Assembly (NCBI GenBank): GCA_029224465.1
Contig: JAQXUQ010000006.1
Coordinates: 124,001 to 188,000 of the forward strand
Length of the DNA: 64,000 nucleotides
Source of the DNA: Bacillota bacterium
GTDB taxonomy: Bacteria; Bacillota; Clostridia; Lachnospirales; Lachnospiraceae
Direction: 5' to 3'
This document shows positions 1-64,000 of the stretch, piece after piece (positions within the stretch are counted from its first letter, which is position 1; each line of letters begins with the position of its first letter). The translations under genes were made by a program, and so were the position numbers. The notes under the pieces are model-generated. The model had not been told where the DNA came from. It was given only the letters and a program-made list of their open reading frames with translations, and searched no databases.

Positions 1-1514
1 TGGATGATACTACAATAAATTTGTTCGCAGAAAAATACGATGTGATTCTGCCAGAAATAAAAGATATCAGAAAAATGCCTTCGATGGGCAATAATATGAG
101 AGAACAGTATCTGGGATCCGGGTATTTGCATGAATGTGATTACAATACTATGATGACTGTTCTCAATGAGAAATATCCGGAATTTATGAAGTACGCATTA
201 GAATATGAAAATGGGCATACAACTTATTTAAATAATATGTTCATTATGAAGCGTGAGATCTTTAACGCGTACAGTGCATGGCTGTTTGACATTCTTGAAG
301 AATGTGATAAGCGAATTGATTACAGTGACTATTCTGTTGAAGCAATTCGTACTTTAGGGCATTTAGCTGAGCGCTTATTGAATGTTTACTGTTTATATTT
401 AAAATCTCAAAATAAATATAAATTCAAGGAATTGCAGACGGTTGCTTTTTTGAATACTGAAGTAGAGAAAGCAATTACACCGGCATATCCTGTTAACAAT
501 GTTGCAATTGCATTGTCGGCAAATGATTTTTATGTGCCTTATGTATCGGCTTTACTGATATCACTAAGAGAGAATTGTACGGTAAATAATAATTACGACA
601 TAATTATTATGCATCGTGATATCTCTCCCGATAGCCAAAGAAAATTAAGCAGTGTATTTAATTCATATAATAATGTGACTGTACGGTTTTTAAATATCAA
701 TAAATACACATCGAAGTTTAAAAACCTTTATTTAAGAGGACATTTCGCAGTTGAAACATATTTCAGGCTACTTATGCCGGAAATTCTTCCAAACTATGAG
801 AAAATCCTATATTTAGATTCGGACATTATCGTAAATGCGGATGTCGCAGATCTATATAATGAAAATATCGAAGATTATCTTTTGGCCGCATGCCATGATG
901 CAGATACCGCAGGTTTATATAATGGATATGAACCAAATAAGAAAGATTATATGGATCATATTCTTAAAATTGAAAAGCCGTATGAATACTTTCAGGCTGG
1001 TGTAATACTCTTTAATCTAAATGAATTTAGAAAGACGTATACTGTTGAAGAAATGCTGAAATTTGCTGCTTCATATCAGTGGCAGTTATTAGATCAGGAT
1101 GTATTAAACTATTTAGCGCAGGGGAGAACCAAAATAGTAGATATGTCTTGGAATGTCATGACAGATTGGCGTGGAATTCGCATCAGGGACATTATCAGCA
1201 GAGCTCCAAAGTACTTATATGATGAGTATATGAATGCACATGATAATCCGAAGATTTTACATTATGCTGGTCCGGATAAACCTTGGCATCAGCCTTATTC
1301 GGATTATGCTGATTTGTTCTGGAAGTATGCGAGGGCTTCTGTTTACTATGAAGTCTTGATTCAGCGGATTGCGATACAAGAAGCAAATGCCGTGCGGAAT
1401 CAGAAGCAAGGCAAACTTGCTGTATTCAGGCCGGCGGTTAACAGACTGATGCCGTATGGAACTATGCGGCGGAAAAGATTGGATAACATATATAGCAAAA
1501 TGTTTAACAAATGA
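1..1514 (+). CDS. DUF4422-GT8 glycosyltransferase (5' end outside window)
   Basis: Probably transfers a sugar onto a cell-surface glycan in the cytoplasm. The reading frame is open to the window edge and the gene enters already inside a DUF4422 domain, judging by the complete paralogue at 4388. The GT8 domain starts near base 500. It has the metal-binding D-x-D in LYLDSDI (bases 816-824) and the family's H-x-x-G-x-x-K-P-W motif as HYAGPDKPW near base 1260. The tail is basic and lacks membrane segments. Codons are AT-rich compared with genes after 20 kb. The sugar and acceptor cannot be told from sequence. Family call is firm; a start at the TTG at 21 is unlikely. Confidence 0.88.
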   Translation, partial: DDTTINLFAEKYDVILPEIKDIRKMPSMGNNMREQYLGSGYLHECDYNTMMTVLNEKYPEFMKYALEYENGHTTYLNNMFIMKREIFNAYSAWLFDILEECDKRIDYSDYSVEAIRTLGHLAERLLNVYCLYLKSQNKYKFKELQTVAFLNTEVEKAITPAYPVNNVAIALSANDFYVPYVSALLISLRENCTVNNNYDIIIMHRDISPDSQRKLSSVFNSYNNVTVRFLNINKYTSKFKNLYLRGHFAVETYFRLLMPEILPNYEKILYLDSDIIVNADVADLYNENIEDYLLAACHDADTAGLYNGYEPNKKDYMDHILKIEKPYEYFQAGVILFNLNEFRKTYTVEEMLKFAASYQWQLLDQDVLNYLAQGRTKIVDMSWNVMTDWRGIRIRDIISRAPKYLYDEYMNAHDNPKILHYAGPDKPWHQPYSDYADLFWKYARASVYYEVLIQRIAIQEANAVRNQKQGKLAVFRPAVNRLMPYGTMRRKRLDNIYSKMFNK

Positions 1515-1576
1515 TAGTCCTTGGTCATAAGTTACTCGCAGGTTATTAATTCATCGATATAGGAGAGAAAAGTCTT

Positions 1577-2590
1577 ATGCATGCTCAACTGCTTTCTAAA
1601 AAACATCCGAAAGCAAGCAGAATACCATGGATAGATACTGCAAAGGGAATTGCAATCATCTTAACTATTATTGGGCATACTCTAGACTATGGCACATTAG
1701 GAAGAAATATTATTTTTTCTTTTCACATGCCCCTATTCTTTATTTTATCTGGCTACACATTTAAAATTTCAGATCATTGGGATAATTGTTTAATTAGACT
1801 AAAAAAGGACATTGTAAGATTACTCTGCCCAGTATTATTTGTATCCACTATATCCTTATTACTTCAGTATATTATTTCTATCGATCATTCCTTTGATAGA
1901 TTCATTCAATTATTTTTTCAAATGGCATTATCATTGTACTGGGCATCAGGAATTAGTGTGCATGAGGCACCTCCATTAGGAATGTTGTGGTTCTTAATGA
2001 GTCTATTTACTGCACGAACATTGTTTAATATATTAAATATGTTATTTCCTAAAGATAAATACCGTGTTTCATCAATGTTGGTCGGATTTCTAGGCATATT
2101 TCTAGGTATGATATATATATATCTACCATTCAATATTGATGTTTCATTAGTCGCCACGTTATTTTTTGCAATGGGGTATTTATTGCGTAATTCTATATTA
2201 ATTACAGATAACGTATCTTTGAAAGTGCTGATAATGGCATTCTGGTTCAGTTGTCTTTACTCTGGAATGTATATTGAATTAGCAACGCGAAGCTACCCTG
2301 GACTATTTATATGTATTGTTGAAGCATTAGCTGGTACATGCATAATTATGTGGATATCAAAATTAATGGTTTCAACTAGCCTAGCATCCAATATCCTAGC
2401 CCCTTTGGGAAGGATTACTATGACAATACTTTGTGTTCATCACTTAGATGCCTTCCTTATTAACATTTGGGGGGGTGATGAATCAATATTAGTAAAATGC
2501 ACATGTCGATTAATAATTGTACTTTTAGTGTCTATTATTATTGAGTTTATTAAACGCGCATTAATAAACTATACACATAACAGTAGATAG
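1577..2590 (+). CDS. Acyltransferase 3 family membrane O-acetyltransferase
   Basis: Integral membrane enzyme expected to O-acetylate a sugar of the surface glycan. The N-terminus carries the family signature PWIDTAKGIAIIL followed by GHTLDYGT (His34) and SFHMPLFFILSGY (His50), where the conserved catalytic histidines sit. About ten hydrophobic segments follow over 337 residues, the usual length for stand-alone members. AGGAGA at 1561-1566 is its ribosome binding site. Base composition is among the most AT-rich in the window, which fits acquisition by transfer. It lies between a glycosyltransferase and a broken insertion sequence. Substrate unknown; fucose- or GlcNAc-type sugars are common for relatives. 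Confidence 0.88.
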   Translation: MHAQLLSKKHPKASRIPWIDTAKGIAIILTIIGHTLDYGTLGRNIIFSFHMPLFFILSGYTFKISDHWDNCLIRLKKDIVRLLCPVLFVSTISLLLQYIISIDHSFDRFIQLFFQMALSLYWASGISVHEAPPLGMLWFLMSLFTARTLFNILNMLFPKDKYRVSSMLVGFLGIFLGMIYIYLPFNIDVSLVATLFFAMGYLLRNSILITDNVSLKVLIMAFWFSCLYSGMYIELATRSYPGLFICIVEALAGTCIIMWISKLMVSTSLASNILAPLGRITMTILCVHHLDAFLINIWGGDESILVKCTCRLIIVLLVSIIIEFIKRALINYTHNSR

Positions 2591-2727
2591 AAAGATTTGC
2601 ACACCCCTGAAAATTGGCCAGAGTATGTAAGTCAGATCCATCTTTGTGACCAAGTGTTCTTTCTAAGCCCTTTATAATGGATATCTGCATTTTGCATATG
2701 GTATTCTCAGATCAAAGGAGAATTATC

Positions 2728-3138
2728 ATGAGCGTATGCAGAAACTTACTAACAGAAGAACAGATGGAGGCACTCCACCATAATTCATATATATTATTGG
2801 TAACTCCGACACGACTTTCCTTTACTAAAGAGTTCAAGGAGCTCTTCTATTCTGAGAATCAGGCAGGAGCTAATCCGAGAGAAATTCTGGATTGGCATGG
2901 CTTCGATACGGAAGCCCTCGGAGGACATCGAATCCACAGCATTGGCGTAAACATAAGGAGAGAATACGCCAAATACAGTGGGTTAGGGTATCTCCGTTCA
3001 TCGAAGCAACCTGATTCGGAATCACCTGAAGCGCGGCCCAAAACGGAAGCCGAACAGATCCGACAGCTGCAGCAGGAAGGCGACTACCTGCAGCAGGAAA
3101 TGGAATTTCTAAAAAATTTCCTCGATCAGAAATACTAG
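2728..3138 (+). CDS. IS3-family OrfA-like helix-turn-helix protein
   Basis: DNA-binding first ORF of the insertion sequence. The 136-residue protein starts at the ATG at 2728, preceded by AAAGGAG at 2714-2720; an upstream ATG at 2677 has no such site. The middle has a helix-turn-helix-like stretch (ANPREILDWHGFD). The C-terminus is a short coiled coil (RQLQQEGDYLQQEMEFLKNF), as in IS3 OrfA proteins that dimerise and pair with OrfB. It ends 18 bases before the OrfB remnant. The frame is intact although its partner is dead. Confidence 0.7.
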   Translation: MSVCRNLLTEEQMEALHHNSYILLVTPTRLSFTKEFKELFYSENQAGANPREILDWHGFDTEALGGHRIHSIGVNIRREYAKYSGLGYLRSSKQPDSESPEARPKTEAEQIRQLQQEGDYLQQEMEFLKNFLDQKY

Positions 3139-3156
3139 GAAGTAGGTGCATTGCTC

Positions 3157-3917
3157 ATGAATGATTCCTCCTGTGTATTCGAGATCATCTACAACACGCT
3201 TCAGATCAGCAACAACAGCCTGTTTGTCAGCTACCAGTGCTCCATTGCAGGCGTTTCCCGCAGCGGGTATTATGCCTGGGTCAAAGCGGCCCCAATCCGC
3301 GAAGCCTAGGAAGAGCAGGACAGGAAAGACTTTGACCTGATTCTTTCTGCATTAAAAAAGCGCGGCTACAAAAAGGTGCTCAGAGCGTCTACATGGGGTT
3401 GCTCCATATGGATCCTCCGATTAGTATGAACATCAAGAAGATCCGGCGTCTCATGCGAAAGTACAACCTCGTCTGCCCGATCCAGAAGGCTAATTTTTAC
3501 CGGCAGAAGGCGAAAGCTCTAAAGACGAGTAACGTAGCAGATAATCTTCTCCAGTGGTAGTTTGAGGACTACGGCCCGAGGACGGTGCTTCTGACAGATA
3601 TTACTTACTACCGGTTCATTGAGATCGTAGGAAACAAGAAGCTCCGTCAGTCCTTGTCACGTCGAGGCAACTGCTGGGATAATGCTCCGCAGGAGAGCTT
3701 CTTCTGGCATATGAAGGATCATATCAAGGAGAAATTGAAACTCGCTACGGAATATTTCGAAGTTAAGGACATCGTTGATGACTACATTGATTATTACAAC
3801 AACGGTCGTTATCAATGGCAGCTTGCAAAGCTGTCACCGAACGAGTTCTATAAATTTGTCACAACAGGGGTCTATCCCCTGAATATTCCGGATGCCCCGA
3901 TTGTTCCTCCTGTATAG
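3157..3917 (+). pseudogene. Broken IS3-family transposase (OrfB)
   Basis: Remnant of an rve-type DDE integrase. Reading from the ATG at 3157 gives a normal OrfB N-terminus (YQCSIAGVSRSGYYAWV), interrupted by an in-frame TAG at 3307. A frameshift lies near 3375, after which the family text resumes (GAQSVYMGLLHMDPPISMN), then another TAG at 3558. At about 3600 the first catalytic region (TDITYY) joins straight to RFIEIVGNKKLRQS, the stretch just after the second catalytic Asp. Roughly 50-60 codons including that Asp are therefore deleted in frame. The C-terminal SRRGNCWDNAPQESFF block with the catalytic Glu remains. Confidence 0.85.
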
Positions 3918-4387
3918 AGGGATGCCCAGCGATCTCGGGAAAGCAAAGCCTCATAACTCTGACAATAAACAGTAACTGAAAACGGAATAGTATGTCAAAG
4001 GAGCGGGAACTTAAGTCAGGGAACCGTGGAATAAACCGCAGTGCCGTCTTTTGGTGCGAGGATTTATGCCGCGAATGCCCTTGACGAAGTGACACGGATC
4101 ATCCTCTCCCAAAAAGGAAGAACGCTTCCTTTCTTGCCTTCCGGCGAGGACGGGGGTGGGGCAACGCCGCAATCATATGTGTAAATCCCACATGTCAATT
4201 TTTATGGATTCGTATTATACTCACCTGTCTGAAAAATGGGGTGCGTGCAAATTAAAATATCCTTGACAAGGGGTACAGTTTAGATTCTGACTAGTTAACT
4301 CCTCAGAATGTGTGAAGTTAGAAATGCTTACAATTTTATGCATGTCATGAATGAATAGCCCTGTAATTCTACTATTTCGAGGTAACA
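3918..4387. other. Gene-free stretch after the broken transposase
   Basis: No plausible gene is seen. The stretch contains a perfect 8-bp hairpin AAAGGAAG-AACG-CTTCCTTT (4113-4132) without a convincing T-run. The candidate right end of the insertion sequence is at 4217-4249. A TTGACA at 4263 has no acceptable -10 box at normal spacing. GAGGT at 4379-4383 serves the next gene. Confidence 0.5.
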
Positions 4388-6220
4388 TTGAATAAAACGG
4401 TAAAAATCTTCATATCATGCCATAAGCCTTCCAGAGCAATCGAGGATGAAGTTTTCACTCCGATTGAAACAGGAGCGGTATATCACGAAAAATCGCTTTC
4501 GCAGGGGATACTGCGTGACAATACGGGAGACAATATATCGTCGAAGAATCCGATGTATTGTGAACTGACGGCACAGTATTGGGCATGGAAGAATGTAGAT
4601 GCTGACTATTATGGCTTTTGTCACTATCGAAGATATTTCAATTTGACACCAAATATATTTCCGGAAGATTCTTATGGTGATATATTGGAGCCATACCTGC
4701 TCGATGGGACAGCTGAAAAATATGGAATATCCGGTAATAATGTTCAGTCATTGCTTTCTGAATATGATCTGCTTGTATCTAAACGACAGGATCTGCGTAA
4801 ACTTCCGGGAAATTATAAAACGCCGCAAGATCAATATGCTTGGGCCAAGTACCTTCATGCGGAAGACTATCAGCTAATGCTTGATATCATAGACCAACAT
4901 TTTCCGGAATACACAAACGCAGCAAGAACATATAGTGAAGGACATTATTCAAGTTTTTGCAACATGTTCGTCATGAAGAAGGACATGTTCAGGCAATATT
5001 GCTCATGGCTTTTCGCGGTGTTGGACATATTCTGCAGAGAGCGGAATATGTCCGGCTATAGCAGAGAAGCACTCAGAACACCCGGACATCTTGCTGAAAG
5101 ACTCCTCAATATTTTCATTATTCATCAGCAGGAGGAGAACCGGGATATCAGGATTAAGGAACTGCAAACGGTATATATGCAGAACACGGAATGGACAGAA
5201 ACATTGTGCCCGGCATTTGACCATAACAATATTCCCGTTGTATTTGCAGCTGATGACAACTATGCTCCGTATTTTTCAGCATGCCTGCAGTCTGTAATTG
5301 ACCACAATTCCCTGAAATATAATTATGATCTAGTATTGATCAGTAAAAATATTTCTCGTGTCAATCAAGACATTTTGCTGGAAATGACTGCCGGATATGG
5401 TAATATCTCGCTCCGTTTTTATAATCCCACACCTCTTCTTGATGGATACAGATTACACGCAAATTCGCATATTACGGAAGAAACATACTATAGATTTCTG
5501 ATTCAAGAGATATTGCCACATAGTACTAAGGTGCTGTATTTGGACTGCGATCTGATTGTGAATTCTGACATAGCCGAACTTTATTCGACGGATGTCAGTG
5601 GTTATCTGCTGGCAGCCACGTTAGATCCGGATTTCCTCGGACAGATTGGTGGCGCAGATCCCAATACGCAGAAGTATGTGCGGACAAGATTACAATTAAA
5701 GAATCCGGAAAACTATTTTCAGGCAGGTGTGATTCTTTTCAACGAAGAAGAGATGAGAAAGAGTCATTCACTGCAGGAGTGGCTAGGCTATGCGGAAACA
5801 CCCTATCGTTATAATGATCAGGATGTATTGAATCTGTATTGTGAAGGCCGTGTAAAGTTTCTTGATATGTCATGGAATCTAATTACGGACATGGAATTCA
5901 AGAGATTTTCAAATGTCATATCCTATGCGGGCGCGTCCGTACAGAATCAATATGAGAAGGCGCATCAGAATCCTGCAATAATACATTATGCCGGATGTAT
6001 TAAGCCGTGGAACCGACCGGAAGATGATCTGGCACGATATTTTTGGAAAGAACTGAGAGAAACGCCATACTATGAGGCTGTTCTTGCAAATCTTTGCAGG
6101 AATGATGCAAAGCATAATAGTTCATCTGGAATGATAACCGAGATTGTCAATCAGATTTTTCCCGTGTCTACGAAAAGAAGAGCATGGCTGGACCGAGTAT
6201 ATATGAAGTTCCATAAATAA
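4388..6220 (+). CDS. DUF4422-GT8 two-domain glycosyltransferase
   Basis: Complete two-domain enzyme of 610 residues. Residues about 5-245 are DUF4422 (ISCHKPS at the start, then FCHYRRYFNLT). Residues about 280-540 are GT8, with D386-x-D388 in LYLDCDL and HYAGCIKPWNRP at the C-terminal side. GT8 enzymes are retaining transferases using UDP-sugars; which sugar is unknown. The start is a TTG at 4388, five bases after GAGGT; no ATG fits better. It is a paralogue of the gene at the window start and of the split pair downstream. A cytosolic glycan-assembly role is inferred from the neighbours. Confidence 0.88.
   Translation: MNKTVKIFISCHKPSRAIEDEVFTPIETGAVYHEKSLSQGILRDNTGDNISSKNPMYCELTAQYWAWKNVDADYYGFCHYRRYFNLTPNIFPEDSYGDILEPYLLDGTAEKYGISGNNVQSLLSEYDLLVSKRQDLRKLPGNYKTPQDQYAWAKYLHAEDYQLMLDIIDQHFPEYTNAARTYSEGHYSSFCNMFVMKKDMFRQYCSWLFAVLDIFCRERNMSGYSREALRTPGHLAERLLNIFIIHQQEENRDIRIKELQTVYMQNTEWTETLCPAFDHNNIPVVFAADDNYAPYFSACLQSVIDHNSLKYNYDLVLISKNISRVNQDILLEMTAGYGNISLRFYNPTPLLDGYRLHANSHITEETYYRFLIQEILPHSTKVLYLDCDLIVNSDIAELYSTDVSGYLLAATLDPDFLGQIGGADPNTQKYVRTRLQLKNPENYFQAGVILFNEEEMRKSHSLQEWLGYAETPYRYNDQDVLNLYCEGRVKFLDMSWNLITDMEFKRFSNVISYAGASVQNQYEKAHQNPAIIHYAGCIKPWNRPEDDLARYFWKELRETPYYEAVLANLCRNDAKHNSSSGMITEIVNQIFPVSTKRRAWLDRVYMKFHK
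4617..4639 (+). repeat. 23-bp direct repeat, copy 1 (copy 2 at 6471-6493)
   Basis: The same 23 bases occur at 4617-4639 and 6471-6493, at equivalent places in the two DUF4422 coding regions (they encode the CHYRRYF block). Exact identity at third codon positions suggests a fairly recent duplication or gene conversion rather than motif conservation alone. Confidence 0.75.
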
Positions 6221-6262
6221 AAGTGTGTTTCAACATTGTTTTAAATAGGAAAATCGACAGAA

Positions 6263-7006
6263 ATGTTCTATATTGTCACACATAAAAAATTCGAACAGCC
6301 GCGGGAAACGGGATATGTGTCGATCCTTGCAGGTGCGGCACTGCATGGACATATTTTCGGTGATTTATATGACGACACCGGTGATTCAATATCCGGGAAG
6401 AATCCAAGTTACTGTGAATTAACGGCATTATATTGGATCTGGAAAAACTCTCATGATCCATATATCGGTATTTGTCACTATCGAAGATATTTCTCGGGAT
6501 ATTGGGATGACAGGCGTATCCTGACAGAAAAAGATGCTCTTCGGATTCTGAAGAATTATGATGTGATTCTTCCGCAGACTGCGCACCTGTCAGAAAGTGT
6601 TCGTGAAGAATATATTCATAACTGTGGAAGAGAAAGAGATCTGGATATCGTTCGAAAAATTATAGCCGGGCAATGCCCATCATATCTTTCGCATTTTGAC
6701 AGTTATATGTCCGGCCATACAACCACTTATAAGAACATGATGGTTTGCAGTAGAGAACGGTATGATGAATATTGCAGCTGGCTGTTTCCAATTCTATCGG
6801 AAATGGAAAAGTATGCTGACTTTACTGGTTATTCATCACTGGAGAAGAGAATGTACGGCCTGCTTGCGGAACGTCTGCTCAATGTTTACATTCGAAAGAA
6901 TGGCTGGAGAGTGAAGCATTTGTTTATTCTGGAACCGGAAAGAAAGCTTTCTGCTGGAATGAAACTGATTTATCGCATTGCCAGAGTCACTTCATTTTAT
7001 TTATAG
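6263..7006 (+). CDS. Stand-alone DUF4422 protein
   Basis: A 247-residue protein consisting of the DUF4422 domain only, with CHYRRYFSGYWD near residue 70 and a GHTTTYKNMMV block that matches GHTTYLNNMFI in the first gene of the window. DUF4422 is found beside or fused to capsular-type glycosyltransferases and is itself likely a glycosyltransferase-like fold, but its reaction is not established. It stops eight bases before a GT8 gene in another frame, so the pair reproduces the fused architecture of the two neighbouring paralogues as separate chains. Confidence 0.83.
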   Translation: MFYIVTHKKFEQPRETGYVSILAGAALHGHIFGDLYDDTGDSISGKNPSYCELTALYWIWKNSHDPYIGICHYRRYFSGYWDDRRILTEKDALRILKNYDVILPQTAHLSESVREEYIHNCGRERDLDIVRKIIAGQCPSYLSHFDSYMSGHTTTYKNMMVCSRERYDEYCSWLFPILSEMEKYADFTGYSSLEKRMYGLLAERLLNVYIRKNGWRVKHLFILEPERKLSAGMKLIYRIARVTSFYL

Positions 7007-7014
7007 ATAAGGGT

Positions 7015-8010
7015 ATGAATATTGTTTACGCAACAGATGATCGTTATGCCGGATATTGCGGGATATCGCTTACATCTCTTTTGGAGAACAATCAGGATGT
7101 AAGCGATATTTCTGTGTATATCTTGGCTTACAGGATATCCGATCAGAATTGTAATAAGTTAAAGGCATTGTGCGACAGGTATGGCGTCACATTGCTGCTG
7201 ATTGACATAGAGAACTTTCAGGATAGGATCGGTTTTGACGTAAATACATCGGCATACAATCCAATCGTCCTGTCCAGACTCTTTTTAACTAGTTATCTTC
7301 CTGAAAATGTAGAACGGGTCCTTTATCTTGATTGCGACATTATTGTCACCGGCTCCTTGAGGGCGCTTTTTGAGGATAAAATAGGCGGATCAGATTTCAC
7401 TAAGTATTCGGTTGCCATGTGCCCTGAGCTGTATATGCCGGATGATAAAAAGAGAAATATTGGCCTTGATAAAACGGACACATATTTCAATGCAGGTGTA
7501 ATACTGGTCAATCTTTCCAGATGGAGAGCTTTAAATCTGGACCAAAGCTTTTTAGCCTATTATCGTGCGAAACAAGGAGACCTGCTCTATAATGATCAGG
7601 ATATCATCAATCATTGCTGCAGAAAGGACGTTCTGACATTGCCACAGTGGTATAATACGTGTACAAATTTGCCGTATTTCCCGAAGTGGTATCTTAAAAG
7701 AACACAAAAAGCCTTTCATTACGAACCCGCGGAAATATTTGCAGATAGATTGAAAAAACCGGTTATCATTCATTTTCAGGGTGAAGAACGTCCATGGATA
7801 CATGGAAACAGAAATTACTATCGGGCATATTATGATCAATATCGCCAAATGAGCGAATGGGAATCGATGCAGATGATCTACGGGCAGGAGAATAAGATGC
7901 GGTTGTATCATCTCCTGAACATGATAACAATACTGTTCCCTCATTTTCGGAAGCTGGTCACAGATTTTATCGGGATCCGGTGGTATCAGATTACAAGGAA
8001 TAAAACATAG
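7015..8010 (+). CDS. GT8 family glycosyltransferase
   Basis: A 331-residue GT8 enzyme that starts directly with the nucleotide-sugar binding fold (MNIVYATDDRYAGYCGISLTS is the N-terminus). It has D106-x-D108 in LYLDCDI and IIHFQGEERPW near residue 250, the family C-terminal motif with Arg in place of Lys. The start follows AAGGG with almost no spacer, so translation probably couples to the DUF4422 gene eight bases upstream. Together the two equal one fused DUF4422-GT8 protein. Donor and acceptor unknown. Confidence 0.88.
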   Translation: MNIVYATDDRYAGYCGISLTSLLENNQDVSDISVYILAYRISDQNCNKLKALCDRYGVTLLLIDIENFQDRIGFDVNTSAYNPIVLSRLFLTSYLPENVERVLYLDCDIIVTGSLRALFEDKIGGSDFTKYSVAMCPELYMPDDKKRNIGLDKTDTYFNAGVILVNLSRWRALNLDQSFLAYYRAKQGDLLYNDQDIINHCCRKDVLTLPQWYNTCTNLPYFPKWYLKRTQKAFHYEPAEIFADRLKKPVIIHFQGEERPWIHGNRNYYRAYYDQYRQMSEWESMQMIYGQENKMRLYHLLNMITILFPHFRKLVTDFIGIRWYQITRNKT

Positions 8011-8050
8011 AAAAATAGTAAACAGAGAACTAACTGTAAAATCTGGAATA

Positions 8051-10678
8051 ATGACGAATAGACAAAAGACATTCATTTATTATTTAATCCCTCAAATTGT
8101 GACCGGACTGATTATGTTAATCATTCTGCATACAGGTGATTATGTGCCATTTGGAGCGAATACCATGGCATCAATGGATGCGGATATCCAGTATCTCGAT
8201 TTTTTTGCTTATTTTAAAGATGTCCTTTCCGGTCAGAACAACATTTCCTATACATTCAGTAAAACATTAGGCGGTACTAGTGTTGCGGTATTCAGCTATT
8301 ATCTGTCCTCCCCATTCTCGCTTTTAGTTGTCTTCTTTGCCAAAAATCAGCTGGAGCTTTTCTTTAATTTTACTGTGGTTTTAAAGCTCATGATGTGTTC
8401 GCTCACCTTCTGCGTATTTGTTACAAAACGCTTTGAAGTAAGTATCGCTGACTGCTGGAAGAGGGCTGCTGCTGTTATACTCTCGGTCAGTTACGCTTTA
8501 TGTCAATATACAATTGCGCAGAGCAGTAACATTAACTGGCTGGATGGAGTATATCTCCTTCCGGTTCTATTGCTCTTTATATATGAGATTGTCAATGGGA
8601 GTGCCTCCGCATGGAAGCTTGCCGTGGCAGTTGGCGTTTCTATCCTTTTCAATTGGTATACGGCAGGTATTAACTGCCTGTTTATGGTAATATGGTTTAT
8701 TGTAGAATATGCACTGCTTCCATCAGATAAACGGAAGAAGATGCACTTTGAAACCTTTTTCAGTAGATTTATTAAATTTGGGATATCCGCTCTTTTTGGT
8801 GTAATGATCAGCGCAGTTCTGTTCCTGCCGACAATCACTGCATTAAAAAACGGAAATCGAGGCAGCATCGACTGGAGCTTAATTACGAATTCGTCCTTCA
8901 ATGGAACACTGCTGAGCGTCATTCCTAAATATGTGTATGGTGGCACAAGTGAGCCGTATCCCAGCAGACTTGCAGTCTTTGCAGGTGGTATGGCAGTAAT
9001 TGGTTTTATTTCAGTATTTCTTTCGAAAGCTTCCTCAAGAAAAACGAAGGTTACGCTCGGTGCGGCAGCTATAATCGGCCTGCTGATGGTTTACTGGAAT
9101 CCGCTTTTTGTAGCTTTTTCATTATTGAAAAGTGCGACAAGCTATTGGTTCAGGTATTCTTATCTGAACGTGTTTATTCTGTTGTTTATTGCCGCTTACT
9201 ATTTCCTTGCGGTGGTAGAACAGGATTGTCTGCAACCGCTCAAGAGTGCGGTGATATTTGCAGTAGTGCTGGTGACATTTGATTATCTGACAGGAACCAA
9301 TAACTGGAATAACGTATATGCAACGGCAGCGATGTCACTTCTGATTGGTGCCTTTTTGTCATTGCTTTTCTTTCATCAAATGATAGGCAAGGCGAGACAA
9401 AACAAATGGGTAATTTTAACAATTGGGGGAGTGCTTTGCGTTGTATGTATGTTTGATCTGGCTATAAATACAGACCTGTTATTAAAAACTTATCGGGCAT
9501 CCGATGCTGATTCAAATGATGCGTATTTTGAACAGGAAGAGAAACGGATCAGCGCACTCAAAGAGGAAGACAAGGCTCCATATAGAATTTCACAGACTAA
9601 AACACGTAATCAGAACTGGGATGGGAGTAATCTGACAGCGTATTATAACGAGGCGCTTGCATATAATTACTGGTCTGTCAGCGGATATACTTCTTCGCCG
9701 GATGACCGCCAGAGAAAGTTTCTTGAACACGTTGGTTATCCGATTAACGGTGAAAATATGAATATAACTAATACATCCATACTGGCAGCAGATGCATTGC
9801 TCGGGGTTAAATATGTGCTGTCAGATTATCCGATTAATGGACTCGTGAAACGTGAGAATCTGGGTACGGCAAACGGAAAAGATGTCTATGAGAATCCATA
9901 TGTTTTACCGATGGCACTCATCATTCATGGAAAGCCGGACTTCCAAAACCTGAACACTGAAAATCCATTCCAGTTTCAAAATGATGTATACAGCAGACTC
10001 CTGGGAAGGAAGGTCGAGTTATATCGACCAGTTCCGTATGAAATTATTCAAAACGGAAATGATACAACGGAACCATTAGTTTTCAGAATTGAGATTCCTG
10101 ATGGAAATTACGCGGTCTATGGGAATCTGCCTTGGAATTCTAATATAGCTGCGAAACTTAGCATTAACGGCAGTTTTCAGTCCATGTATGCGCAGTGGCT
10201 GTCTCCATCTGTTTTTTACATACCCTATAGTGATACTACAGCGGATATTGAGTTATCTACAGCACAGGCTTATGACATAAACTATGATAAAGTTCAGTTT
10301 TATGCCTTAGATCTATCACTTCTGGATAAAGTAACGAAAGAACTTAAGAGCAGTGTCCCGGAGTATACTAATATTCAAAACGGCGCGGCTGAAATAACAA
10401 TTAATCAGGCGCAAGAGGGAGATGTGTTGTTCCTGTCCATTCCTAAAGACTATGGATGGGAGATCATCAATAACGGACAGGAGATCAGCTCCGATACATT
10501 GGACGGCTGCCTCGATCTAATTAAGCTCAACGAGGGATCAAACAATATTGTTATGAAATATCATGTTCCTCGTTTAAAGAGTGGTGCGGTTGTTACCGCC
10601 TGCGGTTTCTTTCTTACGATTTTGTTGATGTTATATGAGACAGGGAAGATTCATAGCATTCACTATAGACATCGGTAA
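8051..10678 (+). CDS. YfhO family polytopic membrane protein
   Basis: An 875-residue protein with about 12 membrane segments in the first 450 residues and another at the very end (residues about 850-868), enclosing a large extracytoplasmic domain of some 380 residues. The early motif D-A-D-I-Q-Y (near residue 44) and the overall layout match YfhO, a GT-C-like family. In other Bacillota, YfhO relatives glycosylate lipoteichoic acid from a lipid-linked sugar. Here it probably adds a sugar to the surface glycan outside the membrane. It follows the GT8 gene by 40 bases and is AT-rich like it. Confidence 0.85.
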   Translation: MTNRQKTFIYYLIPQIVTGLIMLIILHTGDYVPFGANTMASMDADIQYLDFFAYFKDVLSGQNNISYTFSKTLGGTSVAVFSYYLSSPFSLLVVFFAKNQLELFFNFTVVLKLMMCSLTFCVFVTKRFEVSIADCWKRAAAVILSVSYALCQYTIAQSSNINWLDGVYLLPVLLLFIYEIVNGSASAWKLAVAVGVSILFNWYTAGINCLFMVIWFIVEYALLPSDKRKKMHFETFFSRFIKFGISALFGVMISAVLFLPTITALKNGNRGSIDWSLITNSSFNGTLLSVIPKYVYGGTSEPYPSRLAVFAGGMAVIGFISVFLSKASSRKTKVTLGAAAIIGLLMVYWNPLFVAFSLLKSATSYWFRYSYLNVFILLFIAAYYFLAVVEQDCLQPLKSAVIFAVVLVTFDYLTGTNNWNNVYATAAMSLLIGAFLSLLFFHQMIGKARQNKWVILTIGGVLCVVCMFDLAINTDLLLKTYRASDADSNDAYFEQEEKRISALKEEDKAPYRISQTKTRNQNWDGSNLTAYYNEALAYNYWSVSGYTSSPDDRQRKFLEHVGYPINGENMNITNTSILAADALLGVKYVLSDYPINGLVKRENLGTANGKDVYENPYVLPMALIIHGKPDFQNLNTENPFQFQNDVYSRLLGRKVELYRPVPYEIIQNGNDTTEPLVFRIEIPDGNYAVYGNLPWNSNIAAKLSINGSFQSMYAQWLSPSVFYIPYSDTTADIELSTAQAYDINYDKVQFYALDLSLLDKVTKELKSSVPEYTNIQNGAAEITINQAQEGDVLFLSIPKDYGWEIINNGQEISSDTLDGCLDLIKLNEGSNNIVMKYHVPRLKSGAVVTACGFFLTILLMLYETGKIHSIHYRHR

Positions 10679-10690
10679 TCAGAAACGGAT

Positions 10691-11497
10691 ATGCACTTAC
10701 TAAACGCACTGACCTTCGTCATCCTGGCATACAAAGAAAGTCCATACCTGCCGCAATGCATAGAATCGCTCCGGCGGCAGACCGTGCCTGTCCGGCTGGT
10801 CATTTCAACCTCGACCGGCAACAGGTTCATTGATGAGACAGCAGAGAGCTTTGGCATACCTGTCATCACACACGAGCTGCACGGCATTGCTAATGACTGG
10901 AACGCGGCGCTTTCCTGCGCGGAAACGAATCTTGTGACACTCGCGCATCAGGATGATGTCTATGATCCTACCTATGCGGAATCGATACTGGATGCGTTTG
11001 AGAAAGCCAGACAGGGCGGAGAGCGCCCGCAGATCCTGTTCACGGATTATTATGAGATCCGCGGAACGGAGAAGGTCTATGCGAATATGAATCTGAAAGT
11101 CAAACGAAGACTTCTGCGGCCGCTGCTTTCCGTGAAGAAACGGGGGAGAACGGCAGTAAAGCGGAGGTGTCTGTGTTTTGGCAACGCAATCTGCTGTCCG
11201 GCAGTGACTTATGTCATGGAAAACCTTCCGGTTCCTCTTTTTGAAGAAGGCATGGGCAGCAACATTGACTGGCAGGCATGGGAGAAAATCTCGAGAGAAC
11301 AGGGGAGCTTTATCTATATTCCGCAGCCTTTCATGGGACACCGCATCCATGAGAATTCTACGACGACGGCGCTGATTGAGAACAATGAGCGCGGCAAAGA
11401 AGATTTTTCCATGCTGCACAGATTCTGGCCGTCATGGATTGCTTCTCTGATCGAGAAGTTTTATGCAAGGGCGGAGGACAGCAACCAGAGAGGATAG
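10691..11497 (+). CDS. GT2 family glycosyltransferase
   Basis: A 268-residue soluble inverting transferase of the GT-A fold. The N-terminus FVILAYKESPYLPQCIESL is typical of GT2. The metal site is in LAHQDDVYDP (near residue 93). The usual D-D-G-S block is replaced by STSTGNR, as in a GT2 subgroup found in glycan clusters. It starts 12 bases after the YfhO gene. The C-terminal half (GHRIHENSTTT) is consistent with acceptor-binding helices. Base composition shifts to higher GC exactly here compared with the genes upstream. Confidence 0.85.
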   Translation: MHLLNALTFVILAYKESPYLPQCIESLRRQTVPVRLVISTSTGNRFIDETAESFGIPVITHELHGIANDWNAALSCAETNLVTLAHQDDVYDPTYAESILDAFEKARQGGERPQILFTDYYEIRGTEKVYANMNLKVKRRLLRPLLSVKKRGRTAVKRRCLCFGNAICCPAVTYVMENLPVPLFEEGMGSNIDWQAWEKISREQGSFIYIPQPFMGHRIHENSTTTALIENNERGKEDFSMLHRFWPSWIASLIEKFYARAEDSNQRG

Positions 11498-11503
11498 CAG
11501 GAA

Positions 11504-12208
11504 ATGACGGTTCGTAAAATCCTGATCGTGATACCGGCTTACAATGAAGAAGATAATATTACGGCGGTCATCAATGAGCTGCAGGATGGATATCCAAACT
11601 ATGATTACGTTATTGTGAATGACGGATCACTCGACCGGACTTCCAGAATCTGCAAGGAAAACGGCTTCAACCTGATCAGCCTGCCGATCAACTTAGGGCT
11701 TTCCGGCGCGTTTCAGACAGGTATGAAATTTGCGTACCGGAACGGATATGACGCCGCGCTGCAGTTTGACGCGGACGGCCAGCACGATCCGGCGTATATC
11801 GGCGCGATGATCGAGAGGATGGAGCAGACGGATGCGGATATCGTCATCGGCTCTCGTTTTGTCGAAGATAAAAAGAAGTTCGGCATGCGGGCTGCCGGAA
11901 ATTCAATTATCAGCGCGTTTGTTTATCTTACAACACACAAAAAGATTCTGGATTCGACTTCCGGGATGCGGCTGTACAGCCGGCGGCTGATTGGCTTTTA
12001 CGCCAAATATATGAACTTTGAACCGGAGCCGGACACGATTGCCTATTTAATCCGATGCGGGGCGAAGGTCGAAGAGATACAGGTGAATATGCGAAAACGG
12101 ATGGCGGGCCACAGTTATTTCAACTTCAGCTCGATCTTCAAATACATGGTACGCGTCTGCTCGTCCATTCTGTTCATGCAGTGGTTCCGGGAGAAGGAGA
12201 AGCTGTAA
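11504..12208 (+). CDS. GT2 polyprenyl-phosphate sugar transferase (DPM1-like)
   Basis: A 234-residue GT2 enzyme resembling dolichol-phosphate mannosyltransferase. It has VIPAYNEEDNI, VIVNDGS, NLGLSGAFQTG and QFDADGQHDP with the D-x-D metal site near residue 88. Such enzymes load a sugar from a nucleotide donor onto polyprenyl phosphate at the inner membrane face. There are no C-terminal membrane segments; the adjacent DUF2304 membrane protein may supply the anchor, a common pairing. The gene starts six bases after its neighbour. The GT-C enzymes that follow would be the users of the lipid-linked sugar. Confidence 0.87.
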   Translation: MTVRKILIVIPAYNEEDNITAVINELQDGYPNYDYVIVNDGSLDRTSRICKENGFNLISLPINLGLSGAFQTGMKFAYRNGYDAALQFDADGQHDPAYIGAMIERMEQTDADIVIGSRFVEDKKKFGMRAAGNSIISAFVYLTTHKKILDSTSGMRLYSRRLIGFYAKYMNFEPEPDTIAYLIRCGAKVEEIQVNMRKRMAGHSYFNFSSIFKYMVRVCSSILFMQWFREKEKL

Positions 12209-12274
12209 AACGCATGGCACTTGCGGACAATTTTGCGGCGGCAGTTGCAGAGCGCCGGTTTCAGGGGAGAAAAC

Positions 12275-12664
12275 ATGCCGATTTCATTACGAGTTTTGCT
12301 GATTATCGCTTCCATCATAACAACCCTCTTTATCGCGTCCAGAATTCGTAAATCCAGATTGCGGCTGCTGGATGGGTTCGTCTGGTTTCTGATGTCACTG
12401 ATCCTTCTGGTTATCAGTATCTTTCCGCATATTATCTACTGGCTTTGCCGGGTGATGGGAATAACATCGCCTGTAAATCTGGTCTATCTGGTTATGATTT
12501 TCCTGTTGTTTATGATATGCTTCTACAGCGCTGTCAGAATCTCTGCTCTGGAGGCAAGGCTTGCGGGGCTCGCGCAGGAAGTCGCGATTCGGGATGAGCG
12601 GTTCCTGCACTTGAAGACGGCGGATGACAAGAGGGAACGTGTGTCCGGGGAGAAGGCGCAATAG
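12275..12664 (+). CDS. DUF2304 small membrane protein
   Basis: A 129-residue protein with three to four hydrophobic segments and a charged helical tail (SALEARLAGLAQEVAIRDE). The family is repeatedly found next to DPM1-like GT2 genes and is thought to act in presenting or flipping the polyprenyl-linked sugar, though this is not proven. The start at the ATG at 12275 is chosen because AGGGGAG lies at 12263-12269; a longer frame from 12221 has no such site. Confidence 0.8.
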   Translation: MPISLRVLLIIASIITTLFIASRIRKSRLRLLDGFVWFLMSLILLVISIFPHIIYWLCRVMGITSPVNLVYLVMIFLLFMICFYSAVRISALEARLAGLAQEVAIRDERFLHLKTADDKRERVSGEKAQ

Positions 12665-12718
12665 GGGTAAGTAAGGCAGAGAAAAACAGTCGGAAGCAGA
12701 GAGGATGACAACGCGGAG

Positions 12719-14674
12719 ATGGGAGTTTTGCTGATTATTCCTATTGCCGGAGCCATGGCAATTCGATCGAAGAAAAGAATAGAAGAGTGTTTTGCACCTT
12801 CCATTTTTTTGATTATTGCGGTTTTATACTTTTCCGGGATTGTAACGACATTCTTTCCCGGACTTATGGTCTGTATCGCGGCTTCCGTGGCAGCAGCCAT
12901 CTATATTATTGTTGAGACTTTTCGCGGCAGAGCAAATTGCAGGGAGTATATTATGACGCCCGGCTTTGCCGCGTTTTTACTGTATCTTGTTCTCGCTCTT
13001 ATCGCCTGTCACGGATTTCACATCAGTAAATCGGATGAATTCGGTCATTGGGCGCTTGCCGTCAAAAATTACTACGCATATAACGACTTCTCGAATACAG
13101 GCTTGTCCACAGATATATTTGGTACATATCAGCCTGCTGCAACTCTATGGTGCTATTTCTGCACGAAGCTCTGGGTGACATATTCGGAAGGCGTTTCGAT
13201 GCTGGGGCAGATCATTTTTATTGTAAGTCTGATTCTGCCTGTATTCGCCATTCTTGATCAAGGCCATAGAAGCAGAGCGAAAGAAGCTGCATTATTTGTT
13301 ATTATTCCGTGCTGCGTATATATCTCGCCAATCTATAATGCATTCTCCATTCTGTATGTGGATTTCCTGCTGGGCTGCGCCGGCTTTTTCTGCGTATGGA
13401 ACTTTTATCGTTACCATAAAGAAAGAGATACTTTCTATGCGGTGAACTTTTGTACCGGTCTGTTTATTCTGTCCTTGATTAAAGAATTCGGCATTGTTTT
13501 ATCCGGATGTATTCTTGCCGGAATTTTCATTGAAGAGTGTATAACGCGGAAACGTTCCGGCAAAACATATCCGATATCGACTGCACTGCTTCCGAAAGCG
13601 ATCTGTGCAGTAATTGCTGCTGTAGGAACATGGTACGGATATCTTGCAATGCCTGCGCAGACAGCGGCTGCGGAAAATTTGCAGAGTGAAGGGATATTCT
13701 GGGGAGAAGTCAGCACAGCGGCTGTTGGGAAAGCATTCGCAGCCGGTGCGCCAGCACTTGCTCCGGTGGTCGGTGATACTGTAAATCATACGTCCGGACT
13801 CTTTGGCAAGATGCTGGAGGGACTTTCCGATCCGGAACTGGTAAGAGAGACCGTCTGGGGATTTATAAGGGCGATGAACGATGCTGAGAAGAGCGGCGGA
13901 ATCGGACATCTACTGCCAATATCGACCTGGGGTTTTGTTGTTATCATTATATTCTATCTTCTTTACCGGGTTAAAATCCGAAGCGATCATGATATTGAAG
14001 AAATGTTTGATACGGATCTGTTGGCAGGAACCCTGATAACGGCAGTATTGTATTATTGCGCAATGCTCGCGGCATATCTGACCATGTTCAATCCGGATGA
14101 GGTATTGCAGCTGCTTTCCTTTGAACGCTATATCTGGCCGGCTACCTTCGCGTTGTTCGGAACAGCGTTTTTCATCATGCTGGATGAAAGAAAAGATGAA
14201 AAGAAAGACCGGATGATCTGGCTGATCGGAACAGCGGTTATTGTTCTTTCCATAAAGCCGGGGGCGGTCGTTGATACATTTACAGCGCATCAAACTGAGG
14301 TTAATTTCTGGGGAGTTGAGCATTCTGATGTTAAATTGCAGCCCGGAGACAAGGTACTATATCTGAGTATGGCAGATGAAGATGGTGATCGCCGCAGGCA
14401 GTTTTATTATTCTGTGTTTCCGGCAACGTCGAATCTCAATGATGAGAATCCTGAAACAAACAGCATGGATGCTTCCATAAGAAAAGAATTATCCGATGAC
14501 CTGAGTAACAAGATTACTGAGGAAGGATATGGCTATGTATATCTGGATACAGTAAACACAGCTTTCGTTAATATATATGGAAACTTGTTTGCGGGAAGGG
14601 ATATTCAGGATGGTACATTTTACCGCGTGGACCTCGGAAATGAAGGTGTAAGACTGGAGCTGATCGGTGAATAA
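12719..14674 (+). CDS. Polytopic membrane protein, probable GT-C glycosyltransferase
   Basis: A 651-residue protein with about 12 membrane segments and a C-terminal extracytoplasmic domain (residues about 530-651). I do not recognise an exact family. The layout, and an acidic motif in the first outside loop (SKSDEFGHWALAVKNYYAY, near residue 102), fit GT-C enzymes that use lipid-linked sugars. The ATG at 12719 lies 15 bases after AGAGAGG, which is far, so the start is uncertain; an internal ATG at 12752 is possible. The next gene overlaps its stop by eight bases, so the two are translationally coupled. Confidence 0.7.
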   Translation: MGVLLIIPIAGAMAIRSKKRIEECFAPSIFLIIAVLYFSGIVTTFFPGLMVCIAASVAAAIYIIVETFRGRANCREYIMTPGFAAFLLYLVLALIACHGFHISKSDEFGHWALAVKNYYAYNDFSNTGLSTDIFGTYQPAATLWCYFCTKLWVTYSEGVSMLGQIIFIVSLILPVFAILDQGHRSRAKEAALFVIIPCCVYISPIYNAFSILYVDFLLGCAGFFCVWNFYRYHKERDTFYAVNFCTGLFILSLIKEFGIVLSGCILAGIFIEECITRKRSGKTYPISTALLPKAICAVIAAVGTWYGYLAMPAQTAAAENLQSEGIFWGEVSTAAVGKAFAAGAPALAPVVGDTVNHTSGLFGKMLEGLSDPELVRETVWGFIRAMNDAEKSGGIGHLLPISTWGFVVIIIFYLLYRVKIRSDHDIEEMFDTDLLAGTLITAVLYYCAMLAAYLTMFNPDEVLQLLSFERYIWPATFALFGTAFFIMLDERKDEKKDRMIWLIGTAVIVLSIKPGAVVDTFTAHQTEVNFWGVEHSDVKLQPGDKVLYLSMADEDGDRRRQFYYSVFPATSNLNDENPETNSMDASIRKELSDDLSNKITEEGYGYVYLDTVNTAFVNIYGNLFAGRDIQDGTFYRVDLGNEGVRLELIGE

Positions 14675-16166
14675 AGTGATTGATAGCATTGAGCATAGAA
14701 TAAGAAGAAATTTAGGTTTTCAAAAAGAAGATCTGAAAGAATACGTGCTGCTATGTATTGCATATTTTATTGCATATATTTCTATTATTCGTGCTGATTA
14801 CAATTATGCTGACGATATAGGAAGAAAATTCAGCGGATACCATGGATGGAATGACTGGAGCCGCTGGTCAACGATGATTCTTTCGAATTTCATACATGCA
14901 GACTGGTATCTGTCAGATATTTCGCCGCTTCCGCAGCTGTTATCCTGTTTCCTTATGGCCTCCGTTTCTTTTATGCTGATTCGACTGCTCTCCGGTAGAA
15001 CAAAAGCTACGATCTCTACAGGAATCGCGTCTCTGCTTTGCGGAATATGCCCATATTTCCTCGGATGCATATCTTACAAATATGATTCAGTTTATATGGC
15101 ACTTGCCGTATGGATCAGTGTTTTTCCTGTACTGTATAGAAAGAAGCGCAGTTGGAAGTACATATTGCTGGTTATTGCATGTACATTAATTATGTGTACG
15201 ACATATCAACCTGCTGCAGGAATTTTTCCTATGATTGTTGCTCTTACGCTTTTACAGGAATTGATCAAGGGTGAAGATAGAAGGAGTATTTTAAAAGAGA
15301 TAGTCACATCGGTTCTGGGGTTTATTCTCGGAATGGTGATATTCAAGGCATTTCTGCTGAAACCCGGAGACACAGCCGTTTATTCTTCAGATCAGTTTGT
15401 CAATGGGGTTCGGGAAAACTACAGACAATATTTGAAGCTTATCTCAGGTGATTTTCGGAAGGTATGGTTGCTCTTGATTTTCCTTATCATTTTGGCTTTT
15501 TTATGGAGGGAAACACGATACGCTTCAGAAAACGGTTATCCTGCCTGGAAGGCATTGTTGTTTGCTGTGATTATCATGACTTTTTGTTTACTTGTCATGT
15601 TCGGAGTAAATCCGATATTGGTCCGTTTTGCTGATGACACCAGATGCATGCTGGGGGTAGGTATATTTATAGCAGCTATCGCAATTGTGGCAGCAAGCGG
15701 GAATAAGACCATAATTCAAAAATTGCTGCCGATATTGTTATTCTGGTGCTGGTTCACCTTTTCATTCACATACGGCAATGCGATGGCAGAGCAGAAAAGG
15801 TACAATGAGTTTCGTATGCAAGTGGTGATTGACGATCTCAAGGATCTTGATGCAATTAAAAATGCAGAAAAGAACAACGAAAAGGTTCAGGTCATGTTTA
15901 TTGGCAATGCAGGATTCTCACCTGTACTGCGGAATATGCAAAAACGAGGCAATGTTTTAGCAAGGTTGCTGCGTGATGCTACACTTGGAGAAAAAGGGAG
16001 CTGGCAAGACAGATATCTTTTCAGCTACTATGATCTTCCGGATTGTATTGCAGTTACGAGCAATGCAAAGTGGGCGACGATGCCGGTTGTGAAAGATAAC
16101 GTGTATCAAACAATTTTTTCGGATAATGTGCATATCATTATTAATGTACATTCGGGAAATAAATGA
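14667..16166 (+). CDS. GtrII-type glucosyltransferase domain membrane protein
   Basis: A 499-residue polytopic protein of the GtrII family, known from phage-encoded O-antigen glucosylation where it moves a sugar from undecaprenyl phosphate to the glycan outside the membrane. Key text is the first outside loop with RADYNYADDIGRKFSGYHGW (acidic pair near residue 50) and SRWSTMILSNF. About ten membrane segments follow, then a soluble tail. Its start codon is a GTG at 14667 that overlaps the upstream stop. Its partners would be the DPM1-like GT2 and DUF2304 genes upstream, giving a GtrA/GtrB/GtrC-like set. It is more AT-rich than those partners. Confidence 0.82.
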   Translation: MNKVIDSIEHRIRRNLGFQKEDLKEYVLLCIAYFIAYISIIRADYNYADDIGRKFSGYHGWNDWSRWSTMILSNFIHADWYLSDISPLPQLLSCFLMASVSFMLIRLLSGRTKATISTGIASLLCGICPYFLGCISYKYDSVYMALAVWISVFPVLYRKKRSWKYILLVIACTLIMCTTYQPAAGIFPMIVALTLLQELIKGEDRRSILKEIVTSVLGFILGMVIFKAFLLKPGDTAVYSSDQFVNGVRENYRQYLKLISGDFRKVWLLLIFLIILAFLWRETRYASENGYPAWKALLFAVIIMTFCLLVMFGVNPILVRFADDTRCMLGVGIFIAAIAIVAASGNKTIIQKLLPILLFWCWFTFSFTYGNAMAEQKRYNEFRMQVVIDDLKDLDAIKNAEKNNEKVQVMFIGNAGFSPVLRNMQKRGNVLARLLRDATLGEKGSWQDRYLFSYYDLPDCIAVTSNAKWATMPVVKDNVYQTIFSDNVHIIINVHSGNK

Positions 16167-16184
16167 CATTGGGCGAGGTCAGAT

Positions 16185-17010
16185 ATGGGAGCTTCTACAG
16201 AACGCAATTACGGCTTGGATTTATTAAGGATCATTGCCATATATTTTGTTGTCCTGACACATTGCGCAACAAAGAGTCAGTTCGCATTTCCCGATGTCTT
16301 TTCCTTCAATCGACTGGCAGCTCAGCTTTGTATGGTAGGGGGATTTGCAGATGGCCTTTTCTTTATGCTATCCAGTTATTTCTAATACAATACCATACAG
16401 ATTTGAGACACATCGCAAGGAAAACAGGCAGGATTATTGCAAAGTCATTTGTATACAGCACGGTTTTACTATTCATATTTCAATGGCCGAATATAAGACT
16501 GCACCAGATCTATGATACTGTGTTTTCGGTCATTGATGGGAAGTACTGCTTCATCACAGTTTACATTGTGATTTAATTGTTTCATCCATATATTACTGTT
16601 TGTTTGAATAACCTGTGCGAATATCAGTGTAAACAGATGTTGATGCTGCAATTATCCTCTGGATCATTGTCCACGGAATTTTCCAATTTGATGTGGGGTC
16701 GGAACTTCGATGATTTCATACGGACTGATGATGTATTCGATTGGAGTGTATCTGTGCATTCATCCGGTGGAAATTCATCACAGGAAATTGCTGATCGACA
16801 TGTTTATTACAACATTTATATTGAGAACATGCTTTTATTATTTGTCAGACAAAGAAATATTATTACCGTGAATCAGCCAGATACTAGATAGTCAGTTAGA
16901 ATCTGTTCAAAGCATAACATTTTGTTACCGACTATTCTGGTCGAAACAGCTATGGTATATATTTCCTGCAGTTTGTTTGACTGGATTTTTGACAAATGTA
17001 TTTTGAATAA
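16185..17010 (+). pseudogene. Decayed acyltransferase 3 family gene
   Basis: The first 66 codons read as a normal acyltransferase 3 N-terminus (YGLDLLRIIAIYFVVLTHC, then GLFFMLSSYF). The frame breaks at a TAA at 16383, where a one-base shift near 16380 restores the family text (LIQYHTDLRHIARKTGRI). A second break is the TAA at 16574, between VYIVI and LFHPYITVCLNNL. Recognisable text continues through further shifts to about 17010. At least three lesions make it non-functional. It was probably another O-acetyltransferase of this locus; the end is approximate. Confidence 0.82.
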
Positions 17011-17055
17011 ATTTTAGGTTGAATATTAGTCTGATTTGCTCAACAGATAACAGTT

Positions 17056-18780
17056 ATGAAATGCATTGTAATGATAAGAAAAGTTGTGTTTGGGATCATA
17101 TGGTGGTGTATGGCATTAAATTTGGGATATCTTTTTATTGCCAGTATATTTAGCACGAGTTGCCTCGGATCAGTGGAAAACATGTTTGCAGCTGATGCCG
17201 GAACACTATTAGTTAATTCGGAGCATACATTTTATATCCGTGATCACTGGTGGGGGCATCTGATTGTATTCGTAGTTTTCACTGCAATTGTCTCTCTCTA
17301 TCATAAAGCATTTGGTATTACGGGCAGAGAGAAAAAACATAACCGTGACACAAAGCAATCAGCTTTAGTCTTGTCAATAGCATTTGTGTTGATGCTATTA
17401 ATCATTACCTTGTGCGATTTTTATCCCAAAACAGATCAAAAACATATCATGGAACTAGCGGGGGAGTTTCTGCATCACAATTATTCGTCACTGAATGCAG
17501 GAGAATATTTAGACAAATTTCCGCAGCAGTATGGAATACTGTTCTTCTATATGGCTTTGTCAAGAATTTTTGGGTGCAACAATTATATTGCTTTTGAGAT
17601 CGTTAATGCTGTCTTAATCGCACTTACGTACTGGGTATTTTCTGGAACGGCGAGTAAATTAATTCCCGATCTCCCTGCTATTAATACTGCAATATGGTCA
17701 ATTATCTTTATTCCGTACTTATTTTATTCCTTATTAATTTACGGGACTGTGGTAGGACTTTTTTTATCGTGTTGTTCCATCGCTTTAATTTGCCGATATG
17801 TTGAGAATAATCACTTAGTCTTTTTAATTGCTTCGGCTTTATTTATAGCTATTGCTGTAGTTTTAAAGTCTAATTATTCCATTTTCTTTATTGCAGAGGC
17901 AATTTATTTATTATTTCTCCCGCGTTCCAGCAAAAAAATTGTACATGGAATTTCGTGGTGTGCATGCACGATCTTAGTTTTAGTAAGTATTACAGCAGGG
18001 ATACATCAATACATCAAAGTTGTTAATGATGGTATTTTACCGTCCGGTGTACCCAAAGTTGCATGGATTGCAATGGGCCTTCAGGACGGAAAGAACGCAC
18101 CCGGATGGTATAATGGTTTCAATACTGCAGTATATGAAAATTCTAATTATGATACAGGTGTTGCCGAGGAAGCATCCCGAAAAAGTATTCAGAAATCGTT
18201 ACGAAATTTCTCCATAAATAAAACTGACTTTATCACCTTTATGGCAAAAAAGATTCAGTCCCAATGGAACAATCCGACATTTCAAGTATTATGGGAACTT
18301 GAGGGAGAAGCCGGACATATGGATTGGCTTGTTACCGGAAGAGGACGTTTCTTTTTTACAGAATACTGTAATTTCATCCTATCCTTTGTATACGGTTTTG
18401 CTCTATATTATTGGCTTACAGAAACAAAGACTAAAAACTGGAGCGAAATACTCTGCCCTTTATTTTTTTTAGGTGGTTTCACGTTTCATTTGTTTTGGGA
18501 AGCACAATGCCTATATGCCATGCCATATATGATTATGCTTCTTCCTATGAGTGGGAAGGGGATACAACGGTATAGCCAAAAACTGACACAACGGAGAAAC
18601 TATTTACATATGGGAACAATTTGTGTGACAGTTGCTATGGTGGTTTTGATATCCTACACAAAACCTTTTCAAAAAATATTTGCACGTAATGACGATGATC
18701 ACCTGTTCAATACATATTCGCAGAACATTGTTAATTCAGATAAAATGTGTTTTCCTCAGTCTGTTAGGAATTCCAAGTAA
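17056..18780 (+). CDS. Polytopic membrane protein, GT39/PMT-like
   Basis: A 574-residue protein with about a dozen membrane segments. An acidic outside loop (CDFYPKTDQKHIMELAGEF, near residue 117) followed by YLDKFPQQYGILFFYMALSRI resembles GT-C enzymes of the GT39/ArnT type that take sugars from polyprenyl phosphate, but the similarity I can judge by eye is weak. It is strongly AT-rich, like the decayed acyltransferase before it. No clear ribosome binding site is seen before the ATG at 17056. It could also be a glycan polymerase. Confidence 0.68.
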   Translation: MKCIVMIRKVVFGIIWWCMALNLGYLFIASIFSTSCLGSVENMFAADAGTLLVNSEHTFYIRDHWWGHLIVFVVFTAIVSLYHKAFGITGREKKHNRDTKQSALVLSIAFVLMLLIITLCDFYPKTDQKHIMELAGEFLHHNYSSLNAGEYLDKFPQQYGILFFYMALSRIFGCNNYIAFEIVNAVLIALTYWVFSGTASKLIPDLPAINTAIWSIIFIPYLFYSLLIYGTVVGLFLSCCSIALICRYVENNHLVFLIASALFIAIAVVLKSNYSIFFIAEAIYLLFLPRSSKKIVHGISWCACTILVLVSITAGIHQYIKVVNDGILPSGVPKVAWIAMGLQDGKNAPGWYNGFNTAVYENSNYDTGVAEEASRKSIQKSLRNFSINKTDFITFMAKKIQSQWNNPTFQVLWELEGEAGHMDWLVTGRGRFFFTEYCNFILSFVYGFALYYWLTETKTKNWSEILCPLFFLGGFTFHLFWEAQCLYAMPYMIMLLPMSGKGIQRYSQKLTQRRNYLHMGTICVTVAMVVLISYTKPFQKIFARNDDDHLFNTYSQNIVNSDKMCFPQSVRNSK

Positions 18781-18797
18781 TATCAGGGATATGATTC

Positions 18798-19676
18798 ATG
18801 AATAATTTTAAAGACAGGGTAAAGCAGAGTATTGCTCATCAATACTATCAACGCTATATGAGTACTGTACAACATAATGGCCCCATGATTCGTGTTCAGT
18901 CTGTAGACGAAACAATTATGATGTTGCAGAATACAGACCATAGTCTGGTCCGTTTTGGCGACGGTGAACTTACGTTTATTAGAGGAAGAAATCTGCAGTT
19001 GCAGAACAGCAACCGGGAACTTCAGAAACGGCTGGCGGATATACTCGGGTACACGCATGATGGTCTTGTGGTATCTGTTCAGGATATTTTTAATGGGCTT
19101 GATTTTTATGTACCTGCTTCAAAACGATTTTGGGAAGATCATTTTCTCTTCTATCACAAATATTATAATAAGCTATGCAGCCATGACCGAACCTATGCCA
19201 ATACTCTTTTCTCTCGTTGTTATATAACGAGAGAAGACAAGAATGTATGTGATGGGTGGTTTCAAGAGATAAAAATGATCTGGAAGGGAAAGAAAGTTGT
19301 AGTAGTAGAAGGAACACGTACTCATAATGGAGTTGATAATGATTTACTGTCTTTATGCAGCAGTGTTGAGCGCATTCTGATTCCGCCTGCTAACGCATTT
19401 AATGCTTATGATCGAATACTTGCTGCCAGTTGCGAATTTCCTTCAGATAGGCTGTTTTTAATATCTGCAGGAGCATGTGCAAAACCTTTAACTGAGGATT
19501 TGTTCTTAAAAGGTTATCGTGTCATCGATATTGGCAATCTGGATATGGAGTATTCATGGTTTTTAATGAATGCCAAAGAAAAGATTGCGATTCCTAAACA
19601 CAGTATTGTTGGCATAGAAGCAAACAGGAAAGCCGGCTACTTACAGTATTTGGATGAGATACGGCAGGAAATTTAG
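18798..19676 (+). CDS. GT-D fold glycosyltransferase (SP_1767/DUF1792 family)
   Basis: A 292-residue soluble protein with the diagnostic RFGDGE motif at residues 52-57, which binds the metal and nucleotide sugar in the GT-D fold first described for a streptococcal adhesin glycosyltransferase. Later conserved text includes VVVVEGTRTHNGVDND, IPPANAF and ISAGACAKPLTEDL. Such enzymes extend glycans, including O-glycans on serine-rich proteins. It lies 17 bases after the membrane protein gene and before an ABC flippase, so a role in building a lipid-linked oligosaccharide is the likely one here. Confidence 0.86.
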   Translation: MNNFKDRVKQSIAHQYYQRYMSTVQHNGPMIRVQSVDETIMMLQNTDHSLVRFGDGELTFIRGRNLQLQNSNRELQKRLADILGYTHDGLVVSVQDIFNGLDFYVPASKRFWEDHFLFYHKYYNKLCSHDRTYANTLFSRCYITREDKNVCDGWFQEIKMIWKGKKVVVVEGTRTHNGVDNDLLSLCSSVERILIPPANAFNAYDRILAASCEFPSDRLFLISAGACAKPLTEDLFLKGYRVIDIGNLDMEYSWFLMNAKEKIAIPKHSIVGIEANRKAGYLQYLDEIRQEI

Positions 19677-19738
19677 TAAGCTCCGAATTGTTTTTAAAAG
19701 AACATCAATGAAAGAAACATGGCTGAGGAGATCAATAC

Positions 19739-21484
19739 ATGTACGAAAAGATGAAATACATTTTATCATTGAAAGAAAAGATCACGATGGTGTTCCTCTT
19801 CTTTGCCGTATTCATTGGCAGTATTTTTGAATTGATGGGAGTCACGATTTTTATGCCCTTCATTCAGGTACTGATGACACCGGAGCAGATTTATACTAAC
19901 AAGTGGCTGCATTATTTTTACACGTTATTTAACTTTAAAAGCACAACGCAGTACCTGACCGCAATCGCCGGACTGATTATCGTCATTTACGTGGTCAAGA
20001 ATGTGTATCTGATGTGGGAGAAGAACGCAATCTATAAATTCAGCTACAGACTGCAGAAACGAATCTCGGTCAAACTGCTGAAAGCGTATATGTCCGAGCC
20101 GTACACCTTCCATCTCAACCACAACATAGCCGTACTGCAGAGAAGTCTGCAGGAAGATACGGATATGTTTGCCAAGGGCATCATCCATTTCATGGAACTG
20201 CTGATAGAAATTATTGTGTGTGTAGTCCTTGGAATTTATCTGTTTGTTGTCAGTAAGTCCATTACAGTAATTGTGCTGGCGGTGCTGATTCTTACAGTAC
20301 TTATCAGCACAAAGGTTTCGAAGCATGTCGTACTCGATCTCGGCAAGAAGGCGCAGCTCTATAAGGGAAAACTCTATCAGTGGATGAATCAGGCTCTGAG
20401 CGGAATCAAGGAAATCAAGGTTCTGAACAGAGAGAACTATTTCACCACGATATACGAAGACAATTTTGATAAATATACCTATGGCCTGCGTCTCACAAGA
20501 CTGGTCGCCACACTTCCCAGATATATGGTGGAAGCAGGCTGCATGACCGGCCTTCTGCTTGCCGTCATATTGAAGCTGAACTACGGTCAGAAGGAACTGA
20601 TGGATTTTATCCCGCAGCTGAGTGTATTCGCGGTAGCAGCGTTCCGCATGATGCCTTCTGTCGGAAAGATCAACGAGCATTATACGGACATTGTGTACAG
20701 TCTGCCGTCTCTTGACCTGATCTATCATGATCTCAAGGATGTCGACGGCCTGCGCGAGAAGGAAACAAAGAAGAACGCGGGCTGGGAATTCAAAAATCTG
20801 GTTGAGATTAAGAATGTAAGCTACCATTACCCGAATGTGACGGAAGACGTTATTCAAAATGTCTCTTTTAGGATTCCCTGCGGCAAAACAGTTGCCTTCA
20901 CAGGTAAAACCGGCGCCGGTAAAACTACAATGGTCGATATTATATTGGGACTTCTGACACCGCAGATCGGCCACATTTACGCTGACGGAATGGACATCTT
21001 CAAAAATCTCAGGACGTGGCAGAGTGAAATCGGTTATATCCCGCAGGTGATCTACCTGTCGGACGATACAATCCGCCATAATATCGCATTCGGTATTCCG
21101 GAAGAAGAAATTGAAGACGAAAAGGTCATCGAAGCAGCGAAGAAGGCGCAGATTGCGGATTTTATCGATGATCTTGTAGACGGATACGATACATATGTCG
21201 GAGACAGGGGAGTACGCCTGTCCGGCGGTCAGAGGCAGAGAATCGGTATCGCGAGAGCTTTGTATAACGATCCGGAAATCATGGTTCTGGATGAAGCGAC
21301 CTCCGCACTCGATTCGGATACCGAACGGGCGGTCATGGAATCGGTAGACAGTCTGCACAACGAAAAGACAATCATTATTATCGCGCATCGCCTGAAGACA
21401 ATCCGGAACGCGGATATTTTCTATCAGGTTGGTGACGGCAAGGTCACGGAAGTCAGCAAAGAAGAAGTATTTAAAAACGAATAA
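19739..21484 (+). CDS. ABC transporter, PglK-like flippase (fused permease-ATPase)
   Basis: A 581-residue half-transporter: six membrane segments in residues about 15-310 and an ATP-binding domain from about 355. The Walker A motif GKTGAGKTT is at residues 389-397, the signature LSGGQRQR at 494-501, and Walker B IMVLDEATSALD near 513. The layout and length match PglK, which flips lipid-linked oligosaccharides as a homodimer, and its context among glycosyltransferases supports that over drug or protein export. GAGGAG lies just before the ATG at 19739. GC content rises from this gene onward. Confidence 0.84.
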   Translation: MYEKMKYILSLKEKITMVFLFFAVFIGSIFELMGVTIFMPFIQVLMTPEQIYTNKWLHYFYTLFNFKSTTQYLTAIAGLIIVIYVVKNVYLMWEKNAIYKFSYRLQKRISVKLLKAYMSEPYTFHLNHNIAVLQRSLQEDTDMFAKGIIHFMELLIEIIVCVVLGIYLFVVSKSITVIVLAVLILTVLISTKVSKHVVLDLGKKAQLYKGKLYQWMNQALSGIKEIKVLNRENYFTTIYEDNFDKYTYGLRLTRLVATLPRYMVEAGCMTGLLLAVILKLNYGQKELMDFIPQLSVFAVAAFRMMPSVGKINEHYTDIVYSLPSLDLIYHDLKDVDGLREKETKKNAGWEFKNLVEIKNVSYHYPNVTEDVIQNVSFRIPCGKTVAFTGKTGAGKTTMVDIILGLLTPQIGHIYADGMDIFKNLRTWQSEIGYIPQVIYLSDDTIRHNIAFGIPEEEIEDEKVIEAAKKAQIADFIDDLVDGYDTYVGDRGVRLSGGQRQRIGIARALYNDPEIMVLDEATSALDSDTERAVMESVDSLHNEKTIIIIAHRLKTIRNADIFYQVGDGKVTEVSKEEVFKNE

Positions 21485-21537
21485 GCTCTGCAGCTGGAAA
21501 ACCGGGCTGTGCGGGAAGATAACAGAGGAATGAATTC

Positions 21538-22692
21538 ATGCGTATAATGTATGTTCTGCACCGATACCATACCAATCAGATCGCGATCATGAAGGGATGG
21601 AAGGAGCACGGGGATGAGCTGAAGCTCCTGACGTGGTATACGGGGAAAGTGGAGGACCATTCCGCAGTAGTTCCCGAAACATTGGGATATTCCAGACTGT
21701 TTAATGTGTTCTATAAGTTTTATATGTTTCTTCCACACAGAAATCCGTTCGCGAAGGATATCAACCTGCATTACGGTTTCCCGCCTTTTGGGAAATTCGA
21801 GAAGGAAGTGAAAGAATTCAGGCCGGATCTGGTCATTCTCCGCGAGCGTTCCATCTATACGATGGCATGTTATAAGGTTTGCAGAAAGTACGGAATCCCG
21901 GCTTTCCTGTACAACCTCAGTCCTGTATGGGCAGAACCGTCTTATTTCAAACATGATTTTATGCACCGCTTCGTCAGAAGCCGTTGCCCGGAGTACAGAA
22001 TTACTCCGACGAGGCAGATCGGGATTGACATGACAGGAAAAGTCAGGGACCCGCACAGCTATTGGGCACCGTTTCTGGTCGAACCGATGTGCTCTCCGGA
22101 GGAGAAAAAATATTTTTACGATGACCGGATCAATATTTTCGAGATCGGTAAGTATCAGGAGCGGAAAAACCATTTCATGATGGTCCGGGTTTTTGCAAGA
22201 CTCCGGCAACTGTATCCGAAGATTCATCTGACAATCGCAGGAGAATGCTCCGACTCTTTTCATGAAGAGTATTACAACAGACTATGCGCGTTTTTGAAAG
22301 AAAATCATCTCGAAGACGCGGTTACGCTGTACAGGAATCTGTCCAAACAGGAAGTAAACGACATCTACAGAAGATCGGATATCTATGTGCTCGCGAGTAC
22401 CGGCGAGCCCGCTTCGATCTCGGTAATCGAGTCGATGTCTTTTTGTGTTCCTTCACTCAGCGGTACGGACAACGGAACGGCCGACTATATCCAGCCCGGG
22501 ATCACTGGAGAAGTGTTCAGGGATTGTGACGAGGACGACCTGTATAAGAAATTATCCGGCATGCTCGCGAATCCGGACCGGATTCCGGAAATGGGTGCGG
22601 CCGGGTATCAGAGCGTGCTGCGCCAGTTCCAGTTTGCCAATTATTACAGCGTGATCCGCGAAATGATGGAGGATCAGAAAAAAGGTATCTGA
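21538..22692 (+). CDS. GT4 family glycosyltransferase
   Basis: A 384-residue GT-B fold enzyme. The C-terminal nucleotide-sugar domain has IFEIGKYQERKNHFMMV (near residue 200) and STGEPASISVIESMSFCVPS (near 280-300), which holds the E-x7-E-like donor-binding site of GT4. The N-terminal acceptor domain starts MRIMYVLHRYHTNQ. It is a retaining transferase acting in the cytoplasm. RBS-like AGAGGA precedes the ATG at 21538. Sugar and acceptor unknown. Confidence 0.87.
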   Translation: MRIMYVLHRYHTNQIAIMKGWKEHGDELKLLTWYTGKVEDHSAVVPETLGYSRLFNVFYKFYMFLPHRNPFAKDINLHYGFPPFGKFEKEVKEFRPDLVILRERSIYTMACYKVCRKYGIPAFLYNLSPVWAEPSYFKHDFMHRFVRSRCPEYRITPTRQIGIDMTGKVRDPHSYWAPFLVEPMCSPEEKKYFYDDRINIFEIGKYQERKNHFMMVRVFARLRQLYPKIHLTIAGECSDSFHEEYYNRLCAFLKENHLEDAVTLYRNLSKQEVNDIYRRSDIYVLASTGEPASISVIESMSFCVPSLSGTDNGTADYIQPGITGEVFRDCDEDDLYKKLSGMLANPDRIPEMGAAGYQSVLRQFQFANYYSVIREMMEDQKKGI

Positions 22693-22714
22693 AGTAAATG
22701 AGCTTATCTTATCA

Positions 22715-24013
22715 ATGCCGGTTTTGCCTATGCAAATTTCTGATGACAAAGACATGAATAGCTTAAAGATGCGACGCGTCCTGTGGTTCACACACCATCT
22801 TCGTGGAGGCGGCGCGGAAAAGGCGGTTGTTGCCCTTTCCGAATATTTCAACGCGCATCCGCAGCTCGGATACGAGTCTTATATCTGCGTTGTCTATGAT
22901 GACCCGGAGCTTCACGCGAAGCTGCAAAATGTACTTGTACTGCAGCATCGTTCAAAGCCCGGAGATTCCAAAGTCCGAAAAGCACGCTGCGTTCTCCGGC
23001 AGATGAAAGAACTGCGGAAGCTGAAAGAGCAATGGGAAATTGATGTCTGTGTAAGCTTTCTTCCCGGTGCGGATATTCTCAATGTACATTCCGGGAAGAG
23101 GTCGGCAGCCGTCGTGTCCGTTCGCAACGTTGAGTCCAGATTTACGCACAGCATATGGAAGAAGATGTATGTGCAAAACAGCTACTGCCGCTGCAGCAGA
23201 ATCGTGACAGTTTCGGAGCTGGCGCATCACGATGTTGTGGATTTCTTTCACGCGGAGCCTTCCAAGGTTACTACAATTTACAACATGCTGCCGGATAAGT
23301 CTGCGACGAAGCCTGTGGTACATCCGGCCGTTACTGCCGAAACGGCCGATAGCGCAGACGGTACTGCGGATCGCACGCGGGGAACGTCTGCAACCTGGCG
23401 GGAATTTATCTTGTTCATCAAAGGGAAGAAAACATTTCTGAATGTAGCACGCCTCTCACCCGAAAAAGGGCAGGAGTATCTTCTCCGGGCTTTTTCAAAA
23501 GTTCACGAGGTAATGCCGGATACCTGCCTTGTCATTGCAGGCAGTGGACCGATGCAGCAGGATCTTACGGCGCTTGCGTCGGATCTTGGTATCTGGCAGT
23601 CGGTGCTCTTTACCGGAAATGTCCCGGACCCGGAGAACTATATGGCGAAGGCGGATGTCTTTGTTTTGTCATCGATGATTGAAGGCATGCCAAATGCCGT
23701 ACTGGAGGCTATGCAGGCAGGACTTCCCGTTATTGCGACAGAATGTGGCGCAAGGGAAATTCTGGCGCCGGACACGGATCCTTTGATGATGACGAAAACC
23801 GAAGATGACGCCCGTTACGGGATTCTGGTACCGGCAGGGGATGTGCCGGCCCTTTCCGGGGCGATGCTACACCTGATGCAGGATCATGAGCTTCGCAGGA
23901 TCTATTCGGAAAAGGGAAGGGAAAGGACTCGTGATTTCGCGCCGGAAGAAATCGCCGCGAAATGGAAGAGCGTGCTGGATTCGAGTCTTACAGCAGCGCT
24001 GACGGCGGATTAA
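22715..24013 (+). CDS. GT4 family glycosyltransferase
   Basis: A 432-residue GT-B enzyme. The N-terminus has LWFTHHLRGGGAEKAVVALS, a typical GT4 glycine-rich acceptor-side loop. The C-terminal domain has NVARLSPEKGQEYLL and LSSMIEGMPNAVLEAMQAGL with the donor-site glutamates. Between the domains (residues about 200-230) is an Ala/Thr/Asp-rich insert (bases about 23310-23400) not expected in the family. The start may be the ATG at 22715 or, better aligned with the family, the ATG at 22769; no strong ribosome site decides. Confidence 0.86.
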   Translation: MPVLPMQISDDKDMNSLKMRRVLWFTHHLRGGGAEKAVVALSEYFNAHPQLGYESYICVVYDDPELHAKLQNVLVLQHRSKPGDSKVRKARCVLRQMKELRKLKEQWEIDVCVSFLPGADILNVHSGKRSAAVVSVRNVESRFTHSIWKKMYVQNSYCRCSRIVTVSELAHHDVVDFFHAEPSKVTTIYNMLPDKSATKPVVHPAVTAETADSADGTADRTRGTSATWREFILFIKGKKTFLNVARLSPEKGQEYLLRAFSKVHEVMPDTCLVIAGSGPMQQDLTALASDLGIWQSVLFTGNVPDPENYMAKADVFVLSSMIEGMPNAVLEAMQAGLPVIATECGAREILAPDTDPLMMTKTEDDARYGILVPAGDVPALSGAMLHLMQDHELRRIYSEKGRERTRDFAPEEIAAKWKSVLDSSLTAALTAD

Positions 24014-24040
24014 CCGCTAACGGAAATTGAGGATATTGCA

Positions 24041-25687
24041 GTGCAGAATAAAAAATTGTATCCGGTAACAGTGCAGGAGCTGCTGTTTTATGCTTATTTC
24101 ACAATCATGCTGGCGATCAAGGGATTCGGACTGACTGCAGGGCCGGTCTATCAGGCAGGTTTTCTTGCAGCCTCGGTCCTCGCAGTGCTGAAAATTCTTC
24201 TGAGTACTTACACGAAGAAGGAGGCAGGTCTGGTATTCGGGCTGCTGGCGCTTGCGGGAGTTTCCTTTCTGCAGACCGGTGACTATTCGGTCATCATATA
24301 CAGTCTTCTGATGCTTTCGCTCAAAGGAATCCGGCAGGAGCGCGTGATGAAGCTTGCCGCAACTGTCTGGACGCCGGTTTTTCTGTTTCAGATTCTGACA
24401 CAGCTTCTGAATCTGCGGACAAGAGATTTTGTTGTCCACAGCAAGTACCATCTCGGATACGCTGTCCGGTGGGCACTTGGCTATACGCATCCGAATGTAC
24501 TGCAGATCACGTATGTGGTTACGCTTTCCTATCTGCTCTATTGTCTGCATGGGGAGAGATTAAAAGCAGAAAAATTTCTGCTTCTGATGCTTGCAAGTGC
24601 TTTTGGCGCTGCTTATTTTTTCCTGTATTCGCTCAGTCTTACCGGAATGATCGGGTATCTGGCTTTTGCGCTGGCGCTTTTGTATTTTGAATGGAAACGC
24701 AGGCAAAACAGACGGATCACAAAAACAGAATCCTTCCTTCTGCAATGCCTGCTTCCGATCGAGATTTTCGGCGCGGTTGTTCTGCCGCTGATCCTGCAGG
24801 GAAAGGCATTTGATCTGCTGAACAGGGCGATGACAACAAGACCGATGCTGACGAGGGAATTCTTAACGGTATATGGCGTTCGTCTTTTGGGCAGCAGGAA
24901 ACCGGCGGGCGCGTCTTTTACCATGACGCTGGACAGCTCCTATGCCGAACTTTTATTCTATGGCGGAATCCTGATTTTTGCGCTGATGATGGCGGGGTAT
25001 CTGTATCTGATAAGCAGAAGTCTGAAGGAGACGCCTTCATGGCGCCACAGCGTGAAAATGGCGGTGATTTTCTTCTGCCTTGCAGCAGCGATTTCCGAGC
25101 CTTTCGCTTTCAATACTTCCTTTAAAAATGTGTCCCTGATTTTCCTTGGCTGTGAACTGCTTCGAAAGAAAGAAGGAGAAAACTTCTGCCTGATCGGAGG
25201 CCTTTCCGCAAAGACCGGAAATTATCAGCTCCATTTATGGAATCCCTGCGCGGCAGCGGCAAAGCTGCTGGCGGTATTCATAAGTGGCCGGCGGACGCAG
25301 GGGAGAAAGGCGGCGGCCGCAGCGGTACTTGCAATGGCGGCAGCGGCGATTCTGTATGGAGATCTTGCGGTGCGTCAGGATGCGTATTACTGCAGAAGAC
25401 GCAGCACCGATGTTCCGGACGGGGAAATGCAGGAGTTATACCTCTCGAAAGAGGAAATACAGAAACTGGAGGAAACACCGGGCATTCGTGTACTCAATTA
25501 TCTGGATGAGAAGGATCCGATGTTCTGCTTCACAGGTAAAATTACGGAATATGACTACCTGCGGGGGGCAGTCAGCGCGGTTTTGTGGTCCGGAGCTGCC
25601 GCAGGAATGCTTGCGGCAGGTGCAGCCGGCAGCTGCGCAAAAGGAACCGGGCGGAGAGGTTCAGTGAAATGCGTCAGACAGTTGTGA
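24041..25687 (+). CDS. O-antigen polymerase/ligase-like membrane protein with C-terminal extension
   Basis: A 548-residue polytopic protein starting at a GTG. About ten membrane segments in residues 1-390, with a loop before HLGYAVRWALGYTHPNVLQI (near residue 145) seen in Wzy/ligase-like proteins of Clostridia. It may polymerise or ligate the repeat unit outside the membrane. The last 150 residues are unusual: two extra hydrophobic segments rich in Ala flank a charged stretch of about 70 residues (SKEEIQKLEETPGIRVLNYL). This tail is GC-rich and low in complexity. The next gene starts inside its last 19 bases. Confidence 0.72.
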   Translation: MQNKKLYPVTVQELLFYAYFTIMLAIKGFGLTAGPVYQAGFLAASVLAVLKILLSTYTKKEAGLVFGLLALAGVSFLQTGDYSVIIYSLLMLSLKGIRQERVMKLAATVWTPVFLFQILTQLLNLRTRDFVVHSKYHLGYAVRWALGYTHPNVLQITYVVTLSYLLYCLHGERLKAEKFLLLMLASAFGAAYFFLYSLSLTGMIGYLAFALALLYFEWKRRQNRRITKTESFLLQCLLPIEIFGAVVLPLILQGKAFDLLNRAMTTRPMLTREFLTVYGVRLLGSRKPAGASFTMTLDSSYAELLFYGGILIFALMMAGYLYLISRSLKETPSWRHSVKMAVIFFCLAAAISEPFAFNTSFKNVSLIFLGCELLRKKEGENFCLIGGLSAKTGNYQLHLWNPCAAAAKLLAVFISGRRTQGRKAAAAAVLAMAAAAILYGDLAVRQDAYYCRRRSTDVPDGEMQELYLSKEEIQKLEETPGIRVLNYLDEKDPMFCFTGKITEYDYLRGAVSAVLWSGAAAGMLAAGAAGSCAKGTGRRGSVKCVRQL

Positions 25688-26646
25688 AAAATATTGTATC
25701 GGATCATAATTCCAATCTGATTACCATTCTGACGCCGGCGTATAACCGCTGCGCGGAATTGGAAAACCTGTATCATTCTCTTTGCAGGCAGACACAGCAA
25801 TGTTTTGACTGGCTGATTGTGGATGACGGCAGCAGAGATCAGACCCGGGAAACGGTGCAGTCGTGGATAAGGGAAGCTCCCTTTCCAATCCGCTATCTAT
25901 ACAAAGAAAACGGCGGAAAGCATACGGCGCTGAACCTAGGAATTACCCAAATCACTGCACCGCTTACATTCATCGTGGACAGCGATGACATGCTCTCTAA
26001 GGACGCAGTGGAGACAATTCACGCGTATTATGAAAAGTATCAGCCGCTTCCGGGGCCGCAGAGCATCGGAGGCTTGTGTTTCCTGCGAGCCGACAGCCGA
26101 GGTGTCATCAATGCCGGCAAGTTTCCGGAAGATGAAACGGTCGCAGATTACTGTGCGTCAAGGATTAATGCCGGGATCGGCGGAGACAGGGCGGAAGTAT
26201 TTCTGACAGATGTACTGCGGAAATATCCGTTTCCGGTATTTAAGGGAGAAAAATACATGCCGGAAGACGCGGTCTGGATGCGGATGTCATCGGACTACAA
26301 ACTGGTTAATATTAATCATGCGATTTATATTTGTGATTATCTGGAGGGCGGGCTTACAAAAACCGGCAGAAAGATGAAGGTTTATTCGCCGTACAGTATG
26401 ATGTACCGCTCGTCCGTTTATCTGAATGATCCGCGGGTAAATACAAAAACGAGGTGCAAAATGATGCTGCTGTACCGGATATACAGTCATTTCGCCGGTG
26501 AGAAGGACAGAGAGTCCGGGGCGTCCGAAGAGGAGATTTTAAAGCGCCGCGGCAGAGTCGGGATACGGAAGACGGCTTTGTATTCGGTGATGGGATTGCC
26601 AGCTTTCGTTTTGTATCAGCGGTGGAAGAGAGTTTATAAAGAATAA
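25669..26646 (+). CDS. GT2 family glycosyltransferase
   Basis: A 325-residue GT-A fold transferase. It has LTPAYNRCAELENLYHSL, LIVDDGSRDQT (UDP-binding), and FIVDSDDML with the metal-binding acidic residues near 104. The start is placed at the ATG at 25669, because GGAGAGG lies at 25653-25659 and the family N-terminus begins just after; it overlaps the upstream gene by 19 bases. The C-terminal helices (MMYRSSVYLND) are family-typical. Acts in the cytoplasm on a lipid-linked or growing glycan; the sugar is unknown. Confidence 0.87.
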   Translation: MRQTVVKNIVSDHNSNLITILTPAYNRCAELENLYHSLCRQTQQCFDWLIVDDGSRDQTRETVQSWIREAPFPIRYLYKENGGKHTALNLGITQITAPLTFIVDSDDMLSKDAVETIHAYYEKYQPLPGPQSIGGLCFLRADSRGVINAGKFPEDETVADYCASRINAGIGGDRAEVFLTDVLRKYPFPVFKGEKYMPEDAVWMRMSSDYKLVNINHAIYICDYLEGGLTKTGRKMKVYSPYSMMYRSSVYLNDPRVNTKTRCKMMLLYRIYSHFAGEKDRESGASEEEILKRRGRVGIRKTALYSVMGLPAFVLYQRWKRVYKE

Positions 26647-26702
26647 CATCGATACGCTTTCAGACATAAACTGCTGCCAGGGGAAGGATAAACAAACCAG
26701 AC

Positions 26703-27935
26703 ATGAAAAAAACAGAGAAAAGAAATGGTGTCACGGCACTGGATAGAGCCGTATTTCATCTTGTCGAAAAATATGCCTTCGAGGTCTGTCTGATCGTGAT
26801 TCTTGGAATTTCTTTGTATGCCCGGATTGTCATGATCCCGAACTGTGTTCTGTCGTCTGATTATAATAACTTTATCGTCCCCTGGGTAAATAAATATCGG
26901 GAACTCGGAATAGTAAACGGACTCGCAGCGAAAGTCGGCGACTATTATGTCCCTTACAATGTGCTGCTTGCCATTATCGCGCAGCTGCCTTTTGAGCCGT
27001 ATCTGCCGATTTCGGTAGTTCATGTGACGGCTGAGTATCTCGGCGCTTATTTTCTGTTCAAGACAATCACACTGGTACTAGATGAAAAGCAGGGAAAGAC
27101 AGTATCTGCCACAGCCCACAGGAGAAGCCGCAAAATGGCTGCGCTCATTGCTGCCTGCACATTGTTCCTGCCATCCGTGCTGCTGAATGCCTCTCTCTGG
27201 AAACAGTGCGACAGTCTGTATACATGCACGATCATCATCAGTTTGTATCTTGTGCTGTCAGGACGTTATTCAGCCGGCTTTACGATCTATGCATTTGGAC
27301 TTTGCCTGAAGCTGCAGGCTGCCTTTTTTCTGCCGTTTCTTGTCATCCTTTATCTTGCAAAGAAAGACTTTTCTATCTTCGAGTTCTTCAAGCTTCCGCT
27401 TATGTATATACTGACGGGGCTTCCTGCAGTGATTTGCGGCCGCCGTTTTCAGGATGTCTATAAGACATATCTGAGAGCAACCGGCGAGTATGACGGCATG
27501 GCAATAAAAAGCGCGAATTTCTATCAGCTGGGCCTTGGAGACTATCCGGGGCTTCATCGGACGGCGACGGCAGCCTGCATTGCAATTTTCGGATTCGCAG
27601 CGTTATATATTATTTACAAGGCTGCCAGTATGAATCTGGAAAAATGGCTGTATCTGGCTTCATGGGTGATTTGGACAGCATATATGTTTTTACCTGCCAT
27701 GCATGAAAGATATGATTATGCGGCAATTATTCTAATCAGTGTTTGTACATGGATGCGCCGAAAACAGATTTATGTCAGTCTCGTTCTGATTATTTCTTCG
27801 GTTGTCACATACAGCAACGCAATGCTGGGAGGATCGAACATACCGATGGCGTTCATGGCGCTCCTTTGCGTAGCAGCGTATGCGGCCTACACTATACAAG
27901 GTGTCAGGGAATTATCGGGGCAGCAGTATGATTGA
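26703..27935 (+). CDS. Gpi18-like/GT-C mannosyltransferase-type membrane protein
   Basis: A 410-residue protein with about ten membrane segments. The block NASLWKQCDSLYT (near residue 164) matches the NSALWGQxDS-like signature of Gpi18/PIG-M-related bacterial proteins, and MHERYDYAAI near residue 337 matches their second signature. An acidic first loop (LSSDYNNFIVPW, near residue 58) would carry the catalytic Asp. These enzymes use polyprenyl-phosphate sugars outside the membrane. It sits between GT2 and GT4 genes with 56- and 42-base gaps. Confidence 0.76.
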   Translation: MKKTEKRNGVTALDRAVFHLVEKYAFEVCLIVILGISLYARIVMIPNCVLSSDYNNFIVPWVNKYRELGIVNGLAAKVGDYYVPYNVLLAIIAQLPFEPYLPISVVHVTAEYLGAYFLFKTITLVLDEKQGKTVSATAHRRSRKMAALIAACTLFLPSVLLNASLWKQCDSLYTCTIIISLYLVLSGRYSAGFTIYAFGLCLKLQAAFFLPFLVILYLAKKDFSIFEFFKLPLMYILTGLPAVICGRRFQDVYKTYLRATGEYDGMAIKSANFYQLGLGDYPGLHRTATAACIAIFGFAALYIIYKAASMNLEKWLYLASWVIWTAYMFLPAMHERYDYAAIILISVCTWMRRKQIYVSLVLIISSVVTYSNAMLGGSNIPMAFMALLCVAAYAAYTIQGVRELSGQQYD

Positions 27936-27977
27936 AATGTACCAGTTTTGCGGCAGTTGCGCCGGAAGGAAAACGAT

Positions 27978-29210
27978 ATGAAAATTCTGATCGTTAATAA
28001 ATTTCTCTACCCGAACGGGGGATCCGAGACATACATTTTCGGGATTGGTGAACAGCTTCGGAAGATGGGGCATGAAGTACAGTATTTCGGCATGGAGCAT
28101 GCAGGACGGATCGTCGGCAACCATGCGGAGAGTTATACAGATCCGGTCGATTTCCATGAGCGGAGCCTGCGCGCGATTTCTTATCCGTTCAAAATCATTT
28201 ATTCCAAAGAAGCGCGGCAGAAAATCCGCGTTGTGCTGGAAGATTTTCATCCGGATGTCGTCCATCTGAATAATATAAATTTTCAAATTACGCCTTCGGT
28301 CATTGATGAAATAAAGGAATTTGATCCTTCGATCCGGATTGTCTATACCGCGCATGACATGCAGTGGGTATGTCCGAATCACATGATGCGGGTCCCGGCT
28401 ACCGGAGAATTGTGCAGGAAGTGTCTGGGCGGGGATTTCCGTTTCTGTACGCAGCAGCGGTGCGTTCATAACTCGAGGCTGCGGAGTCTCATCGGTCAGA
28501 AAGAAGCGGAATATTACAGAAAACGCCATACTTACCGTCAGGTGGATACAATCATTTGTCCGAGTGACTTTATCCGCCGGCTCCTGGAGACAAATCCGGA
28601 TTTGAATGTAAGATGTGTTACTTTACATAATTTCGCAGATCTGAATCCGGACTGCATTACCGGCAATAAACTGCCGGAGCCGCTGCGAGGTATCGGACCG
28701 TATGTTCTTTATTATGGAAGATATGATCAGGAAAAAGGCGTGGACCTTGTACTGGAGGCGGCGAAGATGCTGCCGGATATTCCGTTTGTTCTGGCCGGAA
28801 AAGGAGAACTGCAGGAACAGGTGGAGGCCGCTGCCGGCTCCGGCAAGGATCATCAGTTGATAAATCTTGGCTTTCTTGGCGGAGAACCGCTGTATTCCGT
28901 GATCCGTCATGCGGCTTTTACGGTTTTTCCTTCGACCTGGTACGAGAATTATCCGTATTCGGTTCTGGAGCCGATACTTCTGGGAGTCCCTGTGATTGGC
29001 AGCAGAATCGGCGGTGTTCCGGAGATTATTAAAGAGGGTGTTACCGGAGATTTGTTTGAGGCAGGGAATTGCCGGGAGCTGGCGGAGAAGATCAATGCTC
29101 TGTGGGAAGATAGAGATCGGCAGGAGCAATATCGCGGGAACTGTCGTAACGAGCATTTTTCCACGCCCGAGGAGTATTGCGGGGAGCTTATAAAAATTTA
29201 TCAACATTGA
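27978..29210 (+). CDS. GT4 family glycosyltransferase
   Basis: A 410-residue GT-B enzyme with N-terminal MKILIVNKFLYPNGGSETYI (glycine-rich acceptor loop) and C-terminal YYGRYDQEKGVDLVLEAAKM and YENYPYSVLEPILLGVPVIG, which holds the donor-binding glutamate. A cysteine set, CRKCLGGDFRFC..C near residues 145-160, is seen in one GT4 subgroup. The ATG at 27978 follows GGAAGGA by eight bases, so a longer frame from 27948 is not used. It is the last gene of the first glycan run; about 250 bases separate it from rnfC. Confidence 0.88.
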   Translation: MKILIVNKFLYPNGGSETYIFGIGEQLRKMGHEVQYFGMEHAGRIVGNHAESYTDPVDFHERSLRAISYPFKIIYSKEARQKIRVVLEDFHPDVVHLNNINFQITPSVIDEIKEFDPSIRIVYTAHDMQWVCPNHMMRVPATGELCRKCLGGDFRFCTQQRCVHNSRLRSLIGQKEAEYYRKRHTYRQVDTIICPSDFIRRLLETNPDLNVRCVTLHNFADLNPDCITGNKLPEPLRGIGPYVLYYGRYDQEKGVDLVLEAAKMLPDIPFVLAGKGELQEQVEAAAGSGKDHQLINLGFLGGEPLYSVIRHAAFTVFPSTWYENYPYSVLEPILLGVPVIGSRIGGVPEIIKEGVTGDLFEAGNCRELAEKINALWEDRDRQEQYRGNCRNEHFSTPEEYCGELIKIYQH

Positions 29211-29301
29211 AAGAAAGATATGATGGAACTGCTGAAGACAGCAGGAAGGTATGTGTGAGATGCAGGGCAGCCTGCCGTCTCACTGGATTTTATAAAATTA
29301 T

Positions 29302-29329
29302 TTTAAATTTTTGAAACACGTTGTATAAT
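29302..29329 (+). promoter_or_regulatory. Candidate promoter of the rnf operon
   Basis: A consensus -10 box TATAAT lies at 29324-29329 with a weak -35, TTTAAA at 29302-29307, 16 bases upstream. It is in the 251-base gap before rnfC, which is otherwise gene-free. The roughly 130-base leader has an inverted GGCAGCGCTGCC-like stem near 29415. No riboswitch is recognised. Confidence 0.42.
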
Positions 29330-29461
29330 GACGCTGTATGTGATAGGTGATTTAATAAAATATTTATAAAAATCATCTTTCAGCCGCAGCCTCGCGCCGA
29401 TCCAAACTGTAGGGGCAGCGCTGCCGCTGACACATGAAATTTATGAAGGGGGAACAACATT

Positions 29462-30796
29462 ATGTTCTTACGTGCGAAGCATTTAAGCAGCATCGATGCA
29501 GGCCACTACAAGAATACGGCAAGTCACGCGACAGAAGTAATGCCGGTTCCGGACGTGGTGAAGATTTCCATGTCCCAGAATATCGGCGCACCTTGCAAAC
29601 CTCTTGTTGCCAAGGGCGATACCGTAAAGGTAGGGCAGAAGATCGGTGACACAGATGCTTTCTTACATGTTCCGGTGCACTCCAGCGTGTCCGGTACGGT
29701 AACAGGCATCGAGACGATGACCAATGCGATGGGCGGCCAGGATACGTTTGTTGTTATTGAAACGGATAAGCTTCAGACAATGGATGAGAATATCAAGGCG
29801 CCGGTCGTAACGGATCACAAGAGCTTTGTAGCTGCAATCAAGGAGAGCGGCCTTGTCGGCATGGGCGGCGCTACCTTCCCTGCATGGCTCAAGTATGATC
29901 CCAAGAACCTTGAGGATATCAAGTACATTATTGTCAACGGCGCGGAGTGCGAGCCTTATCTTACATCCGACCACAGGACAATGCTTGAAGATGCGCAGAA
30001 TGTCCTTGACGGTGCGCAGGCACTCGTCAAGTATCTGGGCGCGGAAAAGGCGTATATCGCGATCGAGAGCAACAAGCAGGACGCAATTGACGGCTTCAAT
30101 CGCATGATTGCGGAGCAGAAGCTCTCCAATATCGAGACATTCCCGCTGCAGGCGAGATATCCGAAGGGCGCGGAGCGTGTGCTGATTTATGAAGTGACCG
30201 GACAGACGTGTGACGCGGGCGTACTGCCGGCGTCTCTCGGCGTTATTGTTGCCAACGTTTCCTCTACCGCATTCATCGGACAGTATCTGAAGGACGGTGT
30301 TCCGCTGATTCAGAGAAGAGTAACGGTTGACGGCGATGCGGTCGCAAACCCGAAGAATGTAATGGCTCCGTTCGGCACGATGATCGCGGATCTGATCGCT
30401 TTCTGCGGCGGTTACAAGGCAGAACCCAGAAAGATTCTGCTCGGCGGCCCTATGATGGGACGCGCGGTCTATACAGATGCGCAGCCGACGACGAAGGCAA
30501 ATAACGGTATCCTCGCATTCACCGCGGCGAAAGCGGTGCTTCCCGAAGAAACAGCCTGCATCAGCTGCGGCAGATGCCATGACGCCTGCCCGTTCGGCCT
30601 GCTTCCCGTCAAGTATGCGGACGCGTATGAGAGGAAAGACGTTCAGATGCTCCGCGAGCTGAAGGTCATGCAGTGCATGGAGTGCGGCAGCTGCTCGTTC
30701 GTATGCCCTGCCCACAGACCGCTCGTTTTCATGAACAAGCTCGGCAAGGCGATGGTTAAGGAAGCGGATAAGAAGGAGGCTGCTAAGAATGGCTGA
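29462..30796 (+). CDS. rnfC: Rnf electron transport complex subunit C
   Basis: Peripheral NADH-oxidising subunit of the Rnf complex, which couples reduced ferredoxin:NAD+ oxidoreduction to Na+ or H+ export. The 444-residue protein has the FMN/NAD-binding segment (GGATFPAWLKYDP near residue 138), a SLBB domain, and two [4Fe-4S] motifs, CISCGRCHDACP (near 366) and CMECGSCSFVCP (near 405). A strong ribosome site GAAGGGGG precedes the ATG at 29462. It overlaps rnfD by eight bases. Codon use is GC-rich, unlike the glycan genes at the start of the window. Confidence 0.96.
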   Translation: MFLRAKHLSSIDAGHYKNTASHATEVMPVPDVVKISMSQNIGAPCKPLVAKGDTVKVGQKIGDTDAFLHVPVHSSVSGTVTGIETMTNAMGGQDTFVVIETDKLQTMDENIKAPVVTDHKSFVAAIKESGLVGMGGATFPAWLKYDPKNLEDIKYIIVNGAECEPYLTSDHRTMLEDAQNVLDGAQALVKYLGAEKAYIAIESNKQDAIDGFNRMIAEQKLSNIETFPLQARYPKGAERVLIYEVTGQTCDAGVLPASLGVIVANVSSTAFIGQYLKDGVPLIQRRVTVDGDAVANPKNVMAPFGTMIADLIAFCGGYKAEPRKILLGGPMMGRAVYTDAQPTTKANNGILAFTAAKAVLPEETACISCGRCHDACPFGLLPVKYADAYERKDVQMLRELKVMQCMECGSCSFVCPAHRPLVFMNKLGKAMVKEADKKEAAKNG

Positions 30797-31853
30797 CAAT
30801 AGATTCAAAACAGGACTTCTTGTAACGAATTCTCCTCATGTTTCCACGACGCTGGATACCAGAAAGACCATGCTGTATGTGCTGATCGCCCTGATCCCCG
30901 CTGCAGCGGCTTCCACGATTTTCTTTGGCTTTGGCGCCCTGATTCGTATTCTTCTGGGTATGGTCTTCGGTGTGGCGTTTGAGTACTGCTACAACAAGAT
31001 CATGAAGAAGCCCGACACAACCCGTGATCTTTCGTGCTGTGTCACCGGCGCAATCCTTGCGATGAATGTTCCCGCGAACTTCCCGGTCTGGATGCTTGCG
31101 ATTGGCGTCGGCGTTGCGATCATCATCGTAAAATGTCTGTATGGCGGCATCGGCCGCAATATCGCAAACCCCGCTCTTGTCGGCCGTGCGGTACTGCTTC
31201 TGAGCTGGACTTCCTATATGACAACCTGGCCGCTTACAAGATTCCAGATTGCTTCCGGAGTCTATGACGGCGTTACCGGCGCGACACCGCTTGGCGATAT
31301 CGCGAACAAGACACTGGGGCAGGCACACTACACACTGACCGATATGTTCCTCGGCAACACCGGCGGAGCGCTCGGCGAGACCTGCGCGCTCGCGATTCTG
31401 ATCGGCGGTCTGTTCCTGATCTGGAAGAAGATCATCAGCCCGATTATTCCGTGCACGTTCATCGGAACTGTTTTTGTGATTTCCGTGATTTACTACGCAT
31501 TCAATCCGGTCGGTGTACCCGGATACAACGCGTTTACAATGGGTATCTTCAATGTTCTGGCCGGCGGCGTGATGTTCGGCGCGTTCTTCTGCGCGACGGA
31601 TTATGTCACAAGCCCGATCATGAAGAGAGGCAAGCTGATCTTCGGTATCGGATGCGGCGCTCTGACCATGATGATCCGTATTCTCGGAGCTTATCCGGAA
31701 GGCGTATCTTTCGCGATCCTTCTGATGAACGTTGTCACACCCCTGATTGACCGCTATTCGGAACGCTCGTTCTACGGCATCGCCGCGGCGGAAAAGGCAG
31801 CGAAGAAAGCCGCGAAGGAAGCTGCTTCCAATGGAAAGGAGGCTGCAAAATAA
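30789..31853 (+). CDS. rnfD: Rnf electron transport complex subunit D
   Basis: Integral membrane subunit of 354 residues with about nine membrane segments. It carries a covalently bound FMN: the attachment motif D-G-V-T-G-A-T-P-L has the full Dxx[ST]GAT consensus, with Thr166 the expected attachment site, on the outer side. ApbE (gene at 41930) would attach the flavin. The start overlaps rnfC; its stop shares one base with the rnfG start. The C-terminal tail is a Lys/Ala-rich helix (AAEKAAKKAAKEAASNGKE). Confidence 0.96.
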   Translation: MADNRFKTGLLVTNSPHVSTTLDTRKTMLYVLIALIPAAAASTIFFGFGALIRILLGMVFGVAFEYCYNKIMKKPDTTRDLSCCVTGAILAMNVPANFPVWMLAIGVGVAIIIVKCLYGGIGRNIANPALVGRAVLLLSWTSYMTTWPLTRFQIASGVYDGVTGATPLGDIANKTLGQAHYTLTDMFLGNTGGALGETCALAILIGGLFLIWKKIISPIIPCTFIGTVFVISVIYYAFNPVGVPGYNAFTMGIFNVLAGGVMFGAFFCATDYVTSPIMKRGKLIFGIGCGALTMMIRILGAYPEGVSFAILLMNVVTPLIDRYSERSFYGIAAAEKAAKKAAKEAASNGKEAAK

Positions 31854-32434
31854 TGGCTGAGACGAAGAACAGTAATTTCAAGGAATATGTTTATCCTGTC
31901 ATCATTCTGACTGTGATCGCCATGGTTGCGACGCTGCTTCTGGCAATCACAAACAACATCACGACCGGCGTCATCGAGCAGAGAGCAATTCAGGCTGCCA
32001 ACGAGGCAAGAATGAAAGTGCTTCCGGATGGTGACAGCTTCAAACAGCTTGATGTCAAAAAGTACGCGTCTTCGACAGACGGCAGCGCAAATGTAACCGA
32101 AGCGTATGCGGCGGAGAATGGCGCGGGTGATGTTTTCACGGTGGTTACGAAGTCTTTCGGCGGCGATCTTACTATGATGGTCGGTGTCGGCAAGGACGGT
32201 GCGATTACCGGTGTCACGGTAACAGCACATTCGGATACGCCGGGCGTCGGCACAAAGGATCAGGATCCGGATTATCTTGCGCAGTATGACGGCAAGAAAG
32301 AACTGACTTCGGAAGATGTCAAGAAAGAGTCCGGTTTCCAGTTTATTTCCGGCGCGTCTGTTTCGGGCGGCGCGATTCACAAGGGAGTTTACGCAGCGCT
32401 CGAACAGTATAAAGAGTTAGGAGGTGCACAGTAA
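31853..32434 (+). CDS. rnfG: Rnf electron transport complex subunit G
   Basis: Membrane-anchored flavin subunit of 193 residues with one N-terminal membrane segment (residues about 12-32) and an outside FMN-binding domain. In this family FMN is joined by ApbE to the Thr of a Dxx[ST]GAT motif. Here the matching place reads Q-F-I-S-G-A-S-V-S: the last Thr is Ser169 and the leading Asp is Gln. Serine can accept FMN in some other flavinylated proteins, so the site may still work. Length and position between rnfD and rnfE are normal. Its stop and the rnfE start share one base. Confidence 0.94.
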   Translation: MAETKNSNFKEYVYPVIILTVIAMVATLLLAITNNITTGVIEQRAIQAANEARMKVLPDGDSFKQLDVKKYASSTDGSANVTEAYAAENGAGDVFTVVTKSFGGDLTMMVGVGKDGAITGVTVTAHSDTPGVGTKDQDPDYLAQYDGKKELTSEDVKKESGFQFISGASVSGGAIHKGVYAALEQYKELGGAQ

Positions 32435-33171
32435 TGGCAGAAGCAAAAAAGAGCAAACTCAGCATTCTGACCAACGGCCTCATCAAAGAGAACCCTGTGC
32501 TGGTGCTGGTCATCGGTACCTGCCCTACACTGGCTACTTCGACATCGGTTGAGACCGGCTTGGGCATGGGGCTGGCTGCTACGGCAGTTCTGATCTGTTC
32601 CAACATGGTAATTTCCGCGCTGCACAAGCTTATTCCGGATAAGGTAAGAATTCCCTGCTTTATCACGGTCATCGCGGCATTTGTTACAATTGTGCAGATG
32701 ATTCTGCAGGCGTTCGTTCCTTCGCTTTACGCGGCTCTGGGACTTTACCTGCCTCTGATCGTTGTTAACTGCATCATTCTCGGCCGCGCCGAGATGTTCG
32801 CGTCCAAGAACAGTGTGATTGATTCCGCGCTCGATGGTATCGGCATGGGCCTTGGTTTTACGTTTACACTCTGCGTGATGGGCTCGATCCGTGAAATCCT
32901 CGGCAGCGGAACCTGGCTTGCAGGCGACTGGTTCGGCCTTGCGCCCGGATTCAAGGGAATCCAGCTGCAGGCAGCTCTGGGCATCCCCGGCATGGGCATC
33001 ATGACGATGGTTCCCGGCGGCTTCTTCGTATTCGCCTGTGTAATGGCATTCGTTCACTTTATCACAAAGGACAAGTCGAAGATCCGCAATTCCTTCGGCT
33101 GCGACGGCTGCGCGATGCAGGGCGTCTGCTCCGATGACGATAAAGCGGCGGAGAAAGGAGCGGCAGCATAA
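32434..33171 (+). CDS. rnfE: Rnf electron transport complex subunit E
   Basis: Integral membrane subunit of 245 residues with six membrane segments; paralogue of RnfA in opposite orientation. The conserved LGTCPTLATS-type segment reads LVIGTCPTLATSTSVETGLG near residue 23, and VVNCIILGRAEMFASKN near 108, each with the conserved cysteine of the intramembrane iron site. The C-terminal tail adds CDGCAMQGVC, a cysteine group that is not part of the core fold. The gene is in a one-base-overlap chain with rnfG and rnfA. Confidence 0.95.
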   Translation: MAEAKKSKLSILTNGLIKENPVLVLVIGTCPTLATSTSVETGLGMGLAATAVLICSNMVISALHKLIPDKVRIPCFITVIAAFVTIVQMILQAFVPSLYAALGLYLPLIVVNCIILGRAEMFASKNSVIDSALDGIGMGLGFTFTLCVMGSIREILGSGTWLAGDWFGLAPGFKGIQLQAALGIPGMGIMTMVPGGFFVFACVMAFVHFITKDKSKIRNSFGCDGCAMQGVCSDDDKAAEKGAAA

Positions 33172-33761
33172 TGAGCACAATTTCCAGTATGATCATTATC
33201 ATCATCGGTATGATCACGGTTAACAACTACCCGCTGTCCCAGTTCCTCGGCATCTGCCCGTTCCTCGGCGTTTCGACGGATCTGGATTCCGCAAAGGGTA
33301 TGGGCATCGCCGTAACGTTCGTTATGACACTGGCTACGGCAGTTACCTGGTGTATTCAGACATTTATTCTGAATCCGCTTGGGATCGGCTATCTGCAGAC
33401 AGTTTCCTTTATTCTGGTTATCGCGGCGCTCGTGCAGTTCATCGAGATGTTCATGAAGAAAAACATGCCCGCACTGTACAAGAGCATGGGTATTTACCTT
33501 CCTCTGATCACAACGAACTGCGCTGTTCTGGGTGTCTGCATTGATAACTTCAACAAGCAGTACAACTTCTTCCAGTCGATCGCGCAGGCTTTCGGCGGCG
33601 GACTTGGTTTCTGGCTCGCGCTTGCGATCATGGCGGGTGTCCGCTCCAAGCTTGTTGATCAGTCAAGAATCCCGAAGTCTTTCCACGGCGTTCCGATCGT
33701 TCTGACGACCGCTTCGATCCTTGCGATTTCCTTCATGGGATTCAACGGAATGTTCAAGTAA
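33171..33761 (+). CDS. rnfA: Rnf electron transport complex subunit A
   Basis: Integral membrane subunit of 196 residues with six membrane segments. Signature blocks are NNYPLSQFLGICPFLGVS (near residue 18) and ITTNCAVLGVC (near 112), placing the conserved cysteines that hold the [2Fe-2S] centre shared with RnfE in the membrane. Its start overlaps the rnfE stop. It forms the core electron and ion path with RnfD and RnfE. Confidence 0.96.
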   Translation: MSTISSMIIIIIGMITVNNYPLSQFLGICPFLGVSTDLDSAKGMGIAVTFVMTLATAVTWCIQTFILNPLGIGYLQTVSFILVIAALVQFIEMFMKKNMPALYKSMGIYLPLITTNCAVLGVCIDNFNKQYNFFQSIAQAFGGGLGFWLALAIMAGVRSKLVDQSRIPKSFHGVPIVLTTASILAISFMGFNGMFK

Positions 33762-33776
33762 AGGAGGGCGCAGCGG

Positions 33777-34601
33777 ATGAGTACAATTATTATTTCTGTC
33801 GTTCTTCTGACGGTAATCGGTCTGATCGCGGGAATTCTTCTTTCCTACGCATCGAAGATCTTCGCGGTCAAGGAAAACCAGTTGTTCATCGATCTTCGCG
33901 CGGAACTTCCGGGAGCGAACTGCGGCGGGTGCGGTTTTGCCGGCTGTGACGATTACGCGCACGCTATGGCGGACAATAAAGACGTTCCCTGCAGCAAGTG
34001 CGTTGTCGGCGGGCCTGCGGTTGCAGAAAAGCTTGCGAAGGTTCTCGGCACTTCCGCGGAATCGGAAGAGAAGATGGTTGCGTTCGTTGCCTGCAACGGC
34101 ACAACGGAGAACGCGAAGCCTTTGTATGAGTACGAAGGCATTAACAGCTGCAAAGCCGCCAAAACATTGTTCGGCGGCACCAAGGCCTGCAAGTTTGCCT
34201 GCATCGGCCTCGGCGACTGTGTCGATGCCTGCCAGTTTGACGCGATCCATGTCATCGACGGTGTGGCGGTCGTTGGCAGAGATTACTGCACTGCCTGCCA
34301 GGCCTGCATCAAGACCTGCCCGCAGGGGATTATCTCTCTGAAACCGTACAAGGAAACGGTTACGGTCAAGTGTTCCAACAAGGACACAGGCAAGGCGGCC
34401 ATGGCAGTCTGCAAGACTTCCTGCATTGCCTGCCGTATGTGCGAGAGAACCTGCCAGCACGACGCGGTTCATGTCATTGACAATCTTGCGATCATTGATC
34501 CCGAGAAGTGCGTCGGCTGCGGTGACTGCGCAGTGAAGTGCCCGAAGCACGCGATTCTGGACCTTGCCGCGAAGCCGGCGAAGGAAGAGAAGACAGCGTG
34601 A
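33777..34601 (+). CDS. rnfB: Rnf electron transport complex subunit B
   Basis: Ferredoxin-facing iron-sulfur subunit of 274 residues. One N-terminal membrane segment (residues 3-25) is followed by the NCGGCGFAGC..C cluster site near residue 46. Several ferredoxin-like sites follow: CKFACIGLGDCVDAC, CTACQACIKTCP, CIACRMCERTCQ and CVGCGDCAVKCP. AGGAGG precedes the start. It accepts electrons from reduced ferredoxin and passes them into the membrane part. Last gene of the operon. Confidence 0.96.
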   Translation: MSTIIISVVLLTVIGLIAGILLSYASKIFAVKENQLFIDLRAELPGANCGGCGFAGCDDYAHAMADNKDVPCSKCVVGGPAVAEKLAKVLGTSAESEEKMVAFVACNGTTENAKPLYEYEGINSCKAAKTLFGGTKACKFACIGLGDCVDACQFDAIHVIDGVAVVGRDYCTACQACIKTCPQGIISLKPYKETVTVKCSNKDTGKAAMAVCKTSCIACRMCERTCQHDAVHVIDNLAIIDPEKCVGCGDCAVKCPKHAILDLAAKPAKEEKTA

Positions 34602-34674
34602 GCTTCCAAAGAACAGCGCCGTATACGATGGCGTCATTTACTATAATCTGATCCGGTCCTGCTTTCGGCCTTTT

Positions 34675-34696
34675 CCTGCCGGGGGCAGGGCTTTAT
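34675..34696 (+). terminator. Possible weak terminator after rnfB
   Basis: A 6-bp G/C stem, CCTGCC-GGG-GGCAGG (34675-34689), is followed by GCTTTATC. The T-run is poor and the hairpin lies only 17 bases before the next start codon, so it may only attenuate. A TATAAT at 34642-34647 upstream of it has no convincing -35 box. Confidence 0.3.
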
Positions 34697-34712
34697 CAGT
34701 CTTTCGGACAAT

Positions 34713-35852
34713 ATGAATTATACCAAAATCATCATCGGCGCAGGACTTTACGGCCTGTATGCGGCAAAACACTGCGGTGAAAAGAAAGAGAAGATTCTGG
34801 TTCTGGAGAAGGATGACAGGGCCTTCGGGCGCGCGACCTATGTGAATCAGGCGAGGGTCCATATGGGGTATCATTACCCGAGGAGCCTATCGACAGCCAC
34901 AAAGTCGGCCGGATATTTCCGCCGTTTCTGCGACGACTTTCCGTTCTGTATTGAAAAAGGTTTCCATCAGATTTACGCGACAAGCAGCCGCTTCTCGTGG
35001 ACGAATGCAGCGCAGTTTCAGGCGTTCTGCGAGGCGGCGGGCATCCGCTGCGAGGAGGCGCCGGCGTCTTTATATTTCAAGGAAGGGATGTGCGACGGCG
35101 CGTTTCTGACAGAGGAGTATACGTATGACGCGATGATTTTGAAGAAATATTTTCTGGACACTTTAAACGCGATGCCGGACGTGACGATCTGCTATAATGC
35201 GAAGATAGAAGACATCGCGCGGTATCCGGATCATTTTGAAGTGCATATGGCCGACGGGAGCGTACATACTACGGATTACATTTTGAACGCGACCTATGCC
35301 TCTACCAATGAAGTCTTAAAACTCGTGGACGGCGTTTCCCACACCGGCTTTAACATTAAGTATGAGCTTTGCGAGATTATCCTGACGAGGGCGTCGGAAA
35401 AGCTGCACGGGATCGGACTTACGGTCATGGACGGACCATTCTTTTCGATTATGCCGTTTGGCAAGACCGGTTACCACTCGCTGACCAGTGTTTCCTTCAC
35501 GCCGCATATGGCAAGCTATGAGCGTCTGCCGGTATTTCCGTGTATGGAACGAAGACAGACGCTGGAAGGGCAGGACAGCTGCCGCCCGGAACAGCTGGCC
35601 AACTGTACGGACTGTCCCTGCCGCCCGGAGAGCGCATGGCCGTATATGAGTCATCTCGCCCGCAAGTACATGCGCGATGATTATGCATTTACCTATCAGG
35701 GATCTTTGTATTCGATGAAACCGATTCTGAAATCTTCGGAAGTCGATGATTCGAGGCCGACGGCGATCCGCGTGAACAGCGAGTATCCGCGGCTGGTCAG
35801 TGTTTTGTCCGGAAAAATCAATACCGTGTATGATCTGGAGGAATTTCTGTAA
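34713..35852 (+). CDS. FAD-dependent oxidoreductase (DAO/amine-oxidase-like)
   Basis: A 379-residue flavoprotein. The N-terminal dinucleotide-binding loop is IIGAGLYGLYAA (G-x-G-x-x-G, residues 7-18) followed by the acidic end of the second strand in VLEKDD. The following VHMGYHYPRS stretch recalls UDP-galactopyranose-mutase-like and DAO proteins. A cysteine-rich block, CTDCPCRPESAW near residue 297, is odd for the family and could bind a metal. It heads an operon with GT2, aminotransferase, GtrA and GT-C genes, so its substrate is probably a sugar or a lipid-linked sugar. Exact reaction unknown. Confidence 0.75.
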   Translation: MNYTKIIIGAGLYGLYAAKHCGEKKEKILVLEKDDRAFGRATYVNQARVHMGYHYPRSLSTATKSAGYFRRFCDDFPFCIEKGFHQIYATSSRFSWTNAAQFQAFCEAAGIRCEEAPASLYFKEGMCDGAFLTEEYTYDAMILKKYFLDTLNAMPDVTICYNAKIEDIARYPDHFEVHMADGSVHTTDYILNATYASTNEVLKLVDGVSHTGFNIKYELCEIILTRASEKLHGIGLTVMDGPFFSIMPFGKTGYHSLTSVSFTPHMASYERLPVFPCMERRQTLEGQDSCRPEQLANCTDCPCRPESAWPYMSHLARKYMRDDYAFTYQGSLYSMKPILKSSEVDDSRPTAIRVNSEYPRLVSVLSGKINTVYDLEEFL

Positions 35853-36814
35853 TGGACCTTGCGCAGAACAGGGAACACAAATTTGTCTCGGCAGTCATGT
35901 ATCTGCATAACGACGCCGCTTATATTGATCTGTTCCTATCCATGATCACACAGGAGCTGGCAGCGCTCTTCGACAAGTATGAGCTGATTTTTGTCAATGA
36001 CGCGTCTTCGGACGACGGAATCGCGAAGATCTACGATTTCTTCGAGAACACGAAGATGGATTCGCAGATGGTGAGCATCATTCAGATGAGTCACTATCAG
36101 GGACAGGAAGCCGCAATGAACGTCGGAAGGGATCTCGCGATCGGCGATTTTGTCTTCGAATTCGACAATCTGTTTATTGATTACCCGAAAACGATGATCC
36201 GGAAGATATATGAACGGACGCTGGAAGGATACGATGTTGTCGCGGCGAGCTGCCGGGACGGCATGCGGTTTACGAGCAGGCTGTTTTACAGCGTCTTCAA
36301 CAGAAACAGCAACTCCGAGGGAAAGATCGGACCCGAAACATTCCGGATTCTGTCGAGACGCGCGGTCAACCGGATCAAATCTATCGGAGATTATATTCCG
36401 TACCGCAAGGCAATCTACATGAACTGCGGGCTGCGGGCAGATGTGATCGAATATCACGCGATCGACATCGACGCGCGCAGAAAGGCGCTGAAAGGCAGGC
36501 ACGAGAGAACACATCTGGCGCTCGACAGTCTGATCTATTTCACGGATGTCATGGAGAAGGTTTCCACGGTCATCAGTGTTGTTTTTGTCGTGATTTCGCT
36601 GCTGATGGGCATCGAAATCATCCGGGAGTTCTGCATGAAGACGCAGGCGGTGTCCGGCTGGCTTTCAACGATGGGATTCATGTCGCTGTCTTTCATGGGC
36701 GTATTCATTCTGCTCAGCATCATTATGAAATATCTGTCGGTGATCTTGAAGCTCATGTATCAGAAACAGCGCTATCTGATCGCCGGTGTCGAGAAAATCG
36801 CGCCTAAACAGTAG
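35852..36814 (+). CDS. GT2 polyprenyl-phosphate glycosyltransferase with two C-terminal TM segments
   Basis: A 320-residue protein with the GtrB/ArnC architecture: a GT2 domain (residues 8-215) and two membrane helices (about 230-252 and 270-298). It has FVNDASSDDGI and SHYQGQEAAMNVGRDLA, the lipid-phosphate-transferase version of the conserved blocks. The place that normally reads DADLQDPP reads EFDNLFIDYP, keeping one Asp of the metal site. It should load a sugar onto undecaprenyl phosphate. Start overlaps the upstream stop by one base. Confidence 0.85.
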   Translation: MDLAQNREHKFVSAVMYLHNDAAYIDLFLSMITQELAALFDKYELIFVNDASSDDGIAKIYDFFENTKMDSQMVSIIQMSHYQGQEAAMNVGRDLAIGDFVFEFDNLFIDYPKTMIRKIYERTLEGYDVVAASCRDGMRFTSRLFYSVFNRNSNSEGKIGPETFRILSRRAVNRIKSIGDYIPYRKAIYMNCGLRADVIEYHAIDIDARRKALKGRHERTHLALDSLIYFTDVMEKVSTVISVVFVVISLLMGIEIIREFCMKTQAVSGWLSTMGFMSLSFMGVFILLSIIMKYLSVILKLMYQKQRYLIAGVEKIAPKQ

Positions 36815-36823
36815 GAGAGGGAC

Positions 36824-37588
36824 ATGGAAATCAATCTGCTGTTTCCTGTGCTGAACGAGCACAGGAGACTCGAAAACGGAATCGAAAAAACCGTCCGCTA
36901 CATGCAGGCATACGTGCAGAAGGACCCGTCTGTCCGGTATTTATGCACGATTCTGGACAATGGTTCGACCGACGATACGCCGCAGATCGGCGCTGCGCTT
37001 GCCGCACGTTATCCCGGCACGGTGGAGTATGTTCGGATCGAGGCAAAGGGTGTCGGTATCGCTTTCCGTACCGGCGTGGAGAAGAGTCATGCGGATATTG
37101 TCGGATATATGGATATTGATCTGTCCACGGATATCGTGAATCTCGGCAAAACCATCCGGCTCTTCCAGCAAAACCCGTCCTTGGATTATGTCAACGGGAC
37201 ACGGTTTTCAGATGATTCGAAAACGATCGGGCGCAGGTGGTACCGGAAGATTACGTCGGCGGGGCTGGTTTTTCTCCTGAAAACAACGCTTCACATGAAA
37301 GCGACGGACGGAATCTGCGGCTTTACGTTTATGCGGATTTCCGCCGCGAAAAAGCTGGTTGCCGAGGCAGGTAATGACAACGGCTGGTTTTACATGATCG
37401 AGATTCTGCTGCGCGCAGAGCGCGCCGGCATGCGGATCATCGATCTGCCGGTTACGTTTACCGAGAATTATGACACGACCGTCAACGTGAAGAAAACGGT
37501 TTTGAATTATCTGCAGAGAATCCGTCAGCTGCGAAGGACATTCGCGGAAGAAGACAGAAGAGGAAAAGGCAATGCTGAAAAGAGTTGA
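36824..37588 (+). CDS. GT2 glycosyltransferase (DPM1-like)
   Basis: A 254-residue soluble GT2 enzyme. It has FPVLNEHRRLENGI, LDNGSTDDT, KGVGIAFRTGVEKS and GYMDIDLSTD with the metal-binding D-x-D near residue 92. This text is close to polyprenyl-phosphate sugar synthases, making two such enzymes side by side. AGGAGAGGG precedes the ATG at 36824. Its last 17 bases overlap the aminotransferase gene, so the two are coupled. Confidence 0.85.
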   Translation: MEINLLFPVLNEHRRLENGIEKTVRYMQAYVQKDPSVRYLCTILDNGSTDDTPQIGAALAARYPGTVEYVRIEAKGVGIAFRTGVEKSHADIVGYMDIDLSTDIVNLGKTIRLFQQNPSLDYVNGTRFSDDSKTIGRRWYRKITSAGLVFLLKTTLHMKATDGICGFTFMRISAAKKLVAEAGNDNGWFYMIEILLRAERAGMRIIDLPVTFTENYDTTVNVKKTVLNYLQRIRQLRRTFAEEDRRGKGNAEKS

Positions 37589-38669
37589 TCTGAAACGGGA
37601 TTTTGACAGGCACAGGCAGGAGTATCTGGACGCGATTACAAAGTGCTGTGAGGATACTGCGTTTTCGGGCGGCAGATACGCGGATCAGTTCGACCGCGAA
37701 TTCGCGGAGTATCTCGGTGTTCAGGCAGCGAGCGGCGTCAACAACGGAACTTCGGCGCTGCACCTTGCGATGCTCTGCCTCGGAATCGGAGCCGGAGATG
37801 AAGTCATTGTGCCCGCAAATACCTATATCGCGACGGCCTGGGGCGTGACCTATACGGGCGCGGTACCGGTCTTTGTCGACTGTACGGCAGACACCTGGGA
37901 GATTGATCCTTCCCGGATTGAAGCGAAGATCACGCCGAGGACGAAGGCGATTATCGGCGTGCATCTTTACGGGCAGCCGTTCGATTTCGGCGCGGTGAAG
38001 GAAATCGCGGACCGGCACGGCCTCTATGTCGTGGAAGACTGCGCGCAGGCGGCAGGAGCCGCCTATGAAGGCGTAAAAGTCGGCGGTCTCGGCGATATCG
38101 GCTGCTACAGTTTCTATCCCGGCAAGAATCTGTATGCTTTCGGCGAAGGCGGAAGCGTTGTGTCGAATACGCAGGAATACATCGACAAGGTGAATGTCTA
38201 TAAGAATCAGGGCTGCCGTGTCCGCTATTATCATGAAGTCGTCGGATACAATATGCGGCTCGAAGGCATTCAGGGCGCGGTCATGAGCGTCAGCCTGCAG
38301 TATCTCGATCAGTGGAACGAGAGGCGTACCGAACTGGGTCACCGCTATGAGACCGGCATTACGAATCCTCTGGTGACACTGCAGCGGCACCCCGCGAACA
38401 CAACGCCGGTATATCATCTGTTCGAGGTGCAGGTTCCGGAGCCCGACAAGTTCCTGCAGTACATGAAAGACGCAGAAGTCGAGTGCAACCGCCATTATCC
38501 GGTGCCGTGTCATCTGCAGAAAGCCTACGCTGATCTTGGCTACAAGGCAGGGGACTGCCCGAATGCGGAGAAGCTTGCTTCCCGCTGCGCAACGCTTCCG
38601 ATGTTCCCTGAAATGACGGACGAAGAGTGCGATATGGTCATTGATCTGGTAAACCGCTATAAGGGGTGA
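37572..38669 (+). CDS. DegT/DnrJ/EryC1/StrS family sugar aminotransferase
   Basis: A 365-residue PLP enzyme that converts a keto-sugar to an amino sugar. The PLP-binding Lys is Lys185 in SFYPGKNLYAFGEGG. Other family blocks are GVNNGTSALHLAM (cofactor phosphate side), PANTYIATA, VEDCAQAAGA (Asp contacting the pyridine nitrogen) and the C-terminal NRHYPVPCHLQKAY. Length is normal. The keto-sugar could come from an external 4,6-dehydratase or from the FAD oxidoreductase of the same operon. It is followed at once by a GtrA gene. Confidence 0.92.
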   Translation: MLKRVDLKRDFDRHRQEYLDAITKCCEDTAFSGGRYADQFDREFAEYLGVQAASGVNNGTSALHLAMLCLGIGAGDEVIVPANTYIATAWGVTYTGAVPVFVDCTADTWEIDPSRIEAKITPRTKAIIGVHLYGQPFDFGAVKEIADRHGLYVVEDCAQAAGAAYEGVKVGGLGDIGCYSFYPGKNLYAFGEGGSVVSNTQEYIDKVNVYKNQGCRVRYYHEVVGYNMRLEGIQGAVMSVSLQYLDQWNERRTELGHRYETGITNPLVTLQRHPANTTPVYHLFEVQVPEPDKFLQYMKDAEVECNRHYPVPCHLQKAYADLGYKAGDCPNAEKLASRCATLPMFPEMTDEECDMVIDLVNRYKG

Positions 38670-38671
38670 TT

Positions 38672-39079
38672 TTGAAAAAGATCAGGAATATTCTGCATAC
38701 GGAATTTTTCCGGTACTGCGTGATCGGCGCCGCAACGACCCTGCTGGATCTATCGGTCTATTATGTCCTTGTTGAGATATTTCGCTATGACCCGAACATC
38801 TGCAATGTGATCTCGATCAGCGCATCCATTATGTTCGCGTATGTCGCGAACAAGCTGTTCGTTTTCCGGACGCACTGCGGGTCTTTTGGCGCGCTGCTTC
38901 TGGAAATCGCGAAATTCTGGAGCAGCCGGATCGGCACGATGTTTCTCGAAATCGGCGGTGTGTTCGTGCTCACAATGCTCGGGTGGGACGGCTTTGCCTC
39001 AAAGCTCGCAACACAGATCGTGATTTTTGTGGCTAATTATCTTCTGAGTAAATTCTTTGCGTTTCGCGGGAAGGAATAA
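38672..39079 (+). CDS. GtrA family membrane protein
   Basis: A 135-residue protein with four membrane segments and the family N-terminus EFFRYCVIGAATTLLDLSVY. GtrA proteins are thought to flip or present polyprenyl-phosphate sugars. I place the start at the TTG at 38672, five bases after AAGGGG; a GTG at 38666 overlapping the upstream stop is the alternative. It links the GT2 loading enzymes upstream to the GT-C-like gene downstream. Confidence 0.87.
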   Translation: MKKIRNILHTEFFRYCVIGAATTLLDLSVYYVLVEIFRYDPNICNVISISASIMFAYVANKLFVFRTHCGSFGALLLEIAKFWSSRIGTMFLEIGGVFVLTMLGWDGFASKLATQIVIFVANYLLSKFFAFRGKE

Positions 39080-39089
39080 GCAAATCGTG

Positions 39090-40721
39090 ATGAAAAAAAT
39101 GCAAACGGAGAAGTTTCGTTGGACCGGGCAGATCTCTTTGCGGAAATTATCGGCTGTGCTCGCCGCCATATATGTGCTGGGACTCCTTCCGGTATTCGCG
39201 ATCGCAAGATATAACTACGCGTCCGCGGATGACTTCGGCATGGGACTTGCGGCTTACCGCGCGTTTTCTTCTACCGGAAACATCTTTGCCGCGATCGGAC
39301 AGGGCTTCTACATGGCCTGGTACGATTATATTCACTGGATGGGATATTTCACATCGACGGTCTTTATGTCGGTTCCGCCGAATGTATTTGACGAGCGGCT
39401 GTATCCGGTCGGCGTTTTTATACTGATTTTCATGCTGACGGCAGGAACGCTGTACTTTTTCCGCGCTTTATTTGTCAAAGCACTTCGGATCGACAGATAC
39501 GCCTCCCGCTGCCTTGCGCTTGTGACACTCCTTGTCACGGTGCAGTGCCTGCCGGAGGGCAGCGCCAGAGTCGAATCGTTTTTCTGGTATTGCAGCGGTG
39601 TCAACTATGTGCTGCTGTACAGTTTCGGACTGTTCTGGCTGGGGCTTCTGATTTCGGCCGTCTTCGATCAAAGCCGCGGGAAGAGAATCTATGATCTTGT
39701 CATGGCCTGCATCCTCGGTTTTGCGGTCGGCGGCGGCAACTATATGACCTCACTTTCCTGCGCGATCATTGCGGTCCTTGTGATCATCGCCGCGCTCCGC
39801 TGCCGGCATAAGGAACTTCTGGCGCCGTGCCTGTTCCTGCTGGCCGGCTTCGCGCTTTCCTGCCTTGCGCCCGGCAATAACAACCGTGCGCAGAGTCTGC
39901 AGGGTTTCAGTGCCGTCAAAACAATCCTGATCGCCCTCTACTACACGCTTTCCTACTGCGTGAATGAATATACGACCTGGGCGGTGCTTTTGTTTTTCGC
40001 GCTTGCCGCGGTCATCGCGTGGAAGGCCGCCGAAAAGGTTCCCTTCCGGTTCTCTTATCCTGCGCTTGCCGTGATATTCGGCTATGGCATGGTTTCCGCG
40101 AATATCGCGCCGCCTTTGTACGCAGAGGGCAATATCGGCGCGGGGCGGCTGATCGCGCTCTTTTATATGCAGTATGTTCTGGTGGCGGTGCTTCTGGAAG
40201 TGTATGTCATCGGATGGCTGCGTCAGTATGTAACCGGCCGCGCCGGAGACGCAGCAGACGAGTGCGGCGCAGCGGAAGGGAAAAAGCTTGTCGGGAACCC
40301 GCAGTACACTGCGGAAGACGTGCAGGCAGCCGCGAATGCGGCGAAGCTGTCGGCGGAAGTGAAAGGGGCTGCGGCCGGGGCAAAGCTGTCGGCGGTGATG
40401 TCCGGTGCCGCTGTATTTCTTATGGCTGCGCTGGTTTTCGGCTCCGTGCTGACCGTCAAGGCAGACCCTGACTTTTATATGGCCACTTCGGCGGCGCAGG
40501 ATTTAATGAACGGTCATGCCGCAAGGTATAAGGAGCAGAATGACGGGCGGAGGAAGATTTTAAGGGACACTTCAGTGAAAGATGCGGTGCTGGATGAGTT
40601 TGACTATAAGCCGGATCTTCTGTTCTTCTCGGATATCGAGACCGATCCGTCCAACTGGCAGAATAAGGCGCTTGCCCGGTATTATGGGAAGGACAGTGTT
40701 GTTTTGCGCAGGACGAAGTGA
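39090..40721 (+). CDS. DUF6056 family polytopic membrane protein
   Basis: A 543-residue protein with about 11 membrane segments. The first outside loop has ARYNYASADDFGMGLAAYRA, an acidic pair typical of GT-C-like families including DUF6056 and GtrII. It is probably the enzyme that uses the lipid-linked sugar of this operon. Near residues 395-440 there is an Ala-rich insert with a repeated AKLSA unit (bases about 40240-40400) between membrane segments. The ATG at 39090 is chosen over one at 39057 inside gtrA; the ribosome site AAGGAA is rather far (14 bases). Confidence 0.75.
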   Translation: MKKMQTEKFRWTGQISLRKLSAVLAAIYVLGLLPVFAIARYNYASADDFGMGLAAYRAFSSTGNIFAAIGQGFYMAWYDYIHWMGYFTSTVFMSVPPNVFDERLYPVGVFILIFMLTAGTLYFFRALFVKALRIDRYASRCLALVTLLVTVQCLPEGSARVESFFWYCSGVNYVLLYSFGLFWLGLLISAVFDQSRGKRIYDLVMACILGFAVGGGNYMTSLSCAIIAVLVIIAALRCRHKELLAPCLFLLAGFALSCLAPGNNNRAQSLQGFSAVKTILIALYYTLSYCVNEYTTWAVLLFFALAAVIAWKAAEKVPFRFSYPALAVIFGYGMVSANIAPPLYAEGNIGAGRLIALFYMQYVLVAVLLEVYVIGWLRQYVTGRAGDAADECGAAEGKKLVGNPQYTAEDVQAAANAAKLSAEVKGAAAGAKLSAVMSGAAVFLMAALVFGSVLTVKADPDFYMATSAAQDLMNGHAARYKEQNDGRRKILRDTSVKDAVLDEFDYKPDLLFFSDIETDPSNWQNKALARYYGKDSVVLRRTK

Positions 40722-40837
40722 TACGGCTGCTGCCGCAGTGCAGCCGCGGGCGGCGAAGCGCCTGCAGCGGATCATTGAACGGCAGACTGCCCGGTGCAGC
40801 GCAGCGCGCCGAGCGGCTGCGGCCGGGACGCCCGGTG

Positions 40838-41500
40838 TTACTTTTCGTACTGATTTGCCGGCAGAACCGAAGCGGGGATCCGGCGGATCAGGATATAATC
40901 CGCGATGCCGATGATCAGGCCGGCGACCATGCCGGAGACAATGAGGATCGGAAAATAATACAGAAGGCTCGCTGTCGAAACCGCAAAAGCCGCGACCAGA
41001 AGCTGCCCGAGATTGTGGGCTACGCCGCCGGCCATACTTACGCCGATCACGGAAAAGAGATTTGTCTTTTTCAGCAGATACATGACCGCAAAACTCAGAA
41101 GACTCCCTGCGAGGGAGTAAACGAGCCCCCAGAGGCCTGTGAACAGGAGCCCTGCGACGATCACGCGGATGATGTTGATGGTCAGCGCGTACTTCGCGTT
41201 CATCCTGTAAAGGCAGACGATGACGACCAGATTCGCGAGGCCGAGCTTGACTCCGGGAAGGCCCGGCTGAAACGGAATCAGTACTTCGATATATGAGAAG
41301 ATCAGAGCAAGCGCGGCGAGAACGGCGCTTGTCGCGACGTTTCTCGCGGGCGTTCCCCGGGAACTGCTTCCGGCCGTACTCTGCGTGGAAGCGGCGGGCT
41401 TCGCCTGCGGGCTGTCTTCGGTCGGTCCCGGTGTGGAAGCGGCTGGCTTTGCCTGCCGCGTAACTTCTGTATTCAAATCTTTATTTGGCGATTGCGTCAT
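40838..41500 (-). CDS. Gx transporter family (Hpre_diP_synt_I) membrane protein
   Basis: A 220-residue membrane protein with five to six hydrophobic segments (RNVATSAVLAALALIFSYIE begins the core). Relatives resemble ECF-type substrate-binding S components and were named for a link with heptaprenyl diphosphate synthase. In Clostridia the gene often sits with a NusG-domain-II protein and ApbE near rnf, as here; its substrate is unknown. The N-terminal 60 residues are a low-complexity tail with QAKPAAST twice. The ATG at 41500 has GAGGA five bases upstream and overlaps the NusG-II gene by 20 bases. Confidence 0.82.
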   Translation of the reverse strand: MTQSPNKDLNTEVTRQAKPAASTPGPTEDSPQAKPAASTQSTAGSSSRGTPARNVATSAVLAALALIFSYIEVLIPFQPGLPGVKLGLANLVVIVCLYRMNAKYALTINIIRVIVAGLLFTGLWGLVYSLAGSLLSFAVMYLLKKTNLFSVIGVSMAGGVAHNLGQLLVAAFAVSTASLLYYFPILIVSGMVAGLIIGIADYILIRRIPASVLPANQYEK

Positions 41501-41888
41501 ATCCATCCTCATCTGTGCTGCTGCCGATAATCTGAACGCTGAGTCTGTGGGGCAGGCAGACGATGCTTTGCCCGGGAGTGCTGATCGTGCCCTCCTGCAC
41601 ACAGACCTGATTCCTGCAATTGGATTCCTTCATCCGGACCTTTCCGCCCTGAATTGTAACAACGTTATGGCTGCTGCCCTGATCGATGGTAACGGTGGTA
41701 TCCTGATTCAGAGAATAGTCGCCGTAAACTTCAGAGCCAAGCGTAATATGAACGTACGGACCGGTCATGCCTTCGGGCACCCTGCCGGAAGCTCCTGCTG
41801 CCTTGAACGGAACCGCGATCAGAAAAACAGCAAGCGCCGCGAGCAACACTGCCAGCACGATGTCCGCTTTTCTAATTACTTTGAACAT
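41481..41888 (-). CDS. NusG domain II-containing protein
   Basis: A 135-residue exported or membrane-anchored protein: one N-terminal hydrophobic segment (residues 9-30) and then a NusG-KOW-like domain II (MKESNCRNQVCVQEGTIS, then IVCLPHRLSVQI). The paired cysteines in N-C-R-N-Q-V-C and the later Cys are characteristic of this family, which accompanies flavinylated extracytosolic electron-transfer systems. Start is the ATG at 41888 with GGAGA at 41896-41900. It is divergent from apbE and first in a two-gene minus-strand operon. Confidence 0.85.
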   Translation of the reverse strand: MFKVIRKADIVLAVLLAALAVFLIAVPFKAAGASGRVPEGMTGPYVHITLGSEVYGDYSLNQDTTVTIDQGSSHNVVTIQGGKVRMKESNCRNQVCVQEGTISTPGQSIVCLPHRLSVQIIGSSTDEDGYDAIAK

Positions 41889-41929
41889 GGTAAAATCTCC
41901 GTGTATTTTTATTCGATGAAAGGGAAAAC

Positions 41930-43012
41930 ATGCATAATAATATAACAAAAGCCCTGCTTACCGCAATGCTCATTCCGATCATTATAACACTGGTGGGGTG
42001 CGGTGCGAAGACGGGCGCTGCCGCGCAGGGCAGCACGGTTTCATCGGCAGCTTCTACGGAGCCGTATTCCAGACAAAGCTTTTATTTTGACACCGTTTGC
42101 GCGATCACGGTCTTCGACATGGAAAATATGTCACAGGAGAACGCAGACGCCGCGATTGAAGACGCGTTCGCGATGTGCAAAAAGTATGAACAGATGCTGA
42201 GCAAAACAATCGAGGGCTCGGACATCTGGAACGTCAATCACGCGGAGGGAAAGCCGGTTCAGGTACAGGAAGACACGGCAAAACTGGTGCAGATGGGCAT
42301 CGATTATGGAGATCTGTCCGGGGGATGTTTTGACATCACAATCGGAAAGGCGGAAGATCTGTGGGATTTCCATTCGGACAATCCGAAGGTGCCGGACAAG
42401 GACGAACTGGCCGAGGCGGTAAAACACGTAAATTATAAGACGATTCATCTTTCCGGCAACACCATCACGATGGAAGATCCCGCGGCGGAAATCGATCTCG
42501 GCGGTATTGCCAAAGGTTATATCGCGGACCGGGTAGCCGAAGAGCTTGCAAAGGACAAGGTGACGAGCGCGATCATCAGCCTTGGCGGCAACATTGAGTG
42601 TATCGGCGGCAAACCTTCTTCGGACGGTGCGTCACAGATTCCGTTCAACATCGGAATTGAAACGCCTTATTCTGAAATGACCGAGGTCACAGGCTCGTGC
42701 AAGGTAACAGACGGAACGCTCGTGACCTCCGGCATTTATGAACGGTTCTTTGAAAAGGACGGCGTCCGTTATCACCACATTCTGGATCCGAAGACCGGGT
42801 ACCCCGTTGAAAATGATGTTGTCGGCGTTACGATCCGCTCTTCCAAGGGAAAGTCGGCGGACTGCGACGCGCTCTCCACAACCTGCCTGATTCTCGGCGT
42901 AAATCGGGGAATGAAGCTGATTGAGGGGCTGGATGGTTTTGACGCGCTGTTTATCGATCAGGACAATCAGATTTCGAAGACGTCCGGCATGGAGTTTACG
43001 CCGAAAAATTAG
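41930..43012 (+). CDS. apbE: FAD:protein FMN transferase (ApbE), lipoprotein
   Basis: Attaches FMN covalently to Ser/Thr of flavoproteins such as RnfD and RnfG on the outer face of the membrane. The 360-residue protein has a lipoprotein signal with lipobox LVGC (Cys24). ApbE blocks follow: LSGGCFDITIG (near 128), IDLGGIAKGYIADRV (near 188), ISLGGNIECIG, and HHILDPKTGYPV with DCDALSTT near the end, which form the Mg/FAD site. It lies 7.3 kb from the rnf operon but is the only such gene here. Confidence 0.95.
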   Translation: MHNNITKALLTAMLIPIIITLVGCGAKTGAAAQGSTVSSAASTEPYSRQSFYFDTVCAITVFDMENMSQENADAAIEDAFAMCKKYEQMLSKTIEGSDIWNVNHAEGKPVQVQEDTAKLVQMGIDYGDLSGGCFDITIGKAEDLWDFHSDNPKVPDKDELAEAVKHVNYKTIHLSGNTITMEDPAAEIDLGGIAKGYIADRVAEELAKDKVTSAIISLGGNIECIGGKPSSDGASQIPFNIGIETPYSEMTEVTGSCKVTDGTLVTSGIYERFFEKDGVRYHHILDPKTGYPVENDVVGVTIRSSKGKSADCDALSTTCLILGVNRGMKLIEGLDGFDALFIDQDNQISKTSGMEFTPKN

Positions 43013-43121
43013 CGGTGCAGAAAGCTTTCGCGGAAAAGATGCGTCTTTAAAATGAGGCGGCTTTGCAGCGGCAGCCGGAAGGCGGCAGACGAAGCCGAAT
43101 GCCGCTTCGGAAGGAGTGAAA

Positions 43122-44231
43122 ATGGTTATTAAGAATGTTGATCTGCAAGGTGCCGGTGTTCTTGTCACCGGCGCGGCAGGGTTTATCGGGAGCGCGCTTT
43201 GCGCGCGGCTTCTGTCGGAATATCCGGGCATCCGCGTAACCGGCATCGACAACATGAACGATTATTATGATGTCGCGATCAAAGAAGAGCGGCTGTCCAA
43301 ACTGTCTTCTGATCCGCGTTTTACGTTTATCCGGGGAGATATTGCTGACAGGGAGCTTGTAACGCGCGTTTTTGCGCAGCACAAACCGGACGTTGTCGTG
43401 AATCTCGCGGCGCAGGCGGGCGTGCGGTATTCGATCACGCATCCGGATTCCTACATCCAGTCCAACCTGATCGGCTTTTACAATATTCTGGAGGCGTGCC
43501 GGCATTCTTATGACGGAGCGGCTGCAGGCAGCACGCAAAACGGTGCGGCAGGATACGCCGGCGTCCGGCACCTGGTCTACGCGTCCAGCTCAAGTGTTTA
43601 CGGAACCAACGCGAAAATCCCGTATTCGACAGACGATAAGGTCGATCATCCGGTGTCGCTCTACGCGGCAACCAAGAAGTCGGATGAGCTGATGGCGCAC
43701 GCTTACGCGAAGCTCTACAATATTCCTTCGACGGGCCTTCGGTTTTTCACGGTTTACGGCGCGGCCGGCCGGCCGGACATGGCTTACTTCGGCTTCACGA
43801 ACAAGCTGCGGGCAGGAGAGAAGATCCGCATCTTCAACTTTGGTCACTGCAAGCGGGATTTCACGTACATCGATGACATCGTTGAAGGTGTCGTGCGTGT
43901 GATGCAGGGCGCTCCTGAACGCCAAAACGGCGCAGACGGCCTCCCCATCGCGCCATATCGTATCTACAACATCGGGAACGGACATCCGGTCGATCTTCTC
44001 GACTTCGTGGACATTTTGCAGCAGGAGCTGGTTGCGGCTGATGTTCTGCCGCGGGATTATGATTTTAATGCCCATAAAGAACTGGTTCCGATGCAGCCGG
44101 GGGATGTGCCGGTGACTTATGCGGACACGACGGCGCTGGAGCAGGATTTCGGCTATCGGCCCAAAACAGACCTGCGCACCGGCCTCCGCACTTTCGCCGT
44201 ATGGTATAAAAAGTTTTACTGTAAAGGATAA
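43122..44231 (+). CDS. NAD-dependent epimerase, UDP-glucuronate 4-epimerase-like
   Basis: A 369-residue short-chain dehydrogenase/epimerase. It has GAAGFIGSAL (NAD-binding G-x-x-G-x-x-G), GIDNMNDYYDVAIK, which is typical of UDP-glucuronate 4-epimerases, NLAAQAGVRYSI, SSSSVYG and the catalytic Y-x-x-x-K in YAATKKSDEL. It probably makes UDP-galacturonate for the surface glycan. Two short low-complexity inserts (near residues 130-146 and 268-278) interrupt normally conserved spacing. Start at the ATG at 43122, six bases after AAGGAG. Confidence 0.87.
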   Translation: MVIKNVDLQGAGVLVTGAAGFIGSALCARLLSEYPGIRVTGIDNMNDYYDVAIKEERLSKLSSDPRFTFIRGDIADRELVTRVFAQHKPDVVVNLAAQAGVRYSITHPDSYIQSNLIGFYNILEACRHSYDGAAAGSTQNGAAGYAGVRHLVYASSSSVYGTNAKIPYSTDDKVDHPVSLYAATKKSDELMAHAYAKLYNIPSTGLRFFTVYGAAGRPDMAYFGFTNKLRAGEKIRIFNFGHCKRDFTYIDDIVEGVVRVMQGAPERQNGADGLPIAPYRIYNIGNGHPVDLLDFVDILQQELVAADVLPRDYDFNAHKELVPMQPGDVPVTYADTTALEQDFGYRPKTDLRTGLRTFAVWYKKFYCKG

Positions 44232-44234
44232 AAA

Positions 44235-45122
44235 ATGGCAGAATATAAAGACTATATGATCCGGGCAATTGCGGCGAATGACGAAATCCGCGCCTTTGCT
44301 GTAACCAGCAGAAATCTGGTCGAGGCGGCCAGAGAAGCGCACAATACCAGCCCGCTCGCTACCGCAGCCCTCGGGCGCACGATGAGCGCGGCTGTTATGA
44401 TGAATGACATGCTCAAGAATGAAGACGATCTGCTGACGCTCCAGTTTAACGGCGACGGGCCGCTCGGGCAGATCACGGTGACTGCGGACCATCATGGCAA
44501 TGTGAAAGGTTTTGTACAGAATACGAATGTCGAGCTTCCGCTGAAAGCGGACGGGCATCTCGATGTCGGACACGGCGTCGGAAAAGGAACTTTGACGGTG
44601 ATCCGGGACCTTGACGACGGTAAAACATACAACGGCCAGGTGGAAATCCACTCCGGAGAGATCGCGGATGACATTACGCATTATTTTGCCGAATCGGAAC
44701 AGGTGCCTTCTTCGGTCGGACTGGGTGTCCTTGTCGATACGGACCGCACGGTTCGCAAGGCGGGCGGTTTCATTATTCAGCTGATGCCGTTTACGAGTGA
44801 TGAGACGATAGACCGTCTGGAGAAGAATCTCAAAGGGATTCCCTATGTTACGGAAATGCTCGAAGAAGGTCTGGATCCGGAAGGTATGCTGGGGAGAGTT
44901 CTGGATGGATTCGATGTTCGCCTGACCGGCAAAATGCCGGTGCAGTTTCACTGTAACTGTACACGGGACCGTGTGGAGCGGGCGCTTATGCTGCTGGGAG
45001 AGCCGGAACTTGTGTCGATGATCGAAGCCGGTAAAGATGTTGAGCTCGCATGTCAGTTCTGCGGTAAGAAGTACCGTTTTTCTGTTGATGATCTGAAAAA
45101 GATCCGCGAGGGATTATGCTGA
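44235..45122 (+). CDS. hslO: Hsp33 redox-regulated chaperone
   Basis: A 295-residue Hsp33. Under oxidation it loses zinc, unfolds its linker and holds unfolding proteins. The C-terminal zinc site is complete: C-N-C near residue 237 and C-Q-F-C near residue 270. The N-terminal domain starts YKDYMIRAIAANDEIRAF and carries GRTMSAAVMM. It starts three bases after the epimerase stop, and its stop overlaps the next gene by seven bases. A housekeeping stress gene embedded among glycan genes. Confidence 0.96.
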   Translation: MAEYKDYMIRAIAANDEIRAFAVTSRNLVEAAREAHNTSPLATAALGRTMSAAVMMNDMLKNEDDLLTLQFNGDGPLGQITVTADHHGNVKGFVQNTNVELPLKADGHLDVGHGVGKGTLTVIRDLDDGKTYNGQVEIHSGEIADDITHYFAESEQVPSSVGLGVLVDTDRTVRKAGGFIIQLMPFTSDETIDRLEKNLKGIPYVTEMLEEGLDPEGMLGRVLDGFDVRLTGKMPVQFHCNCTRDRVERALMLLGEPELVSMIEAGKDVELACQFCGKKYRFSVDDLKKIREGLC

Positions 45123-46891
45123 GTGTACTGCTGATCTATGGCGTGATTTTCATCACAACATACTGGCTGGGACGCGGACTTCTGCGGCTGCTCGGACTTA
45201 ACCCTTCCGGTGCGGATGCCATACTGTATTCCATGACCGGGATAGCTGTGGCCGGATTTTATGCGCAGGCATGGAGTATCTTCGGCGGCGTATCGGCGGC
45301 AGCGTTTACTGTATATGCGCTGCTGGCTTTTGCCGCAGCGGTTCTACTGCGCGCGCGCGGCGGGCGGCAGGCGGGTGACCGGCAGATGCGTGTCCGGGGA
45401 GTCTGTGGCAGCAGGCGGCAGGCGCCACGTATCTTCGCGCGTGCGACCGTCTGTGATTCCGAATCCGCCGGCAGGTACGCGCAGGCGGCGCTGGCCTTTG
45501 CGCTGGTCATGATTTTTGCGTATGCGGCTTCCCGCGGTTACATTCATTACGACACGGACCTTTACCACGCGCAGAGCATTCACTGGATTGAAAAGTACGG
45601 CGCAGTCCGCGGACTCGGAAATCTTCATACAAGGCTTGGCTATAACAGCGCCGCTTTCCCGCTTACGGCGCTTTTTTCGTTCTCTTTTCCGGGAGAGCAG
45701 TCCTATCATGCTGTCTCGGGGTATCTTGCGCTTATGCTGGCGCTGGAGTCTTCCAGGCTTTTTACGCAGTGCAGAAGGCTGTTGTCGCTTCGGCTTCTTC
45801 CTTCGGATTTTGTACGGCTTTCGGCTATGTTTTACCTGTTCGCGGTGATTGATGAAATTGTTTCGCCTGCGTCGGATTATTACATGGTCTGTTTGGCGTT
45901 CTATATTTTCATCCGTTTTTTGGATGACGGAGAGGACGATGTAAATTCGAAAGACGCCGCTGCGCTTCATCTTGATATTGTGCTTTGCTTTCTTACGGTG
46001 TTTACGGTAACGATCAAGTTGTCAGCGGTCATGATACTGCTCATCAGTCTGCTGCCGATTGCGGAACTTTCGCGCAGGAAAGATTTCAGGAGAATTGCAG
46101 TTACGGCCATTTTGTGCGCCGGCACTGCGGTTCCGTTTTTCATCAGAAATGTGATCCTGACCGGATATCTGGTGTACCCTTTTCCAGAACTTGATTTATT
46201 CCATGTCATCTGGAAAGTACCGGCAGGCGTCGCAGCCTCGGATGCCGCAGAAATCGCTGCGTATGGCAAGGGCATTACAGACCCTTCGCACTTTGGAGAT
46301 CGTATTTCGGTCTGGCTGCGGCCGTGGTTTGCGGCGCAGGCGGGTGTTGACCGCATGGCAATTCTTGCGGGGGCGGTGCTGGTAATTCCGGCGGCCGTTG
46401 TTTTGCTCCTTGAAATAAAAAGAAGAGAGCAGGGCGCCGTGCGGCAGCTGGCTTTTCTGGGGGTGTGTTTGGCGTGCACGGTGTTCTGGTTTGTGCAGGC
46501 GCCGCTGTTCCGGTACGGCTGCGTTTTTGTGTATTCACTGGCAGCCTTCTCAGCCGGTGTAATCGTCGCTGCAGTGTTCGGCAAGTTTCGGGAAAGACCG
46601 CGGCGAATGCTTCTGCGCGGCTTTCTGGTATTCAGCATCTTATTTGTGCTGTATAAGTGTGCGGCGGTTATACGGGAAGGAACTTTACTCCGGGAACACG
46701 GTTATCTTATCAGCCAGAAAGACTACGGAACGTATCCGATGGAAGAGTATTTGATCGACGGAGTGAAATTTTACCGTCCGGTCATCGGAGACAGGAGCGG
46801 GTATGCGCCGTTTCCTTCGACGCCGACGGACAGGAGCGCGCAGGTGCGGATGATCGGCGAATCCGTCAGGGATGGATTTTGTGTAAAGTGA
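45116..46891 (+). CDS. Large polytopic membrane protein, LIC_10190-like
   Basis: A 591-residue protein with about 13 membrane segments. The block YIHYDTDLYHAQSIHWIEKY followed by GLGNLHTRLGYNSAAF (residues about 141-182) matches the LIC_10190-type family, which looks like GT-C enzymes; function is not established. Residues about 80-123 form an Arg/Gly/Ala-rich cytoplasmic insert (bases about 45345-45480) that is GC-rich. It overlaps hslO by seven bases. Probably another glycan-tailoring enzyme. Confidence 0.72.
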   Translation: MLSVLLIYGVIFITTYWLGRGLLRLLGLNPSGADAILYSMTGIAVAGFYAQAWSIFGGVSAAAFTVYALLAFAAAVLLRARGGRQAGDRQMRVRGVCGSRRQAPRIFARATVCDSESAGRYAQAALAFALVMIFAYAASRGYIHYDTDLYHAQSIHWIEKYGAVRGLGNLHTRLGYNSAAFPLTALFSFSFPGEQSYHAVSGYLALMLALESSRLFTQCRRLLSLRLLPSDFVRLSAMFYLFAVIDEIVSPASDYYMVCLAFYIFIRFLDDGEDDVNSKDAAALHLDIVLCFLTVFTVTIKLSAVMILLISLLPIAELSRRKDFRRIAVTAILCAGTAVPFFIRNVILTGYLVYPFPELDLFHVIWKVPAGVAASDAAEIAAYGKGITDPSHFGDRISVWLRPWFAAQAGVDRMAILAGAVLVIPAAVVLLLEIKRREQGAVRQLAFLGVCLACTVFWFVQAPLFRYGCVFVYSLAAFSAGVIVAAVFGKFRERPRRMLLRGFLVFSILFVLYKCAAVIREGTLLREHGYLISQKDYGTYPMEEYLIDGVKFYRPVIGDRSGYAPFPSTPTDRSAQVRMIGESVRDGFCVK

Positions 46892-46990
46892 TTTGTCAGA
46901 GACTTGCGTTCTCAGGAGGGTGTGCCGGCGGCGTGAGGTCTGCAAAGCAAGTTTCTTCATGCAATAACCGGGGGACCGGTCCGATAGCAT

Positions 46991-47085
46991 AAAAAATTCA
47001 GGACGTTTCTCAAAGTGCGGCGCATATTGCATAGATTTGAGCAAAATCTATGCAATAGAGCGCCGCACAATAGAAATGTCTTGAA
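46991..47085 (-). terminator. Long imperfect stem-loop with T-run on the minus strand
   Basis: Arms at 46997-47038 and 47044-47085 pair over about 42 bp with a five-base loop. The inner part (GTGCGGCGC and TTGCATAGATTT) is nearly perfect and the outer part (TTCAGGACGTTTC against TTCAAGACATTTC) has G-T pairs and two single-base bulges. On the minus strand the hairpin is followed by six T (46996-46991), so it could end the operon whose last gene stops at 47191. The unusual length also fits a small inverted-repeat element. The rest of the 299-base gap (46892-47190) shows nothing else. Confidence 0.6.
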
Positions 47086-47190
47086 TAACTATGCAGAATG
47101 AGCAAGCAACGTCGTATTGCATTAAACGCTGCCCGGCAAGAATTTCCAAAACTGCGCGGGCCAGCCCGTCCGGCCGCGCGCGGTTACCAC

Positions 47191-48561
47191 TTACTTATTC
47201 TTATCCCTCCACTCCGGAGAGATGACATCCAGGACCTCCGCCTCATTGTACCTGGACAGCACGAAAGCGCCCAGAAGACAAATCACAACCGAAGTAATTG
47301 CCGCGATACGGTAGCCCGCGCCGGTGTCCGGCCGGATGCTCGCGAAAGCCGTGAACAGCAGCATCGATATCGACTGTCCCATCTTGAACGCGAACGTACG
47401 CGCCGCAAAGAACATGCCTTCCCGTTTTTCGCCGGTCTGCATCGCGTCGGCCTGCGCAATGTCGGCGACGATCGCCTGCGGAAGAATGCCGAGGATGGCC
47501 ATCGGAAAAGCCGCCACAAAGACGACAAGAAGTCCCCAGACCATACCGCCGATGCCGAACAGACCGGAAACTGCCGTTACAACATAGGCGAGAGAAAGTC
47601 CGCAGAAGCCGAAGAGCACGATCTGCTTCTTGTTGCAGCGGTGCGCGATGAAATTCACGAGCGGATAGCAGGCAAAAGAGAGCAGTGTCATGCCGACGTA
47701 CAGCAGCGTTGTCATCGTTTCCGGCAGGCCCATCAGCTTGGTGATGAAGAACGGAAGACCTGTCTGGAAGATCGTAAGCGCGATGAAATACAGGACATCA
47801 CTGCCGACGAAGACGCGGAAGTCTTTGTTGCGGAACGTTTTGGCGAGGGAACGGAACGCGTCGTCGTTCGTCGGCTTTACATCAATGTAATCGGTTTCTT
47901 TGATTGTGAACGTCGGAACGAGAAGCGCGGCAAGCCCCATCACGGATAAGAGAAGGAAGGTGGCGCGGATCGCGTTGACACGGCCGAGAGACGGTGTCAG
48001 AGCGCCCCAGATGTACGGAGCAGCATAGCCGACCGCAGAACCCAGAAGAAACGTGCAGGAAATGTAGGTGGAAATGCTGATTCTCGTATCCTGCGTTGTG
48101 CCAAGCTCTGAAATCAGAGCATTATAGGGCGTGCAGTAGGTCGTCATAAACAGGTAAAACAAAAGCAGCGTAACAAGCAGCCAGAAACCGTTCACCGCGG
48201 AAACGCCGTTCACCGGCGCGCAGAAGACCAGCACGGTGATCAGAGCGAACGGTACCGCGATTTTGCGCATGAACGGAATTCGGCGGCCTTTCGGATTTTT
48301 CGAACGGTCAGACAGATTGGCAATCAGAGGATCCGTGACCGCGTCAAAGATACGCCCGAGCGCGGCAATCGCGCCGATGATCGTCGCGACGCCGAAGATT
48401 ACGCGCCCCTGCGGTATAAAAAGCGTCTGTCCCTGCGCGATGGAATCCTGTGTCGGCTCGTAGAAGTAGACCAGCCAGTTGGTGATCAGAGCCGACAAAA
48501 CAGACCAGCCGAACTGCCCGATCGCAAAGCACCATATTTTTCCTTTGGTAAGTTTTTTCAT
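47191..48561 (-). CDS. MFS sugar transporter, GPH (glycoside-pentoside-hexuronide) type
   Basis: A 456-residue permease with 12 membrane segments. The N-terminus KIWCFAIGQFGWSVLSALIT and the block DAVTDPLIANLSDRSKNPKGRRIPFM are the GPH cation-sugar symporter signature. TYCTPYNALISELGT is the other well-kept block. Start is the ATG at 48561, nine bases after AGGGG; a longer frame from 48579 is not needed. It is third in a minus-strand operon, 26 bases after the SGNH-like gene. Substrate unknown. Confidence 0.88.
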   Translation of the reverse strand: MKKLTKGKIWCFAIGQFGWSVLSALITNWLVYFYEPTQDSIAQGQTLFIPQGRVIFGVATIIGAIAALGRIFDAVTDPLIANLSDRSKNPKGRRIPFMRKIAVPFALITVLVFCAPVNGVSAVNGFWLLVTLLLFYLFMTTYCTPYNALISELGTTQDTRISISTYISCTFLLGSAVGYAAPYIWGALTPSLGRVNAIRATFLLLSVMGLAALLVPTFTIKETDYIDVKPTNDDAFRSLAKTFRNKDFRVFVGSDVLYFIALTIFQTGLPFFITKLMGLPETMTTLLYVGMTLLSFACYPLVNFIAHRCNKKQIVLFGFCGLSLAYVVTAVSGLFGIGGMVWGLLVVFVAAFPMAILGILPQAIVADIAQADAMQTGEKREGMFFAARTFAFKMGQSISMLLFTAFASIRPDTGAGYRIAAITSVVICLLGAFVLSRYNEAEVLDVISPEWRDKNK

Positions 48562-48587
48562 GTAACCTAACCCCTTCACATAAGTAA

Positions 48588-50108
48588 TTATTTGTCCAGA
48601 TCCGGTCGTTCCCGCATCCCCGCGTAGTCAAAGTACAGGTGCCGGATCAGCGCATGCGTCTGATTGTCATAAACAAGAATCTGCACGTCGATATTGCCGT
48701 TGTTCGTATAATCCAGAAGATTGTCCGTAAGATCGTCGCCAACGCTCAGAAGATTGTAATTCTCGTCGGGACTGGTAAAATTTACCTTTCCGAAACTCGC
48801 GTCAAAGTCTTTGATCGGCACGTTTCCAAGTGTCTCCACGGTGTTGCCCTCCGCGCTGTCATGTACGAGACAGTAGGAGCGGTGACCTTTGGAGACTGCT
48901 TCAATTCCGCGCGTCCCGGACAGCTTTTCGATGAGGCGGACTAGCGTACTGTCATAAAAAGCATTGGAACTGCGGTTAATGAAGATGATCGAACTCACTT
49001 CCGGAAACTGCAGAGTCATCAGCTCCGCGTAAAGATCGGACGGATTGCAGGCGGCGTCCAGAATCGTACCCTGCCACTTATTCTGCGCGTCTTCCCACTC
49101 CTGACAGGATGGATCGCCCCGGTGATCTTCCAGAATGCCAAGACCGCCAAGCACGTTTCCAAGATACGCCGTGACCTTGTACTGCCCCATCGCGTTCAGA
49201 TGTCCCCGGTCGGACAGGTCACTCTTATGGTCAATTATATTCTTTGCATACATCAAATTAAAGTATGGGATATGGAACTGATCTGCAATTTTCTGCGCGC
49301 TGTTTCCGGCACGCTGATAATCTTCGGAAGCGGAAAACGGCACCTGCACGAGAATGACCTGAATTCCCTTTTTCTGACAAAGCGTGATCATCTTCCGGAG
49401 ATACTCCGCGGCAACGGTTTCTCCCGGCATGGTATCCTGCGGATCAAGACGCGGAAACTCTTCGATATTCGGCTCCACCTCAAAATGTGCTTCCGCGCCA
49501 AACAGGTGATTTGTCCGGTCTTTTTCTTTCTCCCCAAGCAGAAGATAATCATCCTCCGAAAGTTCGGACCAGCGGCTGTGATACTTGATGAAGTCGAACA
49601 GGAAGGATCCGCGGTTTGTTTTGTCCTGTAAAAGGTCGCGGACCGCCGCGGCCTTGTTTTTCGTAAGCGGAAATGCATCCATGTTCAGATGCAGCTGGTC
49701 GATCGAAGCCTGCCGGGTGCCCTCGTCTTCGGTGCCGGTCATGACATCGACATACTTGTAATCCTTTTCAAGCATGAAGGTGTCGATCACGACACATTTC
49801 GGCGTGCAGTAATCCAGCGCGTTGACGAGTTCCCAGTATGTCGCGGGCAGGATGCTGCCGTGGCCGCCCATATTATAGGAAGTGATGCCGTGCTCCGCGT
49901 AGAGCTGCACGGGATTGATGCCGTCGATCACATGGGACGAGCCGAGGAAGAGGACGTCGAGGTTGTTTTCCCGGGCTTCATCGAAGAAAGCGCTGTATTT
50001 GATCTTACTGTCTTTGTTCTCGAGAAGGCGTGCCGCCGTGATGAAGCAGACTGTCAGCGCCAGTAAAAACAAAACACTTTTCACAAAACGGAAGAATCCG
50101 TGTTTCAT
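48588..50108 (-). CDS. SGNH-hydrolase-like membrane-anchored partner of MBOAT
   Basis: A 506-residue protein with an N-terminal membrane anchor (residues 8-25) and an outside domain. VLFLGSSHVIDGINP (near residue 45) resembles the catalytic Ser block of DltD/AlgJ-like SGNH proteins, YNMGGHGSILPATYW the next block, and SDRGHLNAMGQYKVTAYL (near 260) the Asp/His block. Such proteins complete O-acylation by taking the acyl group from an MBOAT protein. The last 200 residues are an extra domain I do not recognise. GAGGAGG lies before the ATG at 50108; ten bases separate it from the MBOAT gene. Confidence 0.8.
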   Translation of the reverse strand: MKHGFFRFVKSVLFLLALTVCFITAARLLENKDSKIKYSAFFDEARENNLDVLFLGSSHVIDGINPVQLYAEHGITSYNMGGHGSILPATYWELVNALDYCTPKCVVIDTFMLEKDYKYVDVMTGTEDEGTRQASIDQLHLNMDAFPLTKNKAAAVRDLLQDKTNRGSFLFDFIKYHSRWSELSEDDYLLLGEKEKDRTNHLFGAEAHFEVEPNIEEFPRLDPQDTMPGETVAAEYLRKMITLCQKKGIQVILVQVPFSASEDYQRAGNSAQKIADQFHIPYFNLMYAKNIIDHKSDLSDRGHLNAMGQYKVTAYLGNVLGGLGILEDHRGDPSCQEWEDAQNKWQGTILDAACNPSDLYAELMTLQFPEVSSIIFINRSSNAFYDSTLVRLIEKLSGTRGIEAVSKGHRSYCLVHDSAEGNTVETLGNVPIKDFDASFGKVNFTSPDENYNLLSVGDDLTDNLLDYTNNGNIDVQILVYDNQTHALIRHLYFDYAGMRERPDLDK

Positions 50109-50118
50109 CGTGACCTCC

Positions 50119-51573
50119 TCAGAACTGTGAATAGATGAAAGTGGAAGCGTCATAACCGGGGCCCCAGATGCCGCAGACCACGACAAGCAGGACAAGGGCG
50201 ATCATGAGCGGCCAGCGGAGCCAGATCCCGCAGCGGGCAAGGCTCTCTTTCAGAGAAATGCCGCGCAGATGGAGCAGGTCGTGCAGGAACAGCATCGCGA
50301 TGCCTGCCCAGAGGAGCTTCATATTGTTCATGTCAAGCCCCAGCTGACAGAGCGTGCCGTCGGTGAAGATCCACGGCGTAAATCCGCGCATGGAGCGGAT
50401 GATCGTCCCGGCGCTTTGCATATCCGGCGAGCGGAAAAAGATCCAGGCGAAGGACACCAGCAGGAAGGTCACGAGCACTTTCAGCATGCGGTGGGACAGC
50501 GCGGAGCGGTCGATGTGGAGCAGCCGGACTGTTTTGTCCCGAAGAGGGCGGAGCAGATAGCCGGTGACCTGATACAAGCCGTGCAGAAAGCCCCAGAACA
50601 GGAACGTGACACCGGCGCCGTGCCAGAGCCCGCTGACCGCAAAAACAATCAGTATATTCAGATATCTTCGAAGCTGCCCTTTTCTGCTGCCGCCGAGCGG
50701 AATGTACAGGTAATCGCGGAACCAGTACGAGAGGGAACGGTGCCATCTGCGCCAGAACTGCGCGATGGATCCGCTAAGGTACGGGCGGTCGAAGTTATCC
50801 ATGAGCTCAATGCCGAGGATTTTCGCGGCGCCGATCGCAATGGACGAATAACCCGCGAAGTCGCAGTAAATCTGCACGGAATAGAGCAAAACAGCAAGCA
50901 CCACGAGCGTTCCCTGATACGCCGCGGGATTCTGATAGACCGTGTCAACGACAATGCGGATCCTGTCCGCGAGGACAAGCTTCATAAAATATCCGAAGAG
51001 CATGGTCAAAGCGCCGTCTCTGACCATATCCGGATCGAAGGACTTCGGGTTTTCGAACTGGGGAAGCAGATGGCCTGCGCGCTCAATCGGGCCGGAGAGG
51101 ACTGCCGGGAAGAAAGATACAAACAAGGCGTAGGTCAGGAAATTTCGCTCCGCGCGGACCTTTCCGCGGTAAACGTCAATCAGATATCCGCCGGCGGCAA
51201 GCGTATAGAACGAAATGCCAAGCGGCAGGATCATTTGGAGAGGATGATACTCTTTCCCTGCGGCGGAGAAGATCGAAGCGAGCGTGAAATTCAGATACTT
51301 GGCAGCGTAAAGGATGCCGAAATGAAGAAGGAGGGAAAGCGCGAGAATCTGCTTTTTCCCGTTCCTTGAGCTGCTGCTGTACATCAGACGTGCAGCCGTA
51401 TACGTGATCACACAGGATGCAAACAGAAGGACCGCGCCTTTTCTGTCGCCGGAAAGATAGAAGAAGCAGCTCCCTGCAAGCAGCCAGTATTTGCGGAATC
51501 TGCCGGGCAGAAGATAAGATACCAGTGCGGTCAGGGGAAGAAACAGCAAAAACGAAAAAGAAGTAAACTGCAT
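50119..51573 (-). CDS. MBOAT family O-acyltransferase (AlgI/DltB-like)
   Basis: A 484-residue membrane-bound O-acyltransferase with about 11 membrane segments. FYTLAAGGYLIDVYRGKV is the family's early signature, FDRPYLSGSIAQFWRRWHRSLSYWFRDY is the central block, and VSGLWHGAGVTFLFWG carries the catalytic His. It moves an acyl group across the membrane for transfer to a surface polymer by the SGNH-like partner downstream. Start is the ATG at 51573 (a GTG at 51582 is the alternative). It begins only about 30 bases after the tRNA terminators. Confidence 0.92.
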   Translation of the reverse strand: MQFTSFSFLLFLPLTALVSYLLPGRFRKYWLLAGSCFFYLSGDRKGAVLLFASCVITYTAARLMYSSSSRNGKKQILALSLLLHFGILYAAKYLNFTLASIFSAAGKEYHPLQMILPLGISFYTLAAGGYLIDVYRGKVRAERNFLTYALFVSFFPAVLSGPIERAGHLLPQFENPKSFDPDMVRDGALTMLFGYFMKLVLADRIRIVVDTVYQNPAAYQGTLVVLAVLLYSVQIYCDFAGYSSIAIGAAKILGIELMDNFDRPYLSGSIAQFWRRWHRSLSYWFRDYLYIPLGGSRKGQLRRYLNILIVFAVSGLWHGAGVTFLFWGFLHGLYQVTGYLLRPLRDKTVRLLHIDRSALSHRMLKVLVTFLLVSFAWIFFRSPDMQSAGTIIRSMRGFTPWIFTDGTLCQLGLDMNNMKLLWAGIAMLFLHDLLHLRGISLKESLARCGIWLRWPLMIALVLLVVVCGIWGPGYDASTFIYSQF

Positions 51574-51604
51574 ATTGTTCACCAGAAATCGTAAGATACG
51601 GAAA

Positions 51605-51665
51605 CAAAAAATGGAAGAGCCTTACGGCTTCTAACAAAAAAATGGAGAAGCCGTAAGGCTTCTCC
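51605..51665 (-). terminator. Tandem intrinsic terminators of the tRNA-Leu genes
   Basis: On the minus strand the first hairpin is GGAGAAGCC-TTAC-GGCTTCTCC (51665-51644) followed by A and seven T. The second, AGAAGCC-GTAA-GGCTCTTCC, with a bulge, is followed by A and six T (to about 51605). The two stems also match each other: 51618-51632 and 51646-51660 form a perfect 15-bp inverted repeat, so an alternative single long hairpin is possible. Confidence 0.88.
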
Positions 51666-51673
51666 GGAACATC

Positions 51674-51757
51674 TGCGGAAGAAGGGACTTGAACCCTCAC
51701 GGCATTACTGTCACAAGAACCTTAATCTTGCTCGTCTACCAGTTCCGACACTTCCGC
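51674..51757 (-). tRNA. tRNA-Leu (anticodon AAG)
   Basis: An 84-base class II tRNA read on the minus strand, from GCGGAAG to TTCTTCCGC plus discriminator A. The anticodon stem is CAAGA/TCTTG with loop TTAAGGT, so positions 34-36 read AAG. A long variable arm (GACAGTAATGCCGT) and the T-arm GGGTTCAAGTCCC confirm leucine type. CCA is not encoded. A34 is expected to be changed to inosine to read CUN codons. It lies 41 bases after tRNA-Leu(CAG) and shares its transcript. Confidence 0.93.
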
Positions 51758-51798
51758 ATTTGTGAAATTGTGCTGCAGCCCACTTATTACATAAGTGA

Positions 51799-51882
51799 TG
51801 CAGAAGAAGGGACTTGAACCCTCACGGCCTTGCGGTCACAGGCACCTGAAGCCTGCGCGTCTACCAATTCCGCCACTTCTGC
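51799..51882 (-). tRNA. tRNA-Leu (anticodon CAG)
   Basis: An 84-base class II tRNA on the minus strand, GCAGAAG to TTCTTCTGC plus A. The anticodon stem is CAGGC/GCCTG with loop TTCAGGT, giving CAG, which reads CUG. The variable arm is GACCGCAAGGCCGT. CCA is not encoded. Just after its 3' end a perfect 7-bp hairpin CACTTAT-TAC-ATAAGTG (51781-51797) may help processing between the two tRNAs. Confidence 0.95.
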
Positions 51883-51917
51883 ATGTCCTTGCTTTCCGGC
51901 AAGCTCTGCAAGCAAGG

Positions 51918-51949
51918 ATTATATTACCGCATGGTAATCACCTCGTCAA
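51918..51949 (-). promoter_or_regulatory. Promoter of the tRNA-Leu pair
   Basis: On the minus strand, TTGACG (51949-51944) is followed after 17 bases by TAATAT (51926-51921), with an overlapping TATAAT at 51923-51918. Transcription would start near 51912, about 30 bases before the first tRNA. Confidence 0.65.
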
Positions 51950-52079
51950 CACTTTTTTAAAAAAAGTCAAAAATCCTTTTCTGAAAAAAAGGAAATTGCG
52001 GTTTTGTTCATAATATAAATTATATCAGGCTGTTCGCCCTGACTCTGTGCGGAAGGGAAAACAGCGGAAGGAGAATCAT

Positions 52080-53081
52080 ATGCTGATCCGGGAACAACTC
52101 GAAGAGCGTGAGAAAGAAATTCTTGCCCCGTGGGCGGCTTTTTCCGTAAATTCCAGAGGAAGAGAAAGGGAGGAGGCGCAGGATGATCTAAGGCCTGTTT
52201 TCCAGAGGGACCGTGACAGAATCCTGCACAGCAAATCTTTCCGGCGCCTCAAAGACAAAACGCAGGTTTTCATCATGCCGGACGGCGACCACTACCGGAC
52301 AAGAATGACACATACGCTGGAAGTTTCGCAGAACGCCAGAACAATTGCGAAAGCGCTGCGGCTCAACGAGGACCTGACCGAGGCAATCGCACTGGGACAT
52401 GACCTCGGTCATACGCCTTTCGGGCACGCGGGCGAGCGGGTGCTGAACCGCCTGTGCAGTGAGGGCTTCAATCACGCCGTGCAGAGTGTGCGTGTCGTGG
52501 AAATTCTCGAAAAGGACGGAAAAGGATTAAACCTGACATGGGAGGTGCGGGACGGCTTTCTGAATCACCAGACAGCCGGAAATCCGGCTACGCTTGAAGG
52601 AAGGATCGTGCGGTATTCCGATAAAATCGCCTATTTCCACCACGATATGGACGATGCGATCCGGGGCGGGATTTTAACGGAAGCGGATGTGCCGGAAGAG
52701 ATCGCGGGTGTTCTCGGTCATACGAAGGAAGAGCGGCTGGACACATTCGTGCATGATATTATCGCGACCAGTATGGGAAGGTCGGTTGTCGAAATGTCTC
52801 CCGCGGTCGCGAAGGCGTTTTCGGATTTCCGCAAATTCCTGTTTGAGAGTGTATATACCAACCCGAAAGCCAAAGGCGAAGAGAAAAAGGCGATGGGCGT
52901 TGTGGAAACATTGTATCAGCATTATCTTGCGAACATAGACGAACTGCCGCCGTATCTGCAGAAAAGGCGGGAGCTTGGAGATTCAGATGAGCGGGTCGTC
53001 TGCGACTATATCAGCTCGATGACGGACCGGTTCGCGATCGCGCGGTATGAAGATATCTATATTCCGCGGTGCTGGCAGTAA
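52080..53081 (+). CDS. dgt: Deoxyguanosinetriphosphate triphosphohydrolase-like HD protein
   Basis: Hydrolyses dNTPs (dGTP in classic members) to nucleoside and triphosphate. The 333-residue protein has the HD metal site: H in RMTHTLEVSQNA (near residue 77), HD in GHDLGHTPFGHAGE (near 118), and the later Asp in RYSDKIAY. DRILHSKSFRRLKDKTQVF is the family's N-terminal signature. AAGGAG precedes the ATG at 52080. It heads dgt-dnaG-rpoD, an order common in Clostridia. TTGCGG at 51996 and TTATAT at 52020 with 18-base spacing may be its promoter. Confidence 0.92.
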   Translation: MLIREQLEEREKEILAPWAAFSVNSRGREREEAQDDLRPVFQRDRDRILHSKSFRRLKDKTQVFIMPDGDHYRTRMTHTLEVSQNARTIAKALRLNEDLTEAIALGHDLGHTPFGHAGERVLNRLCSEGFNHAVQSVRVVEILEKDGKGLNLTWEVRDGFLNHQTAGNPATLEGRIVRYSDKIAYFHHDMDDAIRGGILTEADVPEEIAGVLGHTKEERLDTFVHDIIATSMGRSVVEMSPAVAKAFSDFRKFLFESVYTNPKAKGEEKKAMGVVETLYQHYLANIDELPPYLQKRRELGDSDERVVCDYISSMTDRFAIARYEDIYIPRCWQ

Positions 53082-53113
53082 AGGAAAGATTACGGGAGGC
53101 AGTTACAGCAGGG

Positions 53114-54958
53114 ATGTATTATCCTCAGGAAATCATAGATCAGGTAATCGCCGCGAACGACATTGTGTCCGTGATCGGCGAACATGTACATATGAAACGT
53201 TCGGGCTCGGGTTATATGGGCCTGTGCCCGTTCCACAGTGAAAAGTCGCCGTCGTTTTCGGTGTCGCCGGGGAAGCAGGTTTATCATTGTTTCGGCTGCG
53301 GCGAAAGCGGAAATGTGGTCACGTTCGTGATGAAATACGAAAATGCCACATTTCAGGAAGCGCTGAAAATCCTCGCGGACCGTGCGGGCATCAAGCTCCC
53401 CGAAGCACAGTACAGCGAAGAGGCGAAGAAGAAAAACGAGCAGCGGGACAGGCTCTTTGCGATCAATAAAGACGCGGCGACCTACTATTTCCGGCTGCTG
53501 CGTTCGCCCCGCGGAAGACGCGGAATGGAGTATTTCAGGCAGCGGCAGCTTTCCGACGAAACCCTGAACCGTTTCGGACTCGGCTTCGCGGACGGCGCGG
53601 ACTCCGATCTGGTGGCGTACCTTCGAAAGCGCGGCTATGCGGATGAAGATATTCTGCTGTCGGGCGTTGCCGCTTTTGACGAAAAAAGAGGACTCCATGA
53701 CAAGTTCTGGAACAGAGTCATGTATCCGATTATGGATGTCACAAACCGTGTGATCGGTTTTGGCGGACGTGTCATGGGAGACGGCAAGCCGAAATACCTG
53801 AACTCCCCGGAAACGCCGATTTTCGATAAGTCGCGCAATCTTTACGGTCTGAATCTGGCAAAACGAAGTCGCTGCGGATACTTTATCCTCTGCGAAGGCT
53901 ACATGGATGTCATCGCGATGCATCAGGCGGGTTTTTCGCAGGCGGTCGCGTCTCTTGGCACTTCCTTCACCGATGGACAGGCGCAGATTTTAAAGCGTTA
54001 TGTTCCGACGGTGCTGCTTTCGTACGACAGCGACGGCGCCGGCGTCAAGGCCGCGATGCGCAACATCGGCATTCTGCACGGCGCGGGACTTACCGGTAAG
54101 GTCGTCGACCTTCGTCCGTACAAGGACCCGGACGAGTTTATGAAAGGGGCCGGCAAAGAGGAATTCCAGAAACGTCTGGACAATGCCGAGAACAGCTTTC
54201 TTTATCAGATCCGGCAGATACAGACAAATTATGACCTGTCGGACCCGGCTTCGCAGACCCGGTTTTATCATGAAATCGCGAGAAGACTCTGCGAATTCGA
54301 CGATGAGATCGAGCGCGAGAATTATACGAAGAAGATGGCCGACCAGTATTTTATCCCGCTGGAGACGCTGCGAAGAGAAGTGGCTTCCTACCAGATGGCC
54401 GGCGGCGCGCAGACATTGCAGACAAGGGAACTGCAGCGGCCCAAGCCTGTCAATCTCTCGGAGGGAAAACGGCGCGGGAAGCTCGAAGAGGCAAAGCGCA
54501 GAAACGAGCGGCTGCTTCTGACCTGGATTTCCGACGATCCGGCCGTTTATCCGCAGCTTCGCCCGTACCTGCGTGCGGAGGATTTTGAAGAAGGCGTTTA
54601 CAGGACGGCCGCGGGAAGGTATTTTGAAATTCTGGACAAGCGGTACGGAGATGCTCTGCAGGTGGAGGCGGGCGGTCTGCCGGCAGGCAGCGCTTCACCG
54701 GCGGCGGCCGTGGCTTGTTTTGACGGCGAAGAGCAGCAGAAAGAAGCGGCGCAGCTCTTCGAGACCAGAATGGACGGCGTACAGACGAAAGAGGAGCGTG
54801 AAAAGGCGCTCAAGGATGTCATTCTGTCCGTCAAGCGGAACGCGCTCGAACAGAGCATGTTATCGCTTCAGGGGAACCCGGACGCGCTGCAGACCATTGT
54901 GAAACTCAAAAAGCAGATCGCCGATCTCGAAAAACTGGAGATCCGGATCACACAATAA
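53114..54958 (+). CDS. dnaG: DNA primase
   Basis: Makes RNA primers at the replication fork. The 614-residue protein has the CHC2 zinc ribbon (Cys38, His41, Cys59, Cys62), the catalytic core with RFGLGFADG, and the TOPRIM motif [13 protein letters not shown] (Glu near 261) with the later SYDSDGAG acidic cluster. The C-terminal helicase-binding domain follows from about 430, and includes a short low-complexity stretch near residues 520-535. The ATG at 53114 matches the usual [11 protein letters not shown] start; GGGAGG lies 13 bases upstream. It begins 32 bases after dgt. Confidence 0.96.
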
Positions 54959-54972
54959 AGAAAGGGATCAAT

Positions 54973-56529
54973 ATGCCTACAAGAAAGAAAACGACAGCTG
55001 TAGAGGACAAAACAACGAAGATGAAGAAAGCGGACCAGATCCAGATGTCGTCCGAGGAAAAACAGACGCAGTTCCGTGAAAAGCTCGCATATGTTTTGAA
55101 GATCGCGAAGAAAAACGACAACATGATCGATCAGAAAGACATCGACGCGGCTTTTGCGGAGTGTTCCTTGAGCGACGACGATATGGACAGCGTAACGAAT
55201 TTCCTCGAGCAGCAGGGGATCCAGATCAACGCGGATAATGCGGATGATGACGATACGGCCGACCTTCTGGATGACGATGACAGTGATGACGCTACGGCAA
55301 GCGAACTTGCCGCGATTGAGCAGAGCGAGCGCGAAGAGGCGGAATCGGAGCAGAACGGCCTTTCCGACGGGAGCGATGTTATCAGCATCGAGGATCCGGT
55401 CCGTATGTATCTGAAAGAGATCGGCAAAGTGCAGCTTCTGTCCGCGGAGGAAGAGATAAGGATCGCGAAGGCAATGGAACGCGGCCAGATCGCGCAGAGA
55501 ATTCTTGATCTGGACGAGATGAAAGCGCTGCCCGAAAATGATAAGGAATTCAAAGTCACCGCGGAGATGGCGGAAAGCTGCATTCAGAAGCATAAGAAGG
55601 GACAGACAGGAGAACCCGGTGAAGAAGAGCCGGAAATCGAAGAGGAAGCGGATGAGGCGGCCGAGCGTGAGGAAGAGCAGGAAGAGGAGAACGAGCCTGC
55701 GTCCTTCCGCCGCCAAACTGCCACCGACGCGCAGGAAGAGGAAGAACTGGTCAGGTTCTTCACCGGCATGACCAAGAGCTCGCTGCATGATGTGATTTAT
55801 GACGGTGAAGAGGCAAAGGACAAGCTGGTCGAAGCGAACCTGCGGCTGGTTGTCAGCATTGCCAAACGGTATGTCGGCAGAGGAATGCTGTTCCTCGATC
55901 TGATTCAGGAAGGAAATCTGGGACTCATCAAGGCTGTGGAAAAATTTGATTTCCGCAAGGGCTTCAAATTCTCAACTTACGCGACCTGGTGGATCCGGCA
56001 GGCGATCACAAGAGCGATCGCCGATCAGGCAAGAACGATCCGTATTCCGGTACACATGGTCGAGACGATCAACAAGCTGATCCGTGTTTCGAGGCAGCTT
56101 CTGCAGGAACTGGGCAGAGAACCCTCGCCGGAGGAAATCGCGGAGAAGATGCAGATTCCGGTAGAGCGTGTGCGTGAGATCATCAAGATTTCACAGGAGC
56201 CGGTTTCTCTTGAAACTCCGATCGGTGAAGAAGAAGACTCTCATCTGGGAGATTTCATTCAGGATGAGAATGTTCCGGTACCGGCGGACGCGGCAGCATA
56301 TACCATGCTCAAGGAACAGCTCAAGGAAGTCCTCGGAACCCTGACTGTCCGGGAACAGAAGGTCCTCCGGCTCCGTTTCGGTCTGGATGACGGCAGGGCC
56401 AGAACGCTGGAGGAAGTCGGCAAGGAGTTCAATGTAACGCGTGAACGTATCCGTCAGATCGAAGCCAAGGCACTCCGGAAGCTCCGTCATCCGAGCCGTT
56501 CCAGAAAGCTCAAGGATTATCTGGATTAA
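54973..56529 (+). CDS. rpoD: RNA polymerase primary sigma factor (RpoD/SigA)
   Basis: Primary sigma factor of 518 residues, clearly longer than the roughly 370 typical of Bacillota. Region 1.2 is [18 protein letters not shown] (near residue 140). Regions 2.1-2.4 follow from [16 protein letters not shown] to [18 protein letters not shown], region 3 from [10 protein letters not shown], and region 4 ends with [20 protein letters not shown] for the -35 box. Extra length comes from an acidic N-terminal segment ([16 protein letters not shown]) and a Glu-rich insert of about 100 residues between regions 1.2 and 2. AAAGGGA precedes the ATG. Confidence 0.97.
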
Positions 56530-56537
56530 GGAGCGGT

Positions 56538-57362
56538 ATGATCAATCTGTCGAAAAGACTGCAGACCATTGCAGATCTTGTAACGCCCGGCAGCAGAATC
56601 TGCGATGTCGGCTGCGACCACGCGTATCTGGACATCCGGCTGCTGCAGCAGAAGACGATTCCTTCGGCGCTCGCGATGGATGTCGCGCCGGGGCCTCTCT
56701 CGATCGCTGAGCAGAACCTGATGCTGACCGGGCTTTCGGAGCGCTGTGAAACACGGCTTTCGGACGGACTTGCAGCGTATAAAAAGGGTGAAGCGGGAAC
56801 GCTTGTGATCGCCGGAATGGGCGGGCGGCTCATGGCTTCCATTCTGAGCGCGTATCCGGACAAAACAGAAAGCTTCCGGGAACTGATCCTCTCGCCACAG
56901 TCCGAGCCGTGGCTGGTCCGCGGCTGCCTTTCGCTTTCCGGTATCGGGATCACAGACGAGAAGTGCGTGGAGGAAGACGGCAAGTTCTACTGTGTCATAA
57001 AAGCGGTGCCGGCAGCGCTCTGCGAACGCCCGGACTGGGACGCGATACTTCAGCGGACAGACAAAATGTCCAATGAAGAGCTTTCACAGGCAGGTGTCGA
57101 GCGCAGCAGCATCCGCAGGATTCTTTCCAGCGAACCGTTCCGCACCGGAGTGGAAGCGGAATACGGGCCGTGCCTTATTAAAAACGCGGATTCCGGCCTG
57201 AAAAAGCAGCTGTTCGCAACGCTGAAAAGCCGCATTTCAGTATATAATAATCTATGTGAGAAAAAGGATACCGGCACCGCGGCCGCTGCGAGAATGCAGG
57301 AGCTCCGCGGCGAAATCGGAAGAATGCAGGCACTTGCGTTTGTACTGTGCTATGCGGTCTGA
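56538..57362 (+). CDS. trmK: tRNA (adenine(22)-N1)-methyltransferase
   Basis: Methylates N1 of adenine 22 in some tRNAs using S-adenosylmethionine. The 274-residue protein has ICDVGCDHAYLDIRLLQ (SAM-binding loop near residue 22), MDVAPGPLSIAEQN, LSDGLAAYKKGEAGTLVIAG and LSPQSEPWLVR, the TrmK version of the catalytic region. The C-terminal coiled coil is longer than in Bacillus. It starts eight bases after rpoD and is followed by the Nif3 gene, the usual trmK-nif3 pair. Confidence 0.93.
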   Translation: MINLSKRLQTIADLVTPGSRICDVGCDHAYLDIRLLQQKTIPSALAMDVAPGPLSIAEQNLMLTGLSERCETRLSDGLAAYKKGEAGTLVIAGMGGRLMASILSAYPDKTESFRELILSPQSEPWLVRGCLSLSGIGITDEKCVEEDGKFYCVIKAVPAALCERPDWDAILQRTDKMSNEELSQAGVERSSIRRILSSEPFRTGVEAEYGPCLIKNADSGLKKQLFATLKSRISVYNNLCEKKDTGTAAAARMQELRGEIGRMQALAFVLCYAV

Positions 57363-57403
57363 AGTCCGGTGAGATCCGCTCTTTGCTATCAGGAGTTTTT
57401 ACT

Positions 57404-58186
57404 ATGCTATTATCTGAAATCATGAAGCAGCTGGAAGAGTTCTGCCCGGCATCTTTCGCGCAGGACTGGGATAATGTCGGCCTGCAGGCAGGCCGTGCGG
57501 ACAAGGAAGTAAAGAAAGTCCTCATAGCGCTCGACTGCACGAGTGAGATTGTCGATGAAGCAGTGCGGTGCGGTGCGGATCTTGTTTTGACGCATCATCC
57601 GCTTCTGTTTAAAGGCATTCAGCATGTGACCGATCGGGATTTTGTCGGAAAGCGGATCGTGCGTCTGCTGCAAAATGATATATCCCTGTATTCGATGCAT
57701 ACAAATTTCGATGTCATGGGGATGGCGGGCGAGGCTGCGGACAAGCTGCGGCTTCTGCACCCCGATGTTCTCGAGGTTACGTATGAAGATTCAATCTCGC
57801 GGGAAGGCCTCGGGAGGATTGGCGAGCTGCCCGAGCACATGACGCTGGAGGAAACGGCGCAGCTTGTGAAAGAGGTGTTCCGCATTCCGGCCGTCCGCTG
57901 CTACGGAGATCCGCAGCAGGCGGTTGTTACGGTCGCCATCATGCCCGGCTCCGGCAAAGACGAGCTGGATCTTGCGGCAGAGAAAGGCGCGGATGTGATG
58001 ATTACGGGGGATGTCTCTCATCACGCCGGCCTTGACGCTTTGGAAAAGGGAATCGCGGTCATCGATGCCGGACACTACGGCGTTGAGAAGCTGTTTATTC
58101 CATATATGAAGGATTATCTGGAGCGGGAGATGCCGGAGCTTTCGGTCGTCTGCGCGAAGGAGAAGGAGCCGTTTTTCGAAGTATAG
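57404..58186 (+). CDS. Nif3-like dinuclear metal-center protein
   Basis: A 260-residue member of the Nif3/YqfO (GTP cyclohydrolase I type 2-like) family, which forms hexameric rings with two metal ions per subunit; the cellular role is unclear. Metal ligands are in LVLTHHPLLFKGI (near residue 63), YSMHTNFDVM (near 102), and the late VIDAGHYGVEKLF (near 222). The ATG at 57404 follows AGGAG (57391-57395), so a longer frame from 57347 is not used. It is the short form without the inserted PII-like domain of some Bacillota. Confidence 0.92.
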   Translation: MLLSEIMKQLEEFCPASFAQDWDNVGLQAGRADKEVKKVLIALDCTSEIVDEAVRCGADLVLTHHPLLFKGIQHVTDRDFVGKRIVRLLQNDISLYSMHTNFDVMGMAGEAADKLRLLHPDVLEVTYEDSISREGLGRIGELPEHMTLEETAQLVKEVFRIPAVRCYGDPQQAVVTVAIMPGSGKDELDLAAEKGADVMITGDVSHHAGLDALEKGIAVIDAGHYGVEKLFIPYMKDYLEREMPELSVVCAKEKEPFFEV

Positions 58187-58198
58187 GGGAGGTCTCTC

Positions 58199-59842
58199 AT
58201 GCCGGAAATTTTTGTGAACGGGGAACACATCAACTGCGACAAGGGGACATCGTTCGAGACAATCGCGAAGATGTACCGGGATAAGTATACCGCGCCGATT
58301 GCCCTCTGCCTTTTTAACGGCAAGATGCGCGAGCTTTCCAAGCGGGTCGACAAGGACGGAATTCTGACTTTTATCACCACAGCTTCACCGGCAGGGCATG
58401 CGGCTTACGCGCGGACGGCGATTATGATGCTTGTCAAGGCGGTCAAGGACGCTGCAGGCATCGACGTCAAGGTCGAGTTTACGCTCGGTAAAGCCTACTA
58501 CTGCAGTCTTCTGGGCGACGTCAAGGTTTCCGATGCGCTGATCCGGACGCTGAATGACAGGATGCGGGAAATGTCCGGGAAGAATCTCCCGATCGGCAAA
58601 AAGACCTATCCGATTGACGACGCGATGACGCTGTTTCACCAGAAAGGCATGGGCGACAAGGAAAAGCTGTTCCATTTCCGCAGAAGCTCCACGATCAACG
58701 TCTATTCGCTGGACGGCCTTTATGATTATTATTACGGCTACATGCTGCCTTCGACCGGTTATGTCAATCTGTTCGAGGTTCTTCCTTACAAGGACGGCAT
58801 TCTTCTGAATCTTCCGGGAGAAGAGAATCCGAATGAACTGACGCCGTTTGAAGAGGAACCGAATCTTTATGAACAGCTGATGCTTTCGACGCAGTGGGGA
58901 GATCTGGTTGACATTTCCACGGTCGGCGACCTGAACGAAGCGGTCTGCGAAGGCAATATCAGCGATATGATCCTCGTGCAGGAGGCACTGCAGGAACGCA
59001 GAATCGGCGATATTGCAGAAGAAATCTACAACCGCCCGGAAGTGAAGTTTGTCCTTGTGGCGGGGCCATCCTCTTCCGGCAAAACAACATTCGCCCACAG
59101 ACTTTCAATCCAGCTGCGTTCATTCGGCCTGCGGCCGCATATCATCAGCATGGACAACTGGTTTGTCAACAGAGAGAAGACGCCGGTGGATATTGACGGC
59201 AATTATGATTTTGACTGCATTGAAGCGGTGGATACCGAACTGTTTAATGAAGATATGGCGGCGCTTCTTGCGGGGGAGGAAGTCGAGCTTCCGACCTTTG
59301 ACTTCAAAAAGGGCAAGCGCGTCTACAGAGGGCAGAAGCTGCGCATGGATGAAGACGACATACTGGTCATTGAAGGCATCCACGGTCTGAATCCGATCTC
59401 GTCCAAAGAGCTGCCGGATGAGAATAAGTTCAAGATCTATACGAGCGCACTGACAAGTCTGAACATTGACGAGCACAACCGGATTTCCTCGGCGGACACA
59501 AGGCTCCTGCGGCGCATTGTGCGCGACGCCAGAACCAGAGGCAATTCCGCGCAGGAGACGATTGACGGCTGGAAAAAGGTCCGCGAAGGAGAGGAAAAGT
59601 ACATCTTCCCGTTCCAGAACAACGTGGACGCGGTTTTCAATTCCGTGCTGATTTACGAGCAGGCGGTGCTCAAGCAGTTTGCGGAGCCGCTCCTTTTCAA
59701 CGTGCAGAAGGACGAGCCTTCCTATTATGAGGCAAAAAGGCTTCTGAAGTTCCTCGATTACTTCGTCGGAATTGATACGGCCGCCATTCCCGCGAATTCG
59801 ATTTGCAGGGAGTTTGTCGGAGGAGGATGTTTTCCCGTATAA
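58199..59842 (+). CDS. Nucleoside kinase (uridine kinase-like with TGS/ThrRS-like N-terminus)
   Basis: A 547-residue protein common in Clostridia. The N-terminus resembles the TGS domain (EIFVNGEHINCDKGTSFETI) and the second additional domain of threonyl-tRNA synthetase (YYCSLLGD, FHQKGMGDKEKL). From about residue 280 there is a uridine-kinase/phosphoribulokinase-type domain with P-loop GPSSSGKTT at 289-297, SMDNWFVNREKTP and IEGIHGLNP. The kinase part should phosphorylate a nucleoside; the role of the synthetase-like part is unknown. GGGAGG lies before the ATG. It is the last gene before rnpB. Confidence 0.9.
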   Translation: MPEIFVNGEHINCDKGTSFETIAKMYRDKYTAPIALCLFNGKMRELSKRVDKDGILTFITTASPAGHAAYARTAIMMLVKAVKDAAGIDVKVEFTLGKAYYCSLLGDVKVSDALIRTLNDRMREMSGKNLPIGKKTYPIDDAMTLFHQKGMGDKEKLFHFRRSSTINVYSLDGLYDYYYGYMLPSTGYVNLFEVLPYKDGILLNLPGEENPNELTPFEEEPNLYEQLMLSTQWGDLVDISTVGDLNEAVCEGNISDMILVQEALQERRIGDIAEEIYNRPEVKFVLVAGPSSSGKTTFAHRLSIQLRSFGLRPHIISMDNWFVNREKTPVDIDGNYDFDCIEAVDTELFNEDMAALLAGEEVELPTFDFKKGKRVYRGQKLRMDEDDILVIEGIHGLNPISSKELPDENKFKIYTSALTSLNIDEHNRISSADTRLLRRIVRDARTRGNSAQETIDGWKKVREGEEKYIFPFQNNVDAVFNSVLIYEQAVLKQFAEPLLFNVQKDEPSYYEAKRLLKFLDYFVGIDTAAIPANSICREFVGGGCFPV

Positions 59843-59849
59843 TTTCGAT

Positions 59850-59878
59850 TTGTCATATCTAACAAGTTGTGTTACATT
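59850..59878 (+). promoter_or_regulatory. Promoter of rnpB
   Basis: TTGTCA (59850-59855) and TACATT (59873-59878) with the optimal 17-base spacing. Transcription would start near 59885, right at the 5' end of the RNase P RNA. Confidence 0.65.
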
Positions 59879-59888
59879 AATTCACTGT

Positions 59889-60277
59889 AAGCAGAGCAGG
59901 CGATCGCGGCCACGGCTGCCACGGCAGCATCCGAAAGGAAGTGGGTGAGGAAAGTCCGGGCTTCACAGGGCATGGATACCGGTTAACGGCCGGCGGAGGC
60001 AACTCCCGGGAAAGCGCAGCAGAGAACAGACCGCTGCCGCGGAAGCGGCAGTAAGGGTGAAACGGCAGTGTAAGAGACTACCGCTTCCCCAGTAATGGGG
60101 AAGGCATTGCAAGCCCTATCCGAAGCAAGACCGAGCAGAGAACAGTTCATCGAAGCATCCGGCCCGGATGCGGACAGTTGTCCCTGTTTTCAGGTGGGTC
60201 GCTTGATGCTGGCGGCAACGTCAGTACTAGAAAGATGATCGTCCAACGACATAACCCGGCTTATCGCTCTGCTTACT
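59889..60277 (+). ncRNA. rnpB: RNase P RNA component, class A
   Basis: Catalytic RNA that trims tRNA 5' ends. The ends pair as AAGCAGAGC (59889-59897) with GCTCTGCTT (60266-60274), forming P1. Conserved core GAGGAAAGTCCGGGCTT is at 59947-59963, GGGTGAAACGGCAGTGTAAG near 60054, and ACATAACCCGGCTTAT near 60250. Presence of the P6/P16-P17-like bacterial class A elements distinguishes it from the Bacillus class B RNA. It has its own promoter and terminator. Confidence 0.95.
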
Positions 60278-60291
60278 TGTTTGTTACCGCG

Positions 60292-60320
60292 GCCGCCACG
60301 AAAGAGGCGGCTTTTCGTTT
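60292..60320 (+). terminator. Intrinsic terminator of rnpB
   Basis: Stem GCCGCC (60292-60297) and GGCGGC (60306-60311) with an eight-base loop ACGAAAGA, followed by TTTTCGTTTT. Confidence 0.85.
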
Positions 60321-60367
60321 TGCTTTCCCATGCACCGCAGCGCAGGAACCGCCGGAGACAGGATTTC

Positions 60368-61063
60368 ATGAGTATATACAATCAGCCCATACGGAATAAG
60401 AAACTTTTTACAACCGTCATTGTCGCGGCGGTACTCGTGATGTTCATCCTTCGCGGAATACTTTTACGGCAGGGCAAGGTCGGGACACATTCCGCCCTTT
60501 CGCCGGATCAGATTCAGGAGGAGCTGCAGAAGACCGAAATTTCTGTTCGGACGGGCAGCGCGCAGGGGCACGGAACGGTTTTGCAGATGAACCGCCAGAA
60601 GCGCGGGGATGTGTTCTATATCGTTACCGCGGAACATCTTCGCGGGGACGAGGAGAAGGCACTGCAGGTTACAGACAGCGACGGAAACGCTTTTACCGGA
60701 GATATCCAAGGCGAAAATGAAAAGAAGGATTTCCTGCTGGCACGATGTGACGGCAAGGCGCAGGAGAGCGTCAGCTTTTCGGAAGACCTTTATTATCAGA
60801 CAAAGCAGGGCGATACGGTTTATTATTTAAAGAGTGACAGTACGCTTGCCACGGGCACGGTCGTTTCCGCATCAGCGGATGTGGAGGGCGTCGGCAGCGG
60901 CATGCTTGTCATTCAGGGCGATGCGGAAAACGGCATGTCCGGCGGCGGTGTCTACAACAGCGCCGGGTATTATCTTGGTATGATTTCCGCGGGAACAGAC
61001 GAGGGAACCATCGCGTGCGTTCCGGGCAACGTCATTGTAGACGCGTTCCGGAAGGTACGCTGA
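60368..61063 (+). CDS. Membrane-anchored trypsin-like peptidase domain protein
   Basis: A 231-residue protein with one membrane segment (residues about 15-32) and an outside domain with chymotrypsin/HtrA-like fold. A plausible catalytic triad is His90 in VTAEHL, Asp121 in KKDFLLARCD and Ser191 in NGMSGGGVYN, although the Ser block has Met-Ser where most peptidases have Asn/Asp-Ser. There is no PDZ domain, unlike typical DegP/HtrA. The start at the ATG at 60368 is supported by the family-like anchor after it. Substrate unknown. Confidence 0.75.
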   Translation: MSIYNQPIRNKKLFTTVIVAAVLVMFILRGILLRQGKVGTHSALSPDQIQEELQKTEISVRTGSAQGHGTVLQMNRQKRGDVFYIVTAEHLRGDEEKALQVTDSDGNAFTGDIQGENEKKDFLLARCDGKAQESVSFSEDLYYQTKQGDTVYYLKSDSTLATGTVVSASADVEGVGSGMLVIQGDAENGMSGGGVYNSAGYYLGMISAGTDEGTIACVPGNVIVDAFRKVR

Positions 61064-61092
61064 CATCATTTCAGAAAGGCAGATGATATTTC

Positions 61093-62256
61093 ATGACAAA
61101 GGTAGATATTATTTCCGGCTTTCTCGGAGCCGGCAAAACAACACTGATCAAGAAGCTTTTAAAAGAAGCACTGGCGGGAACCAAAGTCGTGCTGATCGAG
61201 AACGAGTTCGGCGAGATCGGTATTGACGGCGGATTTTTAAAGGAAGCGGGCATTCAGATCCGTGAGATGAACAGCGGCTGCATCTGCTGCTCACTGGTCG
61301 GCGATTTCGAGACATCGCTCTCTCAGGTGATGGAGCAGTACGCGCCCGAAAGAATCCTGATCGAGCCTTCCGGCGTAGGCAAGCTTGATGACGTTATGCG
61401 CGCAATTGACAACGCGGCAAAGCATATTCCGGATATGAAGCTGAACAGCGCCGTAACGGTTGTTGATGCCAAGAAAGCCAGAATGTACATCAAGAACTTC
61501 GGCGAGTTCTTCCTCAACCAGATCGAGAATGCCGGCACAATTATTCTGACCCGCACGGATATCGCTTCGCAGGAGCAGATTGACGCGGCGGTGGATCTGA
61601 TCCGCGGGCACAACAGCAAGGCGACCATTATCACTACGCCGCTCGCCCAGCTGGACGGCAGACAGATTCTCGAGACCTTCGAAGGAAAAGAGGATCTGAA
61701 CGCGCAGATTCTTGCGGAAGTTCTCGCGAGCGAAGAAGCCTGCCATCACCACCATCATCATCACGACGGCGAGTCACAGAAGATCGTCGATGAAGAGGGC
61801 AATGTCGTTTACAGAGCGCATCATGACCATGACGATGAGGATGACGGCCATGATCATGAGGAACACGAGCACCATCACGACCATGAGCACGAGGAACACG
61901 AGCACCATCATGACCACGATCATGAGCATCATGATGAACATGATCACGAACATGAGCACCACCACGATCACGACGCGGATGATATCTTCGAGAGCTGGGG
62001 CATGGAGACGCCGAACAAGTACACGGCTGAAGAAGTTGAGAATATCCTGAAAAACCTCGATGATAATGATACCTATGGCATCGTTCTGCGCTCCAAGGGC
62101 ATGCTGCCTTCCGCAAACGGCACATGGATTCATTTCGACTATGTTCCCGGCCAGCCGCAGGTACGCACCGGAGCAGCGGATGTTACCGGAAAGATCTGCG
62201 TGATCGGTTCGCAGCTGAATCAGGACGCGCTTGAAAAGCTCTGGAAGCGCAGATAA
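61093..62256 (+). CDS. CobW/COG0523 family GTPase with His-rich metal-binding segment
   Basis: A 387-residue G3E GTPase and probable metal chaperone. It has GFLGAGKTTL (P-loop, residues 9-18), NEFGEIGIDGGFL, the metal-binding G-C-I-C-C at 62-66, and ILTRTD for guanine specificity. Residues about 218-295 are packed with His, Asp and Glu, a zinc or nickel store. The C-terminal CobW domain (GIVLRSKGMLPS) ends the protein. The partner gene lies 16 bases downstream. Zinc supply is the likeliest role, by analogy with other His-rich members. Confidence 0.92.
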   Translation: MTKVDIISGFLGAGKTTLIKKLLKEALAGTKVVLIENEFGEIGIDGGFLKEAGIQIREMNSGCICCSLVGDFETSLSQVMEQYAPERILIEPSGVGKLDDVMRAIDNAAKHIPDMKLNSAVTVVDAKKARMYIKNFGEFFLNQIENAGTIILTRTDIASQEQIDAAVDLIRGHNSKATIITTPLAQLDGRQILETFEGKEDLNAQILAEVLASEEACHHHHHHHDGESQKIVDEEGNVVYRAHHDHDDEDDGHDHEEHEHHHDHEHEEHEHHHDHDHEHHDEHDHEHEHHHDHDADDIFESWGMETPNKYTAEEVENILKNLDDNDTYGIVLRSKGMLPSANGTWIHFDYVPGQPQVRTGAADVTGKICVIGSQLNQDALEKLWKRR

Positions 62257-62272
62257 CACAGAAGGAGAAGCT

Positions 62273-63235
62273 ATGGCAGAGAGAATCCCAGTTTATGTGA
62301 TCACCGGATTCCTTGAAAGCGGCAAAACATCATTCTTCGCATACACAATCGGGCAGCCTTATTTCCAGTCCAAAGAGAGGACACTTCTGATCCTCTGCGA
62401 AGAGGGAGAAGTGGAGTACAGCGAAAAACTCCTGAAGCATACCCGTACAGATGTCGTTACCGTGGAGAAGCAGGAAGATCTTACGCCTGCGTTCATGATG
62501 GCGCTCAACGCCAAATATCATCCGGGCCGTGTCCTGATCGAATGGAACGGCATGTGGAATTACAAGGAGTTCCGTCTTCCGAGCGCCTGGATGCTGGAGC
62601 AGCAGATTACCTGCATTGATGCCTCAACATTCGGCGTATATTATTCGAACCTCGCGATGCGGTCCCTTTTGTTTGAAGAGCTAAAAGGTTCCGAACTGGT
62701 TATGTTCAACCGCTGCGACGATATCGATGAAGAGACGCTGATCAAATACAAGAGAAATGTCAAGGCGATCTGTCAGCAGGCGGATCTGATCTTCGAAGAT
62801 AAAGACGGCGAGATTGACATGACGACAGAAGAGGATCTTCCGTTTGATATCAATGCCGACGTCATTGATCTTAACAAGGGGATCGATTATGGCGTCTGGT
62901 ATCTTGACGCGATGGAGCATCCGGAAAGATATGACGGCAAAACAATCCGCTTCACCGGCATGGTTGCCCGCCCTGATGATTTTCCGAAGGGATACTTTGT
63001 CCCCGGCAGAATGGCGATGACCTGCTGCGCGCAGGATATGCAGTTTCTGGGGTACGCGTGTGCGTACGATCAGGAAAAGATTGACGCGATTAAGGAAAAG
63101 AGCTGGGTGGAAATCACGGCGGATGTCCGATTTGAGGATTTCAAGGAATATGAAGGAAAGGGTATCGTTCTTCACGCAAAGAGCGCGGCCCTGACCAGAG
63201 AACCGGAAGACGCGGTTGTCAATTTCGCCGGCTGA
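62273..63235 (+). CDS. CobW-like GTPase with YcgQ/DUF1980-like C-terminus
   Basis: A 320-residue protein. The N-terminal domain has the G3E P-loop ITGFLESGKTSFF (residues 10-22), but the G-C-x-C-C metal motif of CobW proteins is missing. The C-terminal part (FTGMVARPDDFPKGYFVPGR, then MTCCAQDMQFLGYAC) resembles the YcgQ/DUF1980 domain, whose cysteines lie in an MTCCxxD motif. YcgQ-type proteins go with CobW-like and YcgR-type permease genes. AGAAGGAG precedes the ATG at 62273. It is cotranscribed with the first GTPase. Confidence 0.85.
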   Translation: MAERIPVYVITGFLESGKTSFFAYTIGQPYFQSKERTLLILCEEGEVEYSEKLLKHTRTDVVTVEKQEDLTPAFMMALNAKYHPGRVLIEWNGMWNYKEFRLPSAWMLEQQITCIDASTFGVYYSNLAMRSLLFEELKGSELVMFNRCDDIDEETLIKYKRNVKAICQQADLIFEDKDGEIDMTTEEDLPFDINADVIDLNKGIDYGVWYLDAMEHPERYDGKTIRFTGMVARPDDFPKGYFVPGRMAMTCCAQDMQFLGYACAYDQEKIDAIKEKSWVEITADVRFEDFKEYEGKGIVLHAKSAALTREPEDAVVNFAG

Positions 63236-63260
63236 TCCGGCCTTCTCTAATATGTGTCAG

Positions 63261-63288
63261 CCGCAGGCAGCGCAGCCTGCGGCTTTTT
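63261..63288 (+). terminator. Intrinsic terminator after the CobW pair
   Basis: Stem CCGCAGGC (63261-63268) with GCCTGCGG (63275-63282), six-base loop, followed by CTTTTT. Confidence 0.9.
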
Positions 63289-63296
63289 ACAACCTG

Positions 63297-63338
63297 AAAA
63301 CAGCCCCGCAGAGAGATTTCAAACCACTCTGCAGGGCT
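63297..63338 (-). terminator. Intrinsic terminator of rpsT
   Basis: On the minus strand, AGCCCTGCAGAG (63338-63327) pairs with CTCTGCGGGGCT (63313-63302), including one G-T pair, and is followed by GTTTTC. Confidence 0.75.
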
Positions 63339-63378
63339 TGTTTCATCAATCGATTGAATTTATGAAATGCGGACGAGC

Positions 63379-63642
63379 TCAGTCCATTTTGGCTACGGAA
63401 GAAGCGAGCTTGGAAACTTTATTGGCAGCAGTATTCTTGTGAAGAACACCCTTTGTCGCAGCCTTGTCGATTGCAGCTTCCGCCTTCTTGAGGGCATCCT
63501 GCGCCGCAGCCTTGTCTCCGCTCTCAACAGCAGTGCGGACATTCTTGATGACGGACTTAACGCCGGTCCTGACAGCCTTGTTGGCCTCAGCCTTCTTGCT
63601 GCTGGTGAGAATTCTCTTCTTGGCAGATTTGATGTTTGCCAT
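63379..63642 (-). CDS. rpsT: 30S ribosomal protein S20
   Basis: An 87-residue primary rRNA-binding protein of the small subunit. It starts MANIKSAKKRIL and is a Lys/Ala-rich three-helix bundle with GVLHKNTAANKVSKLA near the C-terminus, as in all S20. GGAGG lies before the ATG at 63642; a frame extended to 63666 has no support. It is transcribed alone on the minus strand, convergent with the CobW pair and divergent from secG. Confidence 0.97.
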   Translation of the reverse strand: MANIKSAKKRILTSSKKAEANKAVRTGVKSVIKNVRTAVESGDKAAAQDALKKAEAAIDKAATKGVLHKNTAANKVSKLASSVAKMD

Positions 63643-63810
63643 GTAAAATACCTCCATATAAAACACGCGTGATTGGATTTTATGTTATATCCGGATGTAC
63701 TCCGCGATATCAGCCGCGATGTGCCATTGATCCGGACACGGACGTTCTTTGACACATACACCAAGATAATAACCATCTGCGGCGATAATGTCAAATACTT
63801 TATATTAATT

Positions 63811-63839
63811 CTTGCAGGAACCGGAAATCTGTGGTATAT
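63811..63839 (+). promoter_or_regulatory. Promoter of secG
   Basis: TTGCAG (63811-63816) and TATATA (63834-63839), overlapping TATAAT at 63836, with 17-base spacing, in the 258-base gap between rpsT and secG. Transcription would start near 63848. Confidence 0.65.
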
Positions 63840-63900
63840 AATTATCCATATGCGGAGACTTCTGCGCCTTCGCGATTACATGAATTTAAAGGATACTGAT

Positions 63901-64000
63901 ATGGGTACTGTTCGTTTAATCTTAACTATTGTTCTGATTATCATCAGCGTCGTTCTGACTGCCATCGTCCTGATGCAGGAGGGCAAGTCGCAGGGACTCG
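63901..64000 (+). CDS. secG: Preprotein translocase subunit SecG (3' end outside window)
   Basis: The first 33 codons of a SecG: MGTVRLILTIVLIIISVVLT as membrane helix 1, then AIVLMQEGKSQGL, the conserved cytoplasmic turn (L-x-Q-x-G-K-x-x-G-L). SecG assists SecYE in protein export. The gene runs off the window. Confidence 0.9.
   Translation, partial: MGTVRLILTIVLIIISVVLTAIVLMQEGKSQGL

Follow-up and report, generated by a model that had tools for sequence, protein, structure and literature searches.

The locus raises the question of what a flavin-dependent oxidoreductase does in a run of six genes with two glycosyltransferase-like proteins, an aminotransferase and two membrane proteins. The window (the whole 64,000-nucleotide stretch analysed) belongs to a Lachnospiraceae-type genome, in agreement with the Gram-positive setting proposed by an earlier, sequence-only reading, and ORF coordinates and Pfam matches confirm the six genes on the plus strand in the order which that reading described. 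Neighbouring genes overlap at their ends or are separated by gaps of ~10 bases. All six products score over curated Pfam cut-offs: an FAD-dependent oxidoreductase of the DAO superfamily (34713..35852, 379 aa; DAO, 45.6 bits, and NAD_binding_8), a GtrB-like GT2 with two C-terminal hydrophobic helices (35852..36814; Glycos_transf_2), a soluble DPM1-like GT2 (36824..37588; Glycos_transf_2), a DegT aminotransferase (37572..38669; PF01041, 387.5 bits), a GtrA-family membrane protein (38666..39079; GtrA_DPMS_TM, PF04138, 68.6 bits) and a DUF6056 membrane protein (39090..40721; PF19528, 52.3 bits), the families of the last two being as previously assigned. Of 27 NCBIfam matches to window proteins, the 25 listed are all under their cut-offs. 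An rnf operon lies directly upstream of the six genes. Relatives of rnfB or rnfC also adjoin the module in L019 and L134, probably one genome, and an RnfC-like gene lies farther from it in L045; given so few loci, we rejected a functional link and took this as chance neighbourhood.

Related loci were collected by a scan of genome contigs, and the closest 80 of 104 confirmed relatives were analysed, with ORF choice weighted by conservation and with profile searches at thresholds that we set ourselves (e.g., 300 bits for DegT, 150 for DUF6056). The FAD gene and the GtrB-like gene form a constant pair, present in 80/80 of these loci. Within a sample of 200 genomes of the family, the FAD protein (E up to 1e-20) and the GtrB-like protein (E up to 1e-40) occur in the same 15, a joint occurrence with a chance probability of ~7e-23 if the two were independent. 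A Mesorhizobium locus, with its FAD protein at 24%, showed no two-helix partner, which counts against the pairing. Because the FAD, GtrB-like, GT2 and DegT genes remain together in distant genomes, the unit is not due to chance; a fixed gene order as what makes the unit was rejected, as L136 and L138 have the genes in another order. Proteobacteria have cassettes of comparable composition, one of which takes more than half of a 10.8-kb plasmid (9 of 12 plasmid records examined). No mention of pA22P4 was found in the open literature searched.

DegT is one of several exchangeable modules beside this pair, the others being an SDR with an epimerase-like TIM barrel, an aldo/keto reductase and, in one case from another sample, Gfo/Idh/MocA. 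Among the closest 80 of 104 loci, 53 reach 4.5 kb or more in both directions; of these, 25 have DegT only, 22 SDR/TIM only, 3 the aldo/keto reductase, 2 none and 1 both DegT and SDR/TIM, with DegT 9 kb away. In the 15 family genomes, the soluble GT2 of the window's kind (GT2b) is present in 6 and the TIM barrel in 9, with no overlap; against this pattern, a single genome, 60% complete (G023), has the TIM barrel but not the pair. The soluble GT2 family also changes between loci (GT2b or gt2F2) while the pair stays. The FAD alignment comprises the window and 78 of the 80 loci, L055 and L094, in longer frames, being left out; for the 87-row tree, L030, which has an X, was removed and nine proteobacterial rows were added. 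On this tree, cassette type A requires 3 changes, with at least 2 of them forced by starred branches. A further alignment, A1, combines the window with 57 of these 80 loci.

The first GT2 had been read as a GtrB/ArnC-type enzyme with two TM helices. Its fold and helices agree with this: the protein aligns with GtrB over 300 residues (GtrB_Syn residues 12-311), with a GT-A domain followed by two membrane helices, and crude hydropathy finds two hydrophobic stretches here and none in the soluble GT2. The residues that make GtrB work are, however, gone. Codons 103-107 (EFDNL; 36158..36172, plus strand) take the place of the DXD that, in the accessible text of PMC4728340, holds the metal in GtrB, and the second D is found in 0/75 FAD-adjacent copies, window included, versus 18/20 non-adjacent ones, the two exceptions being split or displaced FAD-linked copies. 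We scored D96, Q98, R122, D157, R200 and R290, allowing conservative swaps for the last four; that paper reports that D157N, like changes at R122, R200 and R290, abolishes or badly harms function, and Q98 was included by analogy with DPMS Q93 (accessible text of PMC5526996). Of 77 FAD-linked copies (the window's, 74 adjacent ones, and those of L085 and L090, which are split or displaced; L094 was left out, as were L061, L066 and L089, which are truncated at contig ends), 55 keep none of the six positions, 19 keep one and 3 keep two, whereas 18 other GtrBs keep 4-6. D96, D157 and R290 are never kept, R122 once, R200 twice and Q98 three times, and the window copy reads L, I, C, T, I and V from D96 to R290. 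Of the eight proteobacterial partners, one retains the first Asp of the DXD, two retain the second and none has both, but R122 is Arg in 6/8, which counts against a full loss of the active site. As the GtrB active-site residues are lost in FAD-linked copies, the protein is probably a pseudo-glycosyltransferase (pseudo-GtrB), although residue loss alone is no proof of inactivity. An ordinary ArnC/GtrB was rejected on the loss of DXD, D157, R122, R200 and R290.

The enzyme that charges the lipid is likely to be the soluble GT2 instead, as it keeps the DXD and the DPMS acceptor-phosphate residues R117, R131 and S135. Its description as DPM1-like holds up, with a DPMS match of 44 bits and with D89, D91, R117, R131 and S135 of DPMS kept in 35/35 GT2b sequences. 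Other features count against a synthase: Q93 is S in 35/35 and R202 is replaced. No helix was predicted by crude hydropathy in the soluble GT2s looked at. In three loci without the type B soluble GT2 (L047, L057 and L072), a second GtrB-like protein with EADLQD adjoins or lies near the pair, which counts for the model proposed below; the genes read in L084, L095 and L097 include no soluble GT2 of either kind and no ordinary GtrB, which counts against it.

The FAD protein, the proposed maker of a keto-sugar, carries the motifs NQARxHxGxHYPRS and DGxFxSxxP; across 88 sequences, including nine from Proteobacteria, no motif position has more than one exception. Four cysteines (C277, C290, C298 and C301; 35541..35615, plus strand) stand out by conservation, with C in 79/79 sequences of the FAD alignment at three positions and in 78/79, plus one X, at the fourth, and likely form a metal or Fe-S site. 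They are not present at the aligned places of the nine proteobacterial homologues, and a requirement for the chemistry everywhere was therefore rejected.

The DegT enzyme, whose profile was built on 22 members >60% identical to the window's, bears on the carbon that would be aminated. The family stands as first read, but the ArnB type does not: by score, the window's DegT is closest to 7b0d (326 bits) and QdtB (320), with lower scores for perosamine synthetase (220), WbpE (208) and ArnB (165). Three different DegTs of cassette type A each score QdtB above ArnB-type enzymes, and the window's is closer to QdtB and to what we take to be DesV and WlaRG than to the enzymes that we presume to be C-4 specific. 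The enzyme is thus most likely QdtB-like and of C-3 type, an assignment made on scores only, with no tree including known enzymes, and amination would fall at C-3. Counting against C-3, perosamine synthetase (C-4) outranks WbpE (C-3), and the best NCBIfam model among the matches listed is PseC (C-4; 233 bits, under its cut-off); the NCBIfam ArnB model gives 205 bits (cut-off 631). QdtB-type aminotransferases and SDRs of the same superfamily normally act on nucleotide sugars, which counts against a lipid-linked substrate. An FdtA ketoisomerase was not found in the window's genome (96% complete), which we counted for action at the lipid level; against it count FdtA in 4/9 genomes searched (eight of type A and the Gfo/Idh one) and a dTDP-glucose dehydratase in the window's genome.

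GtrA and DUF6056 are variable parts of the cassette. In a same-genus search, with both sought by similarity to the window's proteins, 8/37 genomes carry the FAD gene (its own included), and GtrA adjoins the core in 4/8. The genes do co-occur elsewhere, so that a lack of co-occurrence, which the sequence-only reading had named as a refutation, does not apply: 4/8 carriers have the full set, but two of these four have it in another order and the last two genes vary. Among the 200 genomes sampled there are five other GT2b-type loci, in which no GtrA or DUF6056 was found, and the type B locus L074 has a more distant member of the DUF6056 cluster below the 150-bit threshold. PF19528 matches 13/13 aligned DUF6056 members, the window's included, and an Asp pair after the first helix (D47-D48) is nearly invariant. 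With this motif and ~8 hydrophobic helices by crude hydropathy, we propose a GT-C-type transferase. The gene starts at the ATG at 39090, although the open frame extends to a TTG at 39057. We found no mention of DUF6056 in the open literature searched.

Together, these data suggest a model, to which we assign a probability of about 45%, in which the enzymes of the cassette build an amino sugar on polyprenyl phosphate as carrier and attach it to a polymer of the cell surface. With a nucleotide sugar as donor, the soluble GT2 would charge polyprenyl phosphate with a hexose, and pseudo-GtrB would hold the FAD protein at the membrane and present the lipid-linked sugar to it; that the substrate is lipid-linked we infer from the membrane pseudo-GtrB being the FAD protein's partner. 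The FAD protein, if it oxidises at all, would produce a ketone from a single hydroxyl, most probably that at C-3, and DegT would turn this ketone into an amine. GtrA, a putative flippase or membrane partner, may then bring the lipid-linked amino sugar across the membrane, for DUF6056 to transfer it to a presumed outer polymer. Whatever the module type, it would draw on a ketone made by the flavin enzyme.

Parts of this scheme have precedents, although no description of this gene set was found in the open literature searched. DprE1 belongs to a flavoprotein family other than DAO. In the accessible text of PMC11127046, DprE1/DprE2, an oxidase and a reductase, epimerise decaprenyl-phosphoryl ribose, and the proposed likeness is an oxidation followed by processing of the ketone on a polyprenyl-phosphate sugar. 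Unlike that system, the cassette has a DAO-matching enzyme with pseudo-GtrB, and the window's output would be an amine. Multi-component transmembrane glycosylation, as set out in the accessible text of PMC8035078, uses a GT-A polyprenyl-phosphate-sugar synthase, a GtrA flippase and a GT-C transferase, and shares the carrier logic, the GtrA family and a multi-helix last protein; the cassette adds the FAD oxidoreductase, pseudo-GtrB and an exchangeable module, with a soluble DPM1-like GT2 as likely synthase. The WbpB/WbpE and QdtA/QdtB routes to 3-amino sugars resemble it in the QdtB-like aminotransferase, by score. Those routes use an NAD enzyme or an isomerase, whereas the six genes include no dehydratase or ketoisomerase and would have the flavin enzyme in that place.

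The Arn pathway for lipid A aminoarabinose was the comparison made by the sequence-only reading, and its general logic, amino-sugar transfer with a flavin enzyme, GtrA and a multi-helix protein, survives without the ArnB-ArnC homology. The two are alike in the amino sugar and, as proposed here, in a polyprenyl carrier, a flippase and a multi-helix transferase; they differ in that there is no lipid A here. A true Arn-like route to a 4-amino sugar would fit the order of DegT, GtrA and the multi-helix protein, the PseC match of DegT and an EamA pair with ArnE/ArnF matches under cut-off, which in the closest 80 of 104 loci lies only beside other-branch (type B) genes and never with DegT. It would also fit the epimerase-like SDR nearby (43116..44231, plus strand; Pfam match), the neighbour previously likened to a UDP-glucuronate 4-epimerase, which weakly matches the dehydrogenase part of ArnA (38.9 bits, cut-off 777; among the NCBIfam matches listed). 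This SDR is at most a candidate member of the cassette; in five loci (L024, L025, L028, L030 and L035), relatives at 53-54% are found upstream of the pair. Such a route is nevertheless very improbable, and a plain Arn homologue was rejected: DegT scores QdtB far above ArnB, a probable pseudo-enzyme occupies the place of ArnC, and no formyltransferase or deformylase match over cut-off was found among the six genes and the SDR (Pfam, and the NCBIfam matches listed). Just as improbable is a flavin enzyme that, like the flavin mutase UDP-galactopyranose mutase, carries out no net oxidation and gives a furanose or an epimer. The NAD_binding_8 match agrees with such a mutase, but the FAD protein also matches DAO, its first, weak NCBIfam match is a glycerol-3-phosphate oxidase (29.5 bits for the window, 44.8 for the L054 protein; cut-off 460), and the alternative partner enzymes belong to classes for which carbonyl substrates are common.

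Two other explanations keep the oxidation or the carrier but give pseudo-GtrB a different part. It might serve solely to anchor the soluble GT2 at the membrane or to stimulate it, with no direct link to the FAD enzyme; glycosyltransferases paired with separate membrane proteins are described in the accessible text of PMC8035078, and the lack of a predicted helix in the soluble GT2s looked at would fit this. We consider this unlikely, as the FAD/pseudo-GtrB pair persists when the soluble GT2 family swaps and is kept in the three loci that have the EADLQD-bearing protein instead. Possible, if doubtful, is that oxidation precedes carrier loading: the FAD protein would oxidise an NDP-hexose, DegT would give an NDP-3-amino sugar and the soluble GT2 would load it, with pseudo-GtrB as a membrane dock gathering the enzymes. 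The closest solved relatives of DegT by score are aminotransferases of, presumably, nucleotide sugars, and D50, retained in at least 90% of 75 aligned FAD-linked GtrB-like copies, may belong to a nucleotide site. Against this, the FAD protein is most constantly accompanied by a membrane protein of a polyprenyl-glycosyltransferase family, and none of the eight proteobacterial partners has an intact DXD.

Beyond the window, we tentatively propose, at somewhat less than even odds, that a DAO-type flavoenzyme and a pseudo-glycosyltransferase oxidise a polyprenyl-phosphate sugar and that a plug-in enzyme, be it an aminotransferase, an epimerase with a reductase, an aldo/keto reductase or a Gfo/Idh/MocA oxidoreductase, sets which rare sugar is exported, in a widespread and undescribed system. 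If true, rare surface sugars would be built not only as nucleotide sugars but also after carrier loading, by a general oxidise-then-tailor unit, and a conserved pseudo-glycosyltransferase would gain a testable function. The signature of FAD protein, pseudo-GtrB and module would then predict modified sugars in Clostridia, Acetobacterium, genomes recorded as Bacteroidales, and Alphaproteobacteria.

The sequence-only reading had described six consecutive genes between 34713 and 40721, and their positions were borne out: all lie on a single strand (+), with ends that overlap or are separated by gaps of about 10 bases. Pfam searches identified a DAO-type flavoprotein (FAD, 34713-35852), two family 2 glycosyltransferases (the GtrB-like protein, 35852-36814, and the soluble GT2b, 36824-37588), a DegT aminotransferase (37572-38669), a GtrA protein (38666-39079) and a DUF6056 protein (39090-40721). 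The cassette is a real unit, and among the papers listed by searches of an open literature library none described it as such. The source genome is that of a Lachnospiraceae-type bacterium, and the closest record to its FAD protein, at 95%, comes from an uncultured Lachnospiraceae bacterium (RUG304). The cassette follows rnf genes in the window and also in one same-genus genome, G627, which is probably the same genome as the RUG304 record. Elsewhere in the window, a glycan gene region (1-20000) has a G+C content of 0.35 to 0.47 per 2 kb, against mostly 0.52 to 0.57 after 30000, and was perhaps acquired.

A survey of 200 family genomes found the FAD protein (E up to 1e-20) in 15 and the GtrB-like protein (E up to 1e-40) in exactly the same 15. 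If the two were independent, identical sets would arise with a chance near 7e-23, a figure that, as the genomes are kin and the cut-offs were set by us, shows only that chance is a very unlikely source of the link. Across the phylum, few genomes (4 of 398, the window's own counted) have the FAD gene. All 80 loci retrieved with the FAD sequence, the closest of 104 and thus a sample leaning to near relatives, carry a GtrB-like gene, which by gene call directly adjoins FAD in 74; at one locus, L090, it lies about 5 kb away on the opposite strand. Four cysteines of the FAD protein (window 35541-35615) are kept across a Bacillota, Bacteroidales-recorded and Actinomycetota set of 79 rows and are absent from nine proteobacterial homologues.

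Judged by its residues, the GtrB-like partner of FAD is probably not a transferase. Excerpts of the Synechocystis GtrB study (PMC4728340) describe a metal held by the DXD motif, abolished activity in D157N, and abolished or badly harmed activity upon changes of R122, R200 or R290. None of 77 FAD-linked copies keeps the second Asp of DXD, D157 or R290, and R122 is kept in 1, R200 in 2 (Lys in 17) and Q98 in 3; D94, Y140 and A216 are still present in 74, 77 and 76. Other GtrB-like proteins of the same loci (n = 18) keep D96 and Q98 in all cases, R200 in 17, D157 in 12, R122 in 10 and R290 in 9. Across six GtrB positions, with conservative swaps allowed, FAD-linked copies retain 0 to 2, whereas the others retain 4 to 6. 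Eight proteobacterial partners have the first Asp of DXD in one case, the second in two and both in none; D157 is absent from all, and Arg occupies the R122 position in 6. Those of Azospirillum and Psychrobacter, with profile scores of 103 and 99 bits, are clear homologues. The profile matches are weak (10 to 28 bits) for four partners from Rhodobacterales and lacking for the ones from Sphingomonas and Rhodobacter sp. CZR27, whose homology is based on position and two helices. No two-helix partner was seen in the most distant locus, from Mesorhizobium.

In other phyla, FAD homologues at 24-34% occur on twelve plasmid records. The nine that were read all carry an annotated TIM barrel or sugar-phosphate isomerase, with an SDR-type oxidoreductase in five and a hypothetical protein in that place in four; GtrA adjoins the FAD gene in six and an SMR protein does so in one. 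The 10.8-kb Psychrobacter plasmid pA22P4 (L103, 10782 bases) has relaxase genes and carries, as its main cargo, a sugar cassette of this kind with seven genes: about 6.3 kb hold an SDR, a TIM barrel, SMR, FAD, an unannotated GtrB-like frame, a soluble GT2 and a multi-helix protein.

The enzymes accompanying the pair are exchangeable. Type A modules consist of GT2b and DegT, and type B modules of an SDR that weakly resembles RmlD, a TIM barrel matching keto-sugar epimerases and isomerases, and another soluble GT2 (gt2F2); in 7 loci the SDR is fused to the TIM barrel. Three type C loci, recorded as Bacteroidales, have an aldo/keto reductase, and at one locus, L123, GT2b is followed by a Gfo/Idh/MocA protein. 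Among 53 loci whose flanks both reach 4.5 kb or more, 25 have DegT only, 22 SDR/TIM only, 3 the aldo/keto reductase, 2 no module and 1 both DegT and SDR/TIM, its DegT being 9 kb off. Over all 80 loci the respective numbers are 30, 38, 3, 8 and 1, six of the eight without a module having a flank shorter than 4.5 kb on one or both sides. GT2b (6) and the TIM barrel (9) never overlap in the 15 family genomes, and DegT adjoins GT2b in 5 of the 6, the window counted; one further genome, 60% complete, has the TIM barrel without the pair. On a FAD tree built by a quick method, with long branches flagged, the distribution of type A calls for 3 changes, of which 2 or more are forced by starred branches.

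The soluble GT2 is probably the synthase. A 44-bit match links the second GT2 of the window to dolichol-phosphate mannose synthase (DPMS), and all 35 GT2b proteins keep D89, D91, R117, R131 and S135 of that enzyme, with Q93 changed to Ser throughout and R202 replaced. In the excerpted DPMS account (PMC5526996), R117, R131 and S135 are attributed to the acceptor phosphate, and D91 and Q93 to the metal. All 38 type B soluble GT2s keep D89, R117 and R131 and carry Asn and Lys at the metal-binding D91 and Q93 positions, as in L054:9198-10004; this family is perhaps a metal-free polyprenyl-phosphate transferase. Where the flanks are full, 24 of 26 DegT loci have GT2b and 19 of 23 SDR/TIM loci have gt2F2. 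Three loci without gt2F2 (L047, L057, L072) have a second GtrB-like protein with EADLQD beside or near the pair. Among the genes read in L084, L095 and L097, neither GT2b, gt2F2 nor an EADLQD-bearing GtrB-like protein was found, and the model leaves these unexplained.

Membrane partners vary. Within the genus, 8 of 37 genomes carry the FAD gene (the window's own counted), all with GtrB-like, GT2b and DegT genes, 7 with DUF6056 and 4 with GtrA found adjoining the core, two of these four in the order DUF6056, GtrB-like, FAD, GT2b, DegT, GtrA. In the eighth carrier, L140, the DUF6056 place after the core is occupied by a 31% relative of the window's LIC_10190-family membrane protein (45116-46891; 260.7 bits, cut-off 100). 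DUF6056 occurs in 12 of the 80 loci, always with DegT; five other GT2b-type loci from the 200-genome sample showed neither GtrA nor DUF6056 within the stretch read. Of the 80 loci, 11 have an EamA pair downstream, and DegT is in none of these 11; in the one pair scanned the ArnE/ArnF matches were below cut-offs. An acyl-transfer set in which FkbH-like, acyl carrier and MBOAT families occur together, assigned by Pfam on representatives, lies near the FAD/GtrB-like pair in L022, L023, L026, L034 and L039 (type A) and in L079 (type B), L026 also having a GDSL protein and a DltD-like protein (below its cut-off); this set may acylate the new sugar.

The window's DegT scored highest against 7b0d (326 bits) and QdtB (320), followed by 2oga (294; DesV), 7n63 (270), 5u1z (251; WlaRG), perosamine synthetase (220), WbpE (208) and ArnB (165); its top NCBIfam model was PseC, below cut-off. 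C-3 is the site of action of QdtB, DesV, WlaRG and WbpE, and C-4 that of perosamine synthetase, PseC and ArnB. For the DegTs of L097 and L051, QdtB came first (480 and 384 bits; ArnB-annotated entry, 193 and 177). The window's genome yielded a dTDP-glucose dehydratase and no FdtA ketoisomerase; of the 9 genomes searched for FdtA, 4 have it, so that in general the argument from its absence is weaker. The module enzymes belong to kinds that often act on or form a carbonyl; their simplest common input would be a ketone made by the flavin enzyme.
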